DNA from: Pelagibacterales bacterium SAG-MED37
GTDB taxonomy: Bacteria > Pseudomonadota > Alphaproteobacteria > Pelagibacterales > Pelagibacteraceae
DNA: 64,000 nt
Assembly (NCBI GenBank): GCA_014653605.1
Contig: JACWEG010000001.1
Span: forward strand, 62,001 to 126,000
Direction: 5' to 3'
Shown here: one piece after another, positions 1 to 64,000 of the stretch
Position numbering within the stretch: the stretch's first letter is position 1
Layout: every line of letters begins with the position of its first letter
Translations under genes and position numbers: made by a program
Notes under the pieces: model-generated
The model's input: only the letters and a program-made list of their open reading frames with translations
The model's database searches: none
What the model was told of the DNA's origin: nothing

Positions 1-219
1 AATTTCAGGGTAAAGCTCAATAATAACATTTCCACATGTAACATTTAAAATGGCAATATTTTTTGGATTATCAAAATTAATCTTTTGAGGATCATAACTT
101 TTTATAAATAAACATTTGTCTTTTATCAAAAAGAAAGAACCAAAAAAAAATATCGCTAAAATAACAATAAAAGTAAAAATTATTTTTTCTAAATTTGATG
201 CTCTTATTTTTTTGATCAT
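1..219 (-). CDS. Peptidylprolyl isomerase, cyclophilin type (partial, runs off left edge)
   Basis: Manual reverse-strand translation MIKKIRASNLEKIIFTFIVILAIFFFG...NPKNIAILNVTCGNVIIELYPEI: N-terminal TM anchor followed by the cyclophilin start (T.G.v.ieL.pe.aP). Not in the ORF track because truncated. Confidence 0.7.
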   Translation of the reverse strand, partial: MIKKIRASNLEKIIFTFIVILAIFFFGSFFLIKDKCLFIKSYDPQKINFDNPKNIAILNVTCGNVIIELYPEI

Positions 220-950
220 AAAATAAAATTTTGATCAATTTTGAGTAGATTACTTTTAATATACTGTATTTTTCTTTTTAAAATTGGATCAAGATTATTT
301 AAATTTACTCCAATCATTAAATGGGAAAAAACCTCTGCCATATCCTCAGAAGCGGTAGATTGAGAATATTCAGAAAAAAAACCTTCAGTTCTAATATAAG
401 TACTTAGCCCTAATTTATCTGTACAGGTGGAGCATTCAGCATATTCGAATTCTTTGACATTAAATTTAGACCAAACATCTTCATCAAATAATTGTTTAAA
501 ACTATCATTTATAATATGGAACACTTCATGGTGGATTACACGTTCAAAATAATCTTCGTTAAATTTGATATCTAAGATTAATGTTTTCATTACATGATCA
601 GGGATTCCAGCAGTATTAATATTTGATATGGATAAATCCTCACACAGGACTATGTATTTAAGATTAATTTTTTTAAGAAATTCTTGACTATATCTATTTA
701 AATTTTTTTTAATCATTTTGTATTTTTGATCGAGAATTTTCTTTTCAGAATTATAACAATTTATATTTTTTTCAACACCGAGTGTAAAAGGTTGTTTAGC
801 ATATAAGTATCTCAGTTTGTTTGGAGTTTTAATGTCATAAATTTCTAAATTTGGAATTTTTATAAGATTATAAATAGTATCAGCTTGAGTTTGAGTGAAA
901 ATAAATAAAGATAGTATAATTAATCTAATTAAGCTCATAAATTTACACAT
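216..950 (-). CDS. Secreted putative zinc metallopeptidase-like protein
   Basis: ORF with N-terminal signal-like segment and HExxH motif (IHHEVFHIIND); overlaps the next gene by 4 nt. Confidence 0.5.
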   Translation of the reverse strand: MCKFMSLIRLIILSLFIFTQTQADTIYNLIKIPNLEIYDIKTPNKLRYLYAKQPFTLGVEKNINCYNSEKKILDQKYKMIKKNLNRYSQEFLKKINLKYIVLCEDLSISNINTAGIPDHVMKTLILDIKFNEDYFERVIHHEVFHIINDSFKQLFDEDVWSKFNVKEFEYAECSTCTDKLGLSTYIRTEGFFSEYSQSTASEDMAEVFSHLMIGVNLNNLDPILKRKIQYIKSNLLKIDQNFIL

Positions 951-991
951 AGAAGATATTCCAATTTAGATGAATGTGATACAATTTTACT

Positions 992-1951
992 GTGAAAAAA
1001 AAAAGAAATAAAGATCCAATCCAACCAGTAAGTGGAACTAAAGTGCCACGGTTTGCTGGACCTTCAACATTTGCAAGATTACCTGAGCTAAGAGATGTGG
1101 AGAGTTGTGATGTTGCAATTGTCGGGATTCCATTTGATGCTGGAACCAGTTACAGACCAGGTGCAAGATTTGGACCCCAAAGTATTAGACAAGCTTCCAG
1201 ACACTTAAGAACAAATTACCATCCAAGCTATGATGTTGAACCTTTTAAAGTACAACAGGTAGCTGATGCAGGAGATATTACTTGCAACCCATTCAACATT
1301 GAAGAAGCAATTAAACAAATAGAGGTGGGAGCTGAAGAATTATTAAATAAAGTTGGGGGAATTATAAGTCTTGGTGGTGACCACACAATTGCATTTCCAT
1401 TGTTAAAAGCTGTTAATAAAATTAACAATGGTCCAGTAGCTTTAGTGCATTTTGATGCTCACCTAGATACTTGGGACACTTATTTTGGTGCACCTTACAC
1501 TCACGGTACGCCCTTTAGAAGAGCAAGGGAAGAAAATTTATTTTTAGATGATGCTTCAATGCATGTAGGTATAAGAGGACCTTTGTACAGTAGAGATGAT
1601 ATCAAAAATGATGAAAGTTTTGGATTTAAGATCATTCACTGTGATGAGTTTCAAACTCAAGGAACTGATAAAATTGCTGAAAGAATTAAAAAAAGAGTTG
1701 GAGATAACCCTCTATATTTATCTATTGATATAGATGTATTAGATCCTGCTTTTGCCCCCGGAACTGGTACACCAGAAATTGCTGGAATGACCTCAAGAGA
1801 AATGGTTAACACTATAAGAGGTTTATCAGGTTTAAATTTAATTTCAGCTGATGTTGTTGAGGTTTCACCAGCTTATGATCATGCTGAAGTAACCTCTCTT
1901 GCTGCAGCAACAATAGTTTATGAATTAACTAATTTGTTTGCAAAAAAATAA
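992..1951 (+). CDS. speB: Agmatinase/arginase-family ureohydrolase
   Basis: GGDHTIAFPLL, HFDAHLDT and SIDIDVLDPAFAPGTGTPE ureohydrolase motifs. Confidence 0.85.
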   Translation: MKKKRNKDPIQPVSGTKVPRFAGPSTFARLPELRDVESCDVAIVGIPFDAGTSYRPGARFGPQSIRQASRHLRTNYHPSYDVEPFKVQQVADAGDITCNPFNIEEAIKQIEVGAEELLNKVGGIISLGGDHTIAFPLLKAVNKINNGPVALVHFDAHLDTWDTYFGAPYTHGTPFRRAREENLFLDDASMHVGIRGPLYSRDDIKNDESFGFKIIHCDEFQTQGTDKIAERIKKRVGDNPLYLSIDIDVLDPAFAPGTGTPEIAGMTSREMVNTIRGLSGLNLISADVVEVSPAYDHAEVTSLAAATIVYELTNLFAKK

Positions 1952-1971
1952 GGAAAGGTTAGGAGTCTGCT

Positions 1972-3405
1972 ATGGAAAATAAAAAAAATTTTTATATAGA
2001 CGGTAAATGGGTAACAGCAATAAGCAAAGAAGAAATTAAAGTAATCAACCCTGCTACAGAAGAAGAATGTGCTGTAATATCATTAGGAAACAAAGAAGAT
2101 GTTGACTTGGCAGTAAACGCTGCAAAAAAAGCTTATAGTTCATGGGCATTTTCACCGAAAGAAGAAAGAATATTATTATTAGAAAAACTTTATGAGAATT
2201 ATAAAAAAAGATGGGCAGATATTGCCAATGCAATTACTGATGAAATGGGTGCTCCAAAAGACTTTGCTACAAAACTTCAAGCTGGAACAGGTGCCGCTCA
2301 TTTAAAGTCTTTTATTAGGTATTTAAAAAATTTCGAATTTGAAAAACCATTAGGTGAACATGCTCCAAACCAAAGACTTATCTATGAACCAAAAGGAGTT
2401 TGTGCATTAATAACACCTTGGAATTGGCCAATGAACCAAGTTTGCTTAAAAGTTATGCCTGCAATAGCTTCTGGATGCACAATGGTTTTAAAACCATCAG
2501 AACTTGCGCCATTATCATCAATGATTCTTGCTGAATTGATAGATGATACCAAATTTCCTGCAGGAGTGTTCAATTTAGTTAATGGAGATGGAGCCACAAC
2601 AGGCGATGCACTAACAAGCCACCCGGATATAAATATGATTTCTTTTACAGGATCAACTAGAGCAGGAGCTTTAATCTCTCAAAATGCTGCTAAAGATTTT
2701 AAAAGAGTGAGTTTAGAATTAGGAGGCAAAGGTGCTAATATTATTTTTAAGGATGCTGACCCTGAAGCAATTGAAAGAGGTGCGTTAAGATGTTTTAGAA
2801 ATTCAGGTCAATCATGTAATGCTCCTACAAGAATGCTAGTAGAGAAATCTATGTATAGTGATGCAATAGAAAGATTGAAAAAATATACAGAAAATTTTGA
2901 GGTAGGTGACCCTAAAAAAGAAGGAGAGCATATAGGCCCAGTGATTTCTGAAACTCAATATAATAAAATTCAAACTTTAATTAAAAAGGGAATTGATGAA
3001 GGTGCTAAATTAGTTGCAGGTGGACCAGGTAAACCACCAGGACTAGACAAAGGCTATTTTGTTAAACCCACTGTATTTGCAGATGTAAATAATAATATGG
3101 AAGTCGCAAGAACAGAAATTTTTGGACCAGTATTATCGGTAATTCCATTTGAAACCGAAGAAGAAGCAATTGAAATTGCCAATGACACACCTTATGGATT
3201 AACAAACTATATTCAAACCAAAGACTCAGAAAAAGTAAAAAGAGTTGCGAGAAAGCTTAGATCAGGAATGGTTGATGTAAATGGAGCTGGTATTGCAGTT
3301 GATGCTCCATTTGGAGGTTTTAAACATTCAGGAATTGGTAGAGAAGCCGGTGAACATGGCCTTGAGGAATTTTTGGAAGTAAAATCTGTGGGTGGCTGGA
3401 GTTAA
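1972..3405 (+). CDS. NAD(P)-dependent aldehyde dehydrogenase
   Basis: PWNWPMNQ, FTGSTRAG, LELGGKGANI, GQSCNAPTR, EIFGPVLSV motifs. Confidence 0.9.
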   Translation: MENKKNFYIDGKWVTAISKEEIKVINPATEEECAVISLGNKEDVDLAVNAAKKAYSSWAFSPKEERILLLEKLYENYKKRWADIANAITDEMGAPKDFATKLQAGTGAAHLKSFIRYLKNFEFEKPLGEHAPNQRLIYEPKGVCALITPWNWPMNQVCLKVMPAIASGCTMVLKPSELAPLSSMILAELIDDTKFPAGVFNLVNGDGATTGDALTSHPDINMISFTGSTRAGALISQNAAKDFKRVSLELGGKGANIIFKDADPEAIERGALRCFRNSGQSCNAPTRMLVEKSMYSDAIERLKKYTENFEVGDPKKEGEHIGPVISETQYNKIQTLIKKGIDEGAKLVAGGPGKPPGLDKGYFVKPTVFADVNNNMEVARTEIFGPVLSVIPFETEEEAIEIANDTPYGLTNYIQTKDSEKVKRVARKLRSGMVDVNGAGIAVDAPFGGFKHSGIGREAGEHGLEEFLEVKSVGGWS

Positions 3406-4598
3406 TTTAGAAGAGATTGTTTTTTTAAACCATCTAAAAACTTTAAACACTTTTTTAATTCATTTAGTTCAATAAATTCATCTACTTTGTGAGCTTGTTC
3501 AATTGAGCCTGGACCACATACAACTGTACTCATACCAATTTCCTGAAATAATCCTGCCTCTGTTCCAAAAGACACAACTTCTCTTGAATTATCACCAGTG
3601 AGACTTGAGACTAACTCACAAGCCTCAGATTTTTCAACTCGATCGAATCCTGTTACTTCACCTATTATTTCTTTTCTAATATTTGATTTAGAAAAAACTT
3701 TTTTCATTTCTGGCAAAAGAATATCATTTGCGTATTCATCAATTTTTTTATTTAAAAAAACACCATCTTCTTTAACAACCGGTCTCGTTTCCCAATTAAT
3801 ATGACACTTATCAGCTATAACATTATGAGCAATACCTCCAAATATTCCTCCTACTTGTAAAGTTGAAAAAGGTGGATCAAATATAGAGTCTTTTGGGGCT
3901 CTTTTTTTAAGTTCATTTCTTAATTCAATTAATTTTGATGCGTATCTTGCTGCAAATTCAACAGCACTAACACCTTTATGAGGAGCAGAGCTGTGTCCTG
4001 CTAAACCCTCAAAATAAGTTGTATATTCATAACAACCTTTGTGAGCATCTATGATTTTCATTTTAGTAGGTTCACCAATAATACAAATTCCATCTTGAAT
4101 ATTTCTTTTTTGAAGTTCTTTGATTAAAATAGGAGCTCCTAAACATGCTGTCTCCTCATCAAAGGTAAATGAAAAATGGATATCTCTATTTAAATTTATT
4201 TTTGCATAAATTGGAGCAAAAGCTAAAGTGCATGCTATAAAACCTTTCATGTCACAAGAACCTCTACCATAAAGTTTGTCACCCTTAATTGTTGCTTTAA
4301 AAGGATCAGTGCTCCAACTTTTTGACACAGGAACTGTATCTGTATGACCAGATAAAATTATTGGTTTAGCACCATTAGATTTTTTTGCTTTAATAGTTGC
4401 AAAAAGATTTACTCTTTTTTTTTCATTATCAAATGTCTTAAAAGATGTTGCTCCAAGTTCTTTTAGTAAATTTTCACAATAATTAATTAATTCACTATTA
4501 TCTTCTCCTGAAATAGTCCTAAAACCTATTAGATCTGATAAAATTTTTACAGAATTATTATATAATTCTTCTAAATTAATATCTGTACTCATAACCAA
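3402..4598 (-). CDS. argE: Acetylornithine deacetylase / M20 peptidase
   Basis: LSGHTDTVPV, GRGSCDMKG, FDEETACLG, GPGSIEQAHKVDE motifs typical of ArgE/M20. Confidence 0.8.
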   Translation of the reverse strand: MVMSTDINLEELYNNSVKILSDLIGFRTISGEDNSELINYCENLLKELGATSFKTFDNEKKRVNLFATIKAKKSNGAKPIILSGHTDTVPVSKSWSTDPFKATIKGDKLYGRGSCDMKGFIACTLAFAPIYAKINLNRDIHFSFTFDEETACLGAPILIKELQKRNIQDGICIIGEPTKMKIIDAHKGCYEYTTYFEGLAGHSSAPHKGVSAVEFAARYASKLIELRNELKKRAPKDSIFDPPFSTLQVGGIFGGIAHNVIADKCHINWETRPVVKEDGVFLNKKIDEYANDILLPEMKKVFSKSNIRKEIIGEVTGFDRVEKSEACELVSSLTGDNSREVVSFGTEAGLFQEIGMSTVVCGPGSIEQAHKVDEFIELNELKKCLKFLDGLKKQSLLN

Positions 4599-4621
4599 TA
4601 ATTAATATAAATACTGCATTT

Positions 4622-4963
4622 ATGAAAGAAGAAATAACATACGATATTTTTGATAAAGTTGATATTAGAGTTGGAACAGTGGTTTCAGTAAAGAAAAATG
4701 AAAAAGCTAGAAAACCCTCATTAGTTGTTGAAGTAGATTTTGGAGAAGAAATTGGTATTAAGCAATCATCAGCTCAGATTACTCATTACTACAATGAAGA
4801 AAATTTAAAAGGTAAACAAGTTATAGGTGTTTGCAATTTTGCTGAAAAAAATATTGCTGGTGTAGTTTCACAAGTTTTGATTTTAGGTTCAATTGATAAA
4901 GAAGGAAAAGTAATCTTAGTACATCCATCTCAAAAATCTGAAAACGGTCTTCCTATAGCCTAA
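4622..4963 (+). CDS. tRNA-binding (CsaA-like) protein
   Basis: FDKVDIRVGTVVSV...KPSLVVEVDFGEEIGIKQSSAQIT CsaA/EMAP tRNA-binding fold pattern. Confidence 0.8.
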   Translation: MKEEITYDIFDKVDIRVGTVVSVKKNEKARKPSLVVEVDFGEEIGIKQSSAQITHYYNEENLKGKQVIGVCNFAEKNIAGVVSQVLILGSIDKEGKVILVHPSQKSENGLPIA

Positions 4964-4967
4964 TTTC

Positions 4968-5558
4968 ATGCACCCTGAAATTTTATCAATGGCTTTGTTT
5001 TGGATAGTAGCAGCCTACACCCCAGGTCCGAACAATGTAATAGCTTCTTATTCAGGTTTTAATTTTGGTATAAAAAAAACATTACCACATATTTTTGGAG
5101 TTGCATTAGGATTTACTTTTCTTATTTTTCTATTAACAATTGGTTTAGTTAATGTCTTCAAAATATTTCCTATTATTCAAGTTTCTTTAAAATATTTAGG
5201 AAGTATTTTTTTAGTTTACTTAGCTTATAAAATTTATTTTTCTAAGATAGATAGTGAGAAAAAAAATGAAAACCCAGTAAAGTTCATTGAGACATTTCTT
5301 TTTCAATTCTTAAATCCTAAAGGTGTATTAATTGGTATAATTATTGTATCAACTTATGTCGAACATGGAGAGAACTATTTGAAATATGCGACTCAAGTTA
5401 TTGTTTTTGCATTCTTAGTTTCTTTAAGCAGCATTACTTTTTGGACATTTGTAGGTAAATATCTTAGGAAATTTGCGACAAATGAGAAATTTATTAAATA
5501 CTTTAATTGTGTTATGTCACTGCTTCTTATTTTAAGCATAATTACTTTTTATATATAA
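4968..5558 (+). CDS. LysE/RhtB family translocator
   Basis: Multi-TM; N-terminal TPGPNN motif typical of LysE family. Confidence 0.8.
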   Translation: MHPEILSMALFWIVAAYTPGPNNVIASYSGFNFGIKKTLPHIFGVALGFTFLIFLLTIGLVNVFKIFPIIQVSLKYLGSIFLVYLAYKIYFSKIDSEKKNENPVKFIETFLFQFLNPKGVLIGIIIVSTYVEHGENYLKYATQVIVFAFLVSLSSITFWTFVGKYLRKFATNEKFIKYFNCVMSLLLILSIITFYI

Positions 5559-5561
5559 CAC

Positions 5562-8231
5562 ATGAAACCAGGTACAAAAAATTCATACAATTCATTAACA
5601 GAAATAAAGATTAATAATAAAGACTTTAAAATTTTTTCTTTATCTAAAGCTGAGACTAATGGCCTAAATGGTATATCAAAGCTACCCAAATCCCTTAAGG
5701 TATTACTTGAAAATCTTTTAAGATATGAAGATGACTTGTCAGTTACTAAAAATCAAATTGAAGCAATAAAAAATTGGCTAAAAGAAAAAAAATCTAAAAC
5801 TGAAATAGCATATAGACCAGCAAGAGTTTTACTTCAAGACTATACTGGAATACCTGCAGTAGCAGATCTTGCTGCTATGCGAGAAGCTGTTAAGGACAAA
5901 AATAAAGATCCAAATACAATTAACCCTCTTTCAGCTGTAGACCTCGTTATTGACCACTCGGTACAAGTAGACCAATCTGCAAAAGCAGACTCTTTTGATA
6001 AAAATGTTGAAATTGAATTTAATAGAAATGGAGAACGATACTCTTTTCTTAAATGGGGACAACAGGCATTTAATAACTTTAGAATAGTTCCACCAGGAAC
6101 GGGGATTTGTCATCAAGTTAATCTTGAATATCTTTCAAAAGTTGTTTGGTCAGCTGAGCACGAGGGTCAAAATTATTTGTTTCCTGATACACTTGTTGGT
6201 ACAGATAGTCATACAACAATGGTTAATGGCTTATCTGTTTTAGGATGGGGTGTTGGAGGTATAGAAGCAGAAGCAGGAATGTTAGGTCAGCCAATATCTA
6301 TGTTAATTCCAGAAGTTATTGGTTTTGAAGTAAAAAATAAAATGCCTGAGGGCACTACAGCTACCGACTTAGTTTTAACAGTTGTTAAGATGTTAAGAGA
6401 TAAGGGTGTTGTTGGAAAATTTGTAGAGTTTTATGGTGATGGTTTGAAGAATTTAACTCTAGCTGATCGAGCAACAATAGCAAATATGGCTCCAGAGTAT
6501 GGTGCAACGTGTGGATTTTTTCCAATAGATGATGAGACTTTAAAATATTTAAAATTTTCTGGAAGAGATCAGTCCACAGTAAAAATAGTTGAGGAGTATG
6601 CAAAAGCTCAAGGATTATGGGCGAGTGATGATATTGAATTTACAGATACTTTAACTCTGGATATGTCTACAATAGTACCTACAATTTCTGGACCAAAAAG
6701 ACCTCAAGACAAAGTTTTGCTAACTGATGCATCAACAAGCTTTAAAAAAAGTTTTAAAGAAATAACTAATAAAAAAGATTTCTCAATAGCTAAAGTTCCT
6801 AATACTGATTATGAAATAAAAGATGGATCTATTCTAATTGCAGCAATTACATCTTGCACAAATACTTCAAATCCAAACGTTCTTATAGGAGCAGGTTTGC
6901 TTGCAAAAAAAGCTGTAGAGCTTGGTCTTGATGTAAAACCTTGGGTAAAAACTTCGTTAGCTCCAGGGTCTCAAGTGGTTACAGATTATTTAGCCAAAGC
7001 TGGCTTAAACATTTATTTAGACAAATTAGGTTTTAATTTGGTTGGTTATGGCTGCACTACATGCATTGGAAATTCTGGTCCATTGGCAGATAATATAGTT
7101 GAAGCTATCCAAAAAGAAGATATTTACGGTGTTTCAGTTTTATCTGGAAATAGAAATTTTGAAGGAAGAATTTCTCCTCATATTAAAGCAAATTATTTAG
7201 CATCTCCTCCTTTAGTAGTTGCTTATGCTTTAGCGGGACATATGGAATTTGATTTGTACAAAGACTCTTTTGGAAAAGATAAAAATGGAAATGATATTTT
7301 TATGAAAGATATTTGGCCGACTAATAAAGAAATAGAAGAAACTCTTAAATCATCTTTAAACGCTGAAATGTTTGTTAAAAGATACTCAAATGTTTCTGAA
7401 GGACCAAAACAGTGGCAAGAAATTAAAACAGAAAAAACAAGCATTTATAATTGGGAAGAAAATTCTACCTATGTAAAAAAACCTCCTTTTTTTGACAACC
7501 TTCCAGATGAACCAGAGGGTTTTCAAGAAATTAAAGACGCTAGACCATTACTGATCTTAGGTGATATGGTCACAACAGATCACATTTCACCCGCTGGAAA
7601 TATTCAGAAAGAAAGCCCTACTGGTGAATATTTTATGAAACATCAAATATTACCCAAAGATTATAATTCCTATGGTTCAAGAAGAGGTAATCATGAAGTT
7701 ATGATGAGAGGAACTTTTGCTAATATAAGAATTAGGAATGAAATGGCCCCAGGTACAGAGGGGGGTTTTACTAAGCTATACCCTGAAGATAAAGTAATGC
7801 CAATTTATGATGCAGTTGTGGAATATAAAAAAAGAGGAACAGACCTAGTTGTTATTGGAGGCAAAGAGTATGGAACAGGTTCTTCTAGAGATTGGGCTGC
7901 TAAAGGAACAAAACTATTAGGAGTAAAAACTGTAATTGCTGAAAGCTTTGAAAGAATTCATAGATCAAATTTGATTGGTATGGGTATTTTACCATTACAA
8001 TTTATTGATAATATAGATAGAAAAAAACTTAATTTAATTGGATCTGAGTTAATAAGTGTAATGGAAATTGAAAATGGAATTAACCCCTCTGATAAGATTA
8101 AGGTTGAAATAAAGTATGCCTCAGGAGAGATCAAAAAGATTCAAACATTATGTAGGATCGATACTAAAAATGAATTAGAGTATTATAAAAATGGAGGCAT
8201 ATTGCAATATGTCCTTAGAAATATGATTTAA
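5562..8231 (+). CDS. acnA: Aconitate hydratase A
   Basis: 889 aa; LFPDTLVGTDSHTTMVNGLSVLGWGVGGIEAEA, TSCTNTSNP, GCTTCIGNSGPL, GSSRDWAAKG motifs. Confidence 0.97.
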   Translation: MKPGTKNSYNSLTEIKINNKDFKIFSLSKAETNGLNGISKLPKSLKVLLENLLRYEDDLSVTKNQIEAIKNWLKEKKSKTEIAYRPARVLLQDYTGIPAVADLAAMREAVKDKNKDPNTINPLSAVDLVIDHSVQVDQSAKADSFDKNVEIEFNRNGERYSFLKWGQQAFNNFRIVPPGTGICHQVNLEYLSKVVWSAEHEGQNYLFPDTLVGTDSHTTMVNGLSVLGWGVGGIEAEAGMLGQPISMLIPEVIGFEVKNKMPEGTTATDLVLTVVKMLRDKGVVGKFVEFYGDGLKNLTLADRATIANMAPEYGATCGFFPIDDETLKYLKFSGRDQSTVKIVEEYAKAQGLWASDDIEFTDTLTLDMSTIVPTISGPKRPQDKVLLTDASTSFKKSFKEITNKKDFSIAKVPNTDYEIKDGSILIAAITSCTNTSNPNVLIGAGLLAKKAVELGLDVKPWVKTSLAPGSQVVTDYLAKAGLNIYLDKLGFNLVGYGCTTCIGNSGPLADNIVEAIQKEDIYGVSVLSGNRNFEGRISPHIKANYLASPPLVVAYALAGHMEFDLYKDSFGKDKNGNDIFMKDIWPTNKEIEETLKSSLNAEMFVKRYSNVSEGPKQWQEIKTEKTSIYNWEENSTYVKKPPFFDNLPDEPEGFQEIKDARPLLILGDMVTTDHISPAGNIQKESPTGEYFMKHQILPKDYNSYGSRRGNHEVMMRGTFANIRIRNEMAPGTEGGFTKLYPEDKVMPIYDAVVEYKKRGTDLVVIGGKEYGTGSSRDWAAKGTKLLGVKTVIAESFERIHRSNLIGMGILPLQFIDNIDRKKLNLIGSELISVMEIENGINPSDKIKVEIKYASGEIKKIQTLCRIDTKNELEYYKNGGILQYVLRNMI

Positions 8232-8233
8232 AT

Positions 8234-8878
8234 ATGGATGAAGAAATCTCAATAATTGATAGCAATACAAGAAATCAAAAAATTAAAGATTTTTTTATAA
8301 ATAATAAAAAAATATTAGCAACAATTACAATTTTTTTAATATTTTCAATATTAAGTTTTTACATATATCAAATTTATAAAGACCAACATAAAGAGAATAT
8401 TTCAAATAGATATAATAGTGCAATAATTGAACATAAGAACGGTGATGACTCTAATATTATCTCTGAGATGAAAGAAATTATTGAGGATAAAAACAGCACA
8501 TATTCTCCTTTGGCACTATATTATTTGATTGATGAAAATTTGATAAAAGACAAAAATGAAATTAATTATTTATTTGATGTTCTTATAAATAAAACTTCCT
8601 TAGATTATGAAATTAAAAATCTTATAATATATAAAAAGGCTCTTTTTAATGCTGATACGACTAATGAAAATGAATTATTGAATATATTGAACCCCATCAT
8701 TAATTCAAAAAGCATTTGGAAGTCACATGGATTATATTTATTGGCAGAATATTTTTACTCAAAAAATGAAAAACAAAAGTCAAAAGAATTTTTTAATCAA
8801 ATACTAAATACAAAAAATGCTAATACGGATATAATAAAAGAAACCCAAAAAAGATTAAACCGAGATCTTAGTGAATAA
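8234..8878 (+). CDS. Tetratricopeptide-like membrane-anchored protein (YfgM-like)
   Basis: N-terminal TM segment, helical TPR-like body, directly upstream of a BamB-like gene. Confidence 0.5.
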   Translation: MDEEISIIDSNTRNQKIKDFFINNKKILATITIFLIFSILSFYIYQIYKDQHKENISNRYNSAIIEHKNGDDSNIISEMKEIIEDKNSTYSPLALYYLIDENLIKDKNEINYLFDVLINKTSLDYEIKNLIIYKKALFNADTTNENELLNILNPIINSKSIWKSHGLYLLAEYFYSKNEKQKSKEFFNQILNTKNANTDIIKETQKRLNRDLSE

Positions 8879-10169
8879 ACTATTAATATTTATTTTAATT
8901 TCTTTTCTTCTAAATAATTGTTCATTAAACAAGAATTCAAAACTATGGAATGAGAAAGAAAAAATTGAAAATGAAAACAAGAATTTAAAAAAAATTCTTG
9001 TTAAAAAAGAAAATGCAGTGAGTGAATTAAATGCTTCATTAAAATTAAACTTGTCTAAAAGTCAAAATAATAAAAAAACAAATAATAAACTCAATAACTT
9101 TGGATCGCTGGAATATGAAGGACATCTTAATAAAATTGCAACTCATAAATTTTCAAAATTTGAAAATTTTGCGCAATCTAATTTTGAACCATTATTTTTA
9201 GATAATGGTTTAATATTTTTTAATAAAAAAGGAGACATCATAAGAATTGATGAAAATAAAAAGATTTCTTGGAAAAAAAATTATTATTCTAAAAATGAAA
9301 AAAAATTAAATCCAATTTTGTCACTTTCTTTGGTAAACAATAACTTAATAGTGGCTGATAACGTTTCAAAAATCTTTTCAATTAATAGTAATTCAGGAGA
9401 TTTAATATGGTCTAATAAAAGTGATTATCCATTTAATTCAGAAATAAAAATTAAAGATAACAAATTTTTTGTAGTTGATTACAAAAATATTTTAAGATGT
9501 TTTTATTTAAATGATGGTTCTGAATGTTGGAATGTACAGACAGAAGACTCTTTTACTGTTTCAAAATCAAAATTTTCGTTAATAATTAAAGATAACTTAA
9601 TTATTTTTAATAACTCAATAGGGGATATTACAGCAGTTGACATATCCTCAGGATTAATACAATGGCAACTTCCCACCCAAAAAAGCACTATTACTAATGA
9701 GACGTATAATTTTAACTACTCAAAATTAATAAGTGATGGTAATTCAATTTATTTTTCAAATAATAAAAATCAATTTTATTCAGTTGATTTGAAAACTGGA
9801 ACAACTAATTGGATTAATGAAATTAATTCTATTTTAACACCCATTATAGTTGATGATTTTATTTTTACTGTTTCAAATAGTGGACATCTTTTTACTCTTC
9901 AAAACAAACAGGGTAATATAATTAAGATTAACAATCTTTACAAAAATTATGATCAAAAAAAAAGAAAGAATTTAAAACCAACAGGTTTTTCCATTGGTAG
10001 TAATAAACTTTATCTGAGTAATTCAAATGGAAGTTTAATAATAATAAATTTAAATTCAGGAGATGTGTTAAAAGCTGAAAAAGTTGCTCGCAACTTTATA
10101 TCGAAACCTTACATTCAAGGTGGAAATTTATTTGTTGTTAAAAATGGATCTATAATTCAATATGATTAA
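8871..10169 (+). CDS. BamB-like outer-membrane assembly lipoprotein (PQQ-type beta-propeller)
   Basis: Lipobox-like LLNNC; repeated GDLIWSNK / GLIQWQLP / GTTNWINE blades. Confidence 0.65.
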   Translation: MNKLLIFILISFLLNNCSLNKNSKLWNEKEKIENENKNLKKILVKKENAVSELNASLKLNLSKSQNNKKTNNKLNNFGSLEYEGHLNKIATHKFSKFENFAQSNFEPLFLDNGLIFFNKKGDIIRIDENKKISWKKNYYSKNEKKLNPILSLSLVNNNLIVADNVSKIFSINSNSGDLIWSNKSDYPFNSEIKIKDNKFFVVDYKNILRCFYLNDGSECWNVQTEDSFTVSKSKFSLIIKDNLIIFNNSIGDITAVDISSGLIQWQLPTQKSTITNETYNFNYSKLISDGNSIYFSNNKNQFYSVDLKTGTTNWINEINSILTPIIVDDFIFTVSNSGHLFTLQNKQGNIIKINNLYKNYDQKKRKNLKPTGFSIGSNKLYLSNSNGSLIIINLNSGDVLKAEKVARNFISKPYIQGGNLFVVKNGSIIQYD

Positions 10170-10171
10170 AT

Positions 10172-10600
10172 ATGTTTTTAAGATTCTTAGAAAAAATTGG
10201 AAGAAAAAAAGTTGTTCTAGATAGAGGACCCTCCCATCCTAGATATGCTGAAGCTAAACCATGGATGAATAGGTACTATGTTCTTTTGAGACATAGACCA
10301 AAATGGTTTCCCTTTAACATCTTGATCCATGAGATGTTGGCTGATGATCATGGAGACGGAGTTCATAATCATACTTTTCCTTATATTACGATAATATTAA
10401 GAGGGGGTTATTGGGAAACTTTGACCACAGGAAAATTTTGGAGACCACCAGGATACATTGGTTTTAGATCAGCTAATAATTTACATAGAGTTGATTTAAA
10501 ACCTGGTACGAAGCCTTTAACTATATTTATTTCAGGTCCTTTTGGATTGAGACGCGGACCAAGATCAGAGTACGGAATAGATTTTAAAACAAAAAAATGA
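10172..10600 (+). CDS. Cupin-fold hypothetical protein
   Basis: HNHTFPYITIILRGGYWE ... RPPGYIGFRSANNLHRVDL resembles paired cupin motifs. Confidence 0.5.
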   Translation: MFLRFLEKIGRKKVVLDRGPSHPRYAEAKPWMNRYYVLLRHRPKWFPFNILIHEMLADDHGDGVHNHTFPYITIILRGGYWETLTTGKFWRPPGYIGFRSANNLHRVDLKPGTKPLTIFISGPFGLRRGPRSEYGIDFKTKK

Positions 10601-11643
10601 ATTTAAACAAATTATTTTTAAATCATTGTGAAGATAAGCAATATGAGATTAATCAAAATCAAATTGATATAATAGATAAACTTAAGGATTTCTATTCAAG
10701 TAATTTTAATCAAAATTTTCTAAAAAAATTTTTTAAAAAAGAGAAGAGCAAATTAGGATTCTACTTAGTTGGAGATGTAGGAGTTGGTAAAACGATGATT
10801 CTTAATTTTTTTTTTAAAACATTAAAGGAAAAAAAAATGAGACTTCATTTTAATGAATTTATGATTAAATTTCATAATCATATTTTTGAAAATAAAGATA
10901 AGGAAAATGGAATAAAAAATTTTGTAAAAGATTTAAGTAAAAAAACTGAAATTCTTTACTTTGATGAATTTCAAGTCACTAATATCGTTGATGCAATGAT
11001 TTTAGGAAGATTGTTTGAAAAGATATTTGAGGAAAATATTAAAGTTATTTTTTCTTCAAATATACTTATAAAAGACCTTTATAAAGATGGTTTGCAAAGA
11101 GATCAATTTATTCCATTTATTAAAATTTTAGAAAATTATTGTTTTCAGAAAGAATTGTTAATTGATGAGGATTATCGCTCAAGTAAAAATGTTAATTTAG
11201 AAAGATTTTTATCTCCAATTGATAAATCAACAAATTTTATATTTAATAAATATTTTAGAAAAGTTACCAAGAATAAAAAAAAGACACTTAAAATTTTGGA
11301 AATAAAAGGACGCCAAATAAGATTAGAAAATTTTTATGATGGAGTTATAAAATTTAACTTTGATGAATTATTTAATAAAAATCTGGGATCTGAGGATTAT
11401 ATAGCAATTGCTGATATTAGTGACTTTATCTTTATTATAAGTTTACCTAAATTTGATCAAAATAATTCCAATCAACAACAAAGATTTATTACTTTTATTG
11501 ATATTATTTATGAAAAAAGAATTCCATTAATGATTACCTCTGAGGAAAATTTAGATTTTTTAGGATCATCAAATAATTTGAATGAACCATTTAAAAGAAC
11601 AACCAGTCGACTATATGAACTAACTTCAAAGAATTATTTATAG
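10597..11643 (+). CDS. zapE: AFG1/ZapE family ATPase
   Basis: GFYLVGDVGVGKTMILNFFF, RLHFNEFM, LYFDEFQVTNIVDAMIL motifs. Confidence 0.85.
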   Translation: MNLNKLFLNHCEDKQYEINQNQIDIIDKLKDFYSSNFNQNFLKKFFKKEKSKLGFYLVGDVGVGKTMILNFFFKTLKEKKMRLHFNEFMIKFHNHIFENKDKENGIKNFVKDLSKKTEILYFDEFQVTNIVDAMILGRLFEKIFEENIKVIFSSNILIKDLYKDGLQRDQFIPFIKILENYCFQKELLIDEDYRSSKNVNLERFLSPIDKSTNFIFNKYFRKVTKNKKKTLKILEIKGRQIRLENFYDGVIKFNFDELFNKNLGSEDYIAIADISDFIFIISLPKFDQNNSNQQQRFITFIDIIYEKRIPLMITSEENLDFLGSSNNLNEPFKRTTSRLYELTSKNYL

Positions 11644-11646
11644 AAA

Positions 11647-12066
11647 ATGAGACAAGAATTTTTTAATTATCAAGTCAATACAAATGGCCAACAGCTTTAT
11701 GAATTCACTTCGGAAATAGTTCAATGGGTAAATAAAAATAAATTTAAAAATGGTATTCTAAATTTAAATATTCAACATACTAGCGCATCGTTAATTGTTC
11801 AAGAAAATGCAGATCCAGATGTACAAACAGATTTAGTAAATTATTTTAATAAACTTGTTCCAATGGATAAATCTCTTTATATTCATACCACAGAAGGTAA
11901 AGATGATATGCCAGCTCATATTAAATCTTCTTTAACAAATAATCAGATAACTTTAAGTATTAAAAATAGCGAAATTATACTTGGAACATGGCAGGGATTA
12001 TATCTTTTTGAACATAGATTAGATCCTCAAATAAGAAAAATTTTATTCCATTTTTTAGGTGATTAA
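11647..12066 (+). CDS. YjbQ family protein (secondary thiamine-phosphate synthase-like)
   Basis: NIQHTSASLIVQENADPDV, DDMPAHIKSSL, GTWQGLYLFEHR motifs. Confidence 0.88.
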   Translation: MRQEFFNYQVNTNGQQLYEFTSEIVQWVNKNKFKNGILNLNIQHTSASLIVQENADPDVQTDLVNYFNKLVPMDKSLYIHTTEGKDDMPAHIKSSLTNNQITLSIKNSEIILGTWQGLYLFEHRLDPQIRKILFHFLGD

Positions 12067-12071
12067 AATTT

Positions 12072-12533
12072 TTATCGGTATGGATCGTAAGCCCACTGTA
12101 ATATTGCTTGTCTTTGTCTCTTTCTACATCCTAAGTCACCTTTTTCACAATTTTTTTCTATTGCCAAAACGTGTCTTCTAAAGTTTTTCCATCTTTTAAT
12201 TTGGATTTCGTCTATATGAGGAATTCTTCTTCCATTAGTATATCTACAATACCATTGAAACCAACCCAGAGGATCCTCTTTGAAAATCCATCCCTTTTCA
12301 ATCCAGTGTTCTCTTGATAATCCTGATACCACTTTAAATCTATTGAGATTAACATCAAAAGTTTTGCTAATTTTTACATTTTTAAACCATATTTTTGGAT
12401 ATTCTTTTACATCTAATCCAAAATAAGATCCTCCAAACACTCCTAACTCCATCATTCTTTTTGGTGTTAATTCTGGTTTAAAAATTTTATAAAAATCTAA
12501 ATTATCGACTTTGTTTTTTAAAATTTTTTTCAT
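12072..12533 (-). CDS. Conserved hypothetical protein
   Basis: Intact ORF tightly packed in the operon; W/R/C-rich C-terminus. Confidence 0.6.
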   Translation of the reverse strand: MKKILKNKVDNLDFYKIFKPELTPKRMMELGVFGGSYFGLDVKEYPKIWFKNVKISKTFDVNLNRFKVVSGLSREHWIEKGWIFKEDPLGWFQWYCRYTNGRRIPHIDEIQIKRWKNFRRHVLAIEKNCEKGDLGCRKRQRQAILQWAYDPYR

Positions 12534-12545
12534 TAAAACTTTATT

Positions 12546-13673
12546 TTATTGATTTATTAATTTTTGATACATTTCTTTGTCTGTATCCCCCTCACATCCA
12601 ATTAGTAAAACATTTGAATTTTTATTTAGTTGCATTTTTTCTTTTATTTTCTCATTTTCACAACTTGAAATTAAACTTATTACTCCTGGTGTTGAGTTTT
12701 CTCCTGCAATAATTTTTTCATCACTAAAGTTTGCATTTCCAAGTAATTTCATAGTTTTTGCAATATCATCATCTGGTAAACTAATACAATATTTAACTGA
12801 ATTTTTTAAGATTTCCCATGGGACCAAAGATACTTCTCCACAAGACATTCCACCCATTAAACTTTCTCTTATAATGTCAATTTTTTCTATTTTGCCTGTT
12901 CTAATACTTTCCAAAACACATGCTGCACTATCAGGTTCTACAACTACAGTTATTGGTATATTTTTAAGATATCTTGCAACACCAGCAATCATTGCTCCAG
13001 CCATACCACCCACACCTGCTTGTAAAATTATGTGAGAAATTTTGTTATGATCAAGCTGGTCAACAATTTCTTTCATCATAACCGCATATCCAGCCATAGT
13101 ATATTTTGGAACAGTAATATATTCTTTCCAAGCAACATCTTGAATTATCTGCCAATTATTTTTGGTTGATTGTTTAATACATTCAATTAATGAATTTTCA
13201 TAATTACCTTTTACTTTAATTACATCTGCGCCAAGATCAGACATCACTTTACCTCTAGCATCGGTAACATATTCACTAATAAAAATTTTGCATTTAAGAC
13301 CTAGTCTTTTAGCACCCCATGCTACTGACCTTCCATGATTTCCTGCAGTCGCCGTTGCAACTACGATATCTTTATTTCCTTTTGTAACTTTTTCTACAGC
13401 ATATGCCCCTCCAAGTGCTTTGAAAGACTTTAGGTCAAAACGTTTACTCTCATCTTTATAAAAAATTTTATTTAGATTTAATTCTTTTGATAGTTTATTT
13501 AATTCTACCAAAGGAGTTGGAGAATATCCTTTCCAATTAGATATTTTTGTATAAGCATCATCAATATCTTCTTTGGATAATGAATTTAAAATTTGATTTT
13601 TGTTAAAAGAGAACTTTTGGTTTTCAAGAAATTCGGTAAGTTTCCATAAATGACCATTAGATAAGATTGACAT
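12546..13673 (-). CDS. Diaminopropionate ammonia-lyase-like PLP enzyme (fold type II)
   Basis: DLKSFKALGGAYAV Lys motif, TATAGNHGRSVAWGA, QAGVGGMAGAM; DpaL/threonine dehydratase superfamily. Confidence 0.75.
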   Translation of the reverse strand: MSILSNGHLWKLTEFLENQKFSFNKNQILNSLSKEDIDDAYTKISNWKGYSPTPLVELNKLSKELNLNKIFYKDESKRFDLKSFKALGGAYAVEKVTKGNKDIVVATATAGNHGRSVAWGAKRLGLKCKIFISEYVTDARGKVMSDLGADVIKVKGNYENSLIECIKQSTKNNWQIIQDVAWKEYITVPKYTMAGYAVMMKEIVDQLDHNKISHIILQAGVGGMAGAMIAGVARYLKNIPITVVVEPDSAACVLESIRTGKIEKIDIIRESLMGGMSCGEVSLVPWEILKNSVKYCISLPDDDIAKTMKLLGNANFSDEKIIAGENSTPGVISLISSCENEKIKEKMQLNKNSNVLLIGCEGDTDKEMYQKLINQ

Positions 13674-13676
13674 ATC

Positions 13677-15002
13677 TTAGCAGTCTAGCGTATTATCTCT
13701 TTCCCACCTAGTAATAGCTTTTGTTTTGTCAAAATTTTCTTTTTGTTTAAATTGGTTAATTTCAGAATTTTTAAGTTTAATATAACTATTGATAACCTCT
13801 TTACCAAAAGCATCATTTATATCTTTATTACTTTTAAGTTTTTCAAGTGATTGATCTAATTCGTTTGGAAGCTTCGGAAGATTAGGATATTTTTTATGAT
13901 CCTCATACATATTACAATCTAATGGTTTTCCTGGATCAATCTTATTTTTTAAACCATCTAAACCTGCAGCTAATATACTAGCTTGTAACAAATATGGATT
14001 TACAGACCCATCCATTAACCTTAATTCAAATCTACCAGGATCTGGAATTCTAATCATGTGCGTTCTATTGTTGCCAGTATAGGAAATACTACTAGGTGAC
14101 CATGATGCTCCAGATTTAGTTGGAGGAGCATTTATTCTTCGATAACTATTTATTGTTGGATTAAAAAAAGCTGATAATGAAGATGCATTCTTTATTACAC
14201 CTCCAAGAAAATTATAAGCCATTTTACTTAAACCTAAATTATTAGATTTATCTAAAAACTTATTTTTTTTACCATCCCAAACTGAGATGTGGGCATGACA
14301 CCCATTGCCAGTTAAATTTTCAAAAGGTTTTGGCATAAACGTTGCTCTTAATCCATGTTTTTCTGCAATCGTCTTTACCATAAATTTAAAGAAAGTATGT
14401 CTATCTGCTGTAACTAAACAGTCATCATAATCCCAGTTCATTTCAAATTGACCATTAGCATCTTCATGATCATTTTGATAAGGACCCCATCCCATTTCAA
14501 TCATGCAATCACAAATTTCTTTAATTAGATCATATCTTCTCATTAAAGCTGATTGATCATAACAAGGTTTTGACTGAGTATCTCTGGGGTCAGCTATTGA
14601 ATTACCATCTGTTGAAATGAGAAAATATTCACATTCAACACCAGATTTCATCTGTAGACTCTTTTTTTTAAGTTTTTTAATTTGATTTTTTAGCATTACT
14701 CTTGGTGATGCTTCCACAGGCTTTCCATTCATCCAAAGATCGGATGCTAACCAACCAACTTCTTTATTCCATGGTAATTGAATTAAACTATCAGGGTCTG
14801 GAATACCAAACATATCAGAGTCAGCAGGTGACATATCTAACCAAGCAGCAAATCCAGCAAATCCTGCTCCAGCTTCTTGCATTTCTTTTATAGCTCTTGT
14901 AGGAACTAATTTTGATCTTAATACTCCAAATAAGTCAACAAAACTTATTAAGAAGTATTTTATTTTTTTTTCTTTCGCAATTTTAAATAAGTTTTTTGAC
15001 AT
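13677..15002 (-). CDS. Type III glutamine synthetase (GlnT) / gamma-glutamylmethylamide synthetase-family enzyme
   Basis: AGAGFAGFAAW, QNDHEDANGQFEMNW, NSYRRINAPPTKSGASWSP; GS catalytic pattern, close in pattern to GMAS. Confidence 0.75.
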   Translation of the reverse strand: MSKNLFKIAKEKKIKYFLISFVDLFGVLRSKLVPTRAIKEMQEAGAGFAGFAAWLDMSPADSDMFGIPDPDSLIQLPWNKEVGWLASDLWMNGKPVEASPRVMLKNQIKKLKKKSLQMKSGVECEYFLISTDGNSIADPRDTQSKPCYDQSALMRRYDLIKEICDCMIEMGWGPYQNDHEDANGQFEMNWDYDDCLVTADRHTFFKFMVKTIAEKHGLRATFMPKPFENLTGNGCHAHISVWDGKKNKFLDKSNNLGLSKMAYNFLGGVIKNASSLSAFFNPTINSYRRINAPPTKSGASWSPSSISYTGNNRTHMIRIPDPGRFELRLMDGSVNPYLLQASILAAGLDGLKNKIDPGKPLDCNMYEDHKKYPNLPKLPNELDQSLEKLKSNKDINDAFGKEVINSYIKLKNSEINQFKQKENFDKTKAITRWERDNTLDC

Positions 15003-15019
15003 GAATTAAATTAACATAA

Positions 15020-15175
15020 TTACCTAAAAAAAGAAAAAATTGTTTCTCTATAATATATAAGGTTAACAACAATAATTATTATTATAGCTAAAATAACTCC
15101 GTACTTCGATTTTGGAAAAGCAACACCTCGCATTTTGCTAGGTCTTAATTCTTTATTTTTTTCTTCTTCTTGCAT
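15020..15175 (-). CDS. Small single-TM protein (51 aa), below ORF-track cutoff
   Basis: Manual translation MQEEEKNKELRPSKMRGVAFPKSKYGVILAIIIIIVVNLIYYRETIFSFFR*; clear TM segment with flanking charges. Confidence 0.45.
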   Translation of the reverse strand: MQEEEKNKELRPSKMRGVAFPKSKYGVILAIIIIIVVNLIYYRETIFSFFR

Positions 15176-15196
15176 TTTATGATTGAAAATTAAAAA

Positions 15197-15221
15197 GGGC
15201 GCTACAATTCAAGTAGCGCCC
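15197..15221 (-). terminator. Rho-independent terminator of the amt operon
   Basis: Perfect 9-bp stem GGGCGCTAC-AATTCAA-GTAGCGCCC, U-rich tract on the minus strand (CCCTTTTTAATTTTC). Confidence 0.85.
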
Positions 15222-15237
15222 AAATTTTTATTTTATA

Positions 15238-15468
15238 TTACCATTCAGCAATGTTGCTTTTATGATCATTAGCGCTATGTCTTTTTCTTGCCAATCTTTC
15301 GAGCTCTTCACTCTCAGATTTTGCAGTCAAAACATGCCAACCGATCCATATAACAAAGCCTAGGATAACCAGTAGTGTTTCACTTGAACCAGCACCAGGA
15401 TAAATAGCACCTGCAACTTCTTCTGCAGGTTTATTTAGGTGATCGATCCAGTTTGTAACTGTAGCCAT
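15238..15468 (-). CDS. Small single-TM protein encoded downstream of Amt
   Basis: 76 aa, TM segment TLLVILGFVIWIGWHVL, directly downstream of amt before a shared terminator. Confidence 0.7.
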   Translation of the reverse strand: MATVTNWIDHLNKPAEEVAGAIYPGAGSSETLLVILGFVIWIGWHVLTAKSESEELERLARKRHSANDHKSNIAEW

Positions 15469-15480
15469 ATATTATCTCCT

Positions 15481-16881
15481 TTACCTGGTTGCGGATGAAA
15501 CTGCTTTTTCATCACTCTTAGCAGACTCCATCATTTCATAGTCAAGTCCAGCTATTTCTACTTCTCTTGGGATCCTTAATTTACCCATACCATGAAGTAC
15601 TTTAGCTATGACATAACCTGGTAACATTCCAAGAACACCAAACATTATGATTGCCCCTAAGAACTGTCCTAACGGGTTAATTGAAGCATACGTTGTTCCA
15701 TCCCACATAGCACCAACACTGTAACCAGATGCTGGATAACCGTTTAGAACAAAACCGCATATTACTAGACCAATAAATCCAGCATAACCATGTACCGCGA
15801 CTGCACCTACTGCATCATCAATTTTGAACTTACGTTCAACCCAATAATGTAGTTTGTATGAAATCACAACACCGATCATACCAATGATCATTGCTTGAAT
15901 TGGATGATATAAATCATTTCCAGCTGAAGCACATATAATACCAGCTAGTCCACTTGAGTAAGTCCAGAAAGGATCACCTTTAGCAATCCAATAACCGGCT
16001 AATAATCCTCCTGATAATGACATCAAGAAGTTAAAAGTAATACCACTAAGTGTAGTAGGGGTTACGTATATGTTTGTAGCTGTCCAATAACTTATTCCTT
16101 CCATCCCATATTCAGGTCCAAGGTCAAAGATTGGTATATTACATGCTGCATAAAATCCCCAGAATCCAGTATAAATTAAAAATAATCCTACTGTAACTAG
16201 CCAAGGATTTCTTGGTCCTATGTTTCTTGGCTCACCACTAGATGAAAACTTACCAATTCGTGGTCCCAAAACCATTAGAACACCCAAAGCAAATCCACCT
16301 GCAATTGCGTGAATTACTCCTGAGGCATAAGCATCATGATATCCTAAAATCTTAAGCATCCATCCATCGAAGTGCCATCCCCAAGCAGCATCAATTGTCC
16401 AAAAAACAGATCCAATCGCAATTGCTAAAATTCCAAATGCAAAAGTAGTTATTCTTTCAATGATTGCTCCTGAAACGATAGAAGCAGCTGTCCATGAGAA
16501 CAGTAAGAATGCAGCCCAGAACACTCCACTTATGTGGTCACCTAAGTTGACCGCCATGTATTCTGTATTAGCTAAATACCACTTTGCACTAAAAGTACTG
16601 TCGTCAGTGATAAGAGCTGTGCTTTCATTCATTATTGAAGGAGCAATTCCTGGTCCTGTTGGAAAAGCCCAATAAATCCACCAACCAAATAAAAACCAAG
16701 TTACTGTTACCAACGGTATCAGCATTGTATTTTTCATAAGAGTATGTTGATGGTGTTTGTATCGTGATGCACCAACTTCATACATACAGAAACCGACGTG
16801 AATTAAAAACATCAGTACCACTGTCACCCAGTAGTAAAATTCTGTAAATATAGTAGTAAGAGCACCTAACTGATCAGTCAT
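15481..16881 (-). CDS. amt: Ammonium transporter
   Basis: Multi-TM Amt/Mep/Rh family: SGVIHAIAGGFALGVLMVLGPR, DAVGAVAVHGYAGFIG. Confidence 0.9.
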   Translation of the reverse strand: MTDQLGALTTIFTEFYYWVTVVLMFLIHVGFCMYEVGASRYKHHQHTLMKNTMLIPLVTVTWFLFGWWIYWAFPTGPGIAPSIMNESTALITDDSTFSAKWYLANTEYMAVNLGDHISGVFWAAFLLFSWTAASIVSGAIIERITTFAFGILAIAIGSVFWTIDAAWGWHFDGWMLKILGYHDAYASGVIHAIAGGFALGVLMVLGPRIGKFSSSGEPRNIGPRNPWLVTVGLFLIYTGFWGFYAACNIPIFDLGPEYGMEGISYWTATNIYVTPTTLSGITFNFLMSLSGGLLAGYWIAKGDPFWTYSSGLAGIICASAGNDLYHPIQAMIIGMIGVVISYKLHYWVERKFKIDDAVGAVAVHGYAGFIGLVICGFVLNGYPASGYSVGAMWDGTTYASINPLGQFLGAIIMFGVLGMLPGYVIAKVLHGMGKLRIPREVEIAGLDYEMMESAKSDEKAVSSATR

Positions 16882-16950
16882 ATTCTCTCTCCATATTAGT
16901 TTTCAAAAGCCTATTAAATTTTCTAAGGTGTGACAAATGAAACAACTACA

Positions 16951-16978
16951 AAAAACCTAATATAAACATCAGGTTTTT
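16951..16978 (-). terminator. Probable terminator downstream of the mgs-like operon
   Basis: AAAAACCT...AGGTTTTT inverted repeat just after the stop of 17006..17422, T-rich on minus strand. Confidence 0.45.
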
Positions 16979-17005
16979 AAAAAAAAACAACTTAAGATTG
17001 TGGAA

Positions 17006-17422
17006 TTAAAATTTTAGATAAGCTTTTTTTAAATCTACAAGAGGATGTTTTGGAGACATTTGAAATTTAACTAGTAACTCTCTAGCTATCATATCTCTAT
17101 CCTGCTGATTTTCTGGTAACTTTATTGACTTTGGAATTGTAACCCATCCATTTGCATTTCTGCAAAACACCGCAGGTTTTCCCTCTTCATAACCCATATG
17201 AACATCTTCTAACCAGTTAAGATCATCCCAGCCCATAGCTTCTACATATTTTTTTAGGAATGGCGTTATTTTTTTATAATCTGGAAGTAAGTTTACATCA
17301 TATCTATAACCAATATGTTGGCCAATTAATTTTTCTCTAGCAGTTTCCTTAAAAGTACCAAGTTTCATTTTCTTTTCTTTTTTTGATTTACTTTTAATTT
17401 TACTATTTTTTTTCTTGGGCAT
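17006..17422 (-). CDS. Hypothetical protein linked to the GlxD/MgsC-like gene
   Basis: ORF 8 bp downstream of the GlxD-like gene; Lys-rich N-terminus, true start may be the internal Met (MKLGTFKET). Confidence 0.6.
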   Translation of the reverse strand: MPKKKNSKIKSKSKKEKKMKLGTFKETAREKLIGQHIGYRYDVNLLPDYKKITPFLKKYVEAMGWDDLNWLEDVHMGYEEGKPAVFCRNANGWVTIPKSIKLPENQQDRDMIARELLVKFQMSPKHPLVDLKKAYLKF

Positions 17423-17430
17423 AATTATCT

Positions 17431-18840
17431 TTATATTTTATGATAGTTATCAACTCCAACAGTATAGTTTGTTCCTGCCAATGGTACTTTTGCTAAAGCA
17501 GAAGCTTCAGATGTTAATGCAGCTAAATCTTCTGGCTCTAAAGAGTGAATATTAGTTTTTCCACAAGCTCTAGCTAAAAGTTGTGCTTCTAAAGTCATAG
17601 AATGCAAATAGTTATATACTCTTAAAGCTGCATCATCAGGATTTAATCTTGCTCTTAATTTTGGATCTTGAGTAGCAACGCCTACTGGACATCTTCCTGT
17701 ATGACAGTGGTAACATTCTCCAGCTTTTACTCCCATTTCTTTTTCAAAATTTGCTTCAGGAATGTCTTTGTTACAATTTAATGCAATCATTGAACCAGTT
17801 CCGATTGCAATTGCGTCAGCACCTAATGCTAAAGCTTTCGCCATATCAGCACCATCTCTTACTCCACCAGCATAAATTAAAGTTACTTTTCCAGTCTTAC
17901 CAACATCATCTAAGGCTCTTCTAGCTTCTCTGATGGCAGCAATTCCAGGAATACCAGTATTTGCTGCAGCTATGTGGGGACCAGCACCGGTAGAACCTTC
18001 CATTCCATCTAAATAAATAGAATCAGGATCACACTTAGCCGCCATACGCACATCATCATAAACTTTTGAAGCACCAAGTTTTAGTTGAATAGGCACTCTA
18101 TTTTTAGTCAATTGTCTTAATTCTTCGACTTTTAAAGCTAGATCGTCTGGACCTAACCAATCAGGGTGTCTTGCTGGAGATCTCTGGTCAATACCAGAAG
18201 GTAATGATCTCATTTCAGCTACTTGGTCAGTAACTTTCTGACCCATTAAATGTCCTCCCATCCCAACTTTTTGTCCTTGTCCGATAAATACTTCTATTCC
18301 ATCCGCTAGTTGAGCGTGATGTGGGTTAAACCCATACCTTGATTGAATACATTGATAAAACCATTTTTCAGAATATCTTCTTTCATCAGGTATCATTCCA
18401 CCTTCACCTGAACAAGTTGCACTTCCAGCCATTGTTGCTCCTCTAGCTAAAGCAGTTTTTGCTTCATAAGAGAGAGCACCAAAACTCATTCCAGTAATAT
18501 ATACAGGAATATCTAATTCAATCGGATTCTCACATCTTGGTCCAATTACAGTTTTAGTTTCACATTTTTCTCTATAACCCTCAATAACAAATCTTGTAAG
18601 TGTCCCAGGTAAGAAAACTAAATCATCAAAAGTTGGAATTTTTTTCATCAATGCCATACCACGCATTCTGTATCTTCCTAATTGTGCTTTAATATGAATG
18701 TCGTCTATAACTTCTGGAGTAAAAATAGCATTATGACCTAATAAACTTTTATTTCTTTTTCCCTCTTCATGTGCATGGACATCAGCTTTTCCACCAACTC
18801 CTTTACCATTAGATTTTTTTTTCTTTTTTCTTTTTGCCAT
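17431..18840 (-). CDS. mgsC: FMN-binding glutamate synthase-family protein (GlxD / N-methylglutamate synthase subunit C type)
   Basis: GltS FMN domain: ITGMSFGALSYEAKTALARGA, QLKLGASKVYDD, CHTGRCPVGVATQDP. Confidence 0.82.
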   Translation of the reverse strand: MAKRKKKKKSNGKGVGGKADVHAHEEGKRNKSLLGHNAIFTPEVIDDIHIKAQLGRYRMRGMALMKKIPTFDDLVFLPGTLTRFVIEGYREKCETKTVIGPRCENPIELDIPVYITGMSFGALSYEAKTALARGATMAGSATCSGEGGMIPDERRYSEKWFYQCIQSRYGFNPHHAQLADGIEVFIGQGQKVGMGGHLMGQKVTDQVAEMRSLPSGIDQRSPARHPDWLGPDDLALKVEELRQLTKNRVPIQLKLGASKVYDDVRMAAKCDPDSIYLDGMEGSTGAGPHIAAANTGIPGIAAIREARRALDDVGKTGKVTLIYAGGVRDGADMAKALALGADAIAIGTGSMIALNCNKDIPEANFEKEMGVKAGECYHCHTGRCPVGVATQDPKLRARLNPDDAALRVYNYLHSMTLEAQLLARACGKTNIHSLEPEDLAALTSEASALAKVPLAGTNYTVGVDNYHKI

Positions 18841-19694
18841 TAGATAGCTCCTTTTTTTTCAGTTGGTTCTAAATTGTCATAATTCCAAAGTTTTTTTCCA
18901 GCTACTATTTTTTTCATTTTACTCACGTCAAAATTTTCACCAATTTCAGCAACTTTTAATTTTCTTTTTAGCCAATCTTGATCACTTTTTGTTAACTCTG
19001 AGTCTACAGCATCACTACCATAAGACCCAATTTGTCCACCTATGAAAATTGTCCCATCATACATCGAGTCACCTAAATTAATTCCTACATCTCCAAGTAT
19101 AATAATTCTTCCTCTTTGCATCATAAATCCAGTAAATGCTCCAGCATCACCACCAATTATTATTGTTCCACCCTTCATATCTATTCCAGTTCTTGCGCCA
19201 ACACTTCCTTTACAAATTAAATCACCACCTCTGATTGCAGCTCCAAAACATGATCCTGCATTTTTTTCAATTACAACTTTTCCAGCCATTAAGTTTTCCG
19301 CACATGACCATCCAACTCTCCCATTAATTCTAACAGTAGGACCATCACATGATCCCATTCCAAAATAACCTAAACTTCCTTCAAAAATTAAATTTAATTT
19401 ATTCAAAATACCAACGCCTAAACTATGTTTTCCTTGAGGATTTTTAATTACGATCGTTCCAAAGCCCTGACTCATTAAATTATCTATTTCCTTATTAGCT
19501 TCAGCAGCTGTCATATCTTTAACATCTAGATTAGTCCTTTTATTAAAATCAACATCATAAGTACCAAAGTAATAAAAATTTTCTGCTTCGTCAGGATTAA
19601 AGAATTTTTGTTGAGTTCTTCCTGTTAAAACTTCTGTATGCATACCCATAGCTTGGGCTTTTGTTTTTTTTTCAGTACTCTTTAAATTTGCCAT
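18840..19694 (-). CDS. mgsB: GlxC/GltB C-terminal-like protein (N-methylglutamate synthase subunit B type)
   Basis: GXGXG-type repeats (GSCFGAAIRGGDLICKGSVGARTGIDMKGGTIIIGGDAG) typical of GltB GXGXG domain. Confidence 0.8.
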   Translation of the reverse strand: MANLKSTEKKTKAQAMGMHTEVLTGRTQQKFFNPDEAENFYYFGTYDVDFNKRTNLDVKDMTAAEANKEIDNLMSQGFGTIVIKNPQGKHSLGVGILNKLNLIFEGSLGYFGMGSCDGPTVRINGRVGWSCAENLMAGKVVIEKNAGSCFGAAIRGGDLICKGSVGARTGIDMKGGTIIIGGDAGAFTGFMMQRGRIIILGDVGINLGDSMYDGTIFIGGQIGSYGSDAVDSELTKSDQDWLKRKLKVAEIGENFDVSKMKKIVAGKKLWNYDNLEPTEKKGAI

Positions 19695-20626
19695 ACTTTT
19701 ACCTCTCCATCAAAAGGATCATAAGTATCTATTTCTTGTGGTAAAATTGATCTAATAGCTATTTCTTCAGATCCCATAGCAACTAAATCATCAGACTCAT
19801 ATAGTACCAAAGGTTTTGCGGCCATAGTATCTTTCGCCATACCTAAAGAGTCTTTTGTAGCTACAAAGTAAGTAAATACCCCATCTAAACCTGACAAAGA
19901 CTCTTTCATTCCCTCTTCTAAGGAAGCGCCATCTCTCATTTTTTCAGCAAGATAAACTGCGATCAACTCTGAATCACACTCAGACATAAATCTCATGCCT
20001 TTATTTTCTAAAGCTCTTCTATTATTCCAATAATTTGTTAATTGACCATTATGAACAACAGATACATCACTAAAAGGATAACCCCAAAAAGGGTGAGCAG
20101 ATTTAATATCTACACCTGACTCAGTTGCCATCCTCGCGTGACCAATTGCATGGGTTCCAACAACTTTATCTAAATTATATCTATCACAAACCATTTTAGC
20201 ATTTCCTAAATCTTTAATTACTTCCAGAGATTTACCCATAGAAAGAATTTCCACACCTGGAATACCCTCAATCTTTTGTGAAAACTCTAATAAATCTTTT
20301 TTATTATATTCAATTTCATATCTTAAAGAGTATGGAAGTATTCTATCTTGCTTAATAATTTTAGCTCCTAATTCTAAAAGATAATTATCAACAATTTTTT
20401 TTCTTTCATCATAAACAGATACATCCTCTGATATTGATGTACTTCCTTCTCCAACATTTTCACCTACTTTAAAACGCATGATGAAATTTTTACCATCTGT
20501 ATCACCATACAAAGCATAACCAGTTGAGTCTTCCCCTCTATGTTTAAGAGCTTGCAACATCCCTTGAAGCTCATGTCCTACTTTTGAAGATTTACCCCTA
20601 TGTATTAGTCCCGCGATTCCGCACAT
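19682..20626 (-). CDS. mgsA: Class II glutamine amidotransferase (GlxB / MgsA type)
   Basis: N-terminal MCGIAGLIHRG nucleophile Cys, GHARMATESG, VVHNGQLTNY. Confidence 0.85.
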   Translation of the reverse strand: MCGIAGLIHRGKSSKVGHELQGMLQALKHRGEDSTGYALYGDTDGKNFIMRFKVGENVGEGSTSISEDVSVYDERKKIVDNYLLELGAKIIKQDRILPYSLRYEIEYNKKDLLEFSQKIEGIPGVEILSMGKSLEVIKDLGNAKMVCDRYNLDKVVGTHAIGHARMATESGVDIKSAHPFWGYPFSDVSVVHNGQLTNYWNNRRALENKGMRFMSECDSELIAVYLAEKMRDGASLEEGMKESLSGLDGVFTYFVATKDSLGMAKDTMAAKPLVLYESDDLVAMGSEEIAIRSILPQEIDTYDPFDGEVKVWQI

Positions 20627-20649
20627 ATACTTCCTTTTCTAATAATTTT

Positions 20650-22119
20650 TTATGGTAGGCAATCAAGATAAGTATCTAGATCCCATTGAGTTGTTGCACC
20701 TAAAAATTTTTCCCATTCATCATTCTTATACCAATGAAATATTTTATACATTTCATCAGGCATTGCTGATTGAATTACTTTATCAGCAGCCAATTGATCT
20801 AATGCTTCACCAAGACTTAAAGGTAATTTTTTAACATCCTTACCAGCTTTTTGAGCTTCATAAATGTTTCTAGACTCTGGTTTACCTGGATCAATTTTAT
20901 TTGTTAAACCATCATCAAATGCTTTCAATAGACCTGCTCCCATCAAATAAGGATTATGCATTGAGTCTACTGATCTATATTCAAATCGTCCTGGAGCAGA
21001 AACTCTTAATCCACAAGTTCTATTTTGATAACCCCAGTCTGCATAAACAGGTGCCCAGAATCCTTGATCCCACAATCTTCGATAAGAATTAACTGTTGAT
21101 GACCCGATTGCGGTAAGTGCTCCTAAATGCTTCATTACTCCTCCTATAGATAACAAACCTACTTTACCAGGTAACTGAACATCTTTAGTATCAGGCATAA
21201 ATGTATTTGTACCACCCTCTACATAGCTAAAAACCTCGTCCATTCCTGGAATAGATTTATGACCTAATTTATTTACCTTATCTTTACCACCTGTCCATAA
21301 AGACATGTTAGTGTGACATCCACTTGCAGATACTCCCATAAAAGGTTTGGTCATAAAGCAAGCAATTAAGTTGAATTCTCTTGCTACTTGTGCACAGATT
21401 TGCCTATAAGTTGAAAGTCTATCTGCATTTCTTAAGACATCATCGTACATCCAGTTTAATTCAAGTTGTCCTGGGGCATCTTCATGATCACCTTGAATCA
21501 TATCAAAGCCCATTGCTCTAGCGTATTCCATCACTTTCATGAAAACAGGTCTTAGAGACTCAAATTGATCAATATGATAACAATAAGGTTTAGAAAATCC
21601 TTTACCTGTTGGGGTACCATCTGGATTTTTTGTTAACCACATCATTTCAGGTTCAGTGCCAACTCTCAATTGGTAACCATGTTTTTTCTTAAACTCTTCA
21701 GCAATTATTCTTAAATTTCCTCTACAATCAGATGTTAAATGCCCACCTGGATTTTCTCTTTCTTCTCTATTTCTAAAACAAGTAACGAATACTCTTCCAA
21801 CTTTTTTATCCCAGGGAAGTTGACAGAAAGTTTCAGGATCTGGGATTCCAACTAATTCTTTAGCTTCAGGCCCGTATCCTATGTAATTGTTATGTCTATC
21901 TAAAAATAAGTTGGCAGTAGCACCGTAAACTAACTGAAATCCTTTTTCACAAGTTCTTTCCCAGTGATCGGAAGGAATACCTTTACCAACCACTCTTCCT
22001 GTGACTGATATAAATTGAAAAAAAATATATTCAACTCCAAGTTCATTTATTTTAGCTCTAACTTGTTTTACAAGTTTATCTCTGCCAGGTTTATTTACGT
22101 GTTTTTCTAGATCTGTCAT
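20650..22119 (-). CDS. glnT: Type III glutamine synthetase (GlnT-type)
   Basis: IQGDHEDAPGQLELNWMYDD, SASGCHTNMSLW, STVNSYRRLWDQGFWAP. Confidence 0.82.
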   Translation of the reverse strand: MTDLEKHVNKPGRDKLVKQVRAKINELGVEYIFFQFISVTGRVVGKGIPSDHWERTCEKGFQLVYGATANLFLDRHNNYIGYGPEAKELVGIPDPETFCQLPWDKKVGRVFVTCFRNREERENPGGHLTSDCRGNLRIIAEEFKKKHGYQLRVGTEPEMMWLTKNPDGTPTGKGFSKPYCYHIDQFESLRPVFMKVMEYARAMGFDMIQGDHEDAPGQLELNWMYDDVLRNADRLSTYRQICAQVAREFNLIACFMTKPFMGVSASGCHTNMSLWTGGKDKVNKLGHKSIPGMDEVFSYVEGGTNTFMPDTKDVQLPGKVGLLSIGGVMKHLGALTAIGSSTVNSYRRLWDQGFWAPVYADWGYQNRTCGLRVSAPGRFEYRSVDSMHNPYLMGAGLLKAFDDGLTNKIDPGKPESRNIYEAQKAGKDVKKLPLSLGEALDQLAADKVIQSAMPDEMYKIFHWYKNDEWEKFLGATTQWDLDTYLDCLP

Positions 22120-22189
22120 AGTTCCCTCTATTAAGAATTTTTAGTTCAAAAAGGTAACTGAAAAAAAAACTTCTGTCTACTTAGATAAA

Positions 22190-23515
22190 CTAGCTCCAAG
22201 GAAACGGACTGTTCGAAGTAGGGTGAAGCTCACCCTTCTCGTATCGGTTGAATCTAAAAGGTTTTAATAAGTCACTTTCTTGTCCTAAAATTTCTTTTGC
22301 AACTAGTTCACCAACACCAATCATTTTATAACCATGATTAGCGTCAGCAATCATATAAACATTTTCTAAAAATCTATCAAAGATTGGAAACGAGTCTGGT
22401 GTCATGCATCCTAGTCCACCTGAAGGACCTTTCCTATATAAATGAGATTTACCTTCAAATCTTTTTTGACAGTGAGCTAAAGCAGAACACCACATTTCAT
22501 TAAAAGCCTCTGTAGTTTGATACTCATGTGATTTTATTCCATAAGGATCAACATTTACTTCATCAAAATGTTTATCAACTATGTAAGGAGATGTACCTCC
22601 TTGAACACCTAAACCTTCAATGTCTGGTTTATAATAAATTCCCCAAATTTTATCAGTAATCAATTTTTTTGTAGTATCAGAATATAATGGAGCGGTGGAA
22701 TCTACATGAATAACTGGTGGTTGATTACCATCGTTTGTCTTTAAAAAATCTGGCTCTACTCCAATAACTCCTTCTTGAAGCATCCAGTATTTCCACATTT
22801 CAGTTTCATGTAATTTTCCATCGTTACCCTTAATTTTTGCAGTCTTAGGAAGTTCTAACATATTCCAAAAATCTCTTACCCATGGTCCTGCCCCAACAAC
22901 AATTTGTTCACAATCTATTGTTCCTTTATCTGTTTCTACACCAGTTACTGCTTTACTGTTGCTACCTCTTTTAAAACCTGTAACCTTTACACCTTTAATA
23001 ACGTTAACTCCATTGCTTACAGATTTTTGTTCTAGTGCTTTAATAGAGTCTTTATTAAATGCATAACCACCTTTTTTTTCATGCAGAACAGATGTTATTC
23101 CTTTGGCCTGCCAATCATCAAACATGCCCTTCATATATTTTGTACAATCTTTTTCTCCTTCTATAAATTCCGACTCATAACCAATAGCTTTTTGTTGTTC
23201 ATAAATTGACGCAACATCTTTATGCATAACTTCAGGAGAAATTTGAAGATAACCCACAGCATTATATTTCCATGCTTTTGGATCACTTTCCCAAACAGAA
23301 ACTGAGTGAGCCATTAGTTCTCTCATTGCTGGCTGAAAATAATTATTTCTTACAACCCCACATGCAATCCCGCTTGCACCAGCAGCAGTATCATCTTTCT
23401 CTAAAACTATTATTTCTCCGGGATTTTTATAAGTCTCTGAAAGCTTCCAAGCAGTGCTTAAACCGTGAATTCCTCCACCTATAATTACTACTTTAGCTTT
23501 TGTCGGTAATGACAT
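22190..23515 (-). CDS. FAD-dependent oxidoreductase (DAO / sarcosine oxidase beta-like)
   Basis: VVIIGGGIHGLSTAWKL Rossmann FAD motif; DAO-family C-terminus GGLGCMTPDSFPIF. Confidence 0.8.
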   Translation of the reverse strand: MSLPTKAKVVIIGGGIHGLSTAWKLSETYKNPGEIIVLEKDDTAAGASGIACGVVRNNYFQPAMRELMAHSVSVWESDPKAWKYNAVGYLQISPEVMHKDVASIYEQQKAIGYESEFIEGEKDCTKYMKGMFDDWQAKGITSVLHEKKGGYAFNKDSIKALEQKSVSNGVNVIKGVKVTGFKRGSNSKAVTGVETDKGTIDCEQIVVGAGPWVRDFWNMLELPKTAKIKGNDGKLHETEMWKYWMLQEGVIGVEPDFLKTNDGNQPPVIHVDSTAPLYSDTTKKLITDKIWGIYYKPDIEGLGVQGGTSPYIVDKHFDEVNVDPYGIKSHEYQTTEAFNEMWCSALAHCQKRFEGKSHLYRKGPSGGLGCMTPDSFPIFDRFLENVYMIADANHGYKMIGVGELVAKEILGQESDLLKPFRFNRYEKGELHPTSNSPFPWS

Positions 23516-23605
23516 AAATCAAACTTTATTTTTAGTGAAAGTTAAATATATAATTTTTTTTATATATATAAAATATAAGTAATAAATATATTAAGTAAAA
23601 TTCTA

Positions 23606-23956
23606 TTAGAAACTAAGATTTTTTAAGGTTTGAAGATATAGATTAAATTCATCTATGAATGATTTACTTGGTTTTATAAATTTTTTTCTTTGATCATCTG
23701 ATGCCTTTTCTAAAAAAAAGAAACCCTTTTCACACGCCTCATTTATCATTAAAGCTGATTTTGGTCTGGATGTCTTAAATAATTTTGTCTTCAATTCCTC
23801 AACAGTTAGATGTTCCTCATACTTAAAAGCATGCATAACCAACAACATCATATGATAATGAGATGGAGATTTTCTAAAAAAATAATTACTAGACATATGG
23901 GAAAGTTTCATTTGATCCTCCCAAAATTCTAATAAATCTTTAGTTGTTTTTGTCAT
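23606..23956 (-). CDS. Putative MarR-like winged-helix regulator
   Basis: Small helical protein with a wing-like DDQRKKFIKPS segment; 1-nt overlap with the tdm-like gene. Confidence 0.5.
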   Translation of the reverse strand: MTKTTKDLLEFWEDQMKLSHMSSNYFFRKSPSHYHMMLLVMHAFKYEEHLTVEELKTKLFKTSRPKSALMINEACEKGFFFLEKASDDQRKKFIKPSKSFIDEFNLYLQTLKNLSF

Positions 23957-26292
23957 TAGGATTTTACTCTAGTCTTTTTAGGGTCGAAATGAGGGAAAGC
24001 CACTACTTTGGCAGAAATTCTTTTTTGATGACCATCAATTTTACCAACTTCAACTTCAGTCCCTAATTCTGAATATTGATTATCAATTCTACATAAAGCT
24101 ATATTTTTATTAAGAACGGTAGACAAACAGCCACTCGTAATTACTCCTACCTGAGACCTTCCGATATGGACGCAATCACCATGTCCTGCAGCTTCCTTAC
24201 CAATCAGTTCTAATCCAACAAGTTTTTTTTGTGGATTTAATTTTCTCTCTTTTAAATTATCTTTGCCTATAAAATCTGCTTCTTTAGTTTTTAAAGGAAC
24301 AGCAAAACCAATACCTGCTTCAAATGGGTCTTGTTGACCATCAAATTCATTGCCAAACAAAATTAAACCTGCTTCAATTCTTAATTTATCTAGAGCTGCA
24401 AATCCTGCTGGTATTAAACCATCATCTTTTCCAGCTACTATTAGTTTATCCCAAACTTCAGGAGCATGTTTTGGATGACACCATATTTCATAACCAAGTT
24501 CACCAGTATATCCTGTTCTTGATACGATTAATGGAATACCTTGAAGTTCTTCTACTCTACAAACAGTAAATCTAAACCATTCTAATTCATCAATAGAAGG
24601 TTGGGTAGGTGGAGTAAAAATTATTTTTTTTAATATTTCTCTGCTTTTTGGACCTTGAATAGAAACATTACTTATTTGGTCTGTAGAATTTTTTATATTT
24701 ACTTTATAATTTTTCTTTTTTGCGATTTCTTTTAACCATTCTCCTGAATATTCATCACCACAAATCCATCTGAAACCAGTTTCACTTAATCTTAATAAAG
24801 TACCATCATCAAACATCATTCCATTTTCATAACACATAGCAGAGTAAACAACTTGACCAACTGAAAGTTTTTTTATGTTTCTTGTCAGAGTATAATTCAT
24901 TAATTCCTCAGCATCTGGTCCAATGATTTCGAATTTTCTTAATGATGAAAGATCAATTAAAACAGCTTTCTCTCGACACGCAGTATATTCCTCAACTAAA
25001 CCATGTTTAGTGTAATCATTTGGTAACCAAAATCCCCTTGCATCAATAAAGTTTCGGGTTAATTTTGAAGTTCTATCGTGAAAACCAGAGTTTCTAGTGA
25101 GCTTTTTTTCTGAGTCTGTTTTCATTCTAAAAGCAAATGATTTGGAAAATTCTTTTTTTTTGTCATATGTTCTAACAAAGATATCAGTCGGATTCCATGA
25201 ATTGCAAGGATCAATATCACTAGGACATGCGGTGGTTCCGATTGTTAAATCTTTTAAAGCTTTAAACATTACATAATCTCCCGGTCTAGCGTAAGATTCA
25301 TCAGAAATTACAGAATTAAGACCTGTAGAAGAAGTGTTAAAAAATAAGTTTATCGCATGCCAACCTTTTTGCTTTTGAACTCCATATTTACTCATTGAGC
25401 TTGTTAAATTGTCAGAGCAATTAGGATGGCCGAAGTAACCTACATCTTCATAATATTTAGAAGTGCAAGCTAAATTAAAAGTATCATGTTTACCAACAGT
25501 ATCTCTTATAACTTCGACAAGTGGTTCATGATCAGTGTCATAGAATTTTGAAAATAATCCTGGACCTGGAAAAGTATTACCCATAAATGTTCTGGTAGTT
25601 TGCCAGTCAAGTCCTTTTTCAATACCTTTATCAAGTTTTCTAGTATCAAATGCAACAAAGTCTGAACATTGCCTGCCTGCTGGACTAATTACCTGAATGT
25701 AATCACCTTCTTTAACTTGATATGAAATACATGTTTGTCTATTTATATTTTTTTCGTAATTAGGCTCAAAAACAGGGTCAGGGATAATAGACAATTCTTT
25801 ATCTTTAGTAATTTTTGCGCGTTTAATAAATATTGTTAAATCTCCTGAAGGATTTTGATCACTTATCAACATTTCATTTTTAGGTGCTGAAAAAATTACA
25901 TAACATCTGTCTTTTGATTTTAATTTTACTTTCTCACCACTAGGCGTATCTTTATCAAAAATAATCGATGATTTAGAATTATTGATATTTAAGTTTCTTT
26001 TTTTTAATTGAAGTTTAGTTATCAGAGAACTTTCATCATTATTATTTAATATCTCTTTAATAAAACTTTTTTTAATATTTTCTTTTAAACTTAATATTCC
26101 TAATTCAGATTTACCATTTTTATCAAAACAAATTATTTCACAAATTTGATTTCCTTCTTCATTAATTATTTCTATTTGATCATCAGGAAAAATTTGCAAA
26201 CCTGTTAATCCTCCGATATTGACCGTGTGTCTTTCAACTCCAGGTGGCAATACGTTTAGTCCAGGTTCTTTAATATCTAAAGTAGTAGGCAT
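23956..26292 (-). CDS. tdm: DUF1989 (urea carboxylase-associated) / GcvT fusion; probable trimethylamine-N-oxide demethylase
   Basis: N-terminal DUF1989 Cys-containing motifs (GRQCSDFVAFDT, GHPNCSDNL, GTTACPSDIDPCN) fused to C-terminal GcvT THF domain; matches Tdm architecture and sits beside the quaternary-amine transporter. Confidence 0.8.
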   Translation of the reverse strand: MPTTLDIKEPGLNVLPPGVERHTVNIGGLTGLQIFPDDQIEIINEEGNQICEIICFDKNGKSELGILSLKENIKKSFIKEILNNNDESSLITKLQLKKRNLNINNSKSSIIFDKDTPSGEKVKLKSKDRCYVIFSAPKNEMLISDQNPSGDLTIFIKRAKITKDKELSIIPDPVFEPNYEKNINRQTCISYQVKEGDYIQVISPAGRQCSDFVAFDTRKLDKGIEKGLDWQTTRTFMGNTFPGPGLFSKFYDTDHEPLVEVIRDTVGKHDTFNLACTSKYYEDVGYFGHPNCSDNLTSSMSKYGVQKQKGWHAINLFFNTSSTGLNSVISDESYARPGDYVMFKALKDLTIGTTACPSDIDPCNSWNPTDIFVRTYDKKKEFSKSFAFRMKTDSEKKLTRNSGFHDRTSKLTRNFIDARGFWLPNDYTKHGLVEEYTACREKAVLIDLSSLRKFEIIGPDAEELMNYTLTRNIKKLSVGQVVYSAMCYENGMMFDDGTLLRLSETGFRWICGDEYSGEWLKEIAKKKNYKVNIKNSTDQISNVSIQGPKSREILKKIIFTPPTQPSIDELEWFRFTVCRVEELQGIPLIVSRTGYTGELGYEIWCHPKHAPEVWDKLIVAGKDDGLIPAGFAALDKLRIEAGLILFGNEFDGQQDPFEAGIGFAVPLKTKEADFIGKDNLKERKLNPQKKLVGLELIGKEAAGHGDCVHIGRSQVGVITSGCLSTVLNKNIALCRIDNQYSELGTEVEVGKIDGHQKRISAKVVAFPHFDPKKTRVKS

Positions 26293-26335
26293 CTTTTATA
26301 AATATTTAGATTTATATTATATAAATATCTATGTG

Positions 26336-26364
26336 TTGACTATCCTATTAGTAAAGCACATAAT
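26336..26364 (+). promoter_or_regulatory. Sigma70-type promoter for the proX-like gene
   Basis: TTGACT - 17 bp - CATAAT upstream of AGGAGGA RBS and ATG at 26394. Confidence 0.5.
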
Positions 26365-26393
26365 ATTAAGATTAACTAGTACTAGGAGGAATA

Positions 26394-27359
26394 ATGAAAA
26401 ACAAACTACCGTTAATTATCGGTGCGATTGTTGTCATAGCGGGTCTTGCTTTCTTCATGGGTGGAGGAGACAAATCTGCAAAAAAATCAGGCAGCGACAG
26501 TGCTGAACCTATAGTTATTGCAACTCATAACTGGTCAAGCCAAGTGGTTATGGCTCATGTTATCGGGGGAATTTTAGAATCTATGGGTAACAATGTAAAA
26601 TATGTACCAGCAGATTCACAAGCTGTTTACGAGTCAATTAGAATTGGTGATGTAACATTAGCCCACGAAGTTTGGGAATCAGCTTTTGGTAAATCTTTTG
26701 ATACTGCTAGAGAAAAGGGTGGTGTATTAGACTGGGGTGATCATGAAGCAAGAACAATTGAGGATATGGGTTATCCTGATTGGGCAGCTAAATATTGTCC
26801 AGGCCTACCAGACTGGAATGCTTTAAAAAGTCCAGACTGTGCTAAAGCGTTTGCTACACCAGACTCTGGTGGAAAAGGACGTATGTTAGAAGGTCCACAA
26901 AGCTGGCATGGAGATCTAATCCCTCAGAGAATAGAAGCTCTTGGATTAGGTGACTTATGGACTGTTAAGTTTGCTGGTGGTGCAGATGCATTGTGGGCAG
27001 AACTTAAAGCAGCTGAAGCTGAAGGAAGAGGAACTATTATCTTTAACTGGACACCAAACTTTACAGATGGAAAAGGATTTACTTTTATTGATTTTCCACC
27101 GTACTATGATGGTTGCAGACCAGTTGATGGTGGTGATGGTAAATGTGGAGCTCCAGATGGTTACTTGAAAAAAGCCGTTAATGAGAACTTCCCAAAAACT
27201 CATCCTAATGCAGCAGCAATGTACAAAAAATTATCATTTAACACTAGTCAAATTGGAGCAATGGCTGCTTTAGTTGACGAAGATAAAATGACTCATGAAG
27301 ATGCTGCTAAAAAATGGTTAGCTGATAACAAAAGTGTTTGGGAGAAGTGGACTAAGTAA
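26394..27359 (+). CDS. proX: Glycine betaine/proline/TMAO-type ABC transporter substrate-binding protein (ProX/OpuAC/TmoX family)
   Basis: N-terminal signal/TM; THNWSSQVVMAHVIGGILESMG, WESAFGKSFD, WTPNFTD quaternary-amine-binding family pattern. Confidence 0.85.
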   Translation: MKNKLPLIIGAIVVIAGLAFFMGGGDKSAKKSGSDSAEPIVIATHNWSSQVVMAHVIGGILESMGNNVKYVPADSQAVYESIRIGDVTLAHEVWESAFGKSFDTAREKGGVLDWGDHEARTIEDMGYPDWAAKYCPGLPDWNALKSPDCAKAFATPDSGGKGRMLEGPQSWHGDLIPQRIEALGLGDLWTVKFAGGADALWAELKAAEAEGRGTIIFNWTPNFTDGKGFTFIDFPPYYDGCRPVDGGDGKCGAPDGYLKKAVNENFPKTHPNAAAMYKKLSFNTSQIGAMAALVDEDKMTHEDAAKKWLADNKSVWEKWTK

Positions 27360-27390
27360 CCACTTTCTTTAAACCATAAATAAATTAGAT

Positions 27391-27424
27391 TCTCCCCTAG
27401 TTTTACTAGGGGGGATTTTTTTTT
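27391..27424 (+). terminator. Rho-independent terminator after proX
   Basis: TCTCCCCTAG-TTTTA-CTAGGGGGGA stem followed by a T run. Confidence 0.85.
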
Positions 27425-27448
27425 AAATTTAATATATTTTATTTTTAG

Positions 27449-27826
27449 ATGAAAAAAATTTTAACATATATCTTTTTGAGCTTAATAATTTCAAATACGA
27501 GTTTTGCGAAAAAGTCGGGTTGTACAGATGGCGATTGTAATAATGGATTTGGAACCTGGACTTATACGGATAAGACAACTTATGTTGGGCAATGGCAAAA
27601 TGGTTCAAAAAAAGGAAAAGGTATTGAGACTTGGCCTAATGGGTATGTCTATGAAGGTGAATTTAATGATAGTAAATGGCATGGTGAAGGAACTTTAAAA
27701 TTTCCAGATGGATCTTCTTACAGTGGAGAATGGAAAAATAATAAGATGCATGGAAAAGGAATTTTTAAATGGTCAGATGGAAAAGTAATTGAGGGAACAT
27801 GGAAGGAAGGGGATTATGTTAAGTAA
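27449..27826 (+). CDS. Secreted MORN-repeat protein
   Basis: Signal peptide plus about four MORN repeats (YVGQWQNGSKKGKGIETWPNGYVYEGEFNDSKWHGEGTLKFPDGSSYSGEWKNNKMHGKG). Confidence 0.8.
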   Translation: MKKILTYIFLSLIISNTSFAKKSGCTDGDCNNGFGTWTYTDKTTYVGQWQNGSKKGKGIETWPNGYVYEGEFNDSKWHGEGTLKFPDGSSYSGEWKNNKMHGKGIFKWSDGKVIEGTWKEGDYVK

Positions 27827-28340
27827 GTTCAATCAATTTCCAGAAAGTTTCAAAGGATTGATAGGATTGACATGTTTAACAATAATAATTTTTTTTACTT
27901 TTTTAATACTTAATATTTTTTTTGGACCAGATAAAGATGCTGAATTGAAAATTGCTGAACAAAAAAAAGTACAAGAAGAAGCAAATGAATTGATAGCATC
28001 GTTACCAAGAGGTGTTTTAACATTCTATAAATCTGAAAAAGGGCAACAATTATCAGCAGATGAATATAAGATGATTTGCATCAATACAAAAATAATTACA
28101 CAAAGAGCAATAATGGGGGCCAACATTATTGATAATGACGCATTTGATTTATACACAGCTAATGGTGGAACAACTGGAAAATATTCAGTAAATTGGGACG
28201 AAAGTCAGAATAGATGTTTTGCTAAATTTACAGTCAAGCCATTATCTGGTTCTTCCAAATCTGTAATAGTTGAAGGTGAAGCTTTAGGCTTTTTAAAAAC
28301 TAGTATTGATACAAGGGTTTATTTTATTAAGAATTTTTAA
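27816..28340 (+). CDS. Membrane-anchored hypothetical protein
   Basis: Start re-assigned from 27789 to in-frame ATG 27816 (MLSKFNQFPESF...), overlapping the MORN stop; one TM segment. Confidence 0.6.
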   Translation: MLSKFNQFPESFKGLIGLTCLTIIIFFTFLILNIFFGPDKDAELKIAEQKKVQEEANELIASLPRGVLTFYKSEKGQQLSADEYKMICINTKIITQRAIMGANIIDNDAFDLYTANGGTTGKYSVNWDESQNRCFAKFTVKPLSGSSKSVIVEGEALGFLKTSIDTRVYFIKNF

Positions 28341-28386
28341 TGGAGTATTTAATAATAATAATAGTATAAATATATAGAATATAAAT

Positions 28387-29424
28387 ATGACAACAACACC
28401 TGTAATTAAATGTGAGTCTGTCTATAAAATATTTGGAGCAAATGCAGAAAAAATGCTTCAAAATTCAAATGGCAATGTAGATGCAAAAATATTTCAAGAT
28501 GCAGGTTGTATTGTAGGGGTTAACAATGCTTCTTTTGAAGTATCAAAAGGAGAAATGTTAGTTGTAATGGGTTTATCTGGTTCTGGTAAATCAACTCTAC
28601 TGAGATGTATTTCACGATTAACTGATGCTACAGGTGGAAAAATTTTTATCGAAGGTCAAGACTTGTTAGCAATGAATGATAAGCAATTAATTGAGTTAAG
28701 AAGAAGTAAAATGGGTATGGTTTTTCAAAGTTTTGCATTACTTCCTCATAAAACTGTTTTAGAAAATATTGCGTTTCCACTTCAAATTAAAGGAGGTGAA
28801 ACTGATGACAGTATTAAAAAAGCTATGGAGATGGTTGAATTAGTAGGTTTAAAGGGAAGAGAAAATTATTTTCCTAGAGAATTATCTGGAGGTCAACAAC
28901 AGAGAGTTGGTATTGCACGATCATTAGCTGTTGAACCAGATATATGGTTTTTAGACGAACCTTTTTCTGCATTGGATCCACTTATAAGAAAAGAGATGCA
29001 AGATGAATTTTTAAGACTCCAAGGGGTTTTAAATAAAACAATTCTTTTTATTACACATGACTTTGATGAAGCACTAAGACTTGCTGATAGAATAGCTATT
29101 ATGAAAGATGGTTTAATTGAACAACTGGATACTCCAGCAAATATTGTTTTGAGTCCAAAAACTGAATATGTGAGAAAATTTACAGAAGAAGTACCAAGAG
29201 AAAAAGTATTAAAGATAGAATCAATAATGGATAAATCTGTAAATGAAAAAGATAAAAATATGATTAGTGTTTCTAAAGATGCAATTATTGAAACAGTAGC
29301 AGAAAAAATATTGAGTCAAGAAAACTCAGTAAACGTTTTAGATGCAAACAATAATATAGTTGGAAGTGTTAAACCATCAAAGATAATTCAAACAGTTTTT
29401 AGAACTGGAAAAGAAAAGTCGTAA
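28387..29424 (+). CDS. proV: Quaternary-amine ABC transporter ATP-binding protein (ProV/OpuAA family)
   Basis: Walker A GLSGSGKSTL, LSGGQQQRVGIARSLA, LDEPFSALDPL, C-terminal CBS-like region. Confidence 0.92.
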   Translation: MTTTPVIKCESVYKIFGANAEKMLQNSNGNVDAKIFQDAGCIVGVNNASFEVSKGEMLVVMGLSGSGKSTLLRCISRLTDATGGKIFIEGQDLLAMNDKQLIELRRSKMGMVFQSFALLPHKTVLENIAFPLQIKGGETDDSIKKAMEMVELVGLKGRENYFPRELSGGQQQRVGIARSLAVEPDIWFLDEPFSALDPLIRKEMQDEFLRLQGVLNKTILFITHDFDEALRLADRIAIMKDGLIEQLDTPANIVLSPKTEYVRKFTEEVPREKVLKIESIMDKSVNEKDKNMISVSKDAIIETVAEKILSQENSVNVLDANNNIVGSVKPSKIIQTVFRTGKEKS

Positions 29425-29430
29425 TATTCT

Positions 29431-31554
29431 ATGGAAATAATTAAGAAATATCCAAAAGCTATCCAATGGTTCTTTTTATTTATTATTTTTTTTGGTTTAT
29501 GTTTTGCCATTCAAATACCAGAGGGGTATGAGTTTGCAAAAGCTGGAACTGAATTTATTGATAAAGATAAGTTAGACCAAACTAAGTATAGTGTTTTTTG
29601 GAGATTGCCGGCCTTTATTGCTTGGATGCCAGGATGGATAAATGACTCTGTATACTTTTTATTAAATGAGTGGTTTCCAATTGAATACTTTGACTCCAGT
29701 ATTCAAGAAACAAAATCTAGACCATTGGTTCTACATATAACAAGATTAATTTCTAGTTCTATGCTTTTTTTAATCCAATTTATTCGTGAAATTTTAATTG
29801 GTGGAGTTGATACTATAGTTGCTTTTACAAGTTGGGATTTTTTAAGTGCAAATCCTTGGGCAAAGTTACCAGGTTTACCTTGGACAATTGTTGCTGGTGG
29901 AGCAGTCTTACTAGGTTACAAACTTAGTGGAAAAAATTTAGCAATATTTGCTGCGATAACCATGATATTCATTTCTGCTTTTGGCCAATGGAAGCCATCT
30001 ATGCAAACTTTATCATTTGTATTGGTTGCAGCACCAATTTCTTTTGCTTTAGGTCTTGGTTTTGGAGTTTGGGCATATAGAAGCAAAAGAGTAGAAAATA
30101 TTTTAAATCCTCTTTTGAATGTTGCTCAAACCATGCCTCATTATTCATATCTTGTACCAATAATGGTTTTATTTGGAATAGGTGATCATGCTGGAGCAAT
30201 AGCAACAATTATTTTTGCAACACCTCCAATGGTTAGACTAACTTTACTAGGTCTAAGAAAAGTATCTCCTGAAGTTATTGAAGCAGGTAAGATGAGCGGC
30301 TGTACAGATTATCAATTGTTATCTGAAGTTTTAATTCCAACTGCAAGAAGAGATATTTTAATAGGTGTCAATCAAGTTATAATGCAATGTTTAGCAATGG
30401 CTGTAATAGCCTCGTTTATAGGTGCAAAAGGTCTGGGGTGGAATTTGCTACTTGCATTAAATCAATTAAGAATTGGTTTGGCACTTGAGGCGGGTGTGTG
30501 TATTACTTTGATAGCAGTTTTATTGGATAAACTGTCATTAGCATGGGCAAATAAACAAAAAAACTATTTTGAAAATCCAACAGATTTTGAGAAAAATAAG
30601 TATCTTTATATATTTGGTGGAGTTGTTATTGCTGGATATCTACTTTCTTTTATAGGGACCTTCCTTTTTAAAGAAGGTTTTAACTATTTTTTTATTGTTC
30701 CGCACAATAAAGGTATTTCTACTGAGGCATTCTGGAATGCAGGAGTAGATTGGGTTTTAGCTAATTTTTTTGATACACTCAAAATTTTCAATACTTGGCT
30801 AATAGTAGATGTCTTAATTCCTATGAAAAATGCATTTTTGAGAATGCCAATTGTTGCTACATTTATTTTATTTATGGGTGCAGGTTATATAATTGGAGGA
30901 ATTAGATCTGCATTAGTTATTGGAAGCTTTACTTTGTTTATAGCTTTAACAGAATGGTGGGACAGAGCGTTAATAACAATGTACATGGCAACTTTTGGTG
31001 TTTTAGTTTCAGGAATTCTTGGAATAACAATTGGTACTTTAAGTGCTCAAAATAAAACTAGCTCAAGAATAGCTATAGGTGTGTGTGACACTCTCCAAAC
31101 TTTCCCATCTTTTGTTTATTTAATTCCAGTTATAATGCTCTTTGGAGTAACAGATACATCTGTTCTTATTGCCGTTGTAGTTTATGCAACAATTCCTGCA
31201 ACAAGATACACTATTGAAGGGCTAAGAAGTGTACCTTCTGCTCTACATGATGCTGGATCTATGTCTGGAGTAACTCGATTACAAAGATGGATAAAAATAG
31301 AACTACCACTTGCGTTTCCACATATGATGTTAGGAATTAATCAAACAGTCGTATTTGCATTATTTATGGTAATCATTGGTGCAATGATTGGAACAACAGA
31401 TTTAGGACAGTATATTCTAAAAGCTTTATCTGACAGGCAAGGAACTGGTAACGGCTTAATGTTAGGATTATGTGTTGCTTTTATAGGCTTAGCTGTTGAT
31501 AATTTAATTAGAACTTGGGCAGATCAAAGAAAAAAACTTCTAGGAATTGAATAG
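29431..31554 (+). CDS. proW: Quaternary-amine ABC transporter permease, two tandem permease domains (ProW/OpuAB family)
   Basis: 707 aa with two copies of the permease signature (LLGLRKVSPEVIEAGKMSGCT and IEGLRSVPSALHDAGSMSGVT). Confidence 0.9.
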   Translation: MEIIKKYPKAIQWFFLFIIFFGLCFAIQIPEGYEFAKAGTEFIDKDKLDQTKYSVFWRLPAFIAWMPGWINDSVYFLLNEWFPIEYFDSSIQETKSRPLVLHITRLISSSMLFLIQFIREILIGGVDTIVAFTSWDFLSANPWAKLPGLPWTIVAGGAVLLGYKLSGKNLAIFAAITMIFISAFGQWKPSMQTLSFVLVAAPISFALGLGFGVWAYRSKRVENILNPLLNVAQTMPHYSYLVPIMVLFGIGDHAGAIATIIFATPPMVRLTLLGLRKVSPEVIEAGKMSGCTDYQLLSEVLIPTARRDILIGVNQVIMQCLAMAVIASFIGAKGLGWNLLLALNQLRIGLALEAGVCITLIAVLLDKLSLAWANKQKNYFENPTDFEKNKYLYIFGGVVIAGYLLSFIGTFLFKEGFNYFFIVPHNKGISTEAFWNAGVDWVLANFFDTLKIFNTWLIVDVLIPMKNAFLRMPIVATFILFMGAGYIIGGIRSALVIGSFTLFIALTEWWDRALITMYMATFGVLVSGILGITIGTLSAQNKTSSRIAIGVCDTLQTFPSFVYLIPVIMLFGVTDTSVLIAVVVYATIPATRYTIEGLRSVPSALHDAGSMSGVTRLQRWIKIELPLAFPHMMLGINQTVVFALFMVIIGAMIGTTDLGQYILKALSDRQGTGNGLMLGLCVAFIGLAVDNLIRTWADQRKKLLGIE

Positions 31555-31560
31555 AATATT

Positions 31561-32520
31561 ATGAAAAATATTTTAATAATTGGTGGCGGAGCCATGGGAT
31601 CTGCATTTACAATTCCATGCATTGATAATAAGAATAGAGTTACAATAACTGAGCCATATAGTAAAATATTTATAAAAAATCTATCATCAAAAAATAAATT
31701 TCACTCAGCCTTAAAGATTAATCTTTCAAAAAAATTAAAATTTAGAAAATTTTCTAGTGACTTATTAAATGAAAAATTTGATTTAATAGTTATTGCGTTA
31801 AGCCTATCCGGTATTGATTTTATTGGAAAACAATTAAAAAATTTAAGAGTTAAATCACCAATTTTAGTACTCACAAAAGGCTTAAAATACGAAAAAAAAA
31901 ACAAAAGAATTTGGACTATCTCTGAGCAACTTATTAAAAATTATAATGCTTTAAATGTTTCTGTGTTAAAAGGTCCTTGCCTAGCTAAAGAACTCGCAAG
32001 AAAGAATCAAACGAGTGTAGTTATCGCTAATAAAAATATTAAAATTGCTAAATCTATTGGAAAAATTATTTCTACCAAATATTATTTAACAGAGTATTCA
32101 AAAGATGTAGCTGGTATAGAAGTAAGTTCAGCAATTAAGAATATCTATTCCATGATAATAGGTGCTGGCCAAAGTCTAAACTCATCATCAAACTTATTTC
32201 AAAAATCAATACTTGAAATGAAATATTTGATTAAATACTTTAAAGGGAAAGATGAAACGATTTCAGGACTTGCAGGAGTGGGAGATCTGTATGTAAGTGC
32301 TGCTGGTGGAAGAAATAGCAAGATGGGTAGTTACCTTGGAAAAGGATTTACTTTTAAATCAGCTAAGAGAAGGTTTATGCCTAAAGACACCATAGAAGGA
32401 GAGCAGTTAGCAAGAGAGATTGCACCATTTATATTAAAAAAAATTAATAAAAAAAAAATTCCTTTAATGGTCTATTTGCTTAAAGCAATTTTAAATAACA
32501 AAAAACTTAAGATCATTTAA
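31561..32520 (+). CDS. NAD(P)-dependent glycerol-3-phosphate dehydrogenase family protein
   Basis: ILIIGGGAMGSAF, KGPCLAKELARK, GLAGVGDLYVSAAGGRNSKMGSYLG (GpsA signature). Confidence 0.8.
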   Translation: MKNILIIGGGAMGSAFTIPCIDNKNRVTITEPYSKIFIKNLSSKNKFHSALKINLSKKLKFRKFSSDLLNEKFDLIVIALSLSGIDFIGKQLKNLRVKSPILVLTKGLKYEKKNKRIWTISEQLIKNYNALNVSVLKGPCLAKELARKNQTSVVIANKNIKIAKSIGKIISTKYYLTEYSKDVAGIEVSSAIKNIYSMIIGAGQSLNSSSNLFQKSILEMKYLIKYFKGKDETISGLAGVGDLYVSAAGGRNSKMGSYLGKGFTFKSAKRRFMPKDTIEGEQLAREIAPFILKKINKKKIPLMVYLLKAILNNKKLKII

Positions 32521-32530
32521 TTAAATATAT

Positions 32531-33691
32531 ATGAAATTTAATTGGAATTATCCAACAACTGTTTGGGTCGGGGAAAACAGAATAAATGAATTAAGCGACG
32601 CATGCAAAAATTTAAATCTTACAAAACCATTATTTGTTACTGATAAAGATTTGATAAATTTACCTTTTATTAAAAATATTGTTTCAAAAAATTTAAAAAA
32701 ATTTGATAATTTTACTATTTTTTCAAACTTTACAGGTAATCCAACTGGTGAGAATGTTGACGAAGGTGTAGAAGAATTCAAAAAAAATAATTGCGATGGA
32801 GTTATTGCAATAGGTGGAGGAAGCGCTCTTGATGTTGGAAAAGCGATCGCTTTCATGTCAGGACAAAATAGACCTATTTGGGATTTTGAAGATATCGATG
32901 ATTATTGGAAAAGAGCAAATGAAAATAAAATTTCCCCAATAATAGCTATACCAACTACTGCAGGCACAGGATCAGAAACTGGGCGAGCTTCTGCGATTAT
33001 AAATAAAAAAACTGGAGTCAAAAAAATTATATTCCATCCTAAAATTTTACCTTCAATTGTAATTTTAGATCCATCTTTAACAATAGAACTTTCACCAAGA
33101 CTAACAGCGGCAACAGGTATGGATGCATTAGCACATAATCTTGAAGCATTGTGTGCACCAAATTTTCATCCTATGGCAGAAGGAATAGCTTTAGAGGGAA
33201 TGAAGTTAATCAAAAATTCACTCTTAAAAGCTTTTAAGGATGGAAAAAATATTGAAGCAAGACAAAATTTATTAGCTGCATCATCAATGGGTTCAACTGC
33301 TTTTCAAAAAGGATTAGGAGCTATACATTCTTTAAGCCACCCTGTTAATGCACAATTTGATGTTCATCATGGATTATCAAATGCTATTTTCATGCCATAT
33401 GTTTTAACATTCAACAAATCTTCAATTGAAAATAAGATAATTTCAATTTGTGATTATTTAGATTTAGAAAAAAATTTTGATAGTTTTCTAAAGTGGATAT
33501 TAGATCTTAGAAAAAATTTGAATATTCCAAACAAATTATCTGATGTCATGGATTGTTCAGATTTGGATTTAGATAAACTATCTTTAATGGCCTTTGAAGA
33601 TCCATCGACAACTGGAAATCCAAAAAAAATCTCTAAGGAAGATCTTAAATTAATGTATCAACATAGTATCTCAGGAGAGCTATTTAAATGA
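32531..33691 (+). CDS. Iron-containing alcohol dehydrogenase
   Basis: GGGSALDVGKAIA, PTTAGTGSETGRASAI, GMDALAHNLEA, HPVNAQFDVHHGLSNAI. Confidence 0.9.
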   Translation: MKFNWNYPTTVWVGENRINELSDACKNLNLTKPLFVTDKDLINLPFIKNIVSKNLKKFDNFTIFSNFTGNPTGENVDEGVEEFKKNNCDGVIAIGGGSALDVGKAIAFMSGQNRPIWDFEDIDDYWKRANENKISPIIAIPTTAGTGSETGRASAIINKKTGVKKIIFHPKILPSIVILDPSLTIELSPRLTAATGMDALAHNLEALCAPNFHPMAEGIALEGMKLIKNSLLKAFKDGKNIEARQNLLAASSMGSTAFQKGLGAIHSLSHPVNAQFDVHHGLSNAIFMPYVLTFNKSSIENKIISICDYLDLEKNFDSFLKWILDLRKNLNIPNKLSDVMDCSDLDLDKLSLMAFEDPSTTGNPKKISKEDLKLMYQHSISGELFK

Positions 33692-34470
33692 AAAAACTAT
33701 TAATTGTTGAAGGAAATTTAAGTGAGGAAAATAACAAATTTTCGGCTGAGGGGATTCAAACCCATACTGAAAGTTTAAAAGATAGTCTAAATTATTATAC
33801 AAAAGATTTACAATTTGACGTCATAAATCCTTCATCTGATAAAAGCCTGGAATCAACAAAGAATAAACTCTCAATATATGATGGATTAATCTGGGGAGGG
33901 AGTAGTTTAAATATTTATAACGATACAATTGAAATTAGAAGACAAATTGGATTCATGAAAGAATGCTTAAAAAAAGTAAGAAATATCCTAGCTATTTGTT
34001 GGGGTATGCAAGTAGCAGTAACAGCTGCAGGAGGTGAGGTTAAGAAAGCAGATGATTCCCATATAGGAATAGCAAATGAAATTATTATTAATGAAAACGG
34101 ATTAGCTCATCCAATTTATAAAGATAAAGATAAAATATTTAATTCACCAGCATTTAACTTTGATGAGGTAAGGACTTTACCTAGAAATGCAGTTTGTTTG
34201 GCTTCTAATAAAATTAATAAAGTACAAAGTATTTATTTTAAAGTTAATAATACCAATGTTTGGGGTTTACAATATCATCCAGAAATAACTTATGAAAAAA
34301 TGATAAGTTTAATTGAGTTTAGAAAAGATAGATTAATAAAAAGTAGAAAAGTTTTTGAAAGTGAAAAAGACGTTGAAAAACATATATTGTTTATAAAAAA
34401 AGAAATTTTAAAAGCTAATAAGCAAAAAAGAATGGTTGAGTTAAGAAACTGGCTTAACTATTTAAATTAA
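33688..34470 (+). CDS. Class I glutamine amidotransferase-like protein
   Basis: [12 protein letters not shown] nucleophile elbow and [12 protein letters not shown] His-Pro-Glu. Confidence 0.8.
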
Positions 34471-36152
34471 AATAAACCTTCTATTTCCCCTTTTTTATTC
34501 AATTTTATCGAGTCAGCTGCCGGAACTCTCGGTAAGCCAGGCATTGTCATGATAGCCCCACAAACAACAACTATAAATTCAGCACCTGATGAAAGTCTAA
34601 TTTCTCTTAAAGGTAAAGCATGTCCGGTTGGAGCTCCTTTAAGACTTGGGTCTGTAGAAAAACTGTATTGAGTTTTTGCAATACAAATAGGTAGATCACC
34701 ATATCCAGACTCCTCAAAACTCTTAAGTTGTTCTCTAATTTTAGTGTCTGCTATAACTTCATCAGCTCTATAAATTTCTTTAGCAATAGTTTCTATCTTT
34801 TTAAATAGAGGAGTTTTGTTTTCATATAAAAATTTAAATTTAGTATCATTTTTTTCACATAAATCAGCTACTAGAGCTGCTAAATCTTTTGTGCCTTCAC
34901 CACCATTTGCCCAATGGGTACATAGACTAGCTTTAACACCTAAACCATCACAAAAACTTATTAAAGCTTTTACCTCTTTATCAGTATCTTTAATGAAATG
35001 ATTTACAGCTATTGCAACGGGTAGGCCAAATTTTTTAACATTTTCGACATGTCTTTGAAGATTCACTAATCCTTTTTTAAGTGCATCAACATTTTCATTT
35101 TTTAAATCATCTTTTGCGACACCTCCGTGCATTTTAAGAGCTCTTATTGTTGCAACAATTACAACACAACTTGGTTTAAGATCTGATTTTCTACATTTAA
35201 TATCAAGAAATTTTTCAGCACCTAGGTCAGCTCCAAATCCAGCCTCTGTTACAACATAGTCTGCAAGTTTTAGGCCAGCTTTTGTTGCTATAACGGAGTT
35301 ACATCCATGAGCAATATTTGCAAAAGGTCCTCCATGAATAATTGCCGGATTATTCTCCAATGTCTGAGTCACATTTGGTCTAATTGCGTCTTTAAGTAAA
35401 ACAGTCATAGGACCTTGAGCTTTTAAATCTTTTGCAAAAATAGGTTTTTTCTCTCTTGTATAAGCTACTGTAATATTACCTATTCTTTTTTCTAAGTCTT
35501 CAAGATTATTTGCTAAACAAAAGATAGCCATTATTTCAGAAGCAACCGTTATATCAAATCCATCTTCTCTAGGAAAACCATTTGCTACGCCACCTAAATT
35601 TATATTGATAGATCTAAGGGATCGATCATTCATATCCATAACTCTCTTCCAAACAATTCTTCTTACATCTATATTCAATTTATTACCCCAATAGATGTGA
35701 TTATCAATTAATGCAGATAAAAGATTGTGAGCTGATGTTATTGCATGAAAGTCACCTGTGAAATGTAGATTTATCTGTTCCATTGGTACAACCTGGGCAA
35801 ATCCACCTCCAGCAGCACCACCTTTCATACCAAATGAAGGACCCAAACTTGGCTCTCTTAAACAAACAATAGATTTTTTTCCAATTTTATTTAATCCATC
35901 ATTTAAACCTACAGATGTAGTAGTTTTTCCCTCACCAGCAGGTGTTGGAGTTATAGCGGTAACTAAAATTAGTTTTCCATCAGGTTTATTCTTTAATGTA
36001 TCAAGATACTCCAAGTTAATTTTTGCAATATGTCTTCCCATGGGACTAAAAGCAGTGCTTTCATCCGGTACATTAACTTTAGCCAATATATCGTTGATTG
36101 GTCGCATCTTTGCTTCTCTTGCTATTTGGATATCTGATTTTACTTCACTCAT
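34467..36152 (-). CDS. fhs: Formate-tetrahydrofolate ligase
   Basis: [42 protein letters not shown]. Confidence 0.96.
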
Positions 36153-36279
36153 TAAAAGTCCTTTATAAATATTAAAAAGCTGGTCGATTAGTATCTCTTT
36201 TTATAGCCTTTGGAAATATCTAAAAATTATATATAAAAAAAATATGAACTATTTATATTCATTATTATAAAATTTATTC

Positions 36280-37536
36280 ATGCAAAAATACTCAATATTT
36301 AATCTGATTAAAAATGCTTTTTCCAATCATCAAAAATGGGATTTAGCTTGGAAAGATCCAACACCTAAGAAAGAGTACGATGTTGTCATTATTGGAGGTG
36401 GAGGCCATGGGCTAGCAACTGCATATTATTTAGCAAAAGAGCACAATATTACAAATGTTGCAATTATAGAAAAGGGATGGATTGGTGGAGGAAATGTTGG
36501 ACGTAATACAACAATAATTAGATCAAATTACATGCATGATGATAATGCATTGTTTAGTGAATTTGGAATGGATCTTTGGAGAAAGATGAGCCAAGATTTA
36601 AATTATAATGTGATGTTTTCCCCAAGAGGGATTATTAACTTAGCTCATTCAGATGCACAAATGAATGTTTATGCAAGACGAGGAAACTCGATGAGGTTGA
36701 ATGGTATTGATGCAGAATTATTAAACAGAGAACAAGTAAGAGAAATTATTCCAATGGCTGACTTTTCTGAGAACGTCAGATTTCCAATTTTTGGTGGACT
36801 CATGCAGCCTAGTGCAGGAACAGCAAGACATGATGCAGTAGCATGGGGTTATGCTAGACAAGCCGATTCTATGGGTGTGGATATAATTCAAAATTGTGAA
36901 GTAATAGGTTTTGATATTTCAGGAGGAAAAGTAGAAGGTGTTCGAACTTCTAGGGGAGATATTAAGGTTAAAAAAATTGGATTATGTGTTGCTGGCAGTA
37001 CTAATATTTTAGCTGACAAACTTAATATGACTTTACCTATTGAAACTCATCTTCTTCAAGCATGTGTTTCAGAACCAGTTAAACCAGTTTTAGATAGAGT
37101 GGTTACTTTTGGTGCTGGCCATTTTTATATAAGTCAATCAGATAAAGGTGAAATGGTTATGGGTGGAGACTTAGATGGATATAATAGTTATGCTCAAAGA
37201 GGAAATTTACCAACACTTCAGCATGTACTTACTGAAGGAATAGCAATGATGCCATTCTTAAGTAAATTAAAAATGCTTAGGACATGGGGTGGAATTATGG
37301 ATATGTCGATGGATGGTTCACCTATTATTGACAAAACTCACATTGAAGGTTTGTATTTGAATTGTGGTTGGTGTTATGGTGGGTTCAAAGCTACTCCAGC
37401 ATCTGGTTGGACATTTGCACATACTATTGCTCAAGATAGAGTTCATGAATTAAACGCAGGATATAACCTAAATAGATTTAATACAGGCCACTTACTTGAT
37501 GAAAAGGGTCTTGGCACAAAAACTTGGATTTCATAA
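36280..37536 (+). CDS. soxB: Sarcosine oxidase beta subunit (or N-methylglutamate dehydrogenase homologue)
   Basis: DVVIIGGGGHGLATAYYLA, GGNVGRNTTIIRSNY; followed by soxD, soxA, soxG. Confidence 0.9.
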   Translation: MQKYSIFNLIKNAFSNHQKWDLAWKDPTPKKEYDVVIIGGGGHGLATAYYLAKEHNITNVAIIEKGWIGGGNVGRNTTIIRSNYMHDDNALFSEFGMDLWRKMSQDLNYNVMFSPRGIINLAHSDAQMNVYARRGNSMRLNGIDAELLNREQVREIIPMADFSENVRFPIFGGLMQPSAGTARHDAVAWGYARQADSMGVDIIQNCEVIGFDISGGKVEGVRTSRGDIKVKKIGLCVAGSTNILADKLNMTLPIETHLLQACVSEPVKPVLDRVVTFGAGHFYISQSDKGEMVMGGDLDGYNSYAQRGNLPTLQHVLTEGIAMMPFLSKLKMLRTWGGIMDMSMDGSPIIDKTHIEGLYLNCGWCYGGFKATPASGWTFAHTIAQDRVHELNAGYNLNRFNTGHLLDEKGLGTKTWIS

Positions 37537-37806
37537 ATGCTTCATATTAAATGTCCACATTGTGGAATGAGATCACAAAATGAATTTTCTTATGGTGGTG
37601 ATGCAACTGTTAAAAGACCTGAGCTAGGTAAAGAAATATCTGATCATGACTGGGATAATTTTGTTTACAATAGAAAAAGTTTAAGAGGAAAACATTTAGA
37701 ATTATGGCAACATTTATCAGGATGTAGACAATGGATAAAAGTTGAAAGAGATACTGCTACTCATGAAATATTTAGAACATCAAAAGCTAATGAGGATAAT
37801 TCGTAA
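37537..37806 (+). CDS. soxD: Sarcosine oxidase delta subunit
   Basis: Zn-binding start LHIKCPHCGMRSQNEFSYGGDA, WQHLSGCRQW. Confidence 0.93.
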   Translation: MLHIKCPHCGMRSQNEFSYGGDATVKRPELGKEISDHDWDNFVYNRKSLRGKHLELWQHLSGCRQWIKVERDTATHEIFRTSKANEDNS

Positions 37807-40802
37807 TGGATCAAAATTTTCGATTATCAGATGGTGGTTTAATAAATAGAGATAAAAAGTTATCATTTAAGTTTAATAGTAAAACTTATTATGGTTTTGA
37901 AGGAGATACTCTAGCCTCAGCTTTAATAGCTAATGGTGTTCATTTAATTGGTAGAAGCTTTAAATACCATAGACCAAGAGGATTTTTTGGTGCTGGTGTC
38001 GATGAGCCATATGCAATAGTTCAGCTATATAGAAATGGTGAAACTGAACCAAACATAAAAGCCACAGAACAGGAGCTTTTTGAGGGTTTAGAAGCAACAA
38101 GTGTAAATTGTTGGCCAAGTGTTAACTTTGATATCGGAGCAATAAACAACTTTTTAAAAATATTTCTTCCTGCTGGATTTTATTACAAAACATTTATGTG
38201 GCCAAAAAGTTTTTGGTATAAAGTTTATGAACCTTTTATTAGGAAAGCAGCAGGTCTTGGTGTTGCATCAATCAAACATGATAAAGAAAGATACGAACAT
38301 AAATATGAATATTGTGACTTATTAATTGCTGGTTCAGGACCATCAGGTTTAGCAAGTGCATATGCTGCAGCAAAAAATGGGGCACGAGTAATTTTAGCTG
38401 AAGATAAAGCTAGATTTGGTGGAACACTTCTTACAAGCGAAGTAAATATTGGAAATAAATCAGGTAAAGAGTGGGCTGAAGGAATAATTGCTGAACTTAA
38501 AGAAATGCCTAACGTAACAGTTAGAAATAGATCTCAGGTTTTTGGCTATTACGATCATAACATGCTGGTGATGTCTGAAAGAATTAGCGATCATCTTTCA
38601 AAGACAAAAAAATTTCATCCAAAACAAAGACTTTGGTACATTAGAGCAAAAGAAGTTCTGATTTCTTCAGGATCAATTGAAAGACCAATAGTATTTGGTA
38701 ACAATGATACCCCAGGAGTAATGCTTTCATCAGCAGCAAAAGAATACTTAAAAGTTTATGGAGTATTAGTTGGAAGAAACCCTTTAATTTTTACTAACAA
38801 TGATAGTGGATATGAAACAGCAATTGAATTTAAGAAAAACGGTGTTGATCCAACTATCTTAGATACAAGAAAAGATCCTCAATCTGAAATAATCAACGAA
38901 GCAAAGAATTTAGGAATAAACATTAAGTTTTCATATGTAGTAGTAGCTGCTCAAGGTTATAAAAAAGTAAAATCAGCTGATATTGCAAAAATTTCAGATG
39001 ATAAAGAGCAACTTGGATCAGTTGAAAATATAAAGTGTGACTGCATTTGTGTTTCTGGTTTTTGGACACCGACAATTCACTTAGCTTCACAATCTGGAAA
39101 TAAAACAAAATTCAACGAAGAAATTGATGCATTTGTACCAGGAATATCGAAACAAAATGAAACAACATTGGGTGCAGCGAATGGATCTTATACTTTAGAA
39201 GGGACTTTAAAAAACTCTTTTGAAACCGCTTATGAGTTATCAAAAAAAATTACTAACAATACTAATAAAATTTCTTTACCAAATGTTGTTGAAAAAAAAT
39301 CAACGACACATGATAAATTTTGGTGTGTACCATTACCTAAAGGAAAGAATTACAAAAGATTTTTAGATTTTCAAAATGATGTTGCAGTTTCTGACATAGA
39401 AATTGCATTAAAGGAGGGTTATCGATCAATTGAACATGTAAAAAGATACACCACTCTTGGAATGGCTACTGATCAAGGTAAAACGAGCAACTTAAATGGT
39501 TTACAATTAGTATCGAATATTGAAAATAAAGTAGTACCAAATGTTGGTCACACAACTTTTAGACCTCCATATACGCCAGTTTCAATAGGTGCAATTGTTG
39601 GAAGAGAAATAGGAAAACATTCAAAACCTACAAGAAAATCTCCAATGCATAAATGGCATGAACAAAATAATGCGATATTTGTAGATGCAGGTGTGTGGTT
39701 AAGACCAAGATATTATAAACAAGGAAATGAAAATTTATTTGAAGCGTCTAAGAGAGAAGCAAAAAATGTGAGAACAAATGTAGGTGTATGTGATGTAACT
39801 ACCTTAGGTAAAATAGATATTAAAGGACCAGATGCAGCAGAACTACTTAATAGAGTTTATACAAATGCTTGGCTAAAGTTACCAGTGGGTAAAGCAAGAT
39901 ACGGGGTTATGTTAAGAGAAGATGGAATTGTTATGGATGATGGAACAACTACAAGAATTTCAGAAAATCATTATCATATGACAACAACTACCGCTCAAGC
40001 TGCAAACGTTCTTTCACATTTAGAATATTATTTGCAATTAGTTTGGCCAGATTTAAATGTAAATGTAGTTTCAACTACAGAACAATGGGCAGGAGCAGCA
40101 GTCGCAGGGCCTAAATCCAGAGATTTATTGAAAAAATTATTCCCAAAATCTGATGTTTCAAACGAAGGGTTACCTTTTATGGGTTTCATTGAAGGAGACT
40201 TATTTGGTGTAAAAGCTAGAATTTTTAGAATTTCTTTCTCAGGTGAACTTGCATATGAGGTAAATGTTGAATCTGATAATGGAAACTTTATGTGGGAAAA
40301 AATTATTGAAATTGGGCAAGAATTTAAAATCCAGCCATATGGAACCGAGGCATTATCAACTCTTAGAATTGAAATGGGTCATGTTGCAGGATCAGAGTTA
40401 GATGGAAGAACAATTCCTTATGACAATTCTCTTGAAGGTTTATTAAGTAAAAAGAAGGACTTTATTGGCAAAAGATCTTTAACTAGAAAAGCATTTATAG
40501 CTGAAGATAGACAAAAAATTGTTGGGGTAGTTCCTTTAGATAAAAAAACAAGTATTCCAGAAGGGTCACATTTAGTTAAAGACTCGAATGCACCATTGCC
40601 AAATCCAAAATTAGGCTATATCTCAGCTTCATGTTGGAGTGTTGAACACGATAATCCATTTTCTCTAGCAATACTAAAGAATGGGAAAAATATGATCGGT
40701 GAAAAGTTATTTGTAATGTCGCCTCTTAAAAATAAAGTAATTCCAGTTGAGATTGTTTCTTCTCACTATGTTGATCCAAAAGGAGAAAGGGTTAGATCAT
40801 GA
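37806..40802 (+). CDS. soxA: Sarcosine oxidase alpha subunit
   Basis: 998 aa; 2Fe-2S-like N-term, FAD domain ([18 protein letters not shown]), GcvT C-terminus. Confidence 0.92.
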
Positions 40803-41386
40803 GTTTAATATCAGCTTTAACAAATGCTCATTCAATAGGTCAATTTGGTGATCATGAAGGCAAAAATGATAATAATCTTTTAAAAATTTCTGAAATAAAA
40901 AACTTACTAATAGTTCAAATAGTGCAGTATAAAAATTCTAAAGTTTCATTTGAAACTATTGACATTGATGGTTTAAGATTAAGAGAAAAACCATTAAGCG
41001 TATCATATAATAATGACACTAGAATTTTGTGGAACGGTCCAAAAAATTGGCTTTTGGTTTCAACAAAAAAAGATTTACTTAAAAATATTTCACAAAATTT
41101 TAAAGAAACAGATTTTGCTTTAACTGACTTATCTCATTCAAGAGCTATAATTCAATTAGAAGGACAAGAATCAAAGGAAGTATTGAAGAAAGGGTGTCCT
41201 TTTAATTTTAATGATTTAGAAAAAAACAATTCTATAAATTCTATATATAATGGAATAGCAATTACTATTGATATGTTGGAGGACAATCCAACTAAAGTAA
41301 GATTGTTTGCTCTCAGAAGTTTTGGAGAGTCTTTGTATCATTCAATAACAGATGCATCTTTAGAGTTTGGTTATAAATCAATTTAA
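40799..41386 (+). CDS. soxG: Sarcosine oxidase gamma subunit
   Basis: 195 aa, soxBDAG order; [39 protein letters not shown]. Confidence 0.82.
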
Positions 41387-41391
41387 GCATC

Positions 41392-42240
41392 TTAATCTCT
41401 TGTAGCAATATAAACACCTATTGTAGTTATTAAAAATCCTATTAAATCTAAATTAGTTAAATTCTCATTTAAAAATAACCAAGCCATAAAAGCAGATGTA
41501 GCTGGTATTAAAAAAAATATTGAAACAGTTTTACTTGCTGAATTTTTTTTAATTAAATACATCAATATTGTAAAAGCCCCAAATGATACTAAAAATATTT
41601 GATGACTCATTGCTACAATGAATGTTTTAGTAAAATCAATATATGGTTCTGCAAAAAATATTATTACTACTAAATGAAAAAAACACCCGCCAACTGCTTG
41701 ATAAAAATTGCTTACAGATAAAGGTAAGTTATTACTTAATTTTTTTTGCCAAATAGTTGATGAAGTAATTGCAATTAAAGCTAATATTGTTGCAATCAAA
41801 CCCATTAATGGTATTTTCGAACCAACATCTAAACCTAGGACCAATACTGCACCCACAAATCCAAGAAATACTCCAACCCATTGTTTCATAGTCACTTTTT
41901 CACCCAGTATGGGTCCACTAAGTGCGTTGGTTAAAACAGGCTGAAGAGTAACTATTAAAGCTGCAATTCCAGTTGGTATACCAATAGAAATTGAGTAAAA
42001 CACTCCTCCCAAATACAATCCATGAAAAAGAACTCCACTTAAAACAGATTCAACTAAATTTTTTCTTTTAATTATAATTGAATGTTTTGAGTAAAGTGAA
42101 AAAAGGTAAAACCCGATCGCTACAAAAAAAAATCTAAATGCTAGAGCTGAAAAGGGATCACTATTATCTATAATTGGTTTAGTGGTAATAAAGGCTGAAG
42201 ACCATAACAATATAAATATTAGTGGAAATATTCTGACCAT
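41392..42240 (-). CDS. EamA/DMT family transporter
   Basis: Ten hydrophobic segments; WSSAFITTKPII N-terminus and GLYLGGVFYSISIGIPTGIAALI. Confidence 0.85.
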   Translation of the reverse strand: MVRIFPLIFILLWSSAFITTKPIIDNSDPFSALAFRFFFVAIGFYLFSLYSKHSIIIKRKNLVESVLSGVLFHGLYLGGVFYSISIGIPTGIAALIVTLQPVLTNALSGPILGEKVTMKQWVGVFLGFVGAVLVLGLDVGSKIPLMGLIATILALIAITSSTIWQKKLSNNLPLSVSNFYQAVGGCFFHLVVIIFFAEPYIDFTKTFIVAMSHQIFLVSFGAFTILMYLIKKNSASKTVSIFFLIPATSAFMAWLFLNENLTNLDLIGFLITTIGVYIATRD

Positions 42241-42366
42241 TTCAGGTCTTATAAGGCATTTATACTTACATTAGATTATTAAATTTAGTTTAATTTAGTC
42301 ATGAAAATGGGCTTTTTTAATTCTATCTTGAGTTGTAACACTAAATGTATAAGAATCGTGTTTACT

Positions 42367-42690
42367 ATGATTAATAAAAAAGTAATTTTCGGATTATTTT
42401 TATTAAGTATGCTCGGGGCTTGTGGAGCGCCAACAGCTATGTTGGGACCAGCATACACTTTTACTACAACTGGTAATATTGCGCAGGCAGGACTTTCTTA
42501 TGGGTCTGATAAACTTATAACAAGCTATACAGGAAAAACTCCAATAGAAAATATTGAAGATATAACATCTAAAAATCTATCAGTTAAAAAAAATATTCAA
42601 AAACAAACCTTACAAAGTGAAGATTTTTATCAATTAGTTAAGAGCAAGATTGAAATGACAAAAGGTAAAATTAAATTGTCTAATCAATAA
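42367..42690 (+). CDS. Small lipoprotein, unknown function
   Basis: Start re-assigned from 42301 to ATG 42367: MINKKVIFGLFLLSMLGACGAP with lipobox LGAC. Confidence 0.65.
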   Translation: MINKKVIFGLFLLSMLGACGAPTAMLGPAYTFTTTGNIAQAGLSYGSDKLITSYTGKTPIENIEDITSKNLSVKKNIQKQTLQSEDFYQLVKSKIEMTKGKIKLSNQ

Positions 42691-43117
42691 TATTTAGAAT
42701 AATTAAATGCTTTTGTTTAGTTTCTTTACACCATAATTCATAACTTTCACACATTCTCCATAAATGATCAAAAGCTCTTTGAGATAATTCTAGAGGGAAA
42801 TGACTTTTAGCATAATATAACTCAGGAAATTGAATTAATTGTTTAATCATCATATCTTTCTGAATATGAAGTAACTTTATTGTTTCATCCGGTATTTTTT
42901 TTTTAGTTTTAATATCAATAAAATTATTTTTTTTTAAATTTTCAATATACTTGTCGTGAAATTCACCACTACTTATTTCTTTGTATTCATTTGTTCCAAT
43001 GAATGACTCCAGAGCGTTAATATTTGAAAAATCAGGATTTTTTTTTTTAATTTGACAAATTTTTAAATATATTAATTCTGCTACGTGTAATACGTATGGC
43101 TTTTCTTTAGATGACAT
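42680..43117 (-). CDS. Conserved hypothetical protein
   Basis: Intact 145-aa ORF abutting the racemase gene. Confidence 0.55.
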   Translation of the reverse strand: MSSKEKPYVLHVAELIYLKICQIKKKNPDFSNINALESFIGTNEYKEISSGEFHDKYIENLKKNNFIDIKTKKKIPDETIKLLHIQKDMMIKQLIQFPELYYAKSHFPLELSQRAFDHLWRMCESYELWCKETKQKHLIILNIID

Positions 43118-43866
43118 TATCTATTTTTATATTTTTTCATAGCTGAATGAGCTAAGATTAAATTAGGATCTAAAAATATTTTTGATGATTTAATTGTTTT
43201 AAATGATTTAAATGCAAAAATAGCAATTGGTAATTCAGTACAACCAAGAATTATTTTTTTACATCTTTTTTTCATTAAAAAATTAATGGCAGGTTTTATA
43301 ATCCTACTAGCTTCTTTTACCTTTCCCATTTTTACAAATTTAATGGCCTTATTAACAGAATTATTTTGATTTTTTTTGTCTGGAAAAACTAAATTATAGT
43401 TCTTATCAAAAAAATTATTATAAACACCAGTTTTTAAAGTTCCCTCAGTAGCAAGTAGACCGATACTTGAATTTTTTTTACATGTTTTTTTTGTAAAATT
43501 AAAAACCTCTTTTGGCATGTTAATTATAGGTAAATTAATTTTTTTCTGTAAATCTTCATACCAATAATGTGCAGTATTACATGGTATAACTATAAATTTA
43601 CATTTACTTTTTTTAAGAACCTGACATCCTTTAATTAAACTTTTTAAAACTAATAAATATTTTTTTTGACTTTTTTTGTTATTTTTTTTATTTGATAAAT
43701 TTCCAGTTTGAACACCTATTGACTCGGGTCTTCCTGGAATATTAGATTTATTATAGAGTATGAATAGGGGGTAATCTTGATCAAATTTTCCTCTATATAA
43801 GATTGCTAACTTATTACAAAAATCAAGACCTGCTTGAGTTCCCATTCCACCTAAAATACCAATCAT
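43117..43866 (-). CDS. Aspartate/glutamate racemase family protein
   Basis: MIGILGGMGTQAG, VIPCNTAHYW, LGCTELPIA. Confidence 0.88.
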   Translation of the reverse strand: MIGILGGMGTQAGLDFCNKLAILYRGKFDQDYPLFILYNKSNIPGRPESIGVQTGNLSNKKNNKKSQKKYLLVLKSLIKGCQVLKKSKCKFIVIPCNTAHYWYEDLQKKINLPIINMPKEVFNFTKKTCKKNSSIGLLATEGTLKTGVYNNFFDKNYNLVFPDKKNQNNSVNKAIKFVKMGKVKEASRIIKPAINFLMKKRCKKIILGCTELPIAIFAFKSFKTIKSSKIFLDPNLILAHSAMKKYKNR

Positions 43867-43904
43867 ATATAAGTTATATTTTTTTGTTTGTTGTAGAATA
43901 GTTC

Positions 43905-43962
43905 ATTGGCTATAAAAATAAATCAATTCTTAAATTAAGAACTGAAATTGATTATAGCCAAT
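43905..43962. repeat. Long imperfect inverted repeat downstream of cspA
   Basis: ATTGGCTAT ... AATCAATT ... AATTGATT ATAGCCAAT with inner palindrome CTTAAATTAAG. Confidence 0.75.
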
Positions 43963-43979
43963 AAATGATAGTGTGAAAA

Positions 43980-44186
43980 TTATGCAGTTTTTAAGTTAAC
44001 TGCTGAAGGACCTTTAGGACCATCTTCAACATCGAAAGTCAAAGCTTGACCCTCATCTAAACCGTTCATACCAGCATCTCTTACTGCTGAAACATGTACA
44101 AACACATCTTTTTCTTTATCTTCTCTTTCAATAAAACCAAAACCTTTGGTTGGATTGAACCACTTTACTTTACCTTGTAGACTCAT
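43980..44186 (-). CDS. cspA: Cold-shock protein
   Basis: [28 protein letters not shown]. Confidence 0.95.
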
Positions 44187-44304
44187 ATTTATCTTCTTAC
44201 TTTTTGTTGTATTAATTTATTACTTATAATTAAGTAATTTTAGCTTTCTTTAGAATTTAGAGGGTTTTGTCAACTAAATAGATGTTTTTGGGACCTTTTT
44301 TACA

Positions 44305-44772
44305 CTAACCGTTGTTTATCTGTTTAGTTAAATAGATAGAGTTTATATCCTCTTTATAATGTGCAAAAGGCTCACAAGGAGCAAAATCACATTTTTTAAA
44401 TAGTTTTCGTGCTGGTTCAAAAAATTTACCTGCACCTGTCTCTATACTTAATCTTTTTATATTTAATTTCTTGGCTTCAAAGATTAAATGGTCAATTACT
44501 TGTATACCATTACCTTTGTTTCTATAATTGTCGTGAATTCGAATTGATTTAAATTCTCCATGTTCTTTTGTAAGAAATTTCAAAGCACCACAGCCAAATA
44601 ACTTTTCCTCTTGCCACAGACTCCAAAATTTAATTGACGGAGTTTTAAGACCAGGTATGTCAAGAACATGCGCACTTCCTTCAGGGGACGCAGCTTTTAA
44701 TTCTTTAAAATGTTTTATCAAAAGCTGATTAACCTCAGGGTGATCAAAATTTCCTTCTATTGATTTAAGCAT
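44305..44772 (-). CDS. GNAT family N-acetyltransferase
   Basis: EFKSIRIHDNYRNKGNGIQVIDHLIFEAK acetyl-CoA motif. Confidence 0.85.
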   Translation of the reverse strand: MLKSIEGNFDHPEVNQLLIKHFKELKAASPEGSAHVLDIPGLKTPSIKFWSLWQEEKLFGCGALKFLTKEHGEFKSIRIHDNYRNKGNGIQVIDHLIFEAKKLNIKRLSIETGAGKFFEPARKLFKKCDFAPCEPFAHYKEDINSIYLTKQINNG

Positions 44773-45819
44773 TTATAGTAAAGTTGTTATATGACCCATT
44801 TTTCTTTTCTCTTTTATCTCTTTCTTTAGATAATCAAAAAAAAATTCATTCTTACCTAGTTCTATATTTTTTCTATAAGGTTCAATTTGGTTGCCAATTA
44901 AATTTACCATTTTAGCATTAGATAATTTTTTTAATGGAACTTTTTCAAGTGAGCATACAGCCCTTACATGATTTTCAAATTGGCTTACATTATAAGCGTT
45001 GATAGTTAAATGACCAGAATTATGAACTCTTGGTGCAATTTCATTTACATATAGATTTTCATTTCTGTCAATAAAAAATTCTACACATAATGTACCAATG
45101 TATTTAAGTTCTTCTGAAATCATGATAGCCCAATCTTTTGATTGATTCAAAATTTTTTTACTAATTTCAGCAGGTATTACTGAATATTTCAGAATTTGAT
45201 CTTGATGGGTATTTTCTATTGGATCATAAATCTCGTAATTATTATTACCATACCTTGTTATTATGACTGAAATTTCTTTTTTAAGCTTTACTAGCTTTTC
45301 TAGTATGTAACCTTTAGAAAAATCTATATTTAATGAATTTATATCCTCAGCTGTTTTGATTGGATACTGACCCTTTCCATCATAGCCCATTGTAGTAGTT
45401 TTCAAAATTCCTGGTAAAAAATCTCCCAATGTTTCAATATCAGATTTTTTTTCTATAGATACATATCTTGTTGTTCTTATATTAAGCTTATTTACAAAAT
45501 CTTTTTCAGCAATTCTATGTTGTATTAGTCTATTAACCGATGGTTTTGGCAAAACAGGTTTTAATTTATTCATTTCATTAAGAGTTTCGTAAGGAATATT
45601 TTCAAATTCATAACTAACAACATCAACTTTACTAATAAATTCTAATATTTTTTGTTTATCATCATATCCTCCAAAAATAAATTCATCACAAAAATTTTGT
45701 GCTGGAGCATCTTTATCATCTGAATAAACGACTGTTTTAATATCTAATTTTTTTGCTGCTGATGACATCATGCTACCTAATTGACCTCCACCAATAATTC
45801 CAAGATTTTTTACTGTCAT
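44773..45819 (-). CDS. purK: 5-(carboxyamino)imidazole ribonucleotide synthase
   Basis: LGIIGGGQLGSMM, KTTTMGYDGKGQY, NEIAPRVHNSGHLT. Confidence 0.95.
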   Translation of the reverse strand: MTVKNLGIIGGGQLGSMMSSAAKKLDIKTVVYSDDKDAPAQNFCDEFIFGGYDDKQKILEFISKVDVVSYEFENIPYETLNEMNKLKPVLPKPSVNRLIQHRIAEKDFVNKLNIRTTRYVSIEKKSDIETLGDFLPGILKTTTMGYDGKGQYPIKTAEDINSLNIDFSKGYILEKLVKLKKEISVIITRYGNNNYEIYDPIENTHQDQILKYSVIPAEISKKILNQSKDWAIMISEELKYIGTLCVEFFIDRNENLYVNEIAPRVHNSGHLTINAYNVSQFENHVRAVCSLEKVPLKKLSNAKMVNLIGNQIEPYRKNIELGKNEFFFDYLKKEIKEKRKMGHITTLL

Positions 45820-45826
45820 CCTTTTA

Positions 45827-46318
45827 TTATTTTGGATTTTTCTTTACAGACTTAGTTTGAGATAATCGCCAACTTTTCAATCTTTTCTTTATATCAGGAT
45901 TACTATTTGCAAGAATTGAGGCAGCTAATAAAGCAGCATTAATTGCTCCATCTTCTCCTATTGCTAAAGTTCCCACAGGAATACCTTTGGGCATTTGGGC
46001 AATAGATAAAAGGCTATCTAGACCTTTGAGTTTTTTACTCTCAATTGGAACACCTAAAACAGGAATCGAAGTTAAAGCTGAAATCATTCCTGGAAGATGA
46101 GCAGATCCTCCTGCACCAGCAATTATTACACCAATATTATTTCTATCTGCAGAACTTGCATAATCAAACATTCTATTTGGGGTTCGGTGAGCTGATATTA
46201 TTTTTGTTTCAAATTTAATACTTAAGTTTTTAAGGATTTTAACAGCTAATTTCATAGTTTTATAGTCAGATTGACTACCCATAACAATAGAGACTTTGAG
46301 TTTTTTAATATTTTTCAT
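45827..46318 (-). CDS. purE: N5-carboxyaminoimidazole ribonucleotide mutase
   Basis: VSIVMGSQSDYKTM, ISAHRTPNRM, AGAGGSAHLPGM. Confidence 0.96.
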   Translation of the reverse strand: MKNIKKLKVSIVMGSQSDYKTMKLAVKILKNLSIKFETKIISAHRTPNRMFDYASSADRNNIGVIIAGAGGSAHLPGMISALTSIPVLGVPIESKKLKGLDSLLSIAQMPKGIPVGTLAIGEDGAINAALLAASILANSNPDIKKRLKSWRLSQTKSVKKNPK

Positions 46319-46420
46319 GATATTTTAAGCTTAATCTTTATTTCAAAATTAAATAATAAATTCAATAAAATAAATAGTATTTAAAAAACATATTGGTATG
46401 CTTAATCATTATTCATCAAA

Positions 46421-47386
46421 ATGAAATTTAAAATAGATAATTTACAATACTGCAATTGGTCTAGAAAAATTTTTGAAATTAATAGAGAGGCTGGGCTTGA
46501 TGCAGTGCATGTGACAATAGTATATCATGAGGATTTTGATGAACATTTGAATGAAATCCAAAAATGGAAAAAATTATTTGAAGAAAACTCAGACTTAATT
46601 TTTCTTGGAAACAATTTTAAGGATATTGAGAAAGCTAATAAAGAAAAAAAAACAGCAATTTTTTTTGGATTTCAAAATTGTTCACCTATTGAGGATGATA
46701 TTAACTTAGTTGAAAAAGTTCATGAACTCGGATGTAGATTTATGCAACTAACTTATAATAATCAATCCTTATTGGCTACCGGATGTTATGAAAAGATTGA
46801 CAGTGGTGTAACAAATTTTGGCCGAGAAGTAATCAAAGAAATGAATAGAGTAGGTGTTGTCGTGGATATGTCTCATTCAGCAGAGAAAAGTACTTTTGAT
46901 GCAATAGAAATTAGTGAAAAACCAATTGCTATAACTCACGCTAATCCATCATTTTGGCACGCTGCTAAAAGAAATAAATCGTCAGAATTATTAAAAACTT
47001 TAAGTGATAGTGGTGGTATTCTAGGTTTATCTCTTTATCCGCATCATCTAAAAAATAATACAAATTGTACTTTGGAAAGTTTTTGTGAAATGGTAGCCAG
47101 AACAGCTGAAGTTATGAGTGTAAAAAATATTGGAATTGGTTCTGACCTTTGTTTAAATCAACCAGATGAAATTGTTGAGTGGATGAGAAATGGAACTTGG
47201 TCTAAAAGTAAAAATTATGGGGAGGGATCAAAAAATAAACCAGGTTTTCCAATTCAACCAAAATGGTTTGAAGATGCAAGAGGTTTTAAAAATTTAGAAA
47301 CAGGTTTAAAAAAAGTTGGATTTTCAGAGACTGAGACTGATGCAATACTTGGTAACAATTGGTATAATTTTTATAGAACTATTTAG
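46421..47386 (+). CDS. Membrane dipeptidase (renal dipeptidase, M19) family protein
   Basis: GVVVDMSHSAEKS, PIAITHANPS, IGIGSDLC, ILGNNWYNFYR. Confidence 0.85.
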   Translation: MKFKIDNLQYCNWSRKIFEINREAGLDAVHVTIVYHEDFDEHLNEIQKWKKLFEENSDLIFLGNNFKDIEKANKEKKTAIFFGFQNCSPIEDDINLVEKVHELGCRFMQLTYNNQSLLATGCYEKIDSGVTNFGREVIKEMNRVGVVVDMSHSAEKSTFDAIEISEKPIAITHANPSFWHAAKRNKSSELLKTLSDSGGILGLSLYPHHLKNNTNCTLESFCEMVARTAEVMSVKNIGIGSDLCLNQPDEIVEWMRNGTWSKSKNYGEGSKNKPGFPIQPKWFEDARGFKNLETGLKKVGFSETETDAILGNNWYNFYRTI

Positions 47387-47388
47387 AA

Positions 47389-49050
47389 ATGAATGTAGAA
47401 CTAAGAGATCCCAATATCATTATGAAGCTATCAAGGCTGGGTTCATTTCACCAATCTAGATTATCTTTTTTAAGAAGTTTTTTAAATGAATTTAAAGATT
47501 GGGATTATAGAAGAGATTTATTTGATTTAGATAAAGATGGATTTGGTACAGCAGTATATTCTTTTAAAAAAAAAGACAGAATTTATTCTTTAATTTGTTA
47601 CGCAAATAAAATCAATGATGATGAAAGATCAGATAGAGTAATAGCAACCAAGTGGGACGCAGCTTTTACATTGCATGATGGCGTGCCTTTAAAAGAAGAT
47701 ATTGAAAGATTAAGAAATGAAGTTCCAAAACAAGAAGTTGGTAGGCTTTCTTATAAAGAATTAACATTATCTAGAGCTAATAAATCTGTAAGAGTATTTG
47801 ATCATGTTGTTGAAAGTTTAAGTAATGGATTGCAACCAAATTTAGACTTGCTTGAAAAAGTGGGATATTTGTACAGAACAACAGCAGTATATGGATCAGG
47901 TAAGTTTGGTTTAGCAGATCGATTTAGAATTAAAAATAGAGAAGAAATTAACGGACCATTTAGATTAGAGATGATGCTGGTTTATCTAGTTAGACAATTT
48001 ACATTTGATCAAGTTAATCACGTAGCAAAAAATAGAAATCCTAAATCAGCTGTTAAACTTGATCCAAAAATTTGTAGAAATTTGGGAATTGGAAATTCAA
48101 CTGGATTAGGGATGGCCCCGTTTATTGTTAATCATCCAACATTACTTAATAATTGGATTCTTAGTAGAGAAGTTGCGCTCAAAAAAATAAGAGAAATTAA
48201 AATTGCTGAAACTCAAGATATAAGTTTGTTTCAAGAATGTGTCAAAAATTCTCTTAAAAATATTACTAGTTGGAACACAGAGAATGAATATCAACTTAAA
48301 AAGATAAAGCTTTTACTTAAGGACGTAAGAAAATTTATTCATTTTCTAGAAAATGAGTTTGATTTTAAAAAAGATTATCCATTTAATGAAATCTACCTTT
48401 GGCTAGAGAAAGAAACTTGTGAGGAGTGCATTGAGTATATTGTTTCAATAATGATGGAACCATTTGGTGAAATAGTTCAGCCTTTAATTAGTCAAATGAG
48501 CTCAGAAGAAGAAAAATACTTTAATATTCCTACTGAGCGAAATGTAGAAGACTTGAAGAAAATTTTAGAAAATAAGTATTCAGATATTCTGAAAATTGAT
48601 TTTAATAAAAAAGATAGTAATCAAAAATTTTGGTTTATTTCAAAAAACAAAGAAGAACCAAGATTAGCCAATCGTTTTGAAGAGAGTGGTGCAGATTTAG
48701 AACAACCTCTAGCAATAGCGAGAGATATAAAAAAACTATATGAAAGACTATTGTCTTTGAAAAATAATTTGAAAATTAATCAGTTTTTAATAGATAATTC
48801 TGATTTAAGACATGTTGTGAGAAGGGCTTTTATTATTGAAAACTTTCCATATTCAGAAATACAGGACAATACTATAGGAGAAAATATAGTACCAATTGAT
48901 ATGCTGCGATTGAAATTGTCTTTTTTTGGAGCTCTAAAATTTGACCCAAGATCTGACAAATGGCTAAGAATATGTATGTTTCAAGGTGCACCACTTCCAA
49001 ATGAATTAAAAGATTATGATGAGCAATGGGTTTATAAAACCTTCTCTTAA
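47389..49050 (+). CDS. Conserved hypothetical protein (553 aa), no family recognised
   Basis: Long intact ORF, 2 nt after the dipeptidase stop and 3 nt before the DUF3726 gene. Confidence 0.75.
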   Translation: MNVELRDPNIIMKLSRLGSFHQSRLSFLRSFLNEFKDWDYRRDLFDLDKDGFGTAVYSFKKKDRIYSLICYANKINDDERSDRVIATKWDAAFTLHDGVPLKEDIERLRNEVPKQEVGRLSYKELTLSRANKSVRVFDHVVESLSNGLQPNLDLLEKVGYLYRTTAVYGSGKFGLADRFRIKNREEINGPFRLEMMLVYLVRQFTFDQVNHVAKNRNPKSAVKLDPKICRNLGIGNSTGLGMAPFIVNHPTLLNNWILSREVALKKIREIKIAETQDISLFQECVKNSLKNITSWNTENEYQLKKIKLLLKDVRKFIHFLENEFDFKKDYPFNEIYLWLEKETCEECIEYIVSIMMEPFGEIVQPLISQMSSEEEKYFNIPTERNVEDLKKILENKYSDILKIDFNKKDSNQKFWFISKNKEEPRLANRFEESGADLEQPLAIARDIKKLYERLLSLKNNLKINQFLIDNSDLRHVVRRAFIIENFPYSEIQDNTIGENIVPIDMLRLKLSFFGALKFDPRSDKWLRICMFQGAPLPNELKDYDEQWVYKTFS

Positions 49051-49053
49051 ATT

Positions 49054-49665
49054 ATGAAATCTTTAAGTGAAATTGAGACAACAGTAAAAAGAGCAAGTAG
49101 AGCTGCTGGTTATTCGTGGGGCATAGCAGAAGAGGTTGGAAAATCTATAAGGTTATCTGAATTATTTGGTTTTCCAGGAATTAAACATCTTAATCAATAT
49201 TATCAAAATAAAAAAAAAAAAAATTTTGATGATATAAAATTAATTGATAAGATTAACAAATCAAAAGGGTTATCTTTTTGTCCAATCACTTTAGGTGTAA
49301 ATTTTATTGATCAAGTTAAGAACATAGAAACTTTAACAAAATTTTCAGTTGAAAAATTAGCTTATCCATTGTTGCTTTTGCCTTTTTTAAGTAGAGGTTC
49401 AGAAATTATTGGAAAAAAACTATTATTCTCATTTGATGATAGTAAATTTTTGTTAAATTTTAATGTGAGTATTTCCTCAAATTTTTGGAACAAAGAGATT
49501 CCAGTTTTAGCAAATCAAGTAGAAATAAGTTTCTTAAATAATGAAGATAATTTTTCTAATCAAGATTGGAAAAATCTTTACAAACTAGCTGAGGATACTT
49601 TTGTAGAGGAAACAGATAGTTTAAAGGAGGGTGCTGCAGGTGCTGGTTTGACTGATAATGATTGA
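49054..49665 (+). CDS. DUF3726-type protein
   Basis: N-term SLSEIETTVKRASRAAGYSWGIAEEVGKSIR and C-term EGAAGAGLTDND pattern. Confidence 0.65.
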   Translation: MKSLSEIETTVKRASRAAGYSWGIAEEVGKSIRLSELFGFPGIKHLNQYYQNKKKKNFDDIKLIDKINKSKGLSFCPITLGVNFIDQVKNIETLTKFSVEKLAYPLLLLPFLSRGSEIIGKKLLFSFDDSKFLLNFNVSISSNFWNKEIPVLANQVEISFLNNEDNFSNQDWKNLYKLAEDTFVEETDSLKEGAAGAGLTDND

Positions 49666-49816
49666 GGACAAAGAGATTGAAAAAAATTTAAAAGATTTAG
49701 ATGATGTATGTGATGAATGCAAAGAAGAGGATGAAAGTGTTTCTCAAAATTTAATTCTTATGGGATTTAAAATATGTAAATCCTGTAGAACTTCTAAAAC
49801 TATTTTTCCACTTTAA
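49658..49816 (+). CDS. CxxC...CxxC microprotein (52 aa), below ORF-track cutoff
   Basis: Manual translation MIEDKEIEKNLKDLDDVCDECKEEDESVSQNLILMGFKICKSCRTSKTIFPL*; overlaps DUF3726 gene by 8 nt; two CxxC knuckles. Confidence 0.6.
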   Translation: MIEDKEIEKNLKDLDDVCDECKEEDESVSQNLILMGFKICKSCRTSKTIFPL

Positions 49817-50355
49817 ATGTGATTAACTGGCAGCACATTCATTCTGCTCATGACAAAAGAAATTGATAAAAAAGCTATAATTAAGAAAGATAAAAACACT
49901 ATTCCAAATGATTTGAAGTTTGATTTAAGATTTAAAACTTGTTTTGTAGAAATTATTAGTCCAGCGAAAATCCAAAATTGAGTTAAGAAAATTATTGGTA
50001 TCATTAAATCGGGAGTGACAGCAAAAAATCTAAGTAAACCAGGTGCATGAGCAAAACCAACCGCAGTTAAAACTTTTTTAAAAGGAACTTTACTTTGTTT
50101 ATCTGGAAATAGTTTTACACCAATAACAAATATAAAAATCGCCCAAATAAACCAAGTTAAAATTGCTGTTAGACCAGACATTGCTACAGCTGTTTTAATT
50201 ACAGTATTGGCTGCAACAGCTCCTGCTATCCCATCTAAAATCATAATCAAACCTGCAAAATATATTGAGGCTTCACCAAAATTTTTATTATCACTATAAA
50301 GAGATTTATCTAATTTTATAGATTTTAAAATTATACCAAGAAACTCACCAAACAT
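49813..50355 (-). CDS. Yip1-like multi-TM membrane protein
   Basis: Several TM segments; IYFAGLIMILDGIAGA, KVPFKKVLTAVGFAHAPGLL pattern of the Yip1 clan. Confidence 0.6.
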   Translation of the reverse strand: MFGEFLGIILKSIKLDKSLYSDNKNFGEASIYFAGLIMILDGIAGAVAANTVIKTAVAMSGLTAILTWFIWAIFIFVIGVKLFPDKQSKVPFKKVLTAVGFAHAPGLLRFFAVTPDLMIPIIFLTQFWIFAGLIISTKQVLNLKSNFKSFGIVFLSFLIIAFLSISFVMSRMNVLPVNHI

Positions 50356-50460
50356 TTATTTTTTTTTATTTTTTTGTTCTTTGTATGAAACAATTAATGG
50401 AAAGAGTATTAAAGCAATAGTTATTATAATGCAAATTGCAATTAGGAAACCTTTAGTCAT
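50356..50460 (-). CDS. 34-aa single-TM microprotein
   Basis: Manual translation MTKGFLIAICIIITIALILFPLIVSYKEQKNKKK*; stop codon abuts the start of the Yip1-like gene. Confidence 0.4.
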   Translation of the reverse strand: MTKGFLIAICIIITIALILFPLIVSYKEQKNKKK

Positions 50461-50472
50461 TTAGAGTTTGAA

Positions 50473-50495
50473 AAAGGGGAGTTTTACTCCCCTTT
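50473..50495 (-). terminator. Rho-independent terminator after the GcvT-like demethylase gene
   Basis: AAAGGGGAGT-TTT-ACTCCCCTTT perfect 10-bp stem, U-rich on minus strand. Confidence 0.8.
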
Positions 50496-50501
50496 ATTAA
50501 A

Positions 50502-51860
50502 TTAGCCTTTAACTACTTCTCTTGTATTAGCATTGAATGATTCCTTAAATGGAATATCAACTATTACTGCATCTACTGGTGCCCCCGCTTTGTCAGAATA
50601 TTTTTCAGGTAGATGAATTTTATACTTAGTACCAACTTTACCCTTAGGAAATCCATTTGGATTTAATGTTCCATCAAAAGGGACATATCCCATTGCAATA
50701 TTAGTTTTTTTCTCTGGATGATACCAAGGAGAAGTTAGAAATCCTACAGGATCTCCTCCATCTTCATTTGAAATTAACCAAAAATCTGGTGCATAATCTT
50801 CAATTGGTTTTCCTCCCAATTCAAGACCTACCAATTGTAGTTTATAGGGTTTTTTTCCAGCTTTAAGTTCACCTTTCATTTTTTCTAGAGCAGCTTTACC
50901 AACATAATCAGCTTTCTTATTCCACTCTCCTTTACCAGATAGTGAAACTTGGTAACCTAAATTACATTGGAAAGGATTATGTTGTTGATCCATATCTTGT
51001 CCCCAAGAAAGAATTCCTGCTTGAATTCTTCTATGATGAGCTGGCGCTATAACCATTAGATTATGTTTTTTTCCTGCATCTAAAACTGCATTCCACATAT
51101 CTTCAGCGTACAAAGTTGCATCTCTTAAATATATTTCATATCCCGCTTCACCTGAGAAACCTGATTGCGAAATAACACAACTTCTACCGCCAACCTTAAC
51201 TTCAGCTAGTCCATAAAATGGCATATTGTCAAAATCGACTTGATCTCCACAAAGATCTTTCATCAAAGCTTTAGACTTTGGACCTTGAATTTGAACAGGA
51301 CAAGCATCTATTTCTTCAACTGTACAATTAAATCTTTGATCAGCATTTACTCCTTGTAAATACATACCAATATCTGAGTCAGATAAAGAAAACCAAAATT
51401 CATCTTTAGAAATTCTTAATAGAATTGGATCATTTAAAACTCCACCGTATGCATTACATAAAATTACGTATCTTGCTCTCATAGGAGAGATCTTAGTTGC
51501 ATCTCTTGTTATTACATAGTCTGTAAACTTTTCTGCATCTGGACCTTTAACTCTAATTTGTCTTTCAACAGCAACATTCCACATGGTTACATGATTTACA
51601 ATTGCATCATATTCTACCATTGCTCCACCATCTTCTGGTTTTACATATCCTCTTGGGTGATAAATACGATTATATACAGTTGCTCTCCAACAACCTGCTT
51701 GCATTGATAAATGCCAATAAGGTGATTTCCTTACTCTTGTTGAAATTAACATTTCAACTTTTGTTGGCCCACTTTGTCTTAGATTATATGGTACTTCTCG
51801 ATCAGATTGATCAACAGAGGTAACATGTTTTAATTTAGTATAGTCAAACTCTTTAGACAT
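50502..51860 (-). CDS. GcvT-family THF-dependent demethylase (LigM/aminomethyltransferase-like)
   Basis: 452 aa; VTMWNVAVERQIRVKGPDAEKFTDYVITRD, QIQGPKSKALM, SGFSGEAGYEIYL; adjacent to a MetF-like gene. Confidence 0.78.
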   Translation of the reverse strand: MSKEFDYTKLKHVTSVDQSDREVPYNLRQSGPTKVEMLISTRVRKSPYWHLSMQAGCWRATVYNRIYHPRGYVKPEDGGAMVEYDAIVNHVTMWNVAVERQIRVKGPDAEKFTDYVITRDATKISPMRARYVILCNAYGGVLNDPILLRISKDEFWFSLSDSDIGMYLQGVNADQRFNCTVEEIDACPVQIQGPKSKALMKDLCGDQVDFDNMPFYGLAEVKVGGRSCVISQSGFSGEAGYEIYLRDATLYAEDMWNAVLDAGKKHNLMVIAPAHHRRIQAGILSWGQDMDQQHNPFQCNLGYQVSLSGKGEWNKKADYVGKAALEKMKGELKAGKKPYKLQLVGLELGGKPIEDYAPDFWLISNEDGGDPVGFLTSPWYHPEKKTNIAMGYVPFDGTLNPNGFPKGKVGTKYKIHLPEKYSDKAGAPVDAVIVDIPFKESFNANTREVVKG

Positions 51861-52581
51861 AACTATTCTCCTTCAACCACTTGTTAGTTTCCTTCAAGCC
51901 GCCGAATGTATAAATGTGGAAAAAATCAGTATGCGATTTAACTTTCCCAATTAAATCATTAGGGTCTTTAGGTTTTAATAAATCTAACGCCTTACTAAAA
52001 TTAGATTTAAGAAAATTTAAGGAATTTTTTGCTCCAACAATATTAGCAAATTTTATTAAGCTAGATATTTTAAGAGGGCCAGTAATTCCCACATGCACTG
52101 GTACGCTTTGTTTAGAAATAAAATCTATAATAGGCTGAGGATCTAATAACCATTGGGTTACAATATAATCAGCATAAGGCTTCTTATCTATCATAGCTTT
52201 TTCTAAATCTGAGTCGGATATATCAGGACTCCCCTCGGGGTGTCCAGCAATTCCTATCTTCATTTTTTCAAAATAACCTGTTTCTAAAAGTTGAAATGAG
52301 CTATCAAATTTTCCCATTGGCTCTCTACCACCACCAATAATCAAAGCTTGTTTTACTCCTCCATCTTTACATCTTAAAACATAGTCTTTTAACTCTTTTT
52401 CATTTTGCATAGATCTAGCTGGAAAGTGAGGTACAGGATTAAATCCCTTTTTAACAAGTTCAATAGCTTTTTGAGCAGTCTCTTTATAATCTCCTCCTGG
52501 CAACATAGTAATATAAACATCACTTACTAGAGGGATAGTTTCTATTTCGGTGTTAGGACCAATTTCTAAAGAAAAGTTCAT
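51853..52581 (-). CDS. Methylenetetrahydrofolate reductase-like protein
   Basis: VYITMLPGGDYKETAQKAIELVKKGFNPVPHFPARS, IGIAGHPEGSPD, YIVTQWLLDPQPIIDF. Confidence 0.78.
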   Translation of the reverse strand: MNFSLEIGPNTEIETIPLVSDVYITMLPGGDYKETAQKAIELVKKGFNPVPHFPARSMQNEKELKDYVLRCKDGGVKQALIIGGGREPMGKFDSSFQLLETGYFEKMKIGIAGHPEGSPDISDSDLEKAMIDKKPYADYIVTQWLLDPQPIIDFISKQSVPVHVGITGPLKISSLIKFANIVGAKNSLNFLKSNFSKALDLLKPKDPNDLIGKVKSHTDFFHIYTFGGLKETNKWLKENSYV

Positions 52582-52646
52582 TTTTTCAGATCATTATCTT
52601 TTTTGTAAAAGCTGTCAAAGAAATTCAACAATATCCAAATCGAAAT

Positions 52647-53876
52647 TTGTTGCCAAAAATGATGCTCATGATAATTTTTTTTGTGGCTCAAAATTACAAA
52701 AATAAAATTTTATCTGAAATCTTAGATCTGAAAAAATTACATGCAGTGAATAAGCCTATTGAGACTGCTAACGGTCTTCCAAATGAATGCTACACAGATA
52801 AAGACTATTTTAACTATGAAAAGGACAAGGTTTTTTGTGATAAGTGGACAGTGATCGGGGTTGGAAGTTCAATTCCAAATCCAGGAGATGTCAAACCATA
52901 CAATCTACTCGGGATTCCTTTAATTATGATTAGAGATAAAGATATGAAGATTCGAGTTTTTCATAATGTGTGTAGTCACAGAGGTTTTAAACTTTTAGAC
53001 AAAACGTGTTCTCTAAAAAATGTTATCAGATGTCCATATCACTCTTGGGCCTATGACTTTAAAGGAAATCTAGTTGCAACACCTCACATTGGTGGTCTTA
53101 ACAATCATCAGTCAGAAAGATTCGATAAAACAAAAAGTAATTTAAAAGAAGTTAAAAATAAAGTTTGGATGGATATTATTTTTATTAACTTAAACTCTAA
53201 TGAAATTGATTTTGATGAATATATTAAGCCTCTTGACAATAGATGGTCTAAATTTATCAATAAAGAAGATCATAGATTAATAGTTCATTCAAATGATTAT
53301 GGTTACTTTAATTTAGATGTAAAATGTAATTGGAAATTTGCTATAGAAAATTATTGTGAAAGTTATCATCTACCAACTATTCATCCAGAACTAAACAAAG
53401 TCTCTAATATTAATGATCATTATCATATACAAGGTTTACCAAATAGATTTGCAGGGCAAGGAAGTAATAAGTATGAACAACTGATCAAGGGAAATAAAAA
53501 ATTTAACACTTTTTCAAATTGGGATAAGAATAATTTAAAAAAATCTGAATATGTAGCTTTATTTCCAAATGTTATGATTGGTTTACATATAGACCATTTT
53601 TATGTTTTTTGGTTAGAACCTTTGGCAATCAATAAAACTAGAGAACATATGCAGATGTATTATGTGGGTAATGCAAGTGCTAATGGGAAAGAATTGAAAG
53701 AGATGAGAAAAGAAAATTTAAAATTTTGGAAAAATGTAATGTTAGAGGATGTAGTTGCAATTGAAGGAATGCAAAGTGGAAGAAATTCACCTTCATATAA
53801 TGGAGGAAATTTTTCTCCAACAATGGATCAACCAACTCATCAATTTCATAAATGGGTAGCAGGAAATTTAATCTAA
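52647..53876 (+). CDS. Rieske 2Fe-2S aromatic-ring-hydroxylating/betaine monooxygenase-type alpha subunit
   Basis: Rieske CSHRG...CPYHSW; mononuclear Fe motif NWKFAIENYCESYHLPTIHPEL. Start uncertain (TTG 52647 in track; internal starts possible). Confidence 0.85.
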   Translation: MLPKMMLMIIFFVAQNYKNKILSEILDLKKLHAVNKPIETANGLPNECYTDKDYFNYEKDKVFCDKWTVIGVGSSIPNPGDVKPYNLLGIPLIMIRDKDMKIRVFHNVCSHRGFKLLDKTCSLKNVIRCPYHSWAYDFKGNLVATPHIGGLNNHQSERFDKTKSNLKEVKNKVWMDIIFINLNSNEIDFDEYIKPLDNRWSKFINKEDHRLIVHSNDYGYFNLDVKCNWKFAIENYCESYHLPTIHPELNKVSNINDHYHIQGLPNRFAGQGSNKYEQLIKGNKKFNTFSNWDKNNLKKSEYVALFPNVMIGLHIDHFYVFWLEPLAINKTREHMQMYYVGNASANGKELKEMRKENLKFWKNVMLEDVVAIEGMQSGRNSPSYNGGNFSPTMDQPTHQFHKWVAGNLI

Positions 53877-53877
53877 A

Positions 53878-54285
53878 ATGAAAATAGTTTTAATAATGGG
53901 TTTACCTGGATCAGGAAAAACAACTTTAGCTAATGAATTGGGGCCTATGTTAAATGCAAAAAGATTAAATGCTGATGAGGTTAGAAAAGAAGCTAATGAT
54001 TGGGATTTTTCAGAAGAAGGAAGAAAAAGACAGGCTAAAAGAATGGCTAACTTTGCAATAAAACTTAAAGAGCGAGGAAATTTTGTGATAGCAGATTTTA
54101 TTTGTCCAACACCTGAGGCTAGAAGTTTATTTCCAGCTGATTTCATAATTTGGGTAGATACAATTAAAGAAGGAAGATTTGAAGATACTAATAAGATGTT
54201 TATTAAACCTGATAAGTATAACTTTCATGTTACTTCACAAGATGCTAAAAATTGGGCACCAAAAATATATAAGGAGATAAAATAA
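53878..54285 (+). CDS. P-loop kinase, APS kinase (CysC)-like
   Basis: Walker A GLPGSGKTTL; LNADEVRKEANDWDFSEEGRKRQAKR resembles CysC DGDxxR...FSxxDR. Confidence 0.75.
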   Translation: MKIVLIMGLPGSGKTTLANELGPMLNAKRLNADEVRKEANDWDFSEEGRKRQAKRMANFAIKLKERGNFVIADFICPTPEARSLFPADFIIWVDTIKEGRFEDTNKMFIKPDKYNFHVTSQDAKNWAPKIYKEIK

Positions 54286-54659
54286 TGGTTTACAAATGGG
54301 ATAATAAAAAACCTACTGCACAAATGTTGGGAAGATGGCAACCATTTCATGACGGTCACTATACTTTATTTAAAGAAATAATAAAAAAAACTGGTCAAGT
54401 CTGTATTCAAATTAGAGATGTTCAGGGTGTAGATGACAATCCATTTGATTTTGACACAGTCAAAAAGAACATTGAGGATAGATTGAATCCAGAATTTGAA
54501 GGGCGATTTAAAATTATGATGGTACCTAATATTACCAATATTTGTTACGGTAGAGGAGTAGGCTATAAAATTGAAGAAATTGAACTTTCAAAAGAAATTC
54601 AAGAAATTTCAGCTACCAAAATAAGAGCCAAGATGAGAGAAGAAGGTAAACTTAAATAA
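54285..54659 (+). CDS. Nucleotidyltransferase (HxGH cytidylyl/adenylyltransferase superfamily)
   Basis: LGRWQPFHDGHYTLF and C-terminal EISATKIRAKM (HxGH and ISxTxIR-like). Confidence 0.75.
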   Translation: MVYKWDNKKPTAQMLGRWQPFHDGHYTLFKEIIKKTGQVCIQIRDVQGVDDNPFDFDTVKKNIEDRLNPEFEGRFKIMMVPNITNICYGRGVGYKIEEIELSKEIQEISATKIRAKMREEGKLK

Positions 54660-54665
54660 TTTTCA

Positions 54666-55436
54666 ATGAACATTAAAGTCATTAATAAAAAAAACGTTTC
54701 AAGAGTAATCATTAATGAACCCAAAACTTATAATTCTTTATCTTTTAAAAATTTGAATGATCTAATTAAAGTTTTTAAAAAGTTAGATAATGACAAGAAT
54801 GTTAAAGTAATTATTCTTGAAGGGGCTGGTAAAGGATTTAGTGCGGGACATAACTTGAAAGAAGTAAGAGGTTTAAAGAAAAAAGAAAAATACCAAAAAT
54901 TATTTAACCTTTGTTCAAAATTGATGTTGCAAATAGTTGAAGGAAAAAAACCAGTAATTGCTAAAGTGCATGGTGCTGCCTACGCCGCAGGATGTCAGTT
55001 AGTTGCAAGTTGTGATTTAGCTTATAGCACTAAAGATGCTTTATTTGCTACACCAGGAGTAAATATTGGATTATTTTGTAGCACTCCAATGGTAGCGGTT
55101 AGCAGAAAGATAAGCAGGAAACCAATGATGAAAATGTTACTAACTGGAGAACCTATCAAAGCAAATTATGCAAAAGAAATTGGTCTGATTAATGATTGTT
55201 TCTCAAAATCAAAATTAAACAATGAAGTTTTAAAAATAGCCCAAAAAATTGCTTCAAAATCAAATTTAACTATCAAAATTGGTAAACAAACTTTTTATAA
55301 ACAGTTAGAGATGCCTTTAAGAAAAGCTTACGCCTACACTAGCAAAATGATGACAATTAATATGATGGCAATGGATGCAAAGGAAGGAATTTCTGCATTT
55401 CTAGAGAAAAGAAAACCGATTTGGAAAAATAAATGA
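54666..55436 (+). CDS. Enoyl-CoA hydratase/isomerase (crotonase) family protein
   Basis: GKGFSAGHNLKE, VHGAAYAAGCQLVASCDLAY crotonase motifs. Confidence 0.88.
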   Translation: MNIKVINKKNVSRVIINEPKTYNSLSFKNLNDLIKVFKKLDNDKNVKVIILEGAGKGFSAGHNLKEVRGLKKKEKYQKLFNLCSKLMLQIVEGKKPVIAKVHGAAYAAGCQLVASCDLAYSTKDALFATPGVNIGLFCSTPMVAVSRKISRKPMMKMLLTGEPIKANYAKEIGLINDCFSKSKLNNEVLKIAQKIASKSNLTIKIGKQTFYKQLEMPLRKAYAYTSKMMTINMMAMDAKEGISAFLEKRKPIWKNK

Positions 55437-55621
55437 CGATTAAAAATATTTTAATCGTTATATTTATATTTGTAGGTTTATATGTAGTTTTAGATTTTAG
55501 AGACCATAATTTTAAAAGAGCTATAGACGCTTGTATTGCTGGAAGTAAAAAGTTGGATAAACCAATGACTACTCAGCAAGCAAAAGAGTTTTGTGAAGAT
55601 CAGATTAATAAAGATAAGTGA
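55433..55621 (+). CDS. Small single-TM hypothetical protein
   Basis: 62 aa, N-terminal TM; 4-nt overlaps with both flanking genes. Confidence 0.6.
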   Translation: MTIKNILIVIFIFVGLYVVLDFRDHNFKRAIDACIAGSKKLDKPMTTQQAKEFCEDQINKDK

Positions 55622-56994
55622 TGAATGATTTAGAAAAAACAAATAATACTTGTTGTGGTCCTGGTTATGCTAGTCCGTCTGAAGCAATTAAAGCACCTAA
55701 TGAAAAACTTTTATATACAATAGCTATTTACACTGGAACAGGAATTCAAAAACCTGATTATCTTGCAACTGTAGATGTTGATCCAGATAGTCCAACTTAT
55801 TCAAAGGTTATTCACCGTTTAGAAATGCCAGGGATTGGAGATGAATTACATCATATGGGATGGAATGCATGCTCTTCATGTCACGGTGATGCAGGAATGA
55901 GCAGAAAATATCTTTTAGTACCAGGTGTTAGATCAAATAATATTCATATAATAGATACAGCAACAGATCCATTTGCTCCAAAAATTCACAAAGTAATTAA
56001 AGGCTCAGAAATAAAATCTAAAACTAATTTGTCAGGACCACATACGGTTCATTGTCTAGGATCTGAAATTATTATTTCTTTTCTTGGTAATGCCAAGGGT
56101 GAAGCTCCTGGTGGATACTTGCATCTTAACAAAGATTTCGAAATTGTTGGAAGATGGGAAAACTCAATGGGAGATATCCCTTTTAGCTATGATTTTTGGT
56201 ATCAGCCACGTCACAACGTGATGGTAAGTTCAGAATGGGCTGCACCTAATACTTTTATGCCAGGCTTTGATTTGGAAGAAGTAGGACACTTAAAATATGG
56301 ACGAAGGCTTCATATCTGGGATTTTAAAAAAAAAGAACCAATTGAATCAATGTATCTTGGTGAGGATGGTCTAATACCATTGGAAGTAAAATTTAAGCAT
56401 GATCCTGATAGCACTCATGGATTTTGTGGGGCAGCACTCAGTTCTAACGTTATTCATTTTTGGAAATCCAAAGAGGGAAAGTGGGAGTGGGAAAAAGTTA
56501 TAGATGTCAATAATGAACCTCACCCAGATTGGCCTATACCTATTCCTGGTGTAATGTCTGCAATTCTAGTTTCAATGGATGATAAATATCTTTATTTAAA
56601 TAACTGGCTTCATGGAGACATGAGGCAATACGATATAACAGACCCACACAAACCAAAATTAACTGGACAAGTATGGATTGGTGGACTTTTAGGCAAAGCA
56701 CCAATTATTAATGGAGTAAAAATTGCAGGCGGTCCCCAAATGTACCAATTATCTTTAGATGGTAAACGAATGTACGTAACAACTTCTCTATTTTCAACTT
56801 GGGATAATCAATTTTATCCTAACATAAGAACACAAGGCGGCGCTATGGTTATGATTGACTGCGATGTTGAAAATGGTGGTATGAAAATTAATAAAGATTT
56901 TATAGTTGATTTTGGTAAAGAACCTAATGGCCCAAGTAGATGTCATGAAAGTAGATATCCGGGTGGAGATTGTACAAGTGATATATGGCTGTAA
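55618..56994 (+). CDS. Selenium-binding protein SBP56 / methanethiol oxidase family protein
   Basis: GWNACSSCHGDAGMSRKYLLVPG, SGPHTVHCLGSEIIISFLGN, EPNGPSRCHESRYPGGDCTSDIW family signatures. Confidence 0.88.
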   Translation: MMNDLEKTNNTCCGPGYASPSEAIKAPNEKLLYTIAIYTGTGIQKPDYLATVDVDPDSPTYSKVIHRLEMPGIGDELHHMGWNACSSCHGDAGMSRKYLLVPGVRSNNIHIIDTATDPFAPKIHKVIKGSEIKSKTNLSGPHTVHCLGSEIIISFLGNAKGEAPGGYLHLNKDFEIVGRWENSMGDIPFSYDFWYQPRHNVMVSSEWAAPNTFMPGFDLEEVGHLKYGRRLHIWDFKKKEPIESMYLGEDGLIPLEVKFKHDPDSTHGFCGAALSSNVIHFWKSKEGKWEWEKVIDVNNEPHPDWPIPIPGVMSAILVSMDDKYLYLNNWLHGDMRQYDITDPHKPKLTGQVWIGGLLGKAPIINGVKIAGGPQMYQLSLDGKRMYVTTSLFSTWDNQFYPNIRTQGGAMVMIDCDVENGGMKINKDFIVDFGKEPNGPSRCHESRYPGGDCTSDIWL

Positions 56995-57362
56995 AGAAAA
57001 TTACTATTATCAATCGTAAAAATAAAACTTTTGAGGTCTCAGACCGAAAACCCTTGCTACAAGAATTACGTGCTCAAGGAGTTGATCTTCCCTATGGATG
57101 TGAATATGGAGGCTGTATAACTTGTGCAGCAAAACTTATTAATGGTGAAGTAGATCAACGTTCTCAAGTAGCTTTAAACAATAGACAAATTAACAATGGT
57201 TATGTTGTTTTATGTGTTGCTCGACCAAAAACTGATTGTGAAATTGAAATTGGAGTTGAAAGTCACGATAAACTCTACCGCAATCCTTTTCTTGACCCAC
57301 TTGCACCACATGAGTTAAAAGCTGATATTGCAACTCAAAAAAATATTAAAAAGAATAAGTAA
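56985..57362 (+). CDS. Plant-type 2Fe-2S ferredoxin
   Basis: CEYGGCITCAAKLINGEVDQRSQ...VVLCVARP Cys pattern. Confidence 0.9.
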   Translation: MAVKKITIINRKNKTFEVSDRKPLLQELRAQGVDLPYGCEYGGCITCAAKLINGEVDQRSQVALNNRQINNGYVVLCVARPKTDCEIEIGVESHDKLYRNPFLDPLAPHELKADIATQKNIKKNK

Positions 57363-57812
57363 ATGGACCATACCAAGCCTTATAGTGATGAATATTTAAA
57401 AGATATTTTGCAATCTGTTAAGACTATAGCAATGGTTGGTGCTAGTCCTGATAAAACTAAATTTAGTTATGGCGTCTTAAGAGTGCTTCATGAAACTGGA
57501 TATGATATGATACCAGTTAATCCAAAACCTGAAATCAAAGAAATACGAAATTTAAAAGTATATCCTAATCTTGCATCAATTGATCGACCTGTCGATATGG
57601 TTGAAGTTTTTAGGAAACCTGAAGATCTATATGGAGTTGCTGAGGAAGCAATTGCTATTGGCGCAAAAGTATTATGGGGACAAATAGGTGTTATCAATCA
57701 TGACGCTGCTAATCTTGCAGAAGAGGCTGGTCTAAAGGTAGTAATGAATAGATGTCCAAAGATTGAACTCTTCCGACCATTTTGGAAACCAAGACTTGAT
57801 CAAAAAATATAA
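57363..57812 (+). CDS. CoA-binding domain protein (YccU-like)
   Basis: IAMVGASPDKTKFSYGV, VPVNPK-like IPVNPKPE, LWGQIGVIN, VMNRCPKIE. Confidence 0.85.
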   Translation: MDHTKPYSDEYLKDILQSVKTIAMVGASPDKTKFSYGVLRVLHETGYDMIPVNPKPEIKEIRNLKVYPNLASIDRPVDMVEVFRKPEDLYGVAEEAIAIGAKVLWGQIGVINHDAANLAEEAGLKVVMNRCPKIELFRPFWKPRLDQKI

Positions 57813-57882
57813 TACAAAAACACAACTCAAGTATAATAAAATATCAATACTAGTATTATTTAATTATACTAAAAGTATTTAA

Positions 57883-58452
57883 ATGAAAAAAATTTTTCTT
57901 TTATATGGTCATTATGATGACAAATCATTTAATGCTGCAATTAAAAATACTTTCACTAAGACAGCTGAAGAAAATGGTCACTTAGTTGACAGTGTTGATT
58001 TATATCAAGAGAAATTTAATCCAGTTTTTGCAGGTGAAGAACCAGATGAAATAGTTTTAGATCATAGAAAAAGAATAGATGCATGTGATACAATTGTATT
58101 AATTGCACCTATTTGGAATTTTAGAATGCCGGCAATAGTTGAAGGATGGATAGATAAAGTATTAGCTCCACCTTGGGCATTTAAATTTCAAAAGCTCTGG
58201 GGAAATTATGGGTATCCAATAGGAAACCTTAGAGATAAAAAAGCAATTATTTTTTGTACTTATGGATCACCAAGATTAGCAATCACAACATTTTTTTTAA
58301 ACTTACCAATTAGAAGGTTGAAAAGGGGTGTTTTCCACATGTGCGGCATTTATAATATCAATTATAGAAGATATTTTGCTGTACCTTTCGTAAGTGATAA
58401 AAAAAGAGAAGAGTTTCTAAATGATGTTAAAAAAACTGCCCTTAATATTTAG
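57883..58452 (+). CDS. NAD(P)H-dependent flavodoxin-like oxidoreductase
   Basis: ILLYGHYDDKSFNAAI, IVLIAPIWNFRMPAIVEGWIDKVL. Confidence 0.8.
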   Translation: MKKIFLLYGHYDDKSFNAAIKNTFTKTAEENGHLVDSVDLYQEKFNPVFAGEEPDEIVLDHRKRIDACDTIVLIAPIWNFRMPAIVEGWIDKVLAPPWAFKFQKLWGNYGYPIGNLRDKKAIIFCTYGSPRLAITTFFLNLPIRRLKRGVFHMCGIYNINYRRYFAVPFVSDKKREEFLNDVKKTALNI

Positions 58453-58897
58453 TATAGTTACAATCATTTTTTTAAATATTTCATATTCAAATGCTGATTT
58501 AAAATCTCCAAATAATTTAATTTTACCAGCAGAAGTAATTAAGATTCAGTTAGTAGGTCTAATGGATAATGATAAAGATTTTAAAGACAGTGGGATTGAA
58601 CAAACTTGGAATTTTGCTCATCCAAATAATAAAAAGAATACTGGCCCTTTACCAAACTTTAAAATGATGATTAAAGGAAATTCATACCAAATGTTAATTG
58701 ATCATTTGAATCACACAATTACAGAGCTTGGAAGTAGTGACAAATGGGCTCAATTTGAAGTTATCATTTTAGATAAAAACAAAATTTATCATAAATTTAA
58801 TTGGCAGGTTGAAAAATATACTATGGATGGACCCTTAAAAGACTGTTGGTTGACTACTATGGTATCTAATCCCATATCATTGGGAAGTTCAATTTGA
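58421..58897 (+). CDS. Secreted DUF4864-like hypothetical protein
   Basis: Signal peptide; SGIEQTWNFAHPNNKKNTGPLPNFKMMI; 32-nt overlap with upstream gene. Confidence 0.6.
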   Translation: MMLKKLPLIFSIVTIIFLNISYSNADLKSPNNLILPAEVIKIQLVGLMDNDKDFKDSGIEQTWNFAHPNNKKNTGPLPNFKMMIKGNSYQMLIDHLNHTITELGSSDKWAQFEVIILDKNKIYHKFNWQVEKYTMDGPLKDCWLTTMVSNPISLGSSI

Positions 58898-58953
58898 TAT
58901 TCTTAGATACAATTTTGTTTCGTAATGAATAAAAATTTAGTAGGAATCGCTTA

Positions 58954-61386
58954 ATGAAATCTAAAACAAAAGTAGTAGTTGTTGGTGGTGGAGTAGTAGG
59001 AGTCAGCGCACTTTATCATTTAGCTAAAAAAGGCTGGTCTGATGTAGTTCTTGTAGAGAGAAAAGAATTAACTTCTGGATCTACTTGGCATGCTGCAGGA
59101 TTATTACCACTTTTCAATATGAGCTACTCTGTAGGTCAATTACATAAATATGCAGTCGATCTATATAAAAAATTAGAAGATGAAACAGGAAAGAATGTTG
59201 GATTTAGTGTTGTATCGAATATTCGTTTAGCAAGTACAAAAGATAGAATGGATGAATACCATCAATATGCTGGAGTAGCTAAAACTATTGGTGTTGATGT
59301 AAAATTTTTAACGCCTCAACAAGTAAAAGAAATTTGGCCTTTATGTCATACTGATGATTTAGTAGGTGCTATTCAACATCCTGAAGATGGTTATATTCAG
59401 CCTGCAGATTTAACTCAAGCACTTGCTACAGGTGCAAGAAATATGGGAGCCGAGATTTACAGGAACACAACAGTGATTGCAATGAAGCAAAATAAAGAAG
59501 GATGGATTGTTGAAACAGACAAAGGTTCGATTGAATGTGAACATATAATTTCTTGTTCTGGAAACTTTGCAAGACAAACTGGGGAAATGGTTGGATTAGA
59601 TATTCCAGTAATTCCTGTTGAACATCAATATATTGTTACTGAGCCTCACCCAGAAATTCAAAAAAGAAAAAAAGAAGGTCTTCCTGAAATGGGAGTGCTA
59701 AGAGATAGTGATAGTAGATGGTATATGAGAGAAGAGGCTGGTGGATTAATATTAGGTCCTTATGAAGATGGTGCTCCTGCTTGTTATGTAGAAGGTCCAT
59801 CTAAGAGTTCAGAATATGAATTATTTCAAGAAGATTTAGATAGACTTGCCCCACACATAGAAGGAGCAATACATAGAGTTCCTGCTTTTGGTGAGGTAGG
59901 AGTTAAAAAAGTTTATAATGGTGCAATTTGTTACACACCAGATGGAAATCCTATAGTTGGACCAGCTTGGGGTCTAAAAAATTTTTGGATTAATGAAGGT
60001 CATAGTTTTGGAATTACTGCTGCTGGTGGAGCTGGTTGGCAATTAGCAGAATGGATAGTAGATGGAGAACCAACCATTGATATGCTAGGCGTTGAACCAA
60101 GACGTTATGGAAACTATGCAACTAAATCTTATTTAAAAGCTAAAAATGAGGAAGCTTACAGTCATGTTTTTATTACTCACTATCCAGATGAAGAAAGACC
60201 AGCTGCAAGACCTTTAAGAACATCACCATGTTATGAAAGAATGAAAAATTTAGGTGCAGTATTTGGACAAAAATTTGGTTGGGAAAGACCAAATTTTTTT
60301 GCAACTGATGGCATGGAACAAAAAGATGATTGGTCTTTTAGAAGATCTAAATGGTTTGATGCTATAAAAAAAGAATGTCAAAACGTAAAAAAAAATGTTG
60401 GCCTTTTAGATATGACAGCTTTTGCCAAATGTAGAATAAGAGGACCAAAAGCAGAGGAATTTTTAGATTATTTAGTGGCTAACAAGCTTCCAAAAAAAAT
60501 TGGAAGAATAAATTTATGTCATGCTCTTAATACTAAGGGTGGTGTTCATTCAGAATTTACAATTATGAAAGAAGCTGAAAATAAATATTATCTTGTTTCA
60601 GCAGGCGCAAATTTAAGATTAGACCATGACTGGATCCAAAAGTGGATGCCCACAGATGGATCAGTTATATTTGAAGACTTAACAAATAGTACTGGAGTAC
60701 TTGTTGTGGCAGGGCCAAAAGCAAGAGAATTAATGCAAAAAGTTTCTGTAGATGATTTTTCAAGCGAAAATTTTAAATGGTTAACAGCTAAAAATGTTAA
60801 CGTTGGATATGCTCCAGTCAATGCTATGAGAGTAAACTTCGTTGGTGAATTAGGCTGGGAGCTACACCATCCGATTGAATATCAAAACCATATATTTGAT
60901 AAGTTAATGGAAGCAGGAAAAGATTTGGGAATTAAACCTTTTGGAATAAGAGCAATGAATAGCTTGAGACTTGAAAAATCTTATAAATTAGTTGGTACAG
61001 AATTATCTATTGAGTATTCACCTTACGAGTCTGGTTTAGATAGATTTATTCATCCTAACAAAGGTAATTTCATTGGGCTTGAGGCTTTAAACAAATGGAG
61101 AGAAAAAGGTTTTGATAATAAATTAGTTACACTAGAAGTTCACAACACAACAGACTCAGATGTTTTAGGAAACAATCCCATTTATAAAGATGATAAAGTA
61201 GTAGGAAGAGCTACAGGTGGAGAATATGGATTTAGACTGGATAAATCTATAGCTTTAGCAATGGTGAAACCTGATCTTGCTAATGTTGGTGAAAAACTTA
61301 AAGTTGATATATTAGGAAAAATGTACGAGGCTACAATTTTAGAAGAAAGTCCATACGATGTTGAAAATAAATTGTTGAGAGCCTAA
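58954..61386 (+). CDS. dmgdh: Dimethylglycine/sarcosine dehydrogenase (FAD + GcvT)
   Basis: 810 aa; [34 protein letters not shown] (flavinylation-type His), C-terminal GcvT domain. Confidence 0.88.
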
Positions 61387-62135
61387 TGAAAATTTTAGTC
61401 GCAGTAAAAAGAGTTATTGATTACAACGTTCAAATAAGAGTTAAAGAAGATAATACAGGTGTAGTTACTGATAATGTTAAGATGTCTACTAATCCACCAG
61501 ATGATAATGCTATAGAAGAGGCGGTAAAAATTAAAGAGGCTGGAAAAGCTACTGAAGTTATAGCTGTTAGCATTGGAGAAGAGAAAGCTCAAGAGACGGT
61601 ACGTAAAGCTTTAGCAGTAGGTGCAGACAGAGGTATACTTGTTAAGACTGAGGGGATTTTAGAACCATTAGCAGTTTCTAAACTTTTACAAAAAATAGTT
61701 GAAAAAGAAAAACCAGATTTAGTTTTTATGGGCAAACAAGCAATTGATGATGATTGTAATCAAACTGGTCAAATGCTAAGTGCATTACTTAATTGGCCTC
61801 AAGCGACTTTCGCATCTAAAATTGAGATTAAAGATAAATCCTTGGAAGTTACAAGAGAAATCGATGAGGGGTTAGAAACAATAGAAATAAATGTTCCAGC
61901 AATCGTTACATGTGATCTAAGATTAAATGAACCTAGATATGCGTCATTACCAAATATAATGAAAGCCAAGAAAAAGCCAATTGAACAAATAAATGCGTCA
62001 GATTTAGGAGTAGATACAACTCCAAGAATCGAGCAAACTAGGGTTGAAGAACCACCTAAAAGAAAAGCAGGTATAAAAGTTTCTAGTGTGGCAGAATTAG
62101 TTCAGAAATTAAAAAATGAAGCAAAGGTAATATAA
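61386..62135 (+). CDS. etfB: Electron transfer flavoprotein beta subunit
   Basis: [61 protein letters not shown]. Confidence 0.96.
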
Positions 62136-63089
62136 ATGTCAGTTTTATTAATAGCAGAACATAATAATAAAGAACTTAGACCTTTTACTCTTAATGCTGC
62201 AACTGCAGCTTCTCAAATAGATACAGATGTTCATGCGGTTATTATAGGTCATGAATGTGGAGAAGCAGCTAAAGCACTTTCAGAATTAGAATTGATAAAA
62301 AAAGTTATTCAAGTTGAAGCTCCTCACTATGAAAATTTTGTTGCTGAAAATTTTGCCCCAGTAATTGTTAAATTATCAGAAAATTATTCACACATTATTT
62401 CTTCCGCAAATACTTTTGGTAAAAATTTAATGCCAAGAATTGCTGCAGCTTTAGATACTTCTCAAATTAGTGATATTACAAAAGTTGTGTCTAATGATAC
62501 TTTTTTAAGACCAATTTATGCTGGGAATGCTTTTGCTACTGTAAAAAGTAAAGACAACAAAAAATGTGTAACAATAAGACCTACCTCATTTGATCCTTGT
62601 GAAAGTTCTGGGGGATCTGCACCTATTGAAAAAGCAGAAGCAGGTGAAGAATTTGTACAAACAAAATTTATAAAAAGAGAAGAAATTAAATCTGATAGAC
62701 CTGAACTTGGAACGGCTAGAGTAGTTGTTTCTGGTGGTAGAGGAATGCAAAGTGGTGATAATTTTAAATTAATTACTTCACTAGCTGACAAATTAAATGC
62801 AGCAATTGGTGCATCTAGAGCAGCTGTTGATGCAGGTTATATAAGTAATGATCATCAAGTTGGGCAAACAGGTAAAGTTGTAGTGCCAGATTTATATATT
62901 GCAGTAGGTATATCTGGAGCTATTCAACATTTAGCTGGAATGAAAGAAAGTAAAGTAATAGTTGCAATTAACAAAGATGGTGAAGCACCAATATTTAGTG
63001 TTGCTGATTATGGTCTTGAAGCTGATCTTTTTGAAGCACTTCCTCAATTCTTAGAGGAATTGAACAAATTAAACACTATACAAAAATAA
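62136..63089 (+). CDS. etfA: Electron transfer flavoprotein alpha subunit
   Basis: VVSGGRGMQSGDNFKLI, GASRAAVDAGYISNDHQVGQTGKVV, ISGAIQHLAGMKES. Confidence 0.96.
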   Translation: MSVLLIAEHNNKELRPFTLNAATAASQIDTDVHAVIIGHECGEAAKALSELELIKKVIQVEAPHYENFVAENFAPVIVKLSENYSHIISSANTFGKNLMPRIAAALDTSQISDITKVVSNDTFLRPIYAGNAFATVKSKDNKKCVTIRPTSFDPCESSGGSAPIEKAEAGEEFVQTKFIKREEIKSDRPELGTARVVVSGGRGMQSGDNFKLITSLADKLNAAIGASRAAVDAGYISNDHQVGQTGKVVVPDLYIAVGISGAIQHLAGMKESKVIVAINKDGEAPIFSVADYGLEADLFEALPQFLEELNKLNTIQK

Positions 63090-63112
63090 TATAATCTGTA
63101 AAAAATTAGATT

Positions 63113-64000
63113 ATGTCCAGAGAGACGATGGAATATGATGTTGTAATAATAGGTGGTGGACCATCAGGTCTATCAACAGCTATTAAACTTAAACAGCTTG
63201 ATTCAAATTTAAATGTTTGTTTACTAGAAAAAGCATCAGAAATAGGTGCGCATATTTTGAGTGGAAATGTTTTTGAGACTAGAGCATTAGATGAATTAAT
63301 TCCTACTTGGAAAGAATTAAACTCACCTATTAAAACTAAAGTTAGTAAGGAAAAATTCTTGTTTTTAGGAAAAACAAAATCATTAAGCTGGCCAACATGG
63401 CTTTTACCCTCGGTTCAACAAAATCATAAAAATTATATCATCAGTCTTGCAAACTTATGCAGATGGCTTGCTGAGCAAGCTGAAGCATTAGGTGTTGAGA
63501 TTTTTCCAGGGTTCCCAGCTAGTGAAATTTTATATAACGAGGATGGCTCTGTTAAAGGAGTAGCAACTCAAGACATGGGTATAGATAAAGAAGGAAATAA
63601 AAAAGATAGTTTTGAACCGGGCATTGAACTTTTAGGTAAAGTAACAGTCTTCGCCGAAGGTTGTAGAGGTCATTTGGGAAAACAGTTAATTAAAAATTTT
63701 GAACTAGATAAAGGCAAAGATCCTCAACAATATGGCATTGGTTTTAAAGAAATTTGGGAAATAGATGAGAAAAATCATGAAGAAGGAATGGTAATGCACA
63801 CCGCTGGATGGCCGCTTGATAAAAATACATATGGTGGAAGTTTTATCTATCATGCTGAAAATAAGCAGATTTTTTTAGGATATGTAATTGGTTTAGATTA
63901 TAAAAATCCACATTTATCTCCGTTTGATGAATTTCAGAGATTTAAAACTCATCCTGCAATTAAAAAGATTGTTGAAGGTGGAAAAAGAATTTCTTACGGA
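63113..64000 (+). CDS. Electron transfer flavoprotein-ubiquinone oxidoreductase (partial, runs off right edge)
   Basis: Manual translation MSRETMEYDVVIIGGGPSGLSTAIKLKQLDSNLNVCLLEKASEIGAHILSGNVFETRALDELIPTWKE; 888 nt open to window end. Confidence 0.9.
   Translation, partial: MSRETMEYDVVIIGGGPSGLSTAIKLKQLDSNLNVCLLEKASEIGAHILSGNVFETRALDELIPTWKELNSPIKTKVSKEKFLFLGKTKSLSWPTWLLPSVQQNHKNYIISLANLCRWLAEQAEALGVEIFPGFPASEILYNEDGSVKGVATQDMGIDKEGNKKDSFEPGIELLGKVTVFAEGCRGHLGKQLIKNFELDKGKDPQQYGIGFKEIWEIDEKNHEEGMVMHTAGWPLDKNTYGGSFIYHAENKQIFLGYVIGLDYKNPHLSPFDEFQRFKTHPAIKKIVEGGKRISYG

Follow-up and report, generated by a model that had tools for sequence, protein, structure and literature searches.

The 64,000-nucleotide stretch analysed here (the window) contains four nearly contiguous genes encoding an M19-family protein, a 553-aa protein (U553), a DUF3726 protein and a CxxC microprotein, and raises the question of whether these genes act together and, if so, on what. 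An earlier note on this DNA had described them as a functionally coupled block and as a candidate for an undescribed step in methylated-amine or amide metabolism. The ORF coordinates given there were confirmed, as were the gaps of 2 nt between M19 and U553 and 3 nt between U553 and DUF3726 and the 8-nt overlap between DUF3726 and the CxxC ORF (Table 1). The four-gene order recurred at about 80 SAR11 loci, mostly with 2–3 nt gaps, and the CxxC ORF, with four conserved cysteines, was present in 78/78 SAR11 module loci examined; all four ORFs were therefore considered genuine genes. The closest related loci belonged to Pelagibacteraceae single-cell genomes, with protein identity of up to 97 %.

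Table 1. Features of the window discussed in the text
Feature	Position	Strand	Basis
M19-family protein, renal-dipeptidase-like, altered metal site	46421..47386	+	PF01244, E 7e-72
U553 (553-aa protein), module core, predicted catalytic partner of DUF3726	47389..49050	+	outside known families
DUF3726 protein, reduced Ldh_2 relative, obligate U553 partner	49054..49665	+	PF12525, E 7e-22
CxxC...CxxC microprotein, 52 aa, outside module, adjoins membrane-protein gene	49658..49816	+	family distribution
SoxBDAG-type heterotetrameric oxidase genes (sarcosine oxidase/N-methylglutamate dehydrogenase type), candidate downstream step	36280..41386	+	TIGR01373/TIGR01372 above cut-off
Aldehyde dehydrogenase (ALDH), candidate stand-in for the operon ALDH of other clades	1972..3405	+	orthologue in G569/L210

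Three of the four genes form an evolutionary unit

A survey of 289 evenly drawn alphaproteobacterial genomes identified U553 in 39 and DUF3726 in 32; all 32 of the latter also carried U553, with DUF3726 directly downstream of it (Fisher p 4e-36 over the 289 genomes, phylogeny ignored). M19 was located within 9 kb in 59/64 of the neighbourhoods inspected, so that the synteny survey suggested in the earlier note did reveal co-occurrence of all three genes. In two SAR11 genomes (L202 and L215), only 78–103 bp separated purE from the CxxC gene and exactly M19-U553-DUF3726 was missing, whilst in four SAR11-family genomes (L208, L209, L210 and L216) the same three genes were relocated yet still together. 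These data show that M19-U553-DUF3726 is a true evolutionary unit of three genes rather than four.

The CxxC gene was carried by 89/147 sampled SAR11-family genomes, compared to 46/147 for U553, often at other places, and was separate from the module in G577, G564 and G569. Where context was visible, it usually faced a YIP1-like membrane-protein gene (49813-50355 in the window). It is thus an independent resident gene of SAR11 and a bystander to the module, and because it belongs to a separate conserved context the functional unit comprises three genes; the coupling originally proposed for four genes holds for M19, U553 and DUF3726 only. A role for the CxxC protein as a metal subunit of the module was likewise ruled out by its genome distribution. 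Its C-terminal motif reads SVxQNLILxGFKxCxSCRxSKTIFP.

Outside the alphaproteobacterial survey, the U553 family was found in 168 plasmid records, in Gammaproteobacteria and in one haloarchaeon, and carriage of the module extended over marine and some soil bacteria. A search of viral contigs for U553 relatives returned none.

Protein families of the module

The M19 protein belongs to Peptidase_M19 by sequence, scoring 242.6 bits against a Pfam cut-off of 26. The reference metal ligands of this family are H20, D22, E125, H198 and H219 of the human enzyme. Human H198, H219 and D288 were retained as H152, H173 and D242, but the bridging ligand E125 corresponded to Q85, a Gln shared by 24/24 orthologues, and LQY stood in place of the HxD motif, the N-terminal part being aligned only via relatives and the solved structure 2i5g. 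The binuclear metal-ligand set of M19 dipeptidases was therefore incomplete and, because the bridging Glu and the HxD motif are lost, the protein is probably not a dipeptidase; judging from its sequence, it probably acts as an amide or imine hydrolase. The name 'M19 dipeptidase' is thus correct as to family and misleading as to activity. The best PDB relative was 2i5g, an 'amidohydrolase' (E 5e-58) with the same altered metal site, which we take to be the Pseudomonas aeruginosa M19 protein of the dimethylglycine cluster.

Several lines of evidence connected DUF3726 to the Ldh_2 family, which includes malate/lactate, ureidoglycolate and delta1-piperideine-2-carboxylate dehydrogenases. A gammaproteobacterial DUF3726 protein (L189) matched Ldh_2 (PF02615) directly and above cut-off (E 1.3e-10), the match covering profile positions 1-138 only, and profile comparison of the two families with hhalign gave E 3e-5 and a probability of 73. 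The AF2 model of DUF3726 was confident (pLDDT 85, pTM 0.76), and its top 21 Foldseek matches were all Ldh_2 enzymes, with probability up to 0.99, a best E of 0.011 and TM-scores of 0.4–0.5. Whilst the N-terminal region and fold are common to both, DUF3726 proteins are about 200 aa long (203 aa here) as opposed to about 335 aa in Ldh_2, and the catalytic SHG motif, present in 11/14 operon-type Ldh_2 proteins, was absent from 30/30 DUF3726 proteins. As judged from sequence and predicted structure, DUF3726 is related to the Ldh_2 dehydrogenases but reduced in size and devoid of the catalytic SHG. None of the papers searched names it.

The earlier note had recognised no motif in the 553-aa protein, and this stood: U553 had no match in Pfam, NCBIfam or PDB, including when searched as a profile, and showed no recognisable cofactor motif in the Pfam and profile searches. 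Pfam likewise returned nothing above threshold for the CxxC protein. Comparison with hhalign indicated no relationship of U553 to Ldh_2 or to DUF3726. The AlphaFold and Foldseek check that had been suggested yielded an unreliable model (pLDDT 62, pTM 0.39; alignment of 77 SAR11 sequences) with no meaningful matches, and no known family emerged. About 30 residues, rich in Arg, Gly and Trp, were nevertheless invariant across 23–79 % identity. U553 is a widespread family without a Pfam or NCBIfam model. In L138, L139 and L195, an additional U553 paralogue was present in another context, accompanied by a short partner gene, and the P. inhibens plasmid record likewise contains a second U553-like locus.

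Genetic company of the module in other genomes

Across alpha- and gammaproteobacteria, a recurrent gene order was evident, consisting of a LysR gene, ALDH, M19, a BCCT or ProXWV transporter, U553, DUF3726 and either Ldh_2 or RidA. Ruegeria TM1040 carried LysR, ALDH, M19, a BCCT transporter, U553, DUF3726 and Ldh_2, adjoined by soxBDAG and an AraC-type gene; the pairing of soxBDAG with an AraC-type gene matches the published mgdABCD operon of Ruegeria pomeroyi, which adjoins the AraC-type gene tmaR (PMC13390433). The same module core was present beside DMSP demethylation genes in Phaeobacter inhibens DSM 17395 (M19, PGA1_RS19005; U553, PGA1_RS19010; DUF3726, PGA1_RS19015), with ProXWV in Aminobacter and with BCCT and RidA in Pseudomonas MPC6. 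The nearest solved relative of the Ldh_2 partner was delta1-piperideine-2-carboxylate reductase (1wtj, E 5e-53), and the ALDH partner best matched models of 2,5-dioxovalerate/alpha-ketoglutaric semialdehyde dehydrogenase, below their cut-offs.

Divergent versions were found in the haloarchaeon Natrinema and in Sinorhizobium meliloti. On S. meliloti pSymB (L115), a U553 homologue of ~25 % identity was accompanied by M19, an aminotransferase, a succinate-semialdehyde dehydrogenase and two RidA genes; this version represents a second U553 subfamily, probably with another substrate. As the partners differ on this branch, the U553 family may act on several substrates. Trigonelline was considered as the substrate of the pSymB homologue and ruled out, since S. 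meliloti needs pSymA to grow on this compound (PMC4207669).

No ALDH, Ldh_2 or BCCT gene adjoined the module in the SAR11 window, and SAR11 homologues of these were only ~30–36 % identical to the operon-type proteins. Gene arrangements in other SAR11-family genomes linked the module to genes situated elsewhere in the window. In G573/L216, a single operon comprised soxB-soxD-soxA-soxG-M19-U553-DUF3726, with a 4-nt overlap between soxG and M19, and its soxBDAG genes were orthologues of those in the window. In G569/L210, the order was ProXWV-M19-U553-DUF3726-ALDH, and this ALDH was the orthologue of the window ALDH (76 % identity), from which we infer a functional link of the latter to the module. 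SoxA-type genes (E < 1e-200) were present in 37/39 U553-positive and 75/250 U553-negative genomes, and soxBDAG/mgd-type genes adjoined the module or shared its operon in several genomes, the models being unable to separate mgd from sox.

Proposed function and alternatives

We propose that M19-U553-DUF3726 forms the core of a catabolic pathway for an N-methylated osmolyte of the betaine type, with homarine (N-methylpicolinate) as the likeliest substrate, leading towards N-methylglutamate and glutamate; we regard the chances of this reading as roughly even. Co-inheritance of ALDH, betaine transporters, Ldh_2 and soxBDAG/mgd was observed, whilst the order of steps follows from chemical reasoning. 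BCCT or ProXWV would import the substrate, and U553, assisted by DUF3726 in the role of a non-catalytic subunit derived from Ldh_2, would open the N-methylpyridinium ring to an N-formyl-N-methyl aldehyde. The ALDH would then oxidise this aldehyde, the M19 protein would hydrolyse the amide with release of formate, the Ldh_2 enzyme would reduce the methylimine of 2-oxoglutarate to N-methylglutamate, and Mgd (SoxBDAG type) would demethylate this to glutamate. If the homarine ring were opened and one carbon released as formate, the methylimine of 2,5-dioxovalerate would result, and the action of ALDH and Ldh_2 on it would yield N-methylglutamate, on which Mgd acts. Relatives of delta1-piperideine-2-carboxylate reductase reduce imines, N-methyl imines included. 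In this SAR11 genome, other loci would need to provide the ALDH and Ldh_2.

The homarine operon published in 2026 is reportedly homABCDER, and its five genes and one regulator would correspond to the ALDH, M19, U553, DUF3726, Ldh_2 and LysR genes of the module operons; compared to it, this SAR11 locus has only three of those genes together. A further point of comparison is the trigonelline pathway of Acinetobacter, in which tgnABCD open the ring to give an N-formyl aldehyde, oxidise the aldehyde and hydrolyse the amide, analogous in logic to the steps proposed here. In contrast to that pathway, neither a TgnA-type flavin monooxygenase nor a TgnB reductase was recognised in the module operon, U553 and DUF3726 match no such family, and the product of the module would remain an N-methyl amino acid. 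R. pomeroyi, which is related to bacteria that carry the module, uses up homarine within hours (PMC12817926). Mgd takes part in homarine catabolism in environmental bacteria, through a conserved pathway published in 2026 (cited in PMC13390433), and the published pathway may be this module. The suggestion of an undescribed step in methylated-amine or amide metabolism was sound in its direction, since the betaine transporters, soxBDAG/mgd, imine-reductase-type Ldh_2 and ALDH point to N-methyl amine or betaine catabolism, but 'undescribed' is doubtful in light of the published homarine pathway.

A P. aeruginosa dipeptidase gene in the dimethylglycine operon, which the earlier note mentioned, was borne out by the literature: in both P. 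aeruginosa and Vibrio natriegens, dgcAB-fixAB follows a predicted dipeptidase gene (pepD) and a hypothetical gene (PMC12093977). As proposed for the module, an M19-family gene here stands among genes for N-methyl amine catabolism, although no U553 or DUF3726 is reported there. It lends some weight to a less probable reading, in which the substrate of the module is a different betaine-type osmolyte or some other N-methyl compound (for example a proline-type betaine, a side product of glycine betaine/dimethylglycine, or a DMSP-linked compound) and the M19 protein has the role of pepD beside dgcAB. The BCCT/ProXWV transporters, the DMGDH-like genes near the module in about 10/64 loci and the DMSP demethylation genes of P. 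inhibens also agree with this reading. However, a recurrent Ldh_2 imine-reductase-like gene and ALDH misfit simple demethylation of glycine betaine, dimethylglycine or DMSP, and DMSP genes lie next to the module in few genomes only. Amongst six annotated records viewed, none showed a gene annotated as dgcAB beside M19 (annotation labels only).

The resemblance of DUF3726 to an Ldh_2-derived pseudo-enzyme and the absence of a recognisable cofactor motif in U553 would also suit a complex that acts alongside osmolyte catabolism as a sensor, chaperone or metabolite binder and is not itself a pathway enzyme. We consider this improbable, as the invariant residues of U553 resemble an active site and no other operon gene is an obvious candidate for the first attack on a quaternary pyridinium or betaine substrate. 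Within the homarine reading, it is tentatively suggested that U553 with the DUF3726 pseudo-dehydrogenase could constitute an enzyme of a new type, able to dearomatise an N-methylpyridinium ring and open it, and that M19 could be a re-purposed, metal-site-altered amidase removing the N-formyl group, both in very abundant marine bacteria.

If U553 initiates breakdown of an abundant phytoplankton osmolyte, SAR11 would be tied to a specific flux of carbon and nitrogen, and the U553-DUF3726 gene pair would serve as a metagenomic marker. If the published hom genes prove to belong to the module families, the pathway is known, and what is new is the occurrence of a three-gene form in SAR11, the derivation of DUF3726 from Ldh_2 and the changed metal site of M19. 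The latter two features correct 'DUF' and 'dipeptidase' labels that would mislead pathway prediction.

Other genes in the window

The Rieske, GcvT-type demethylase and DMGDH-like genes to which the block had been linked are present nearby, but the association of the Rieske and demethylase genes with the block is one of synteny within SAR11, and they are not general companions of the module. A conserved pair encoding a GcvT-fold (LigM/DmdA-like) demethylase and a short MetF-like protein (50502-52581, minus strand) adjoins the module site in most SAR11 loci and is also kept in genomes without the module. Further downstream (55618-57362) is a gene for an SBP56 family protein, whose family membership suggests a methanethiol-oxidase type, and behind it lies a 2Fe-2S ferredoxin-like gene. 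On the other side, positions 17006-31554 comprise, as assigned solely by reading the sequence, an apparent TMAO/methylamine region with a glutamine synthetase (GS)-like gmaS, glutamate-synthase-like genes (mgs-type), a Tdm-like demethylase and a ProXWV-type ABC transporter.
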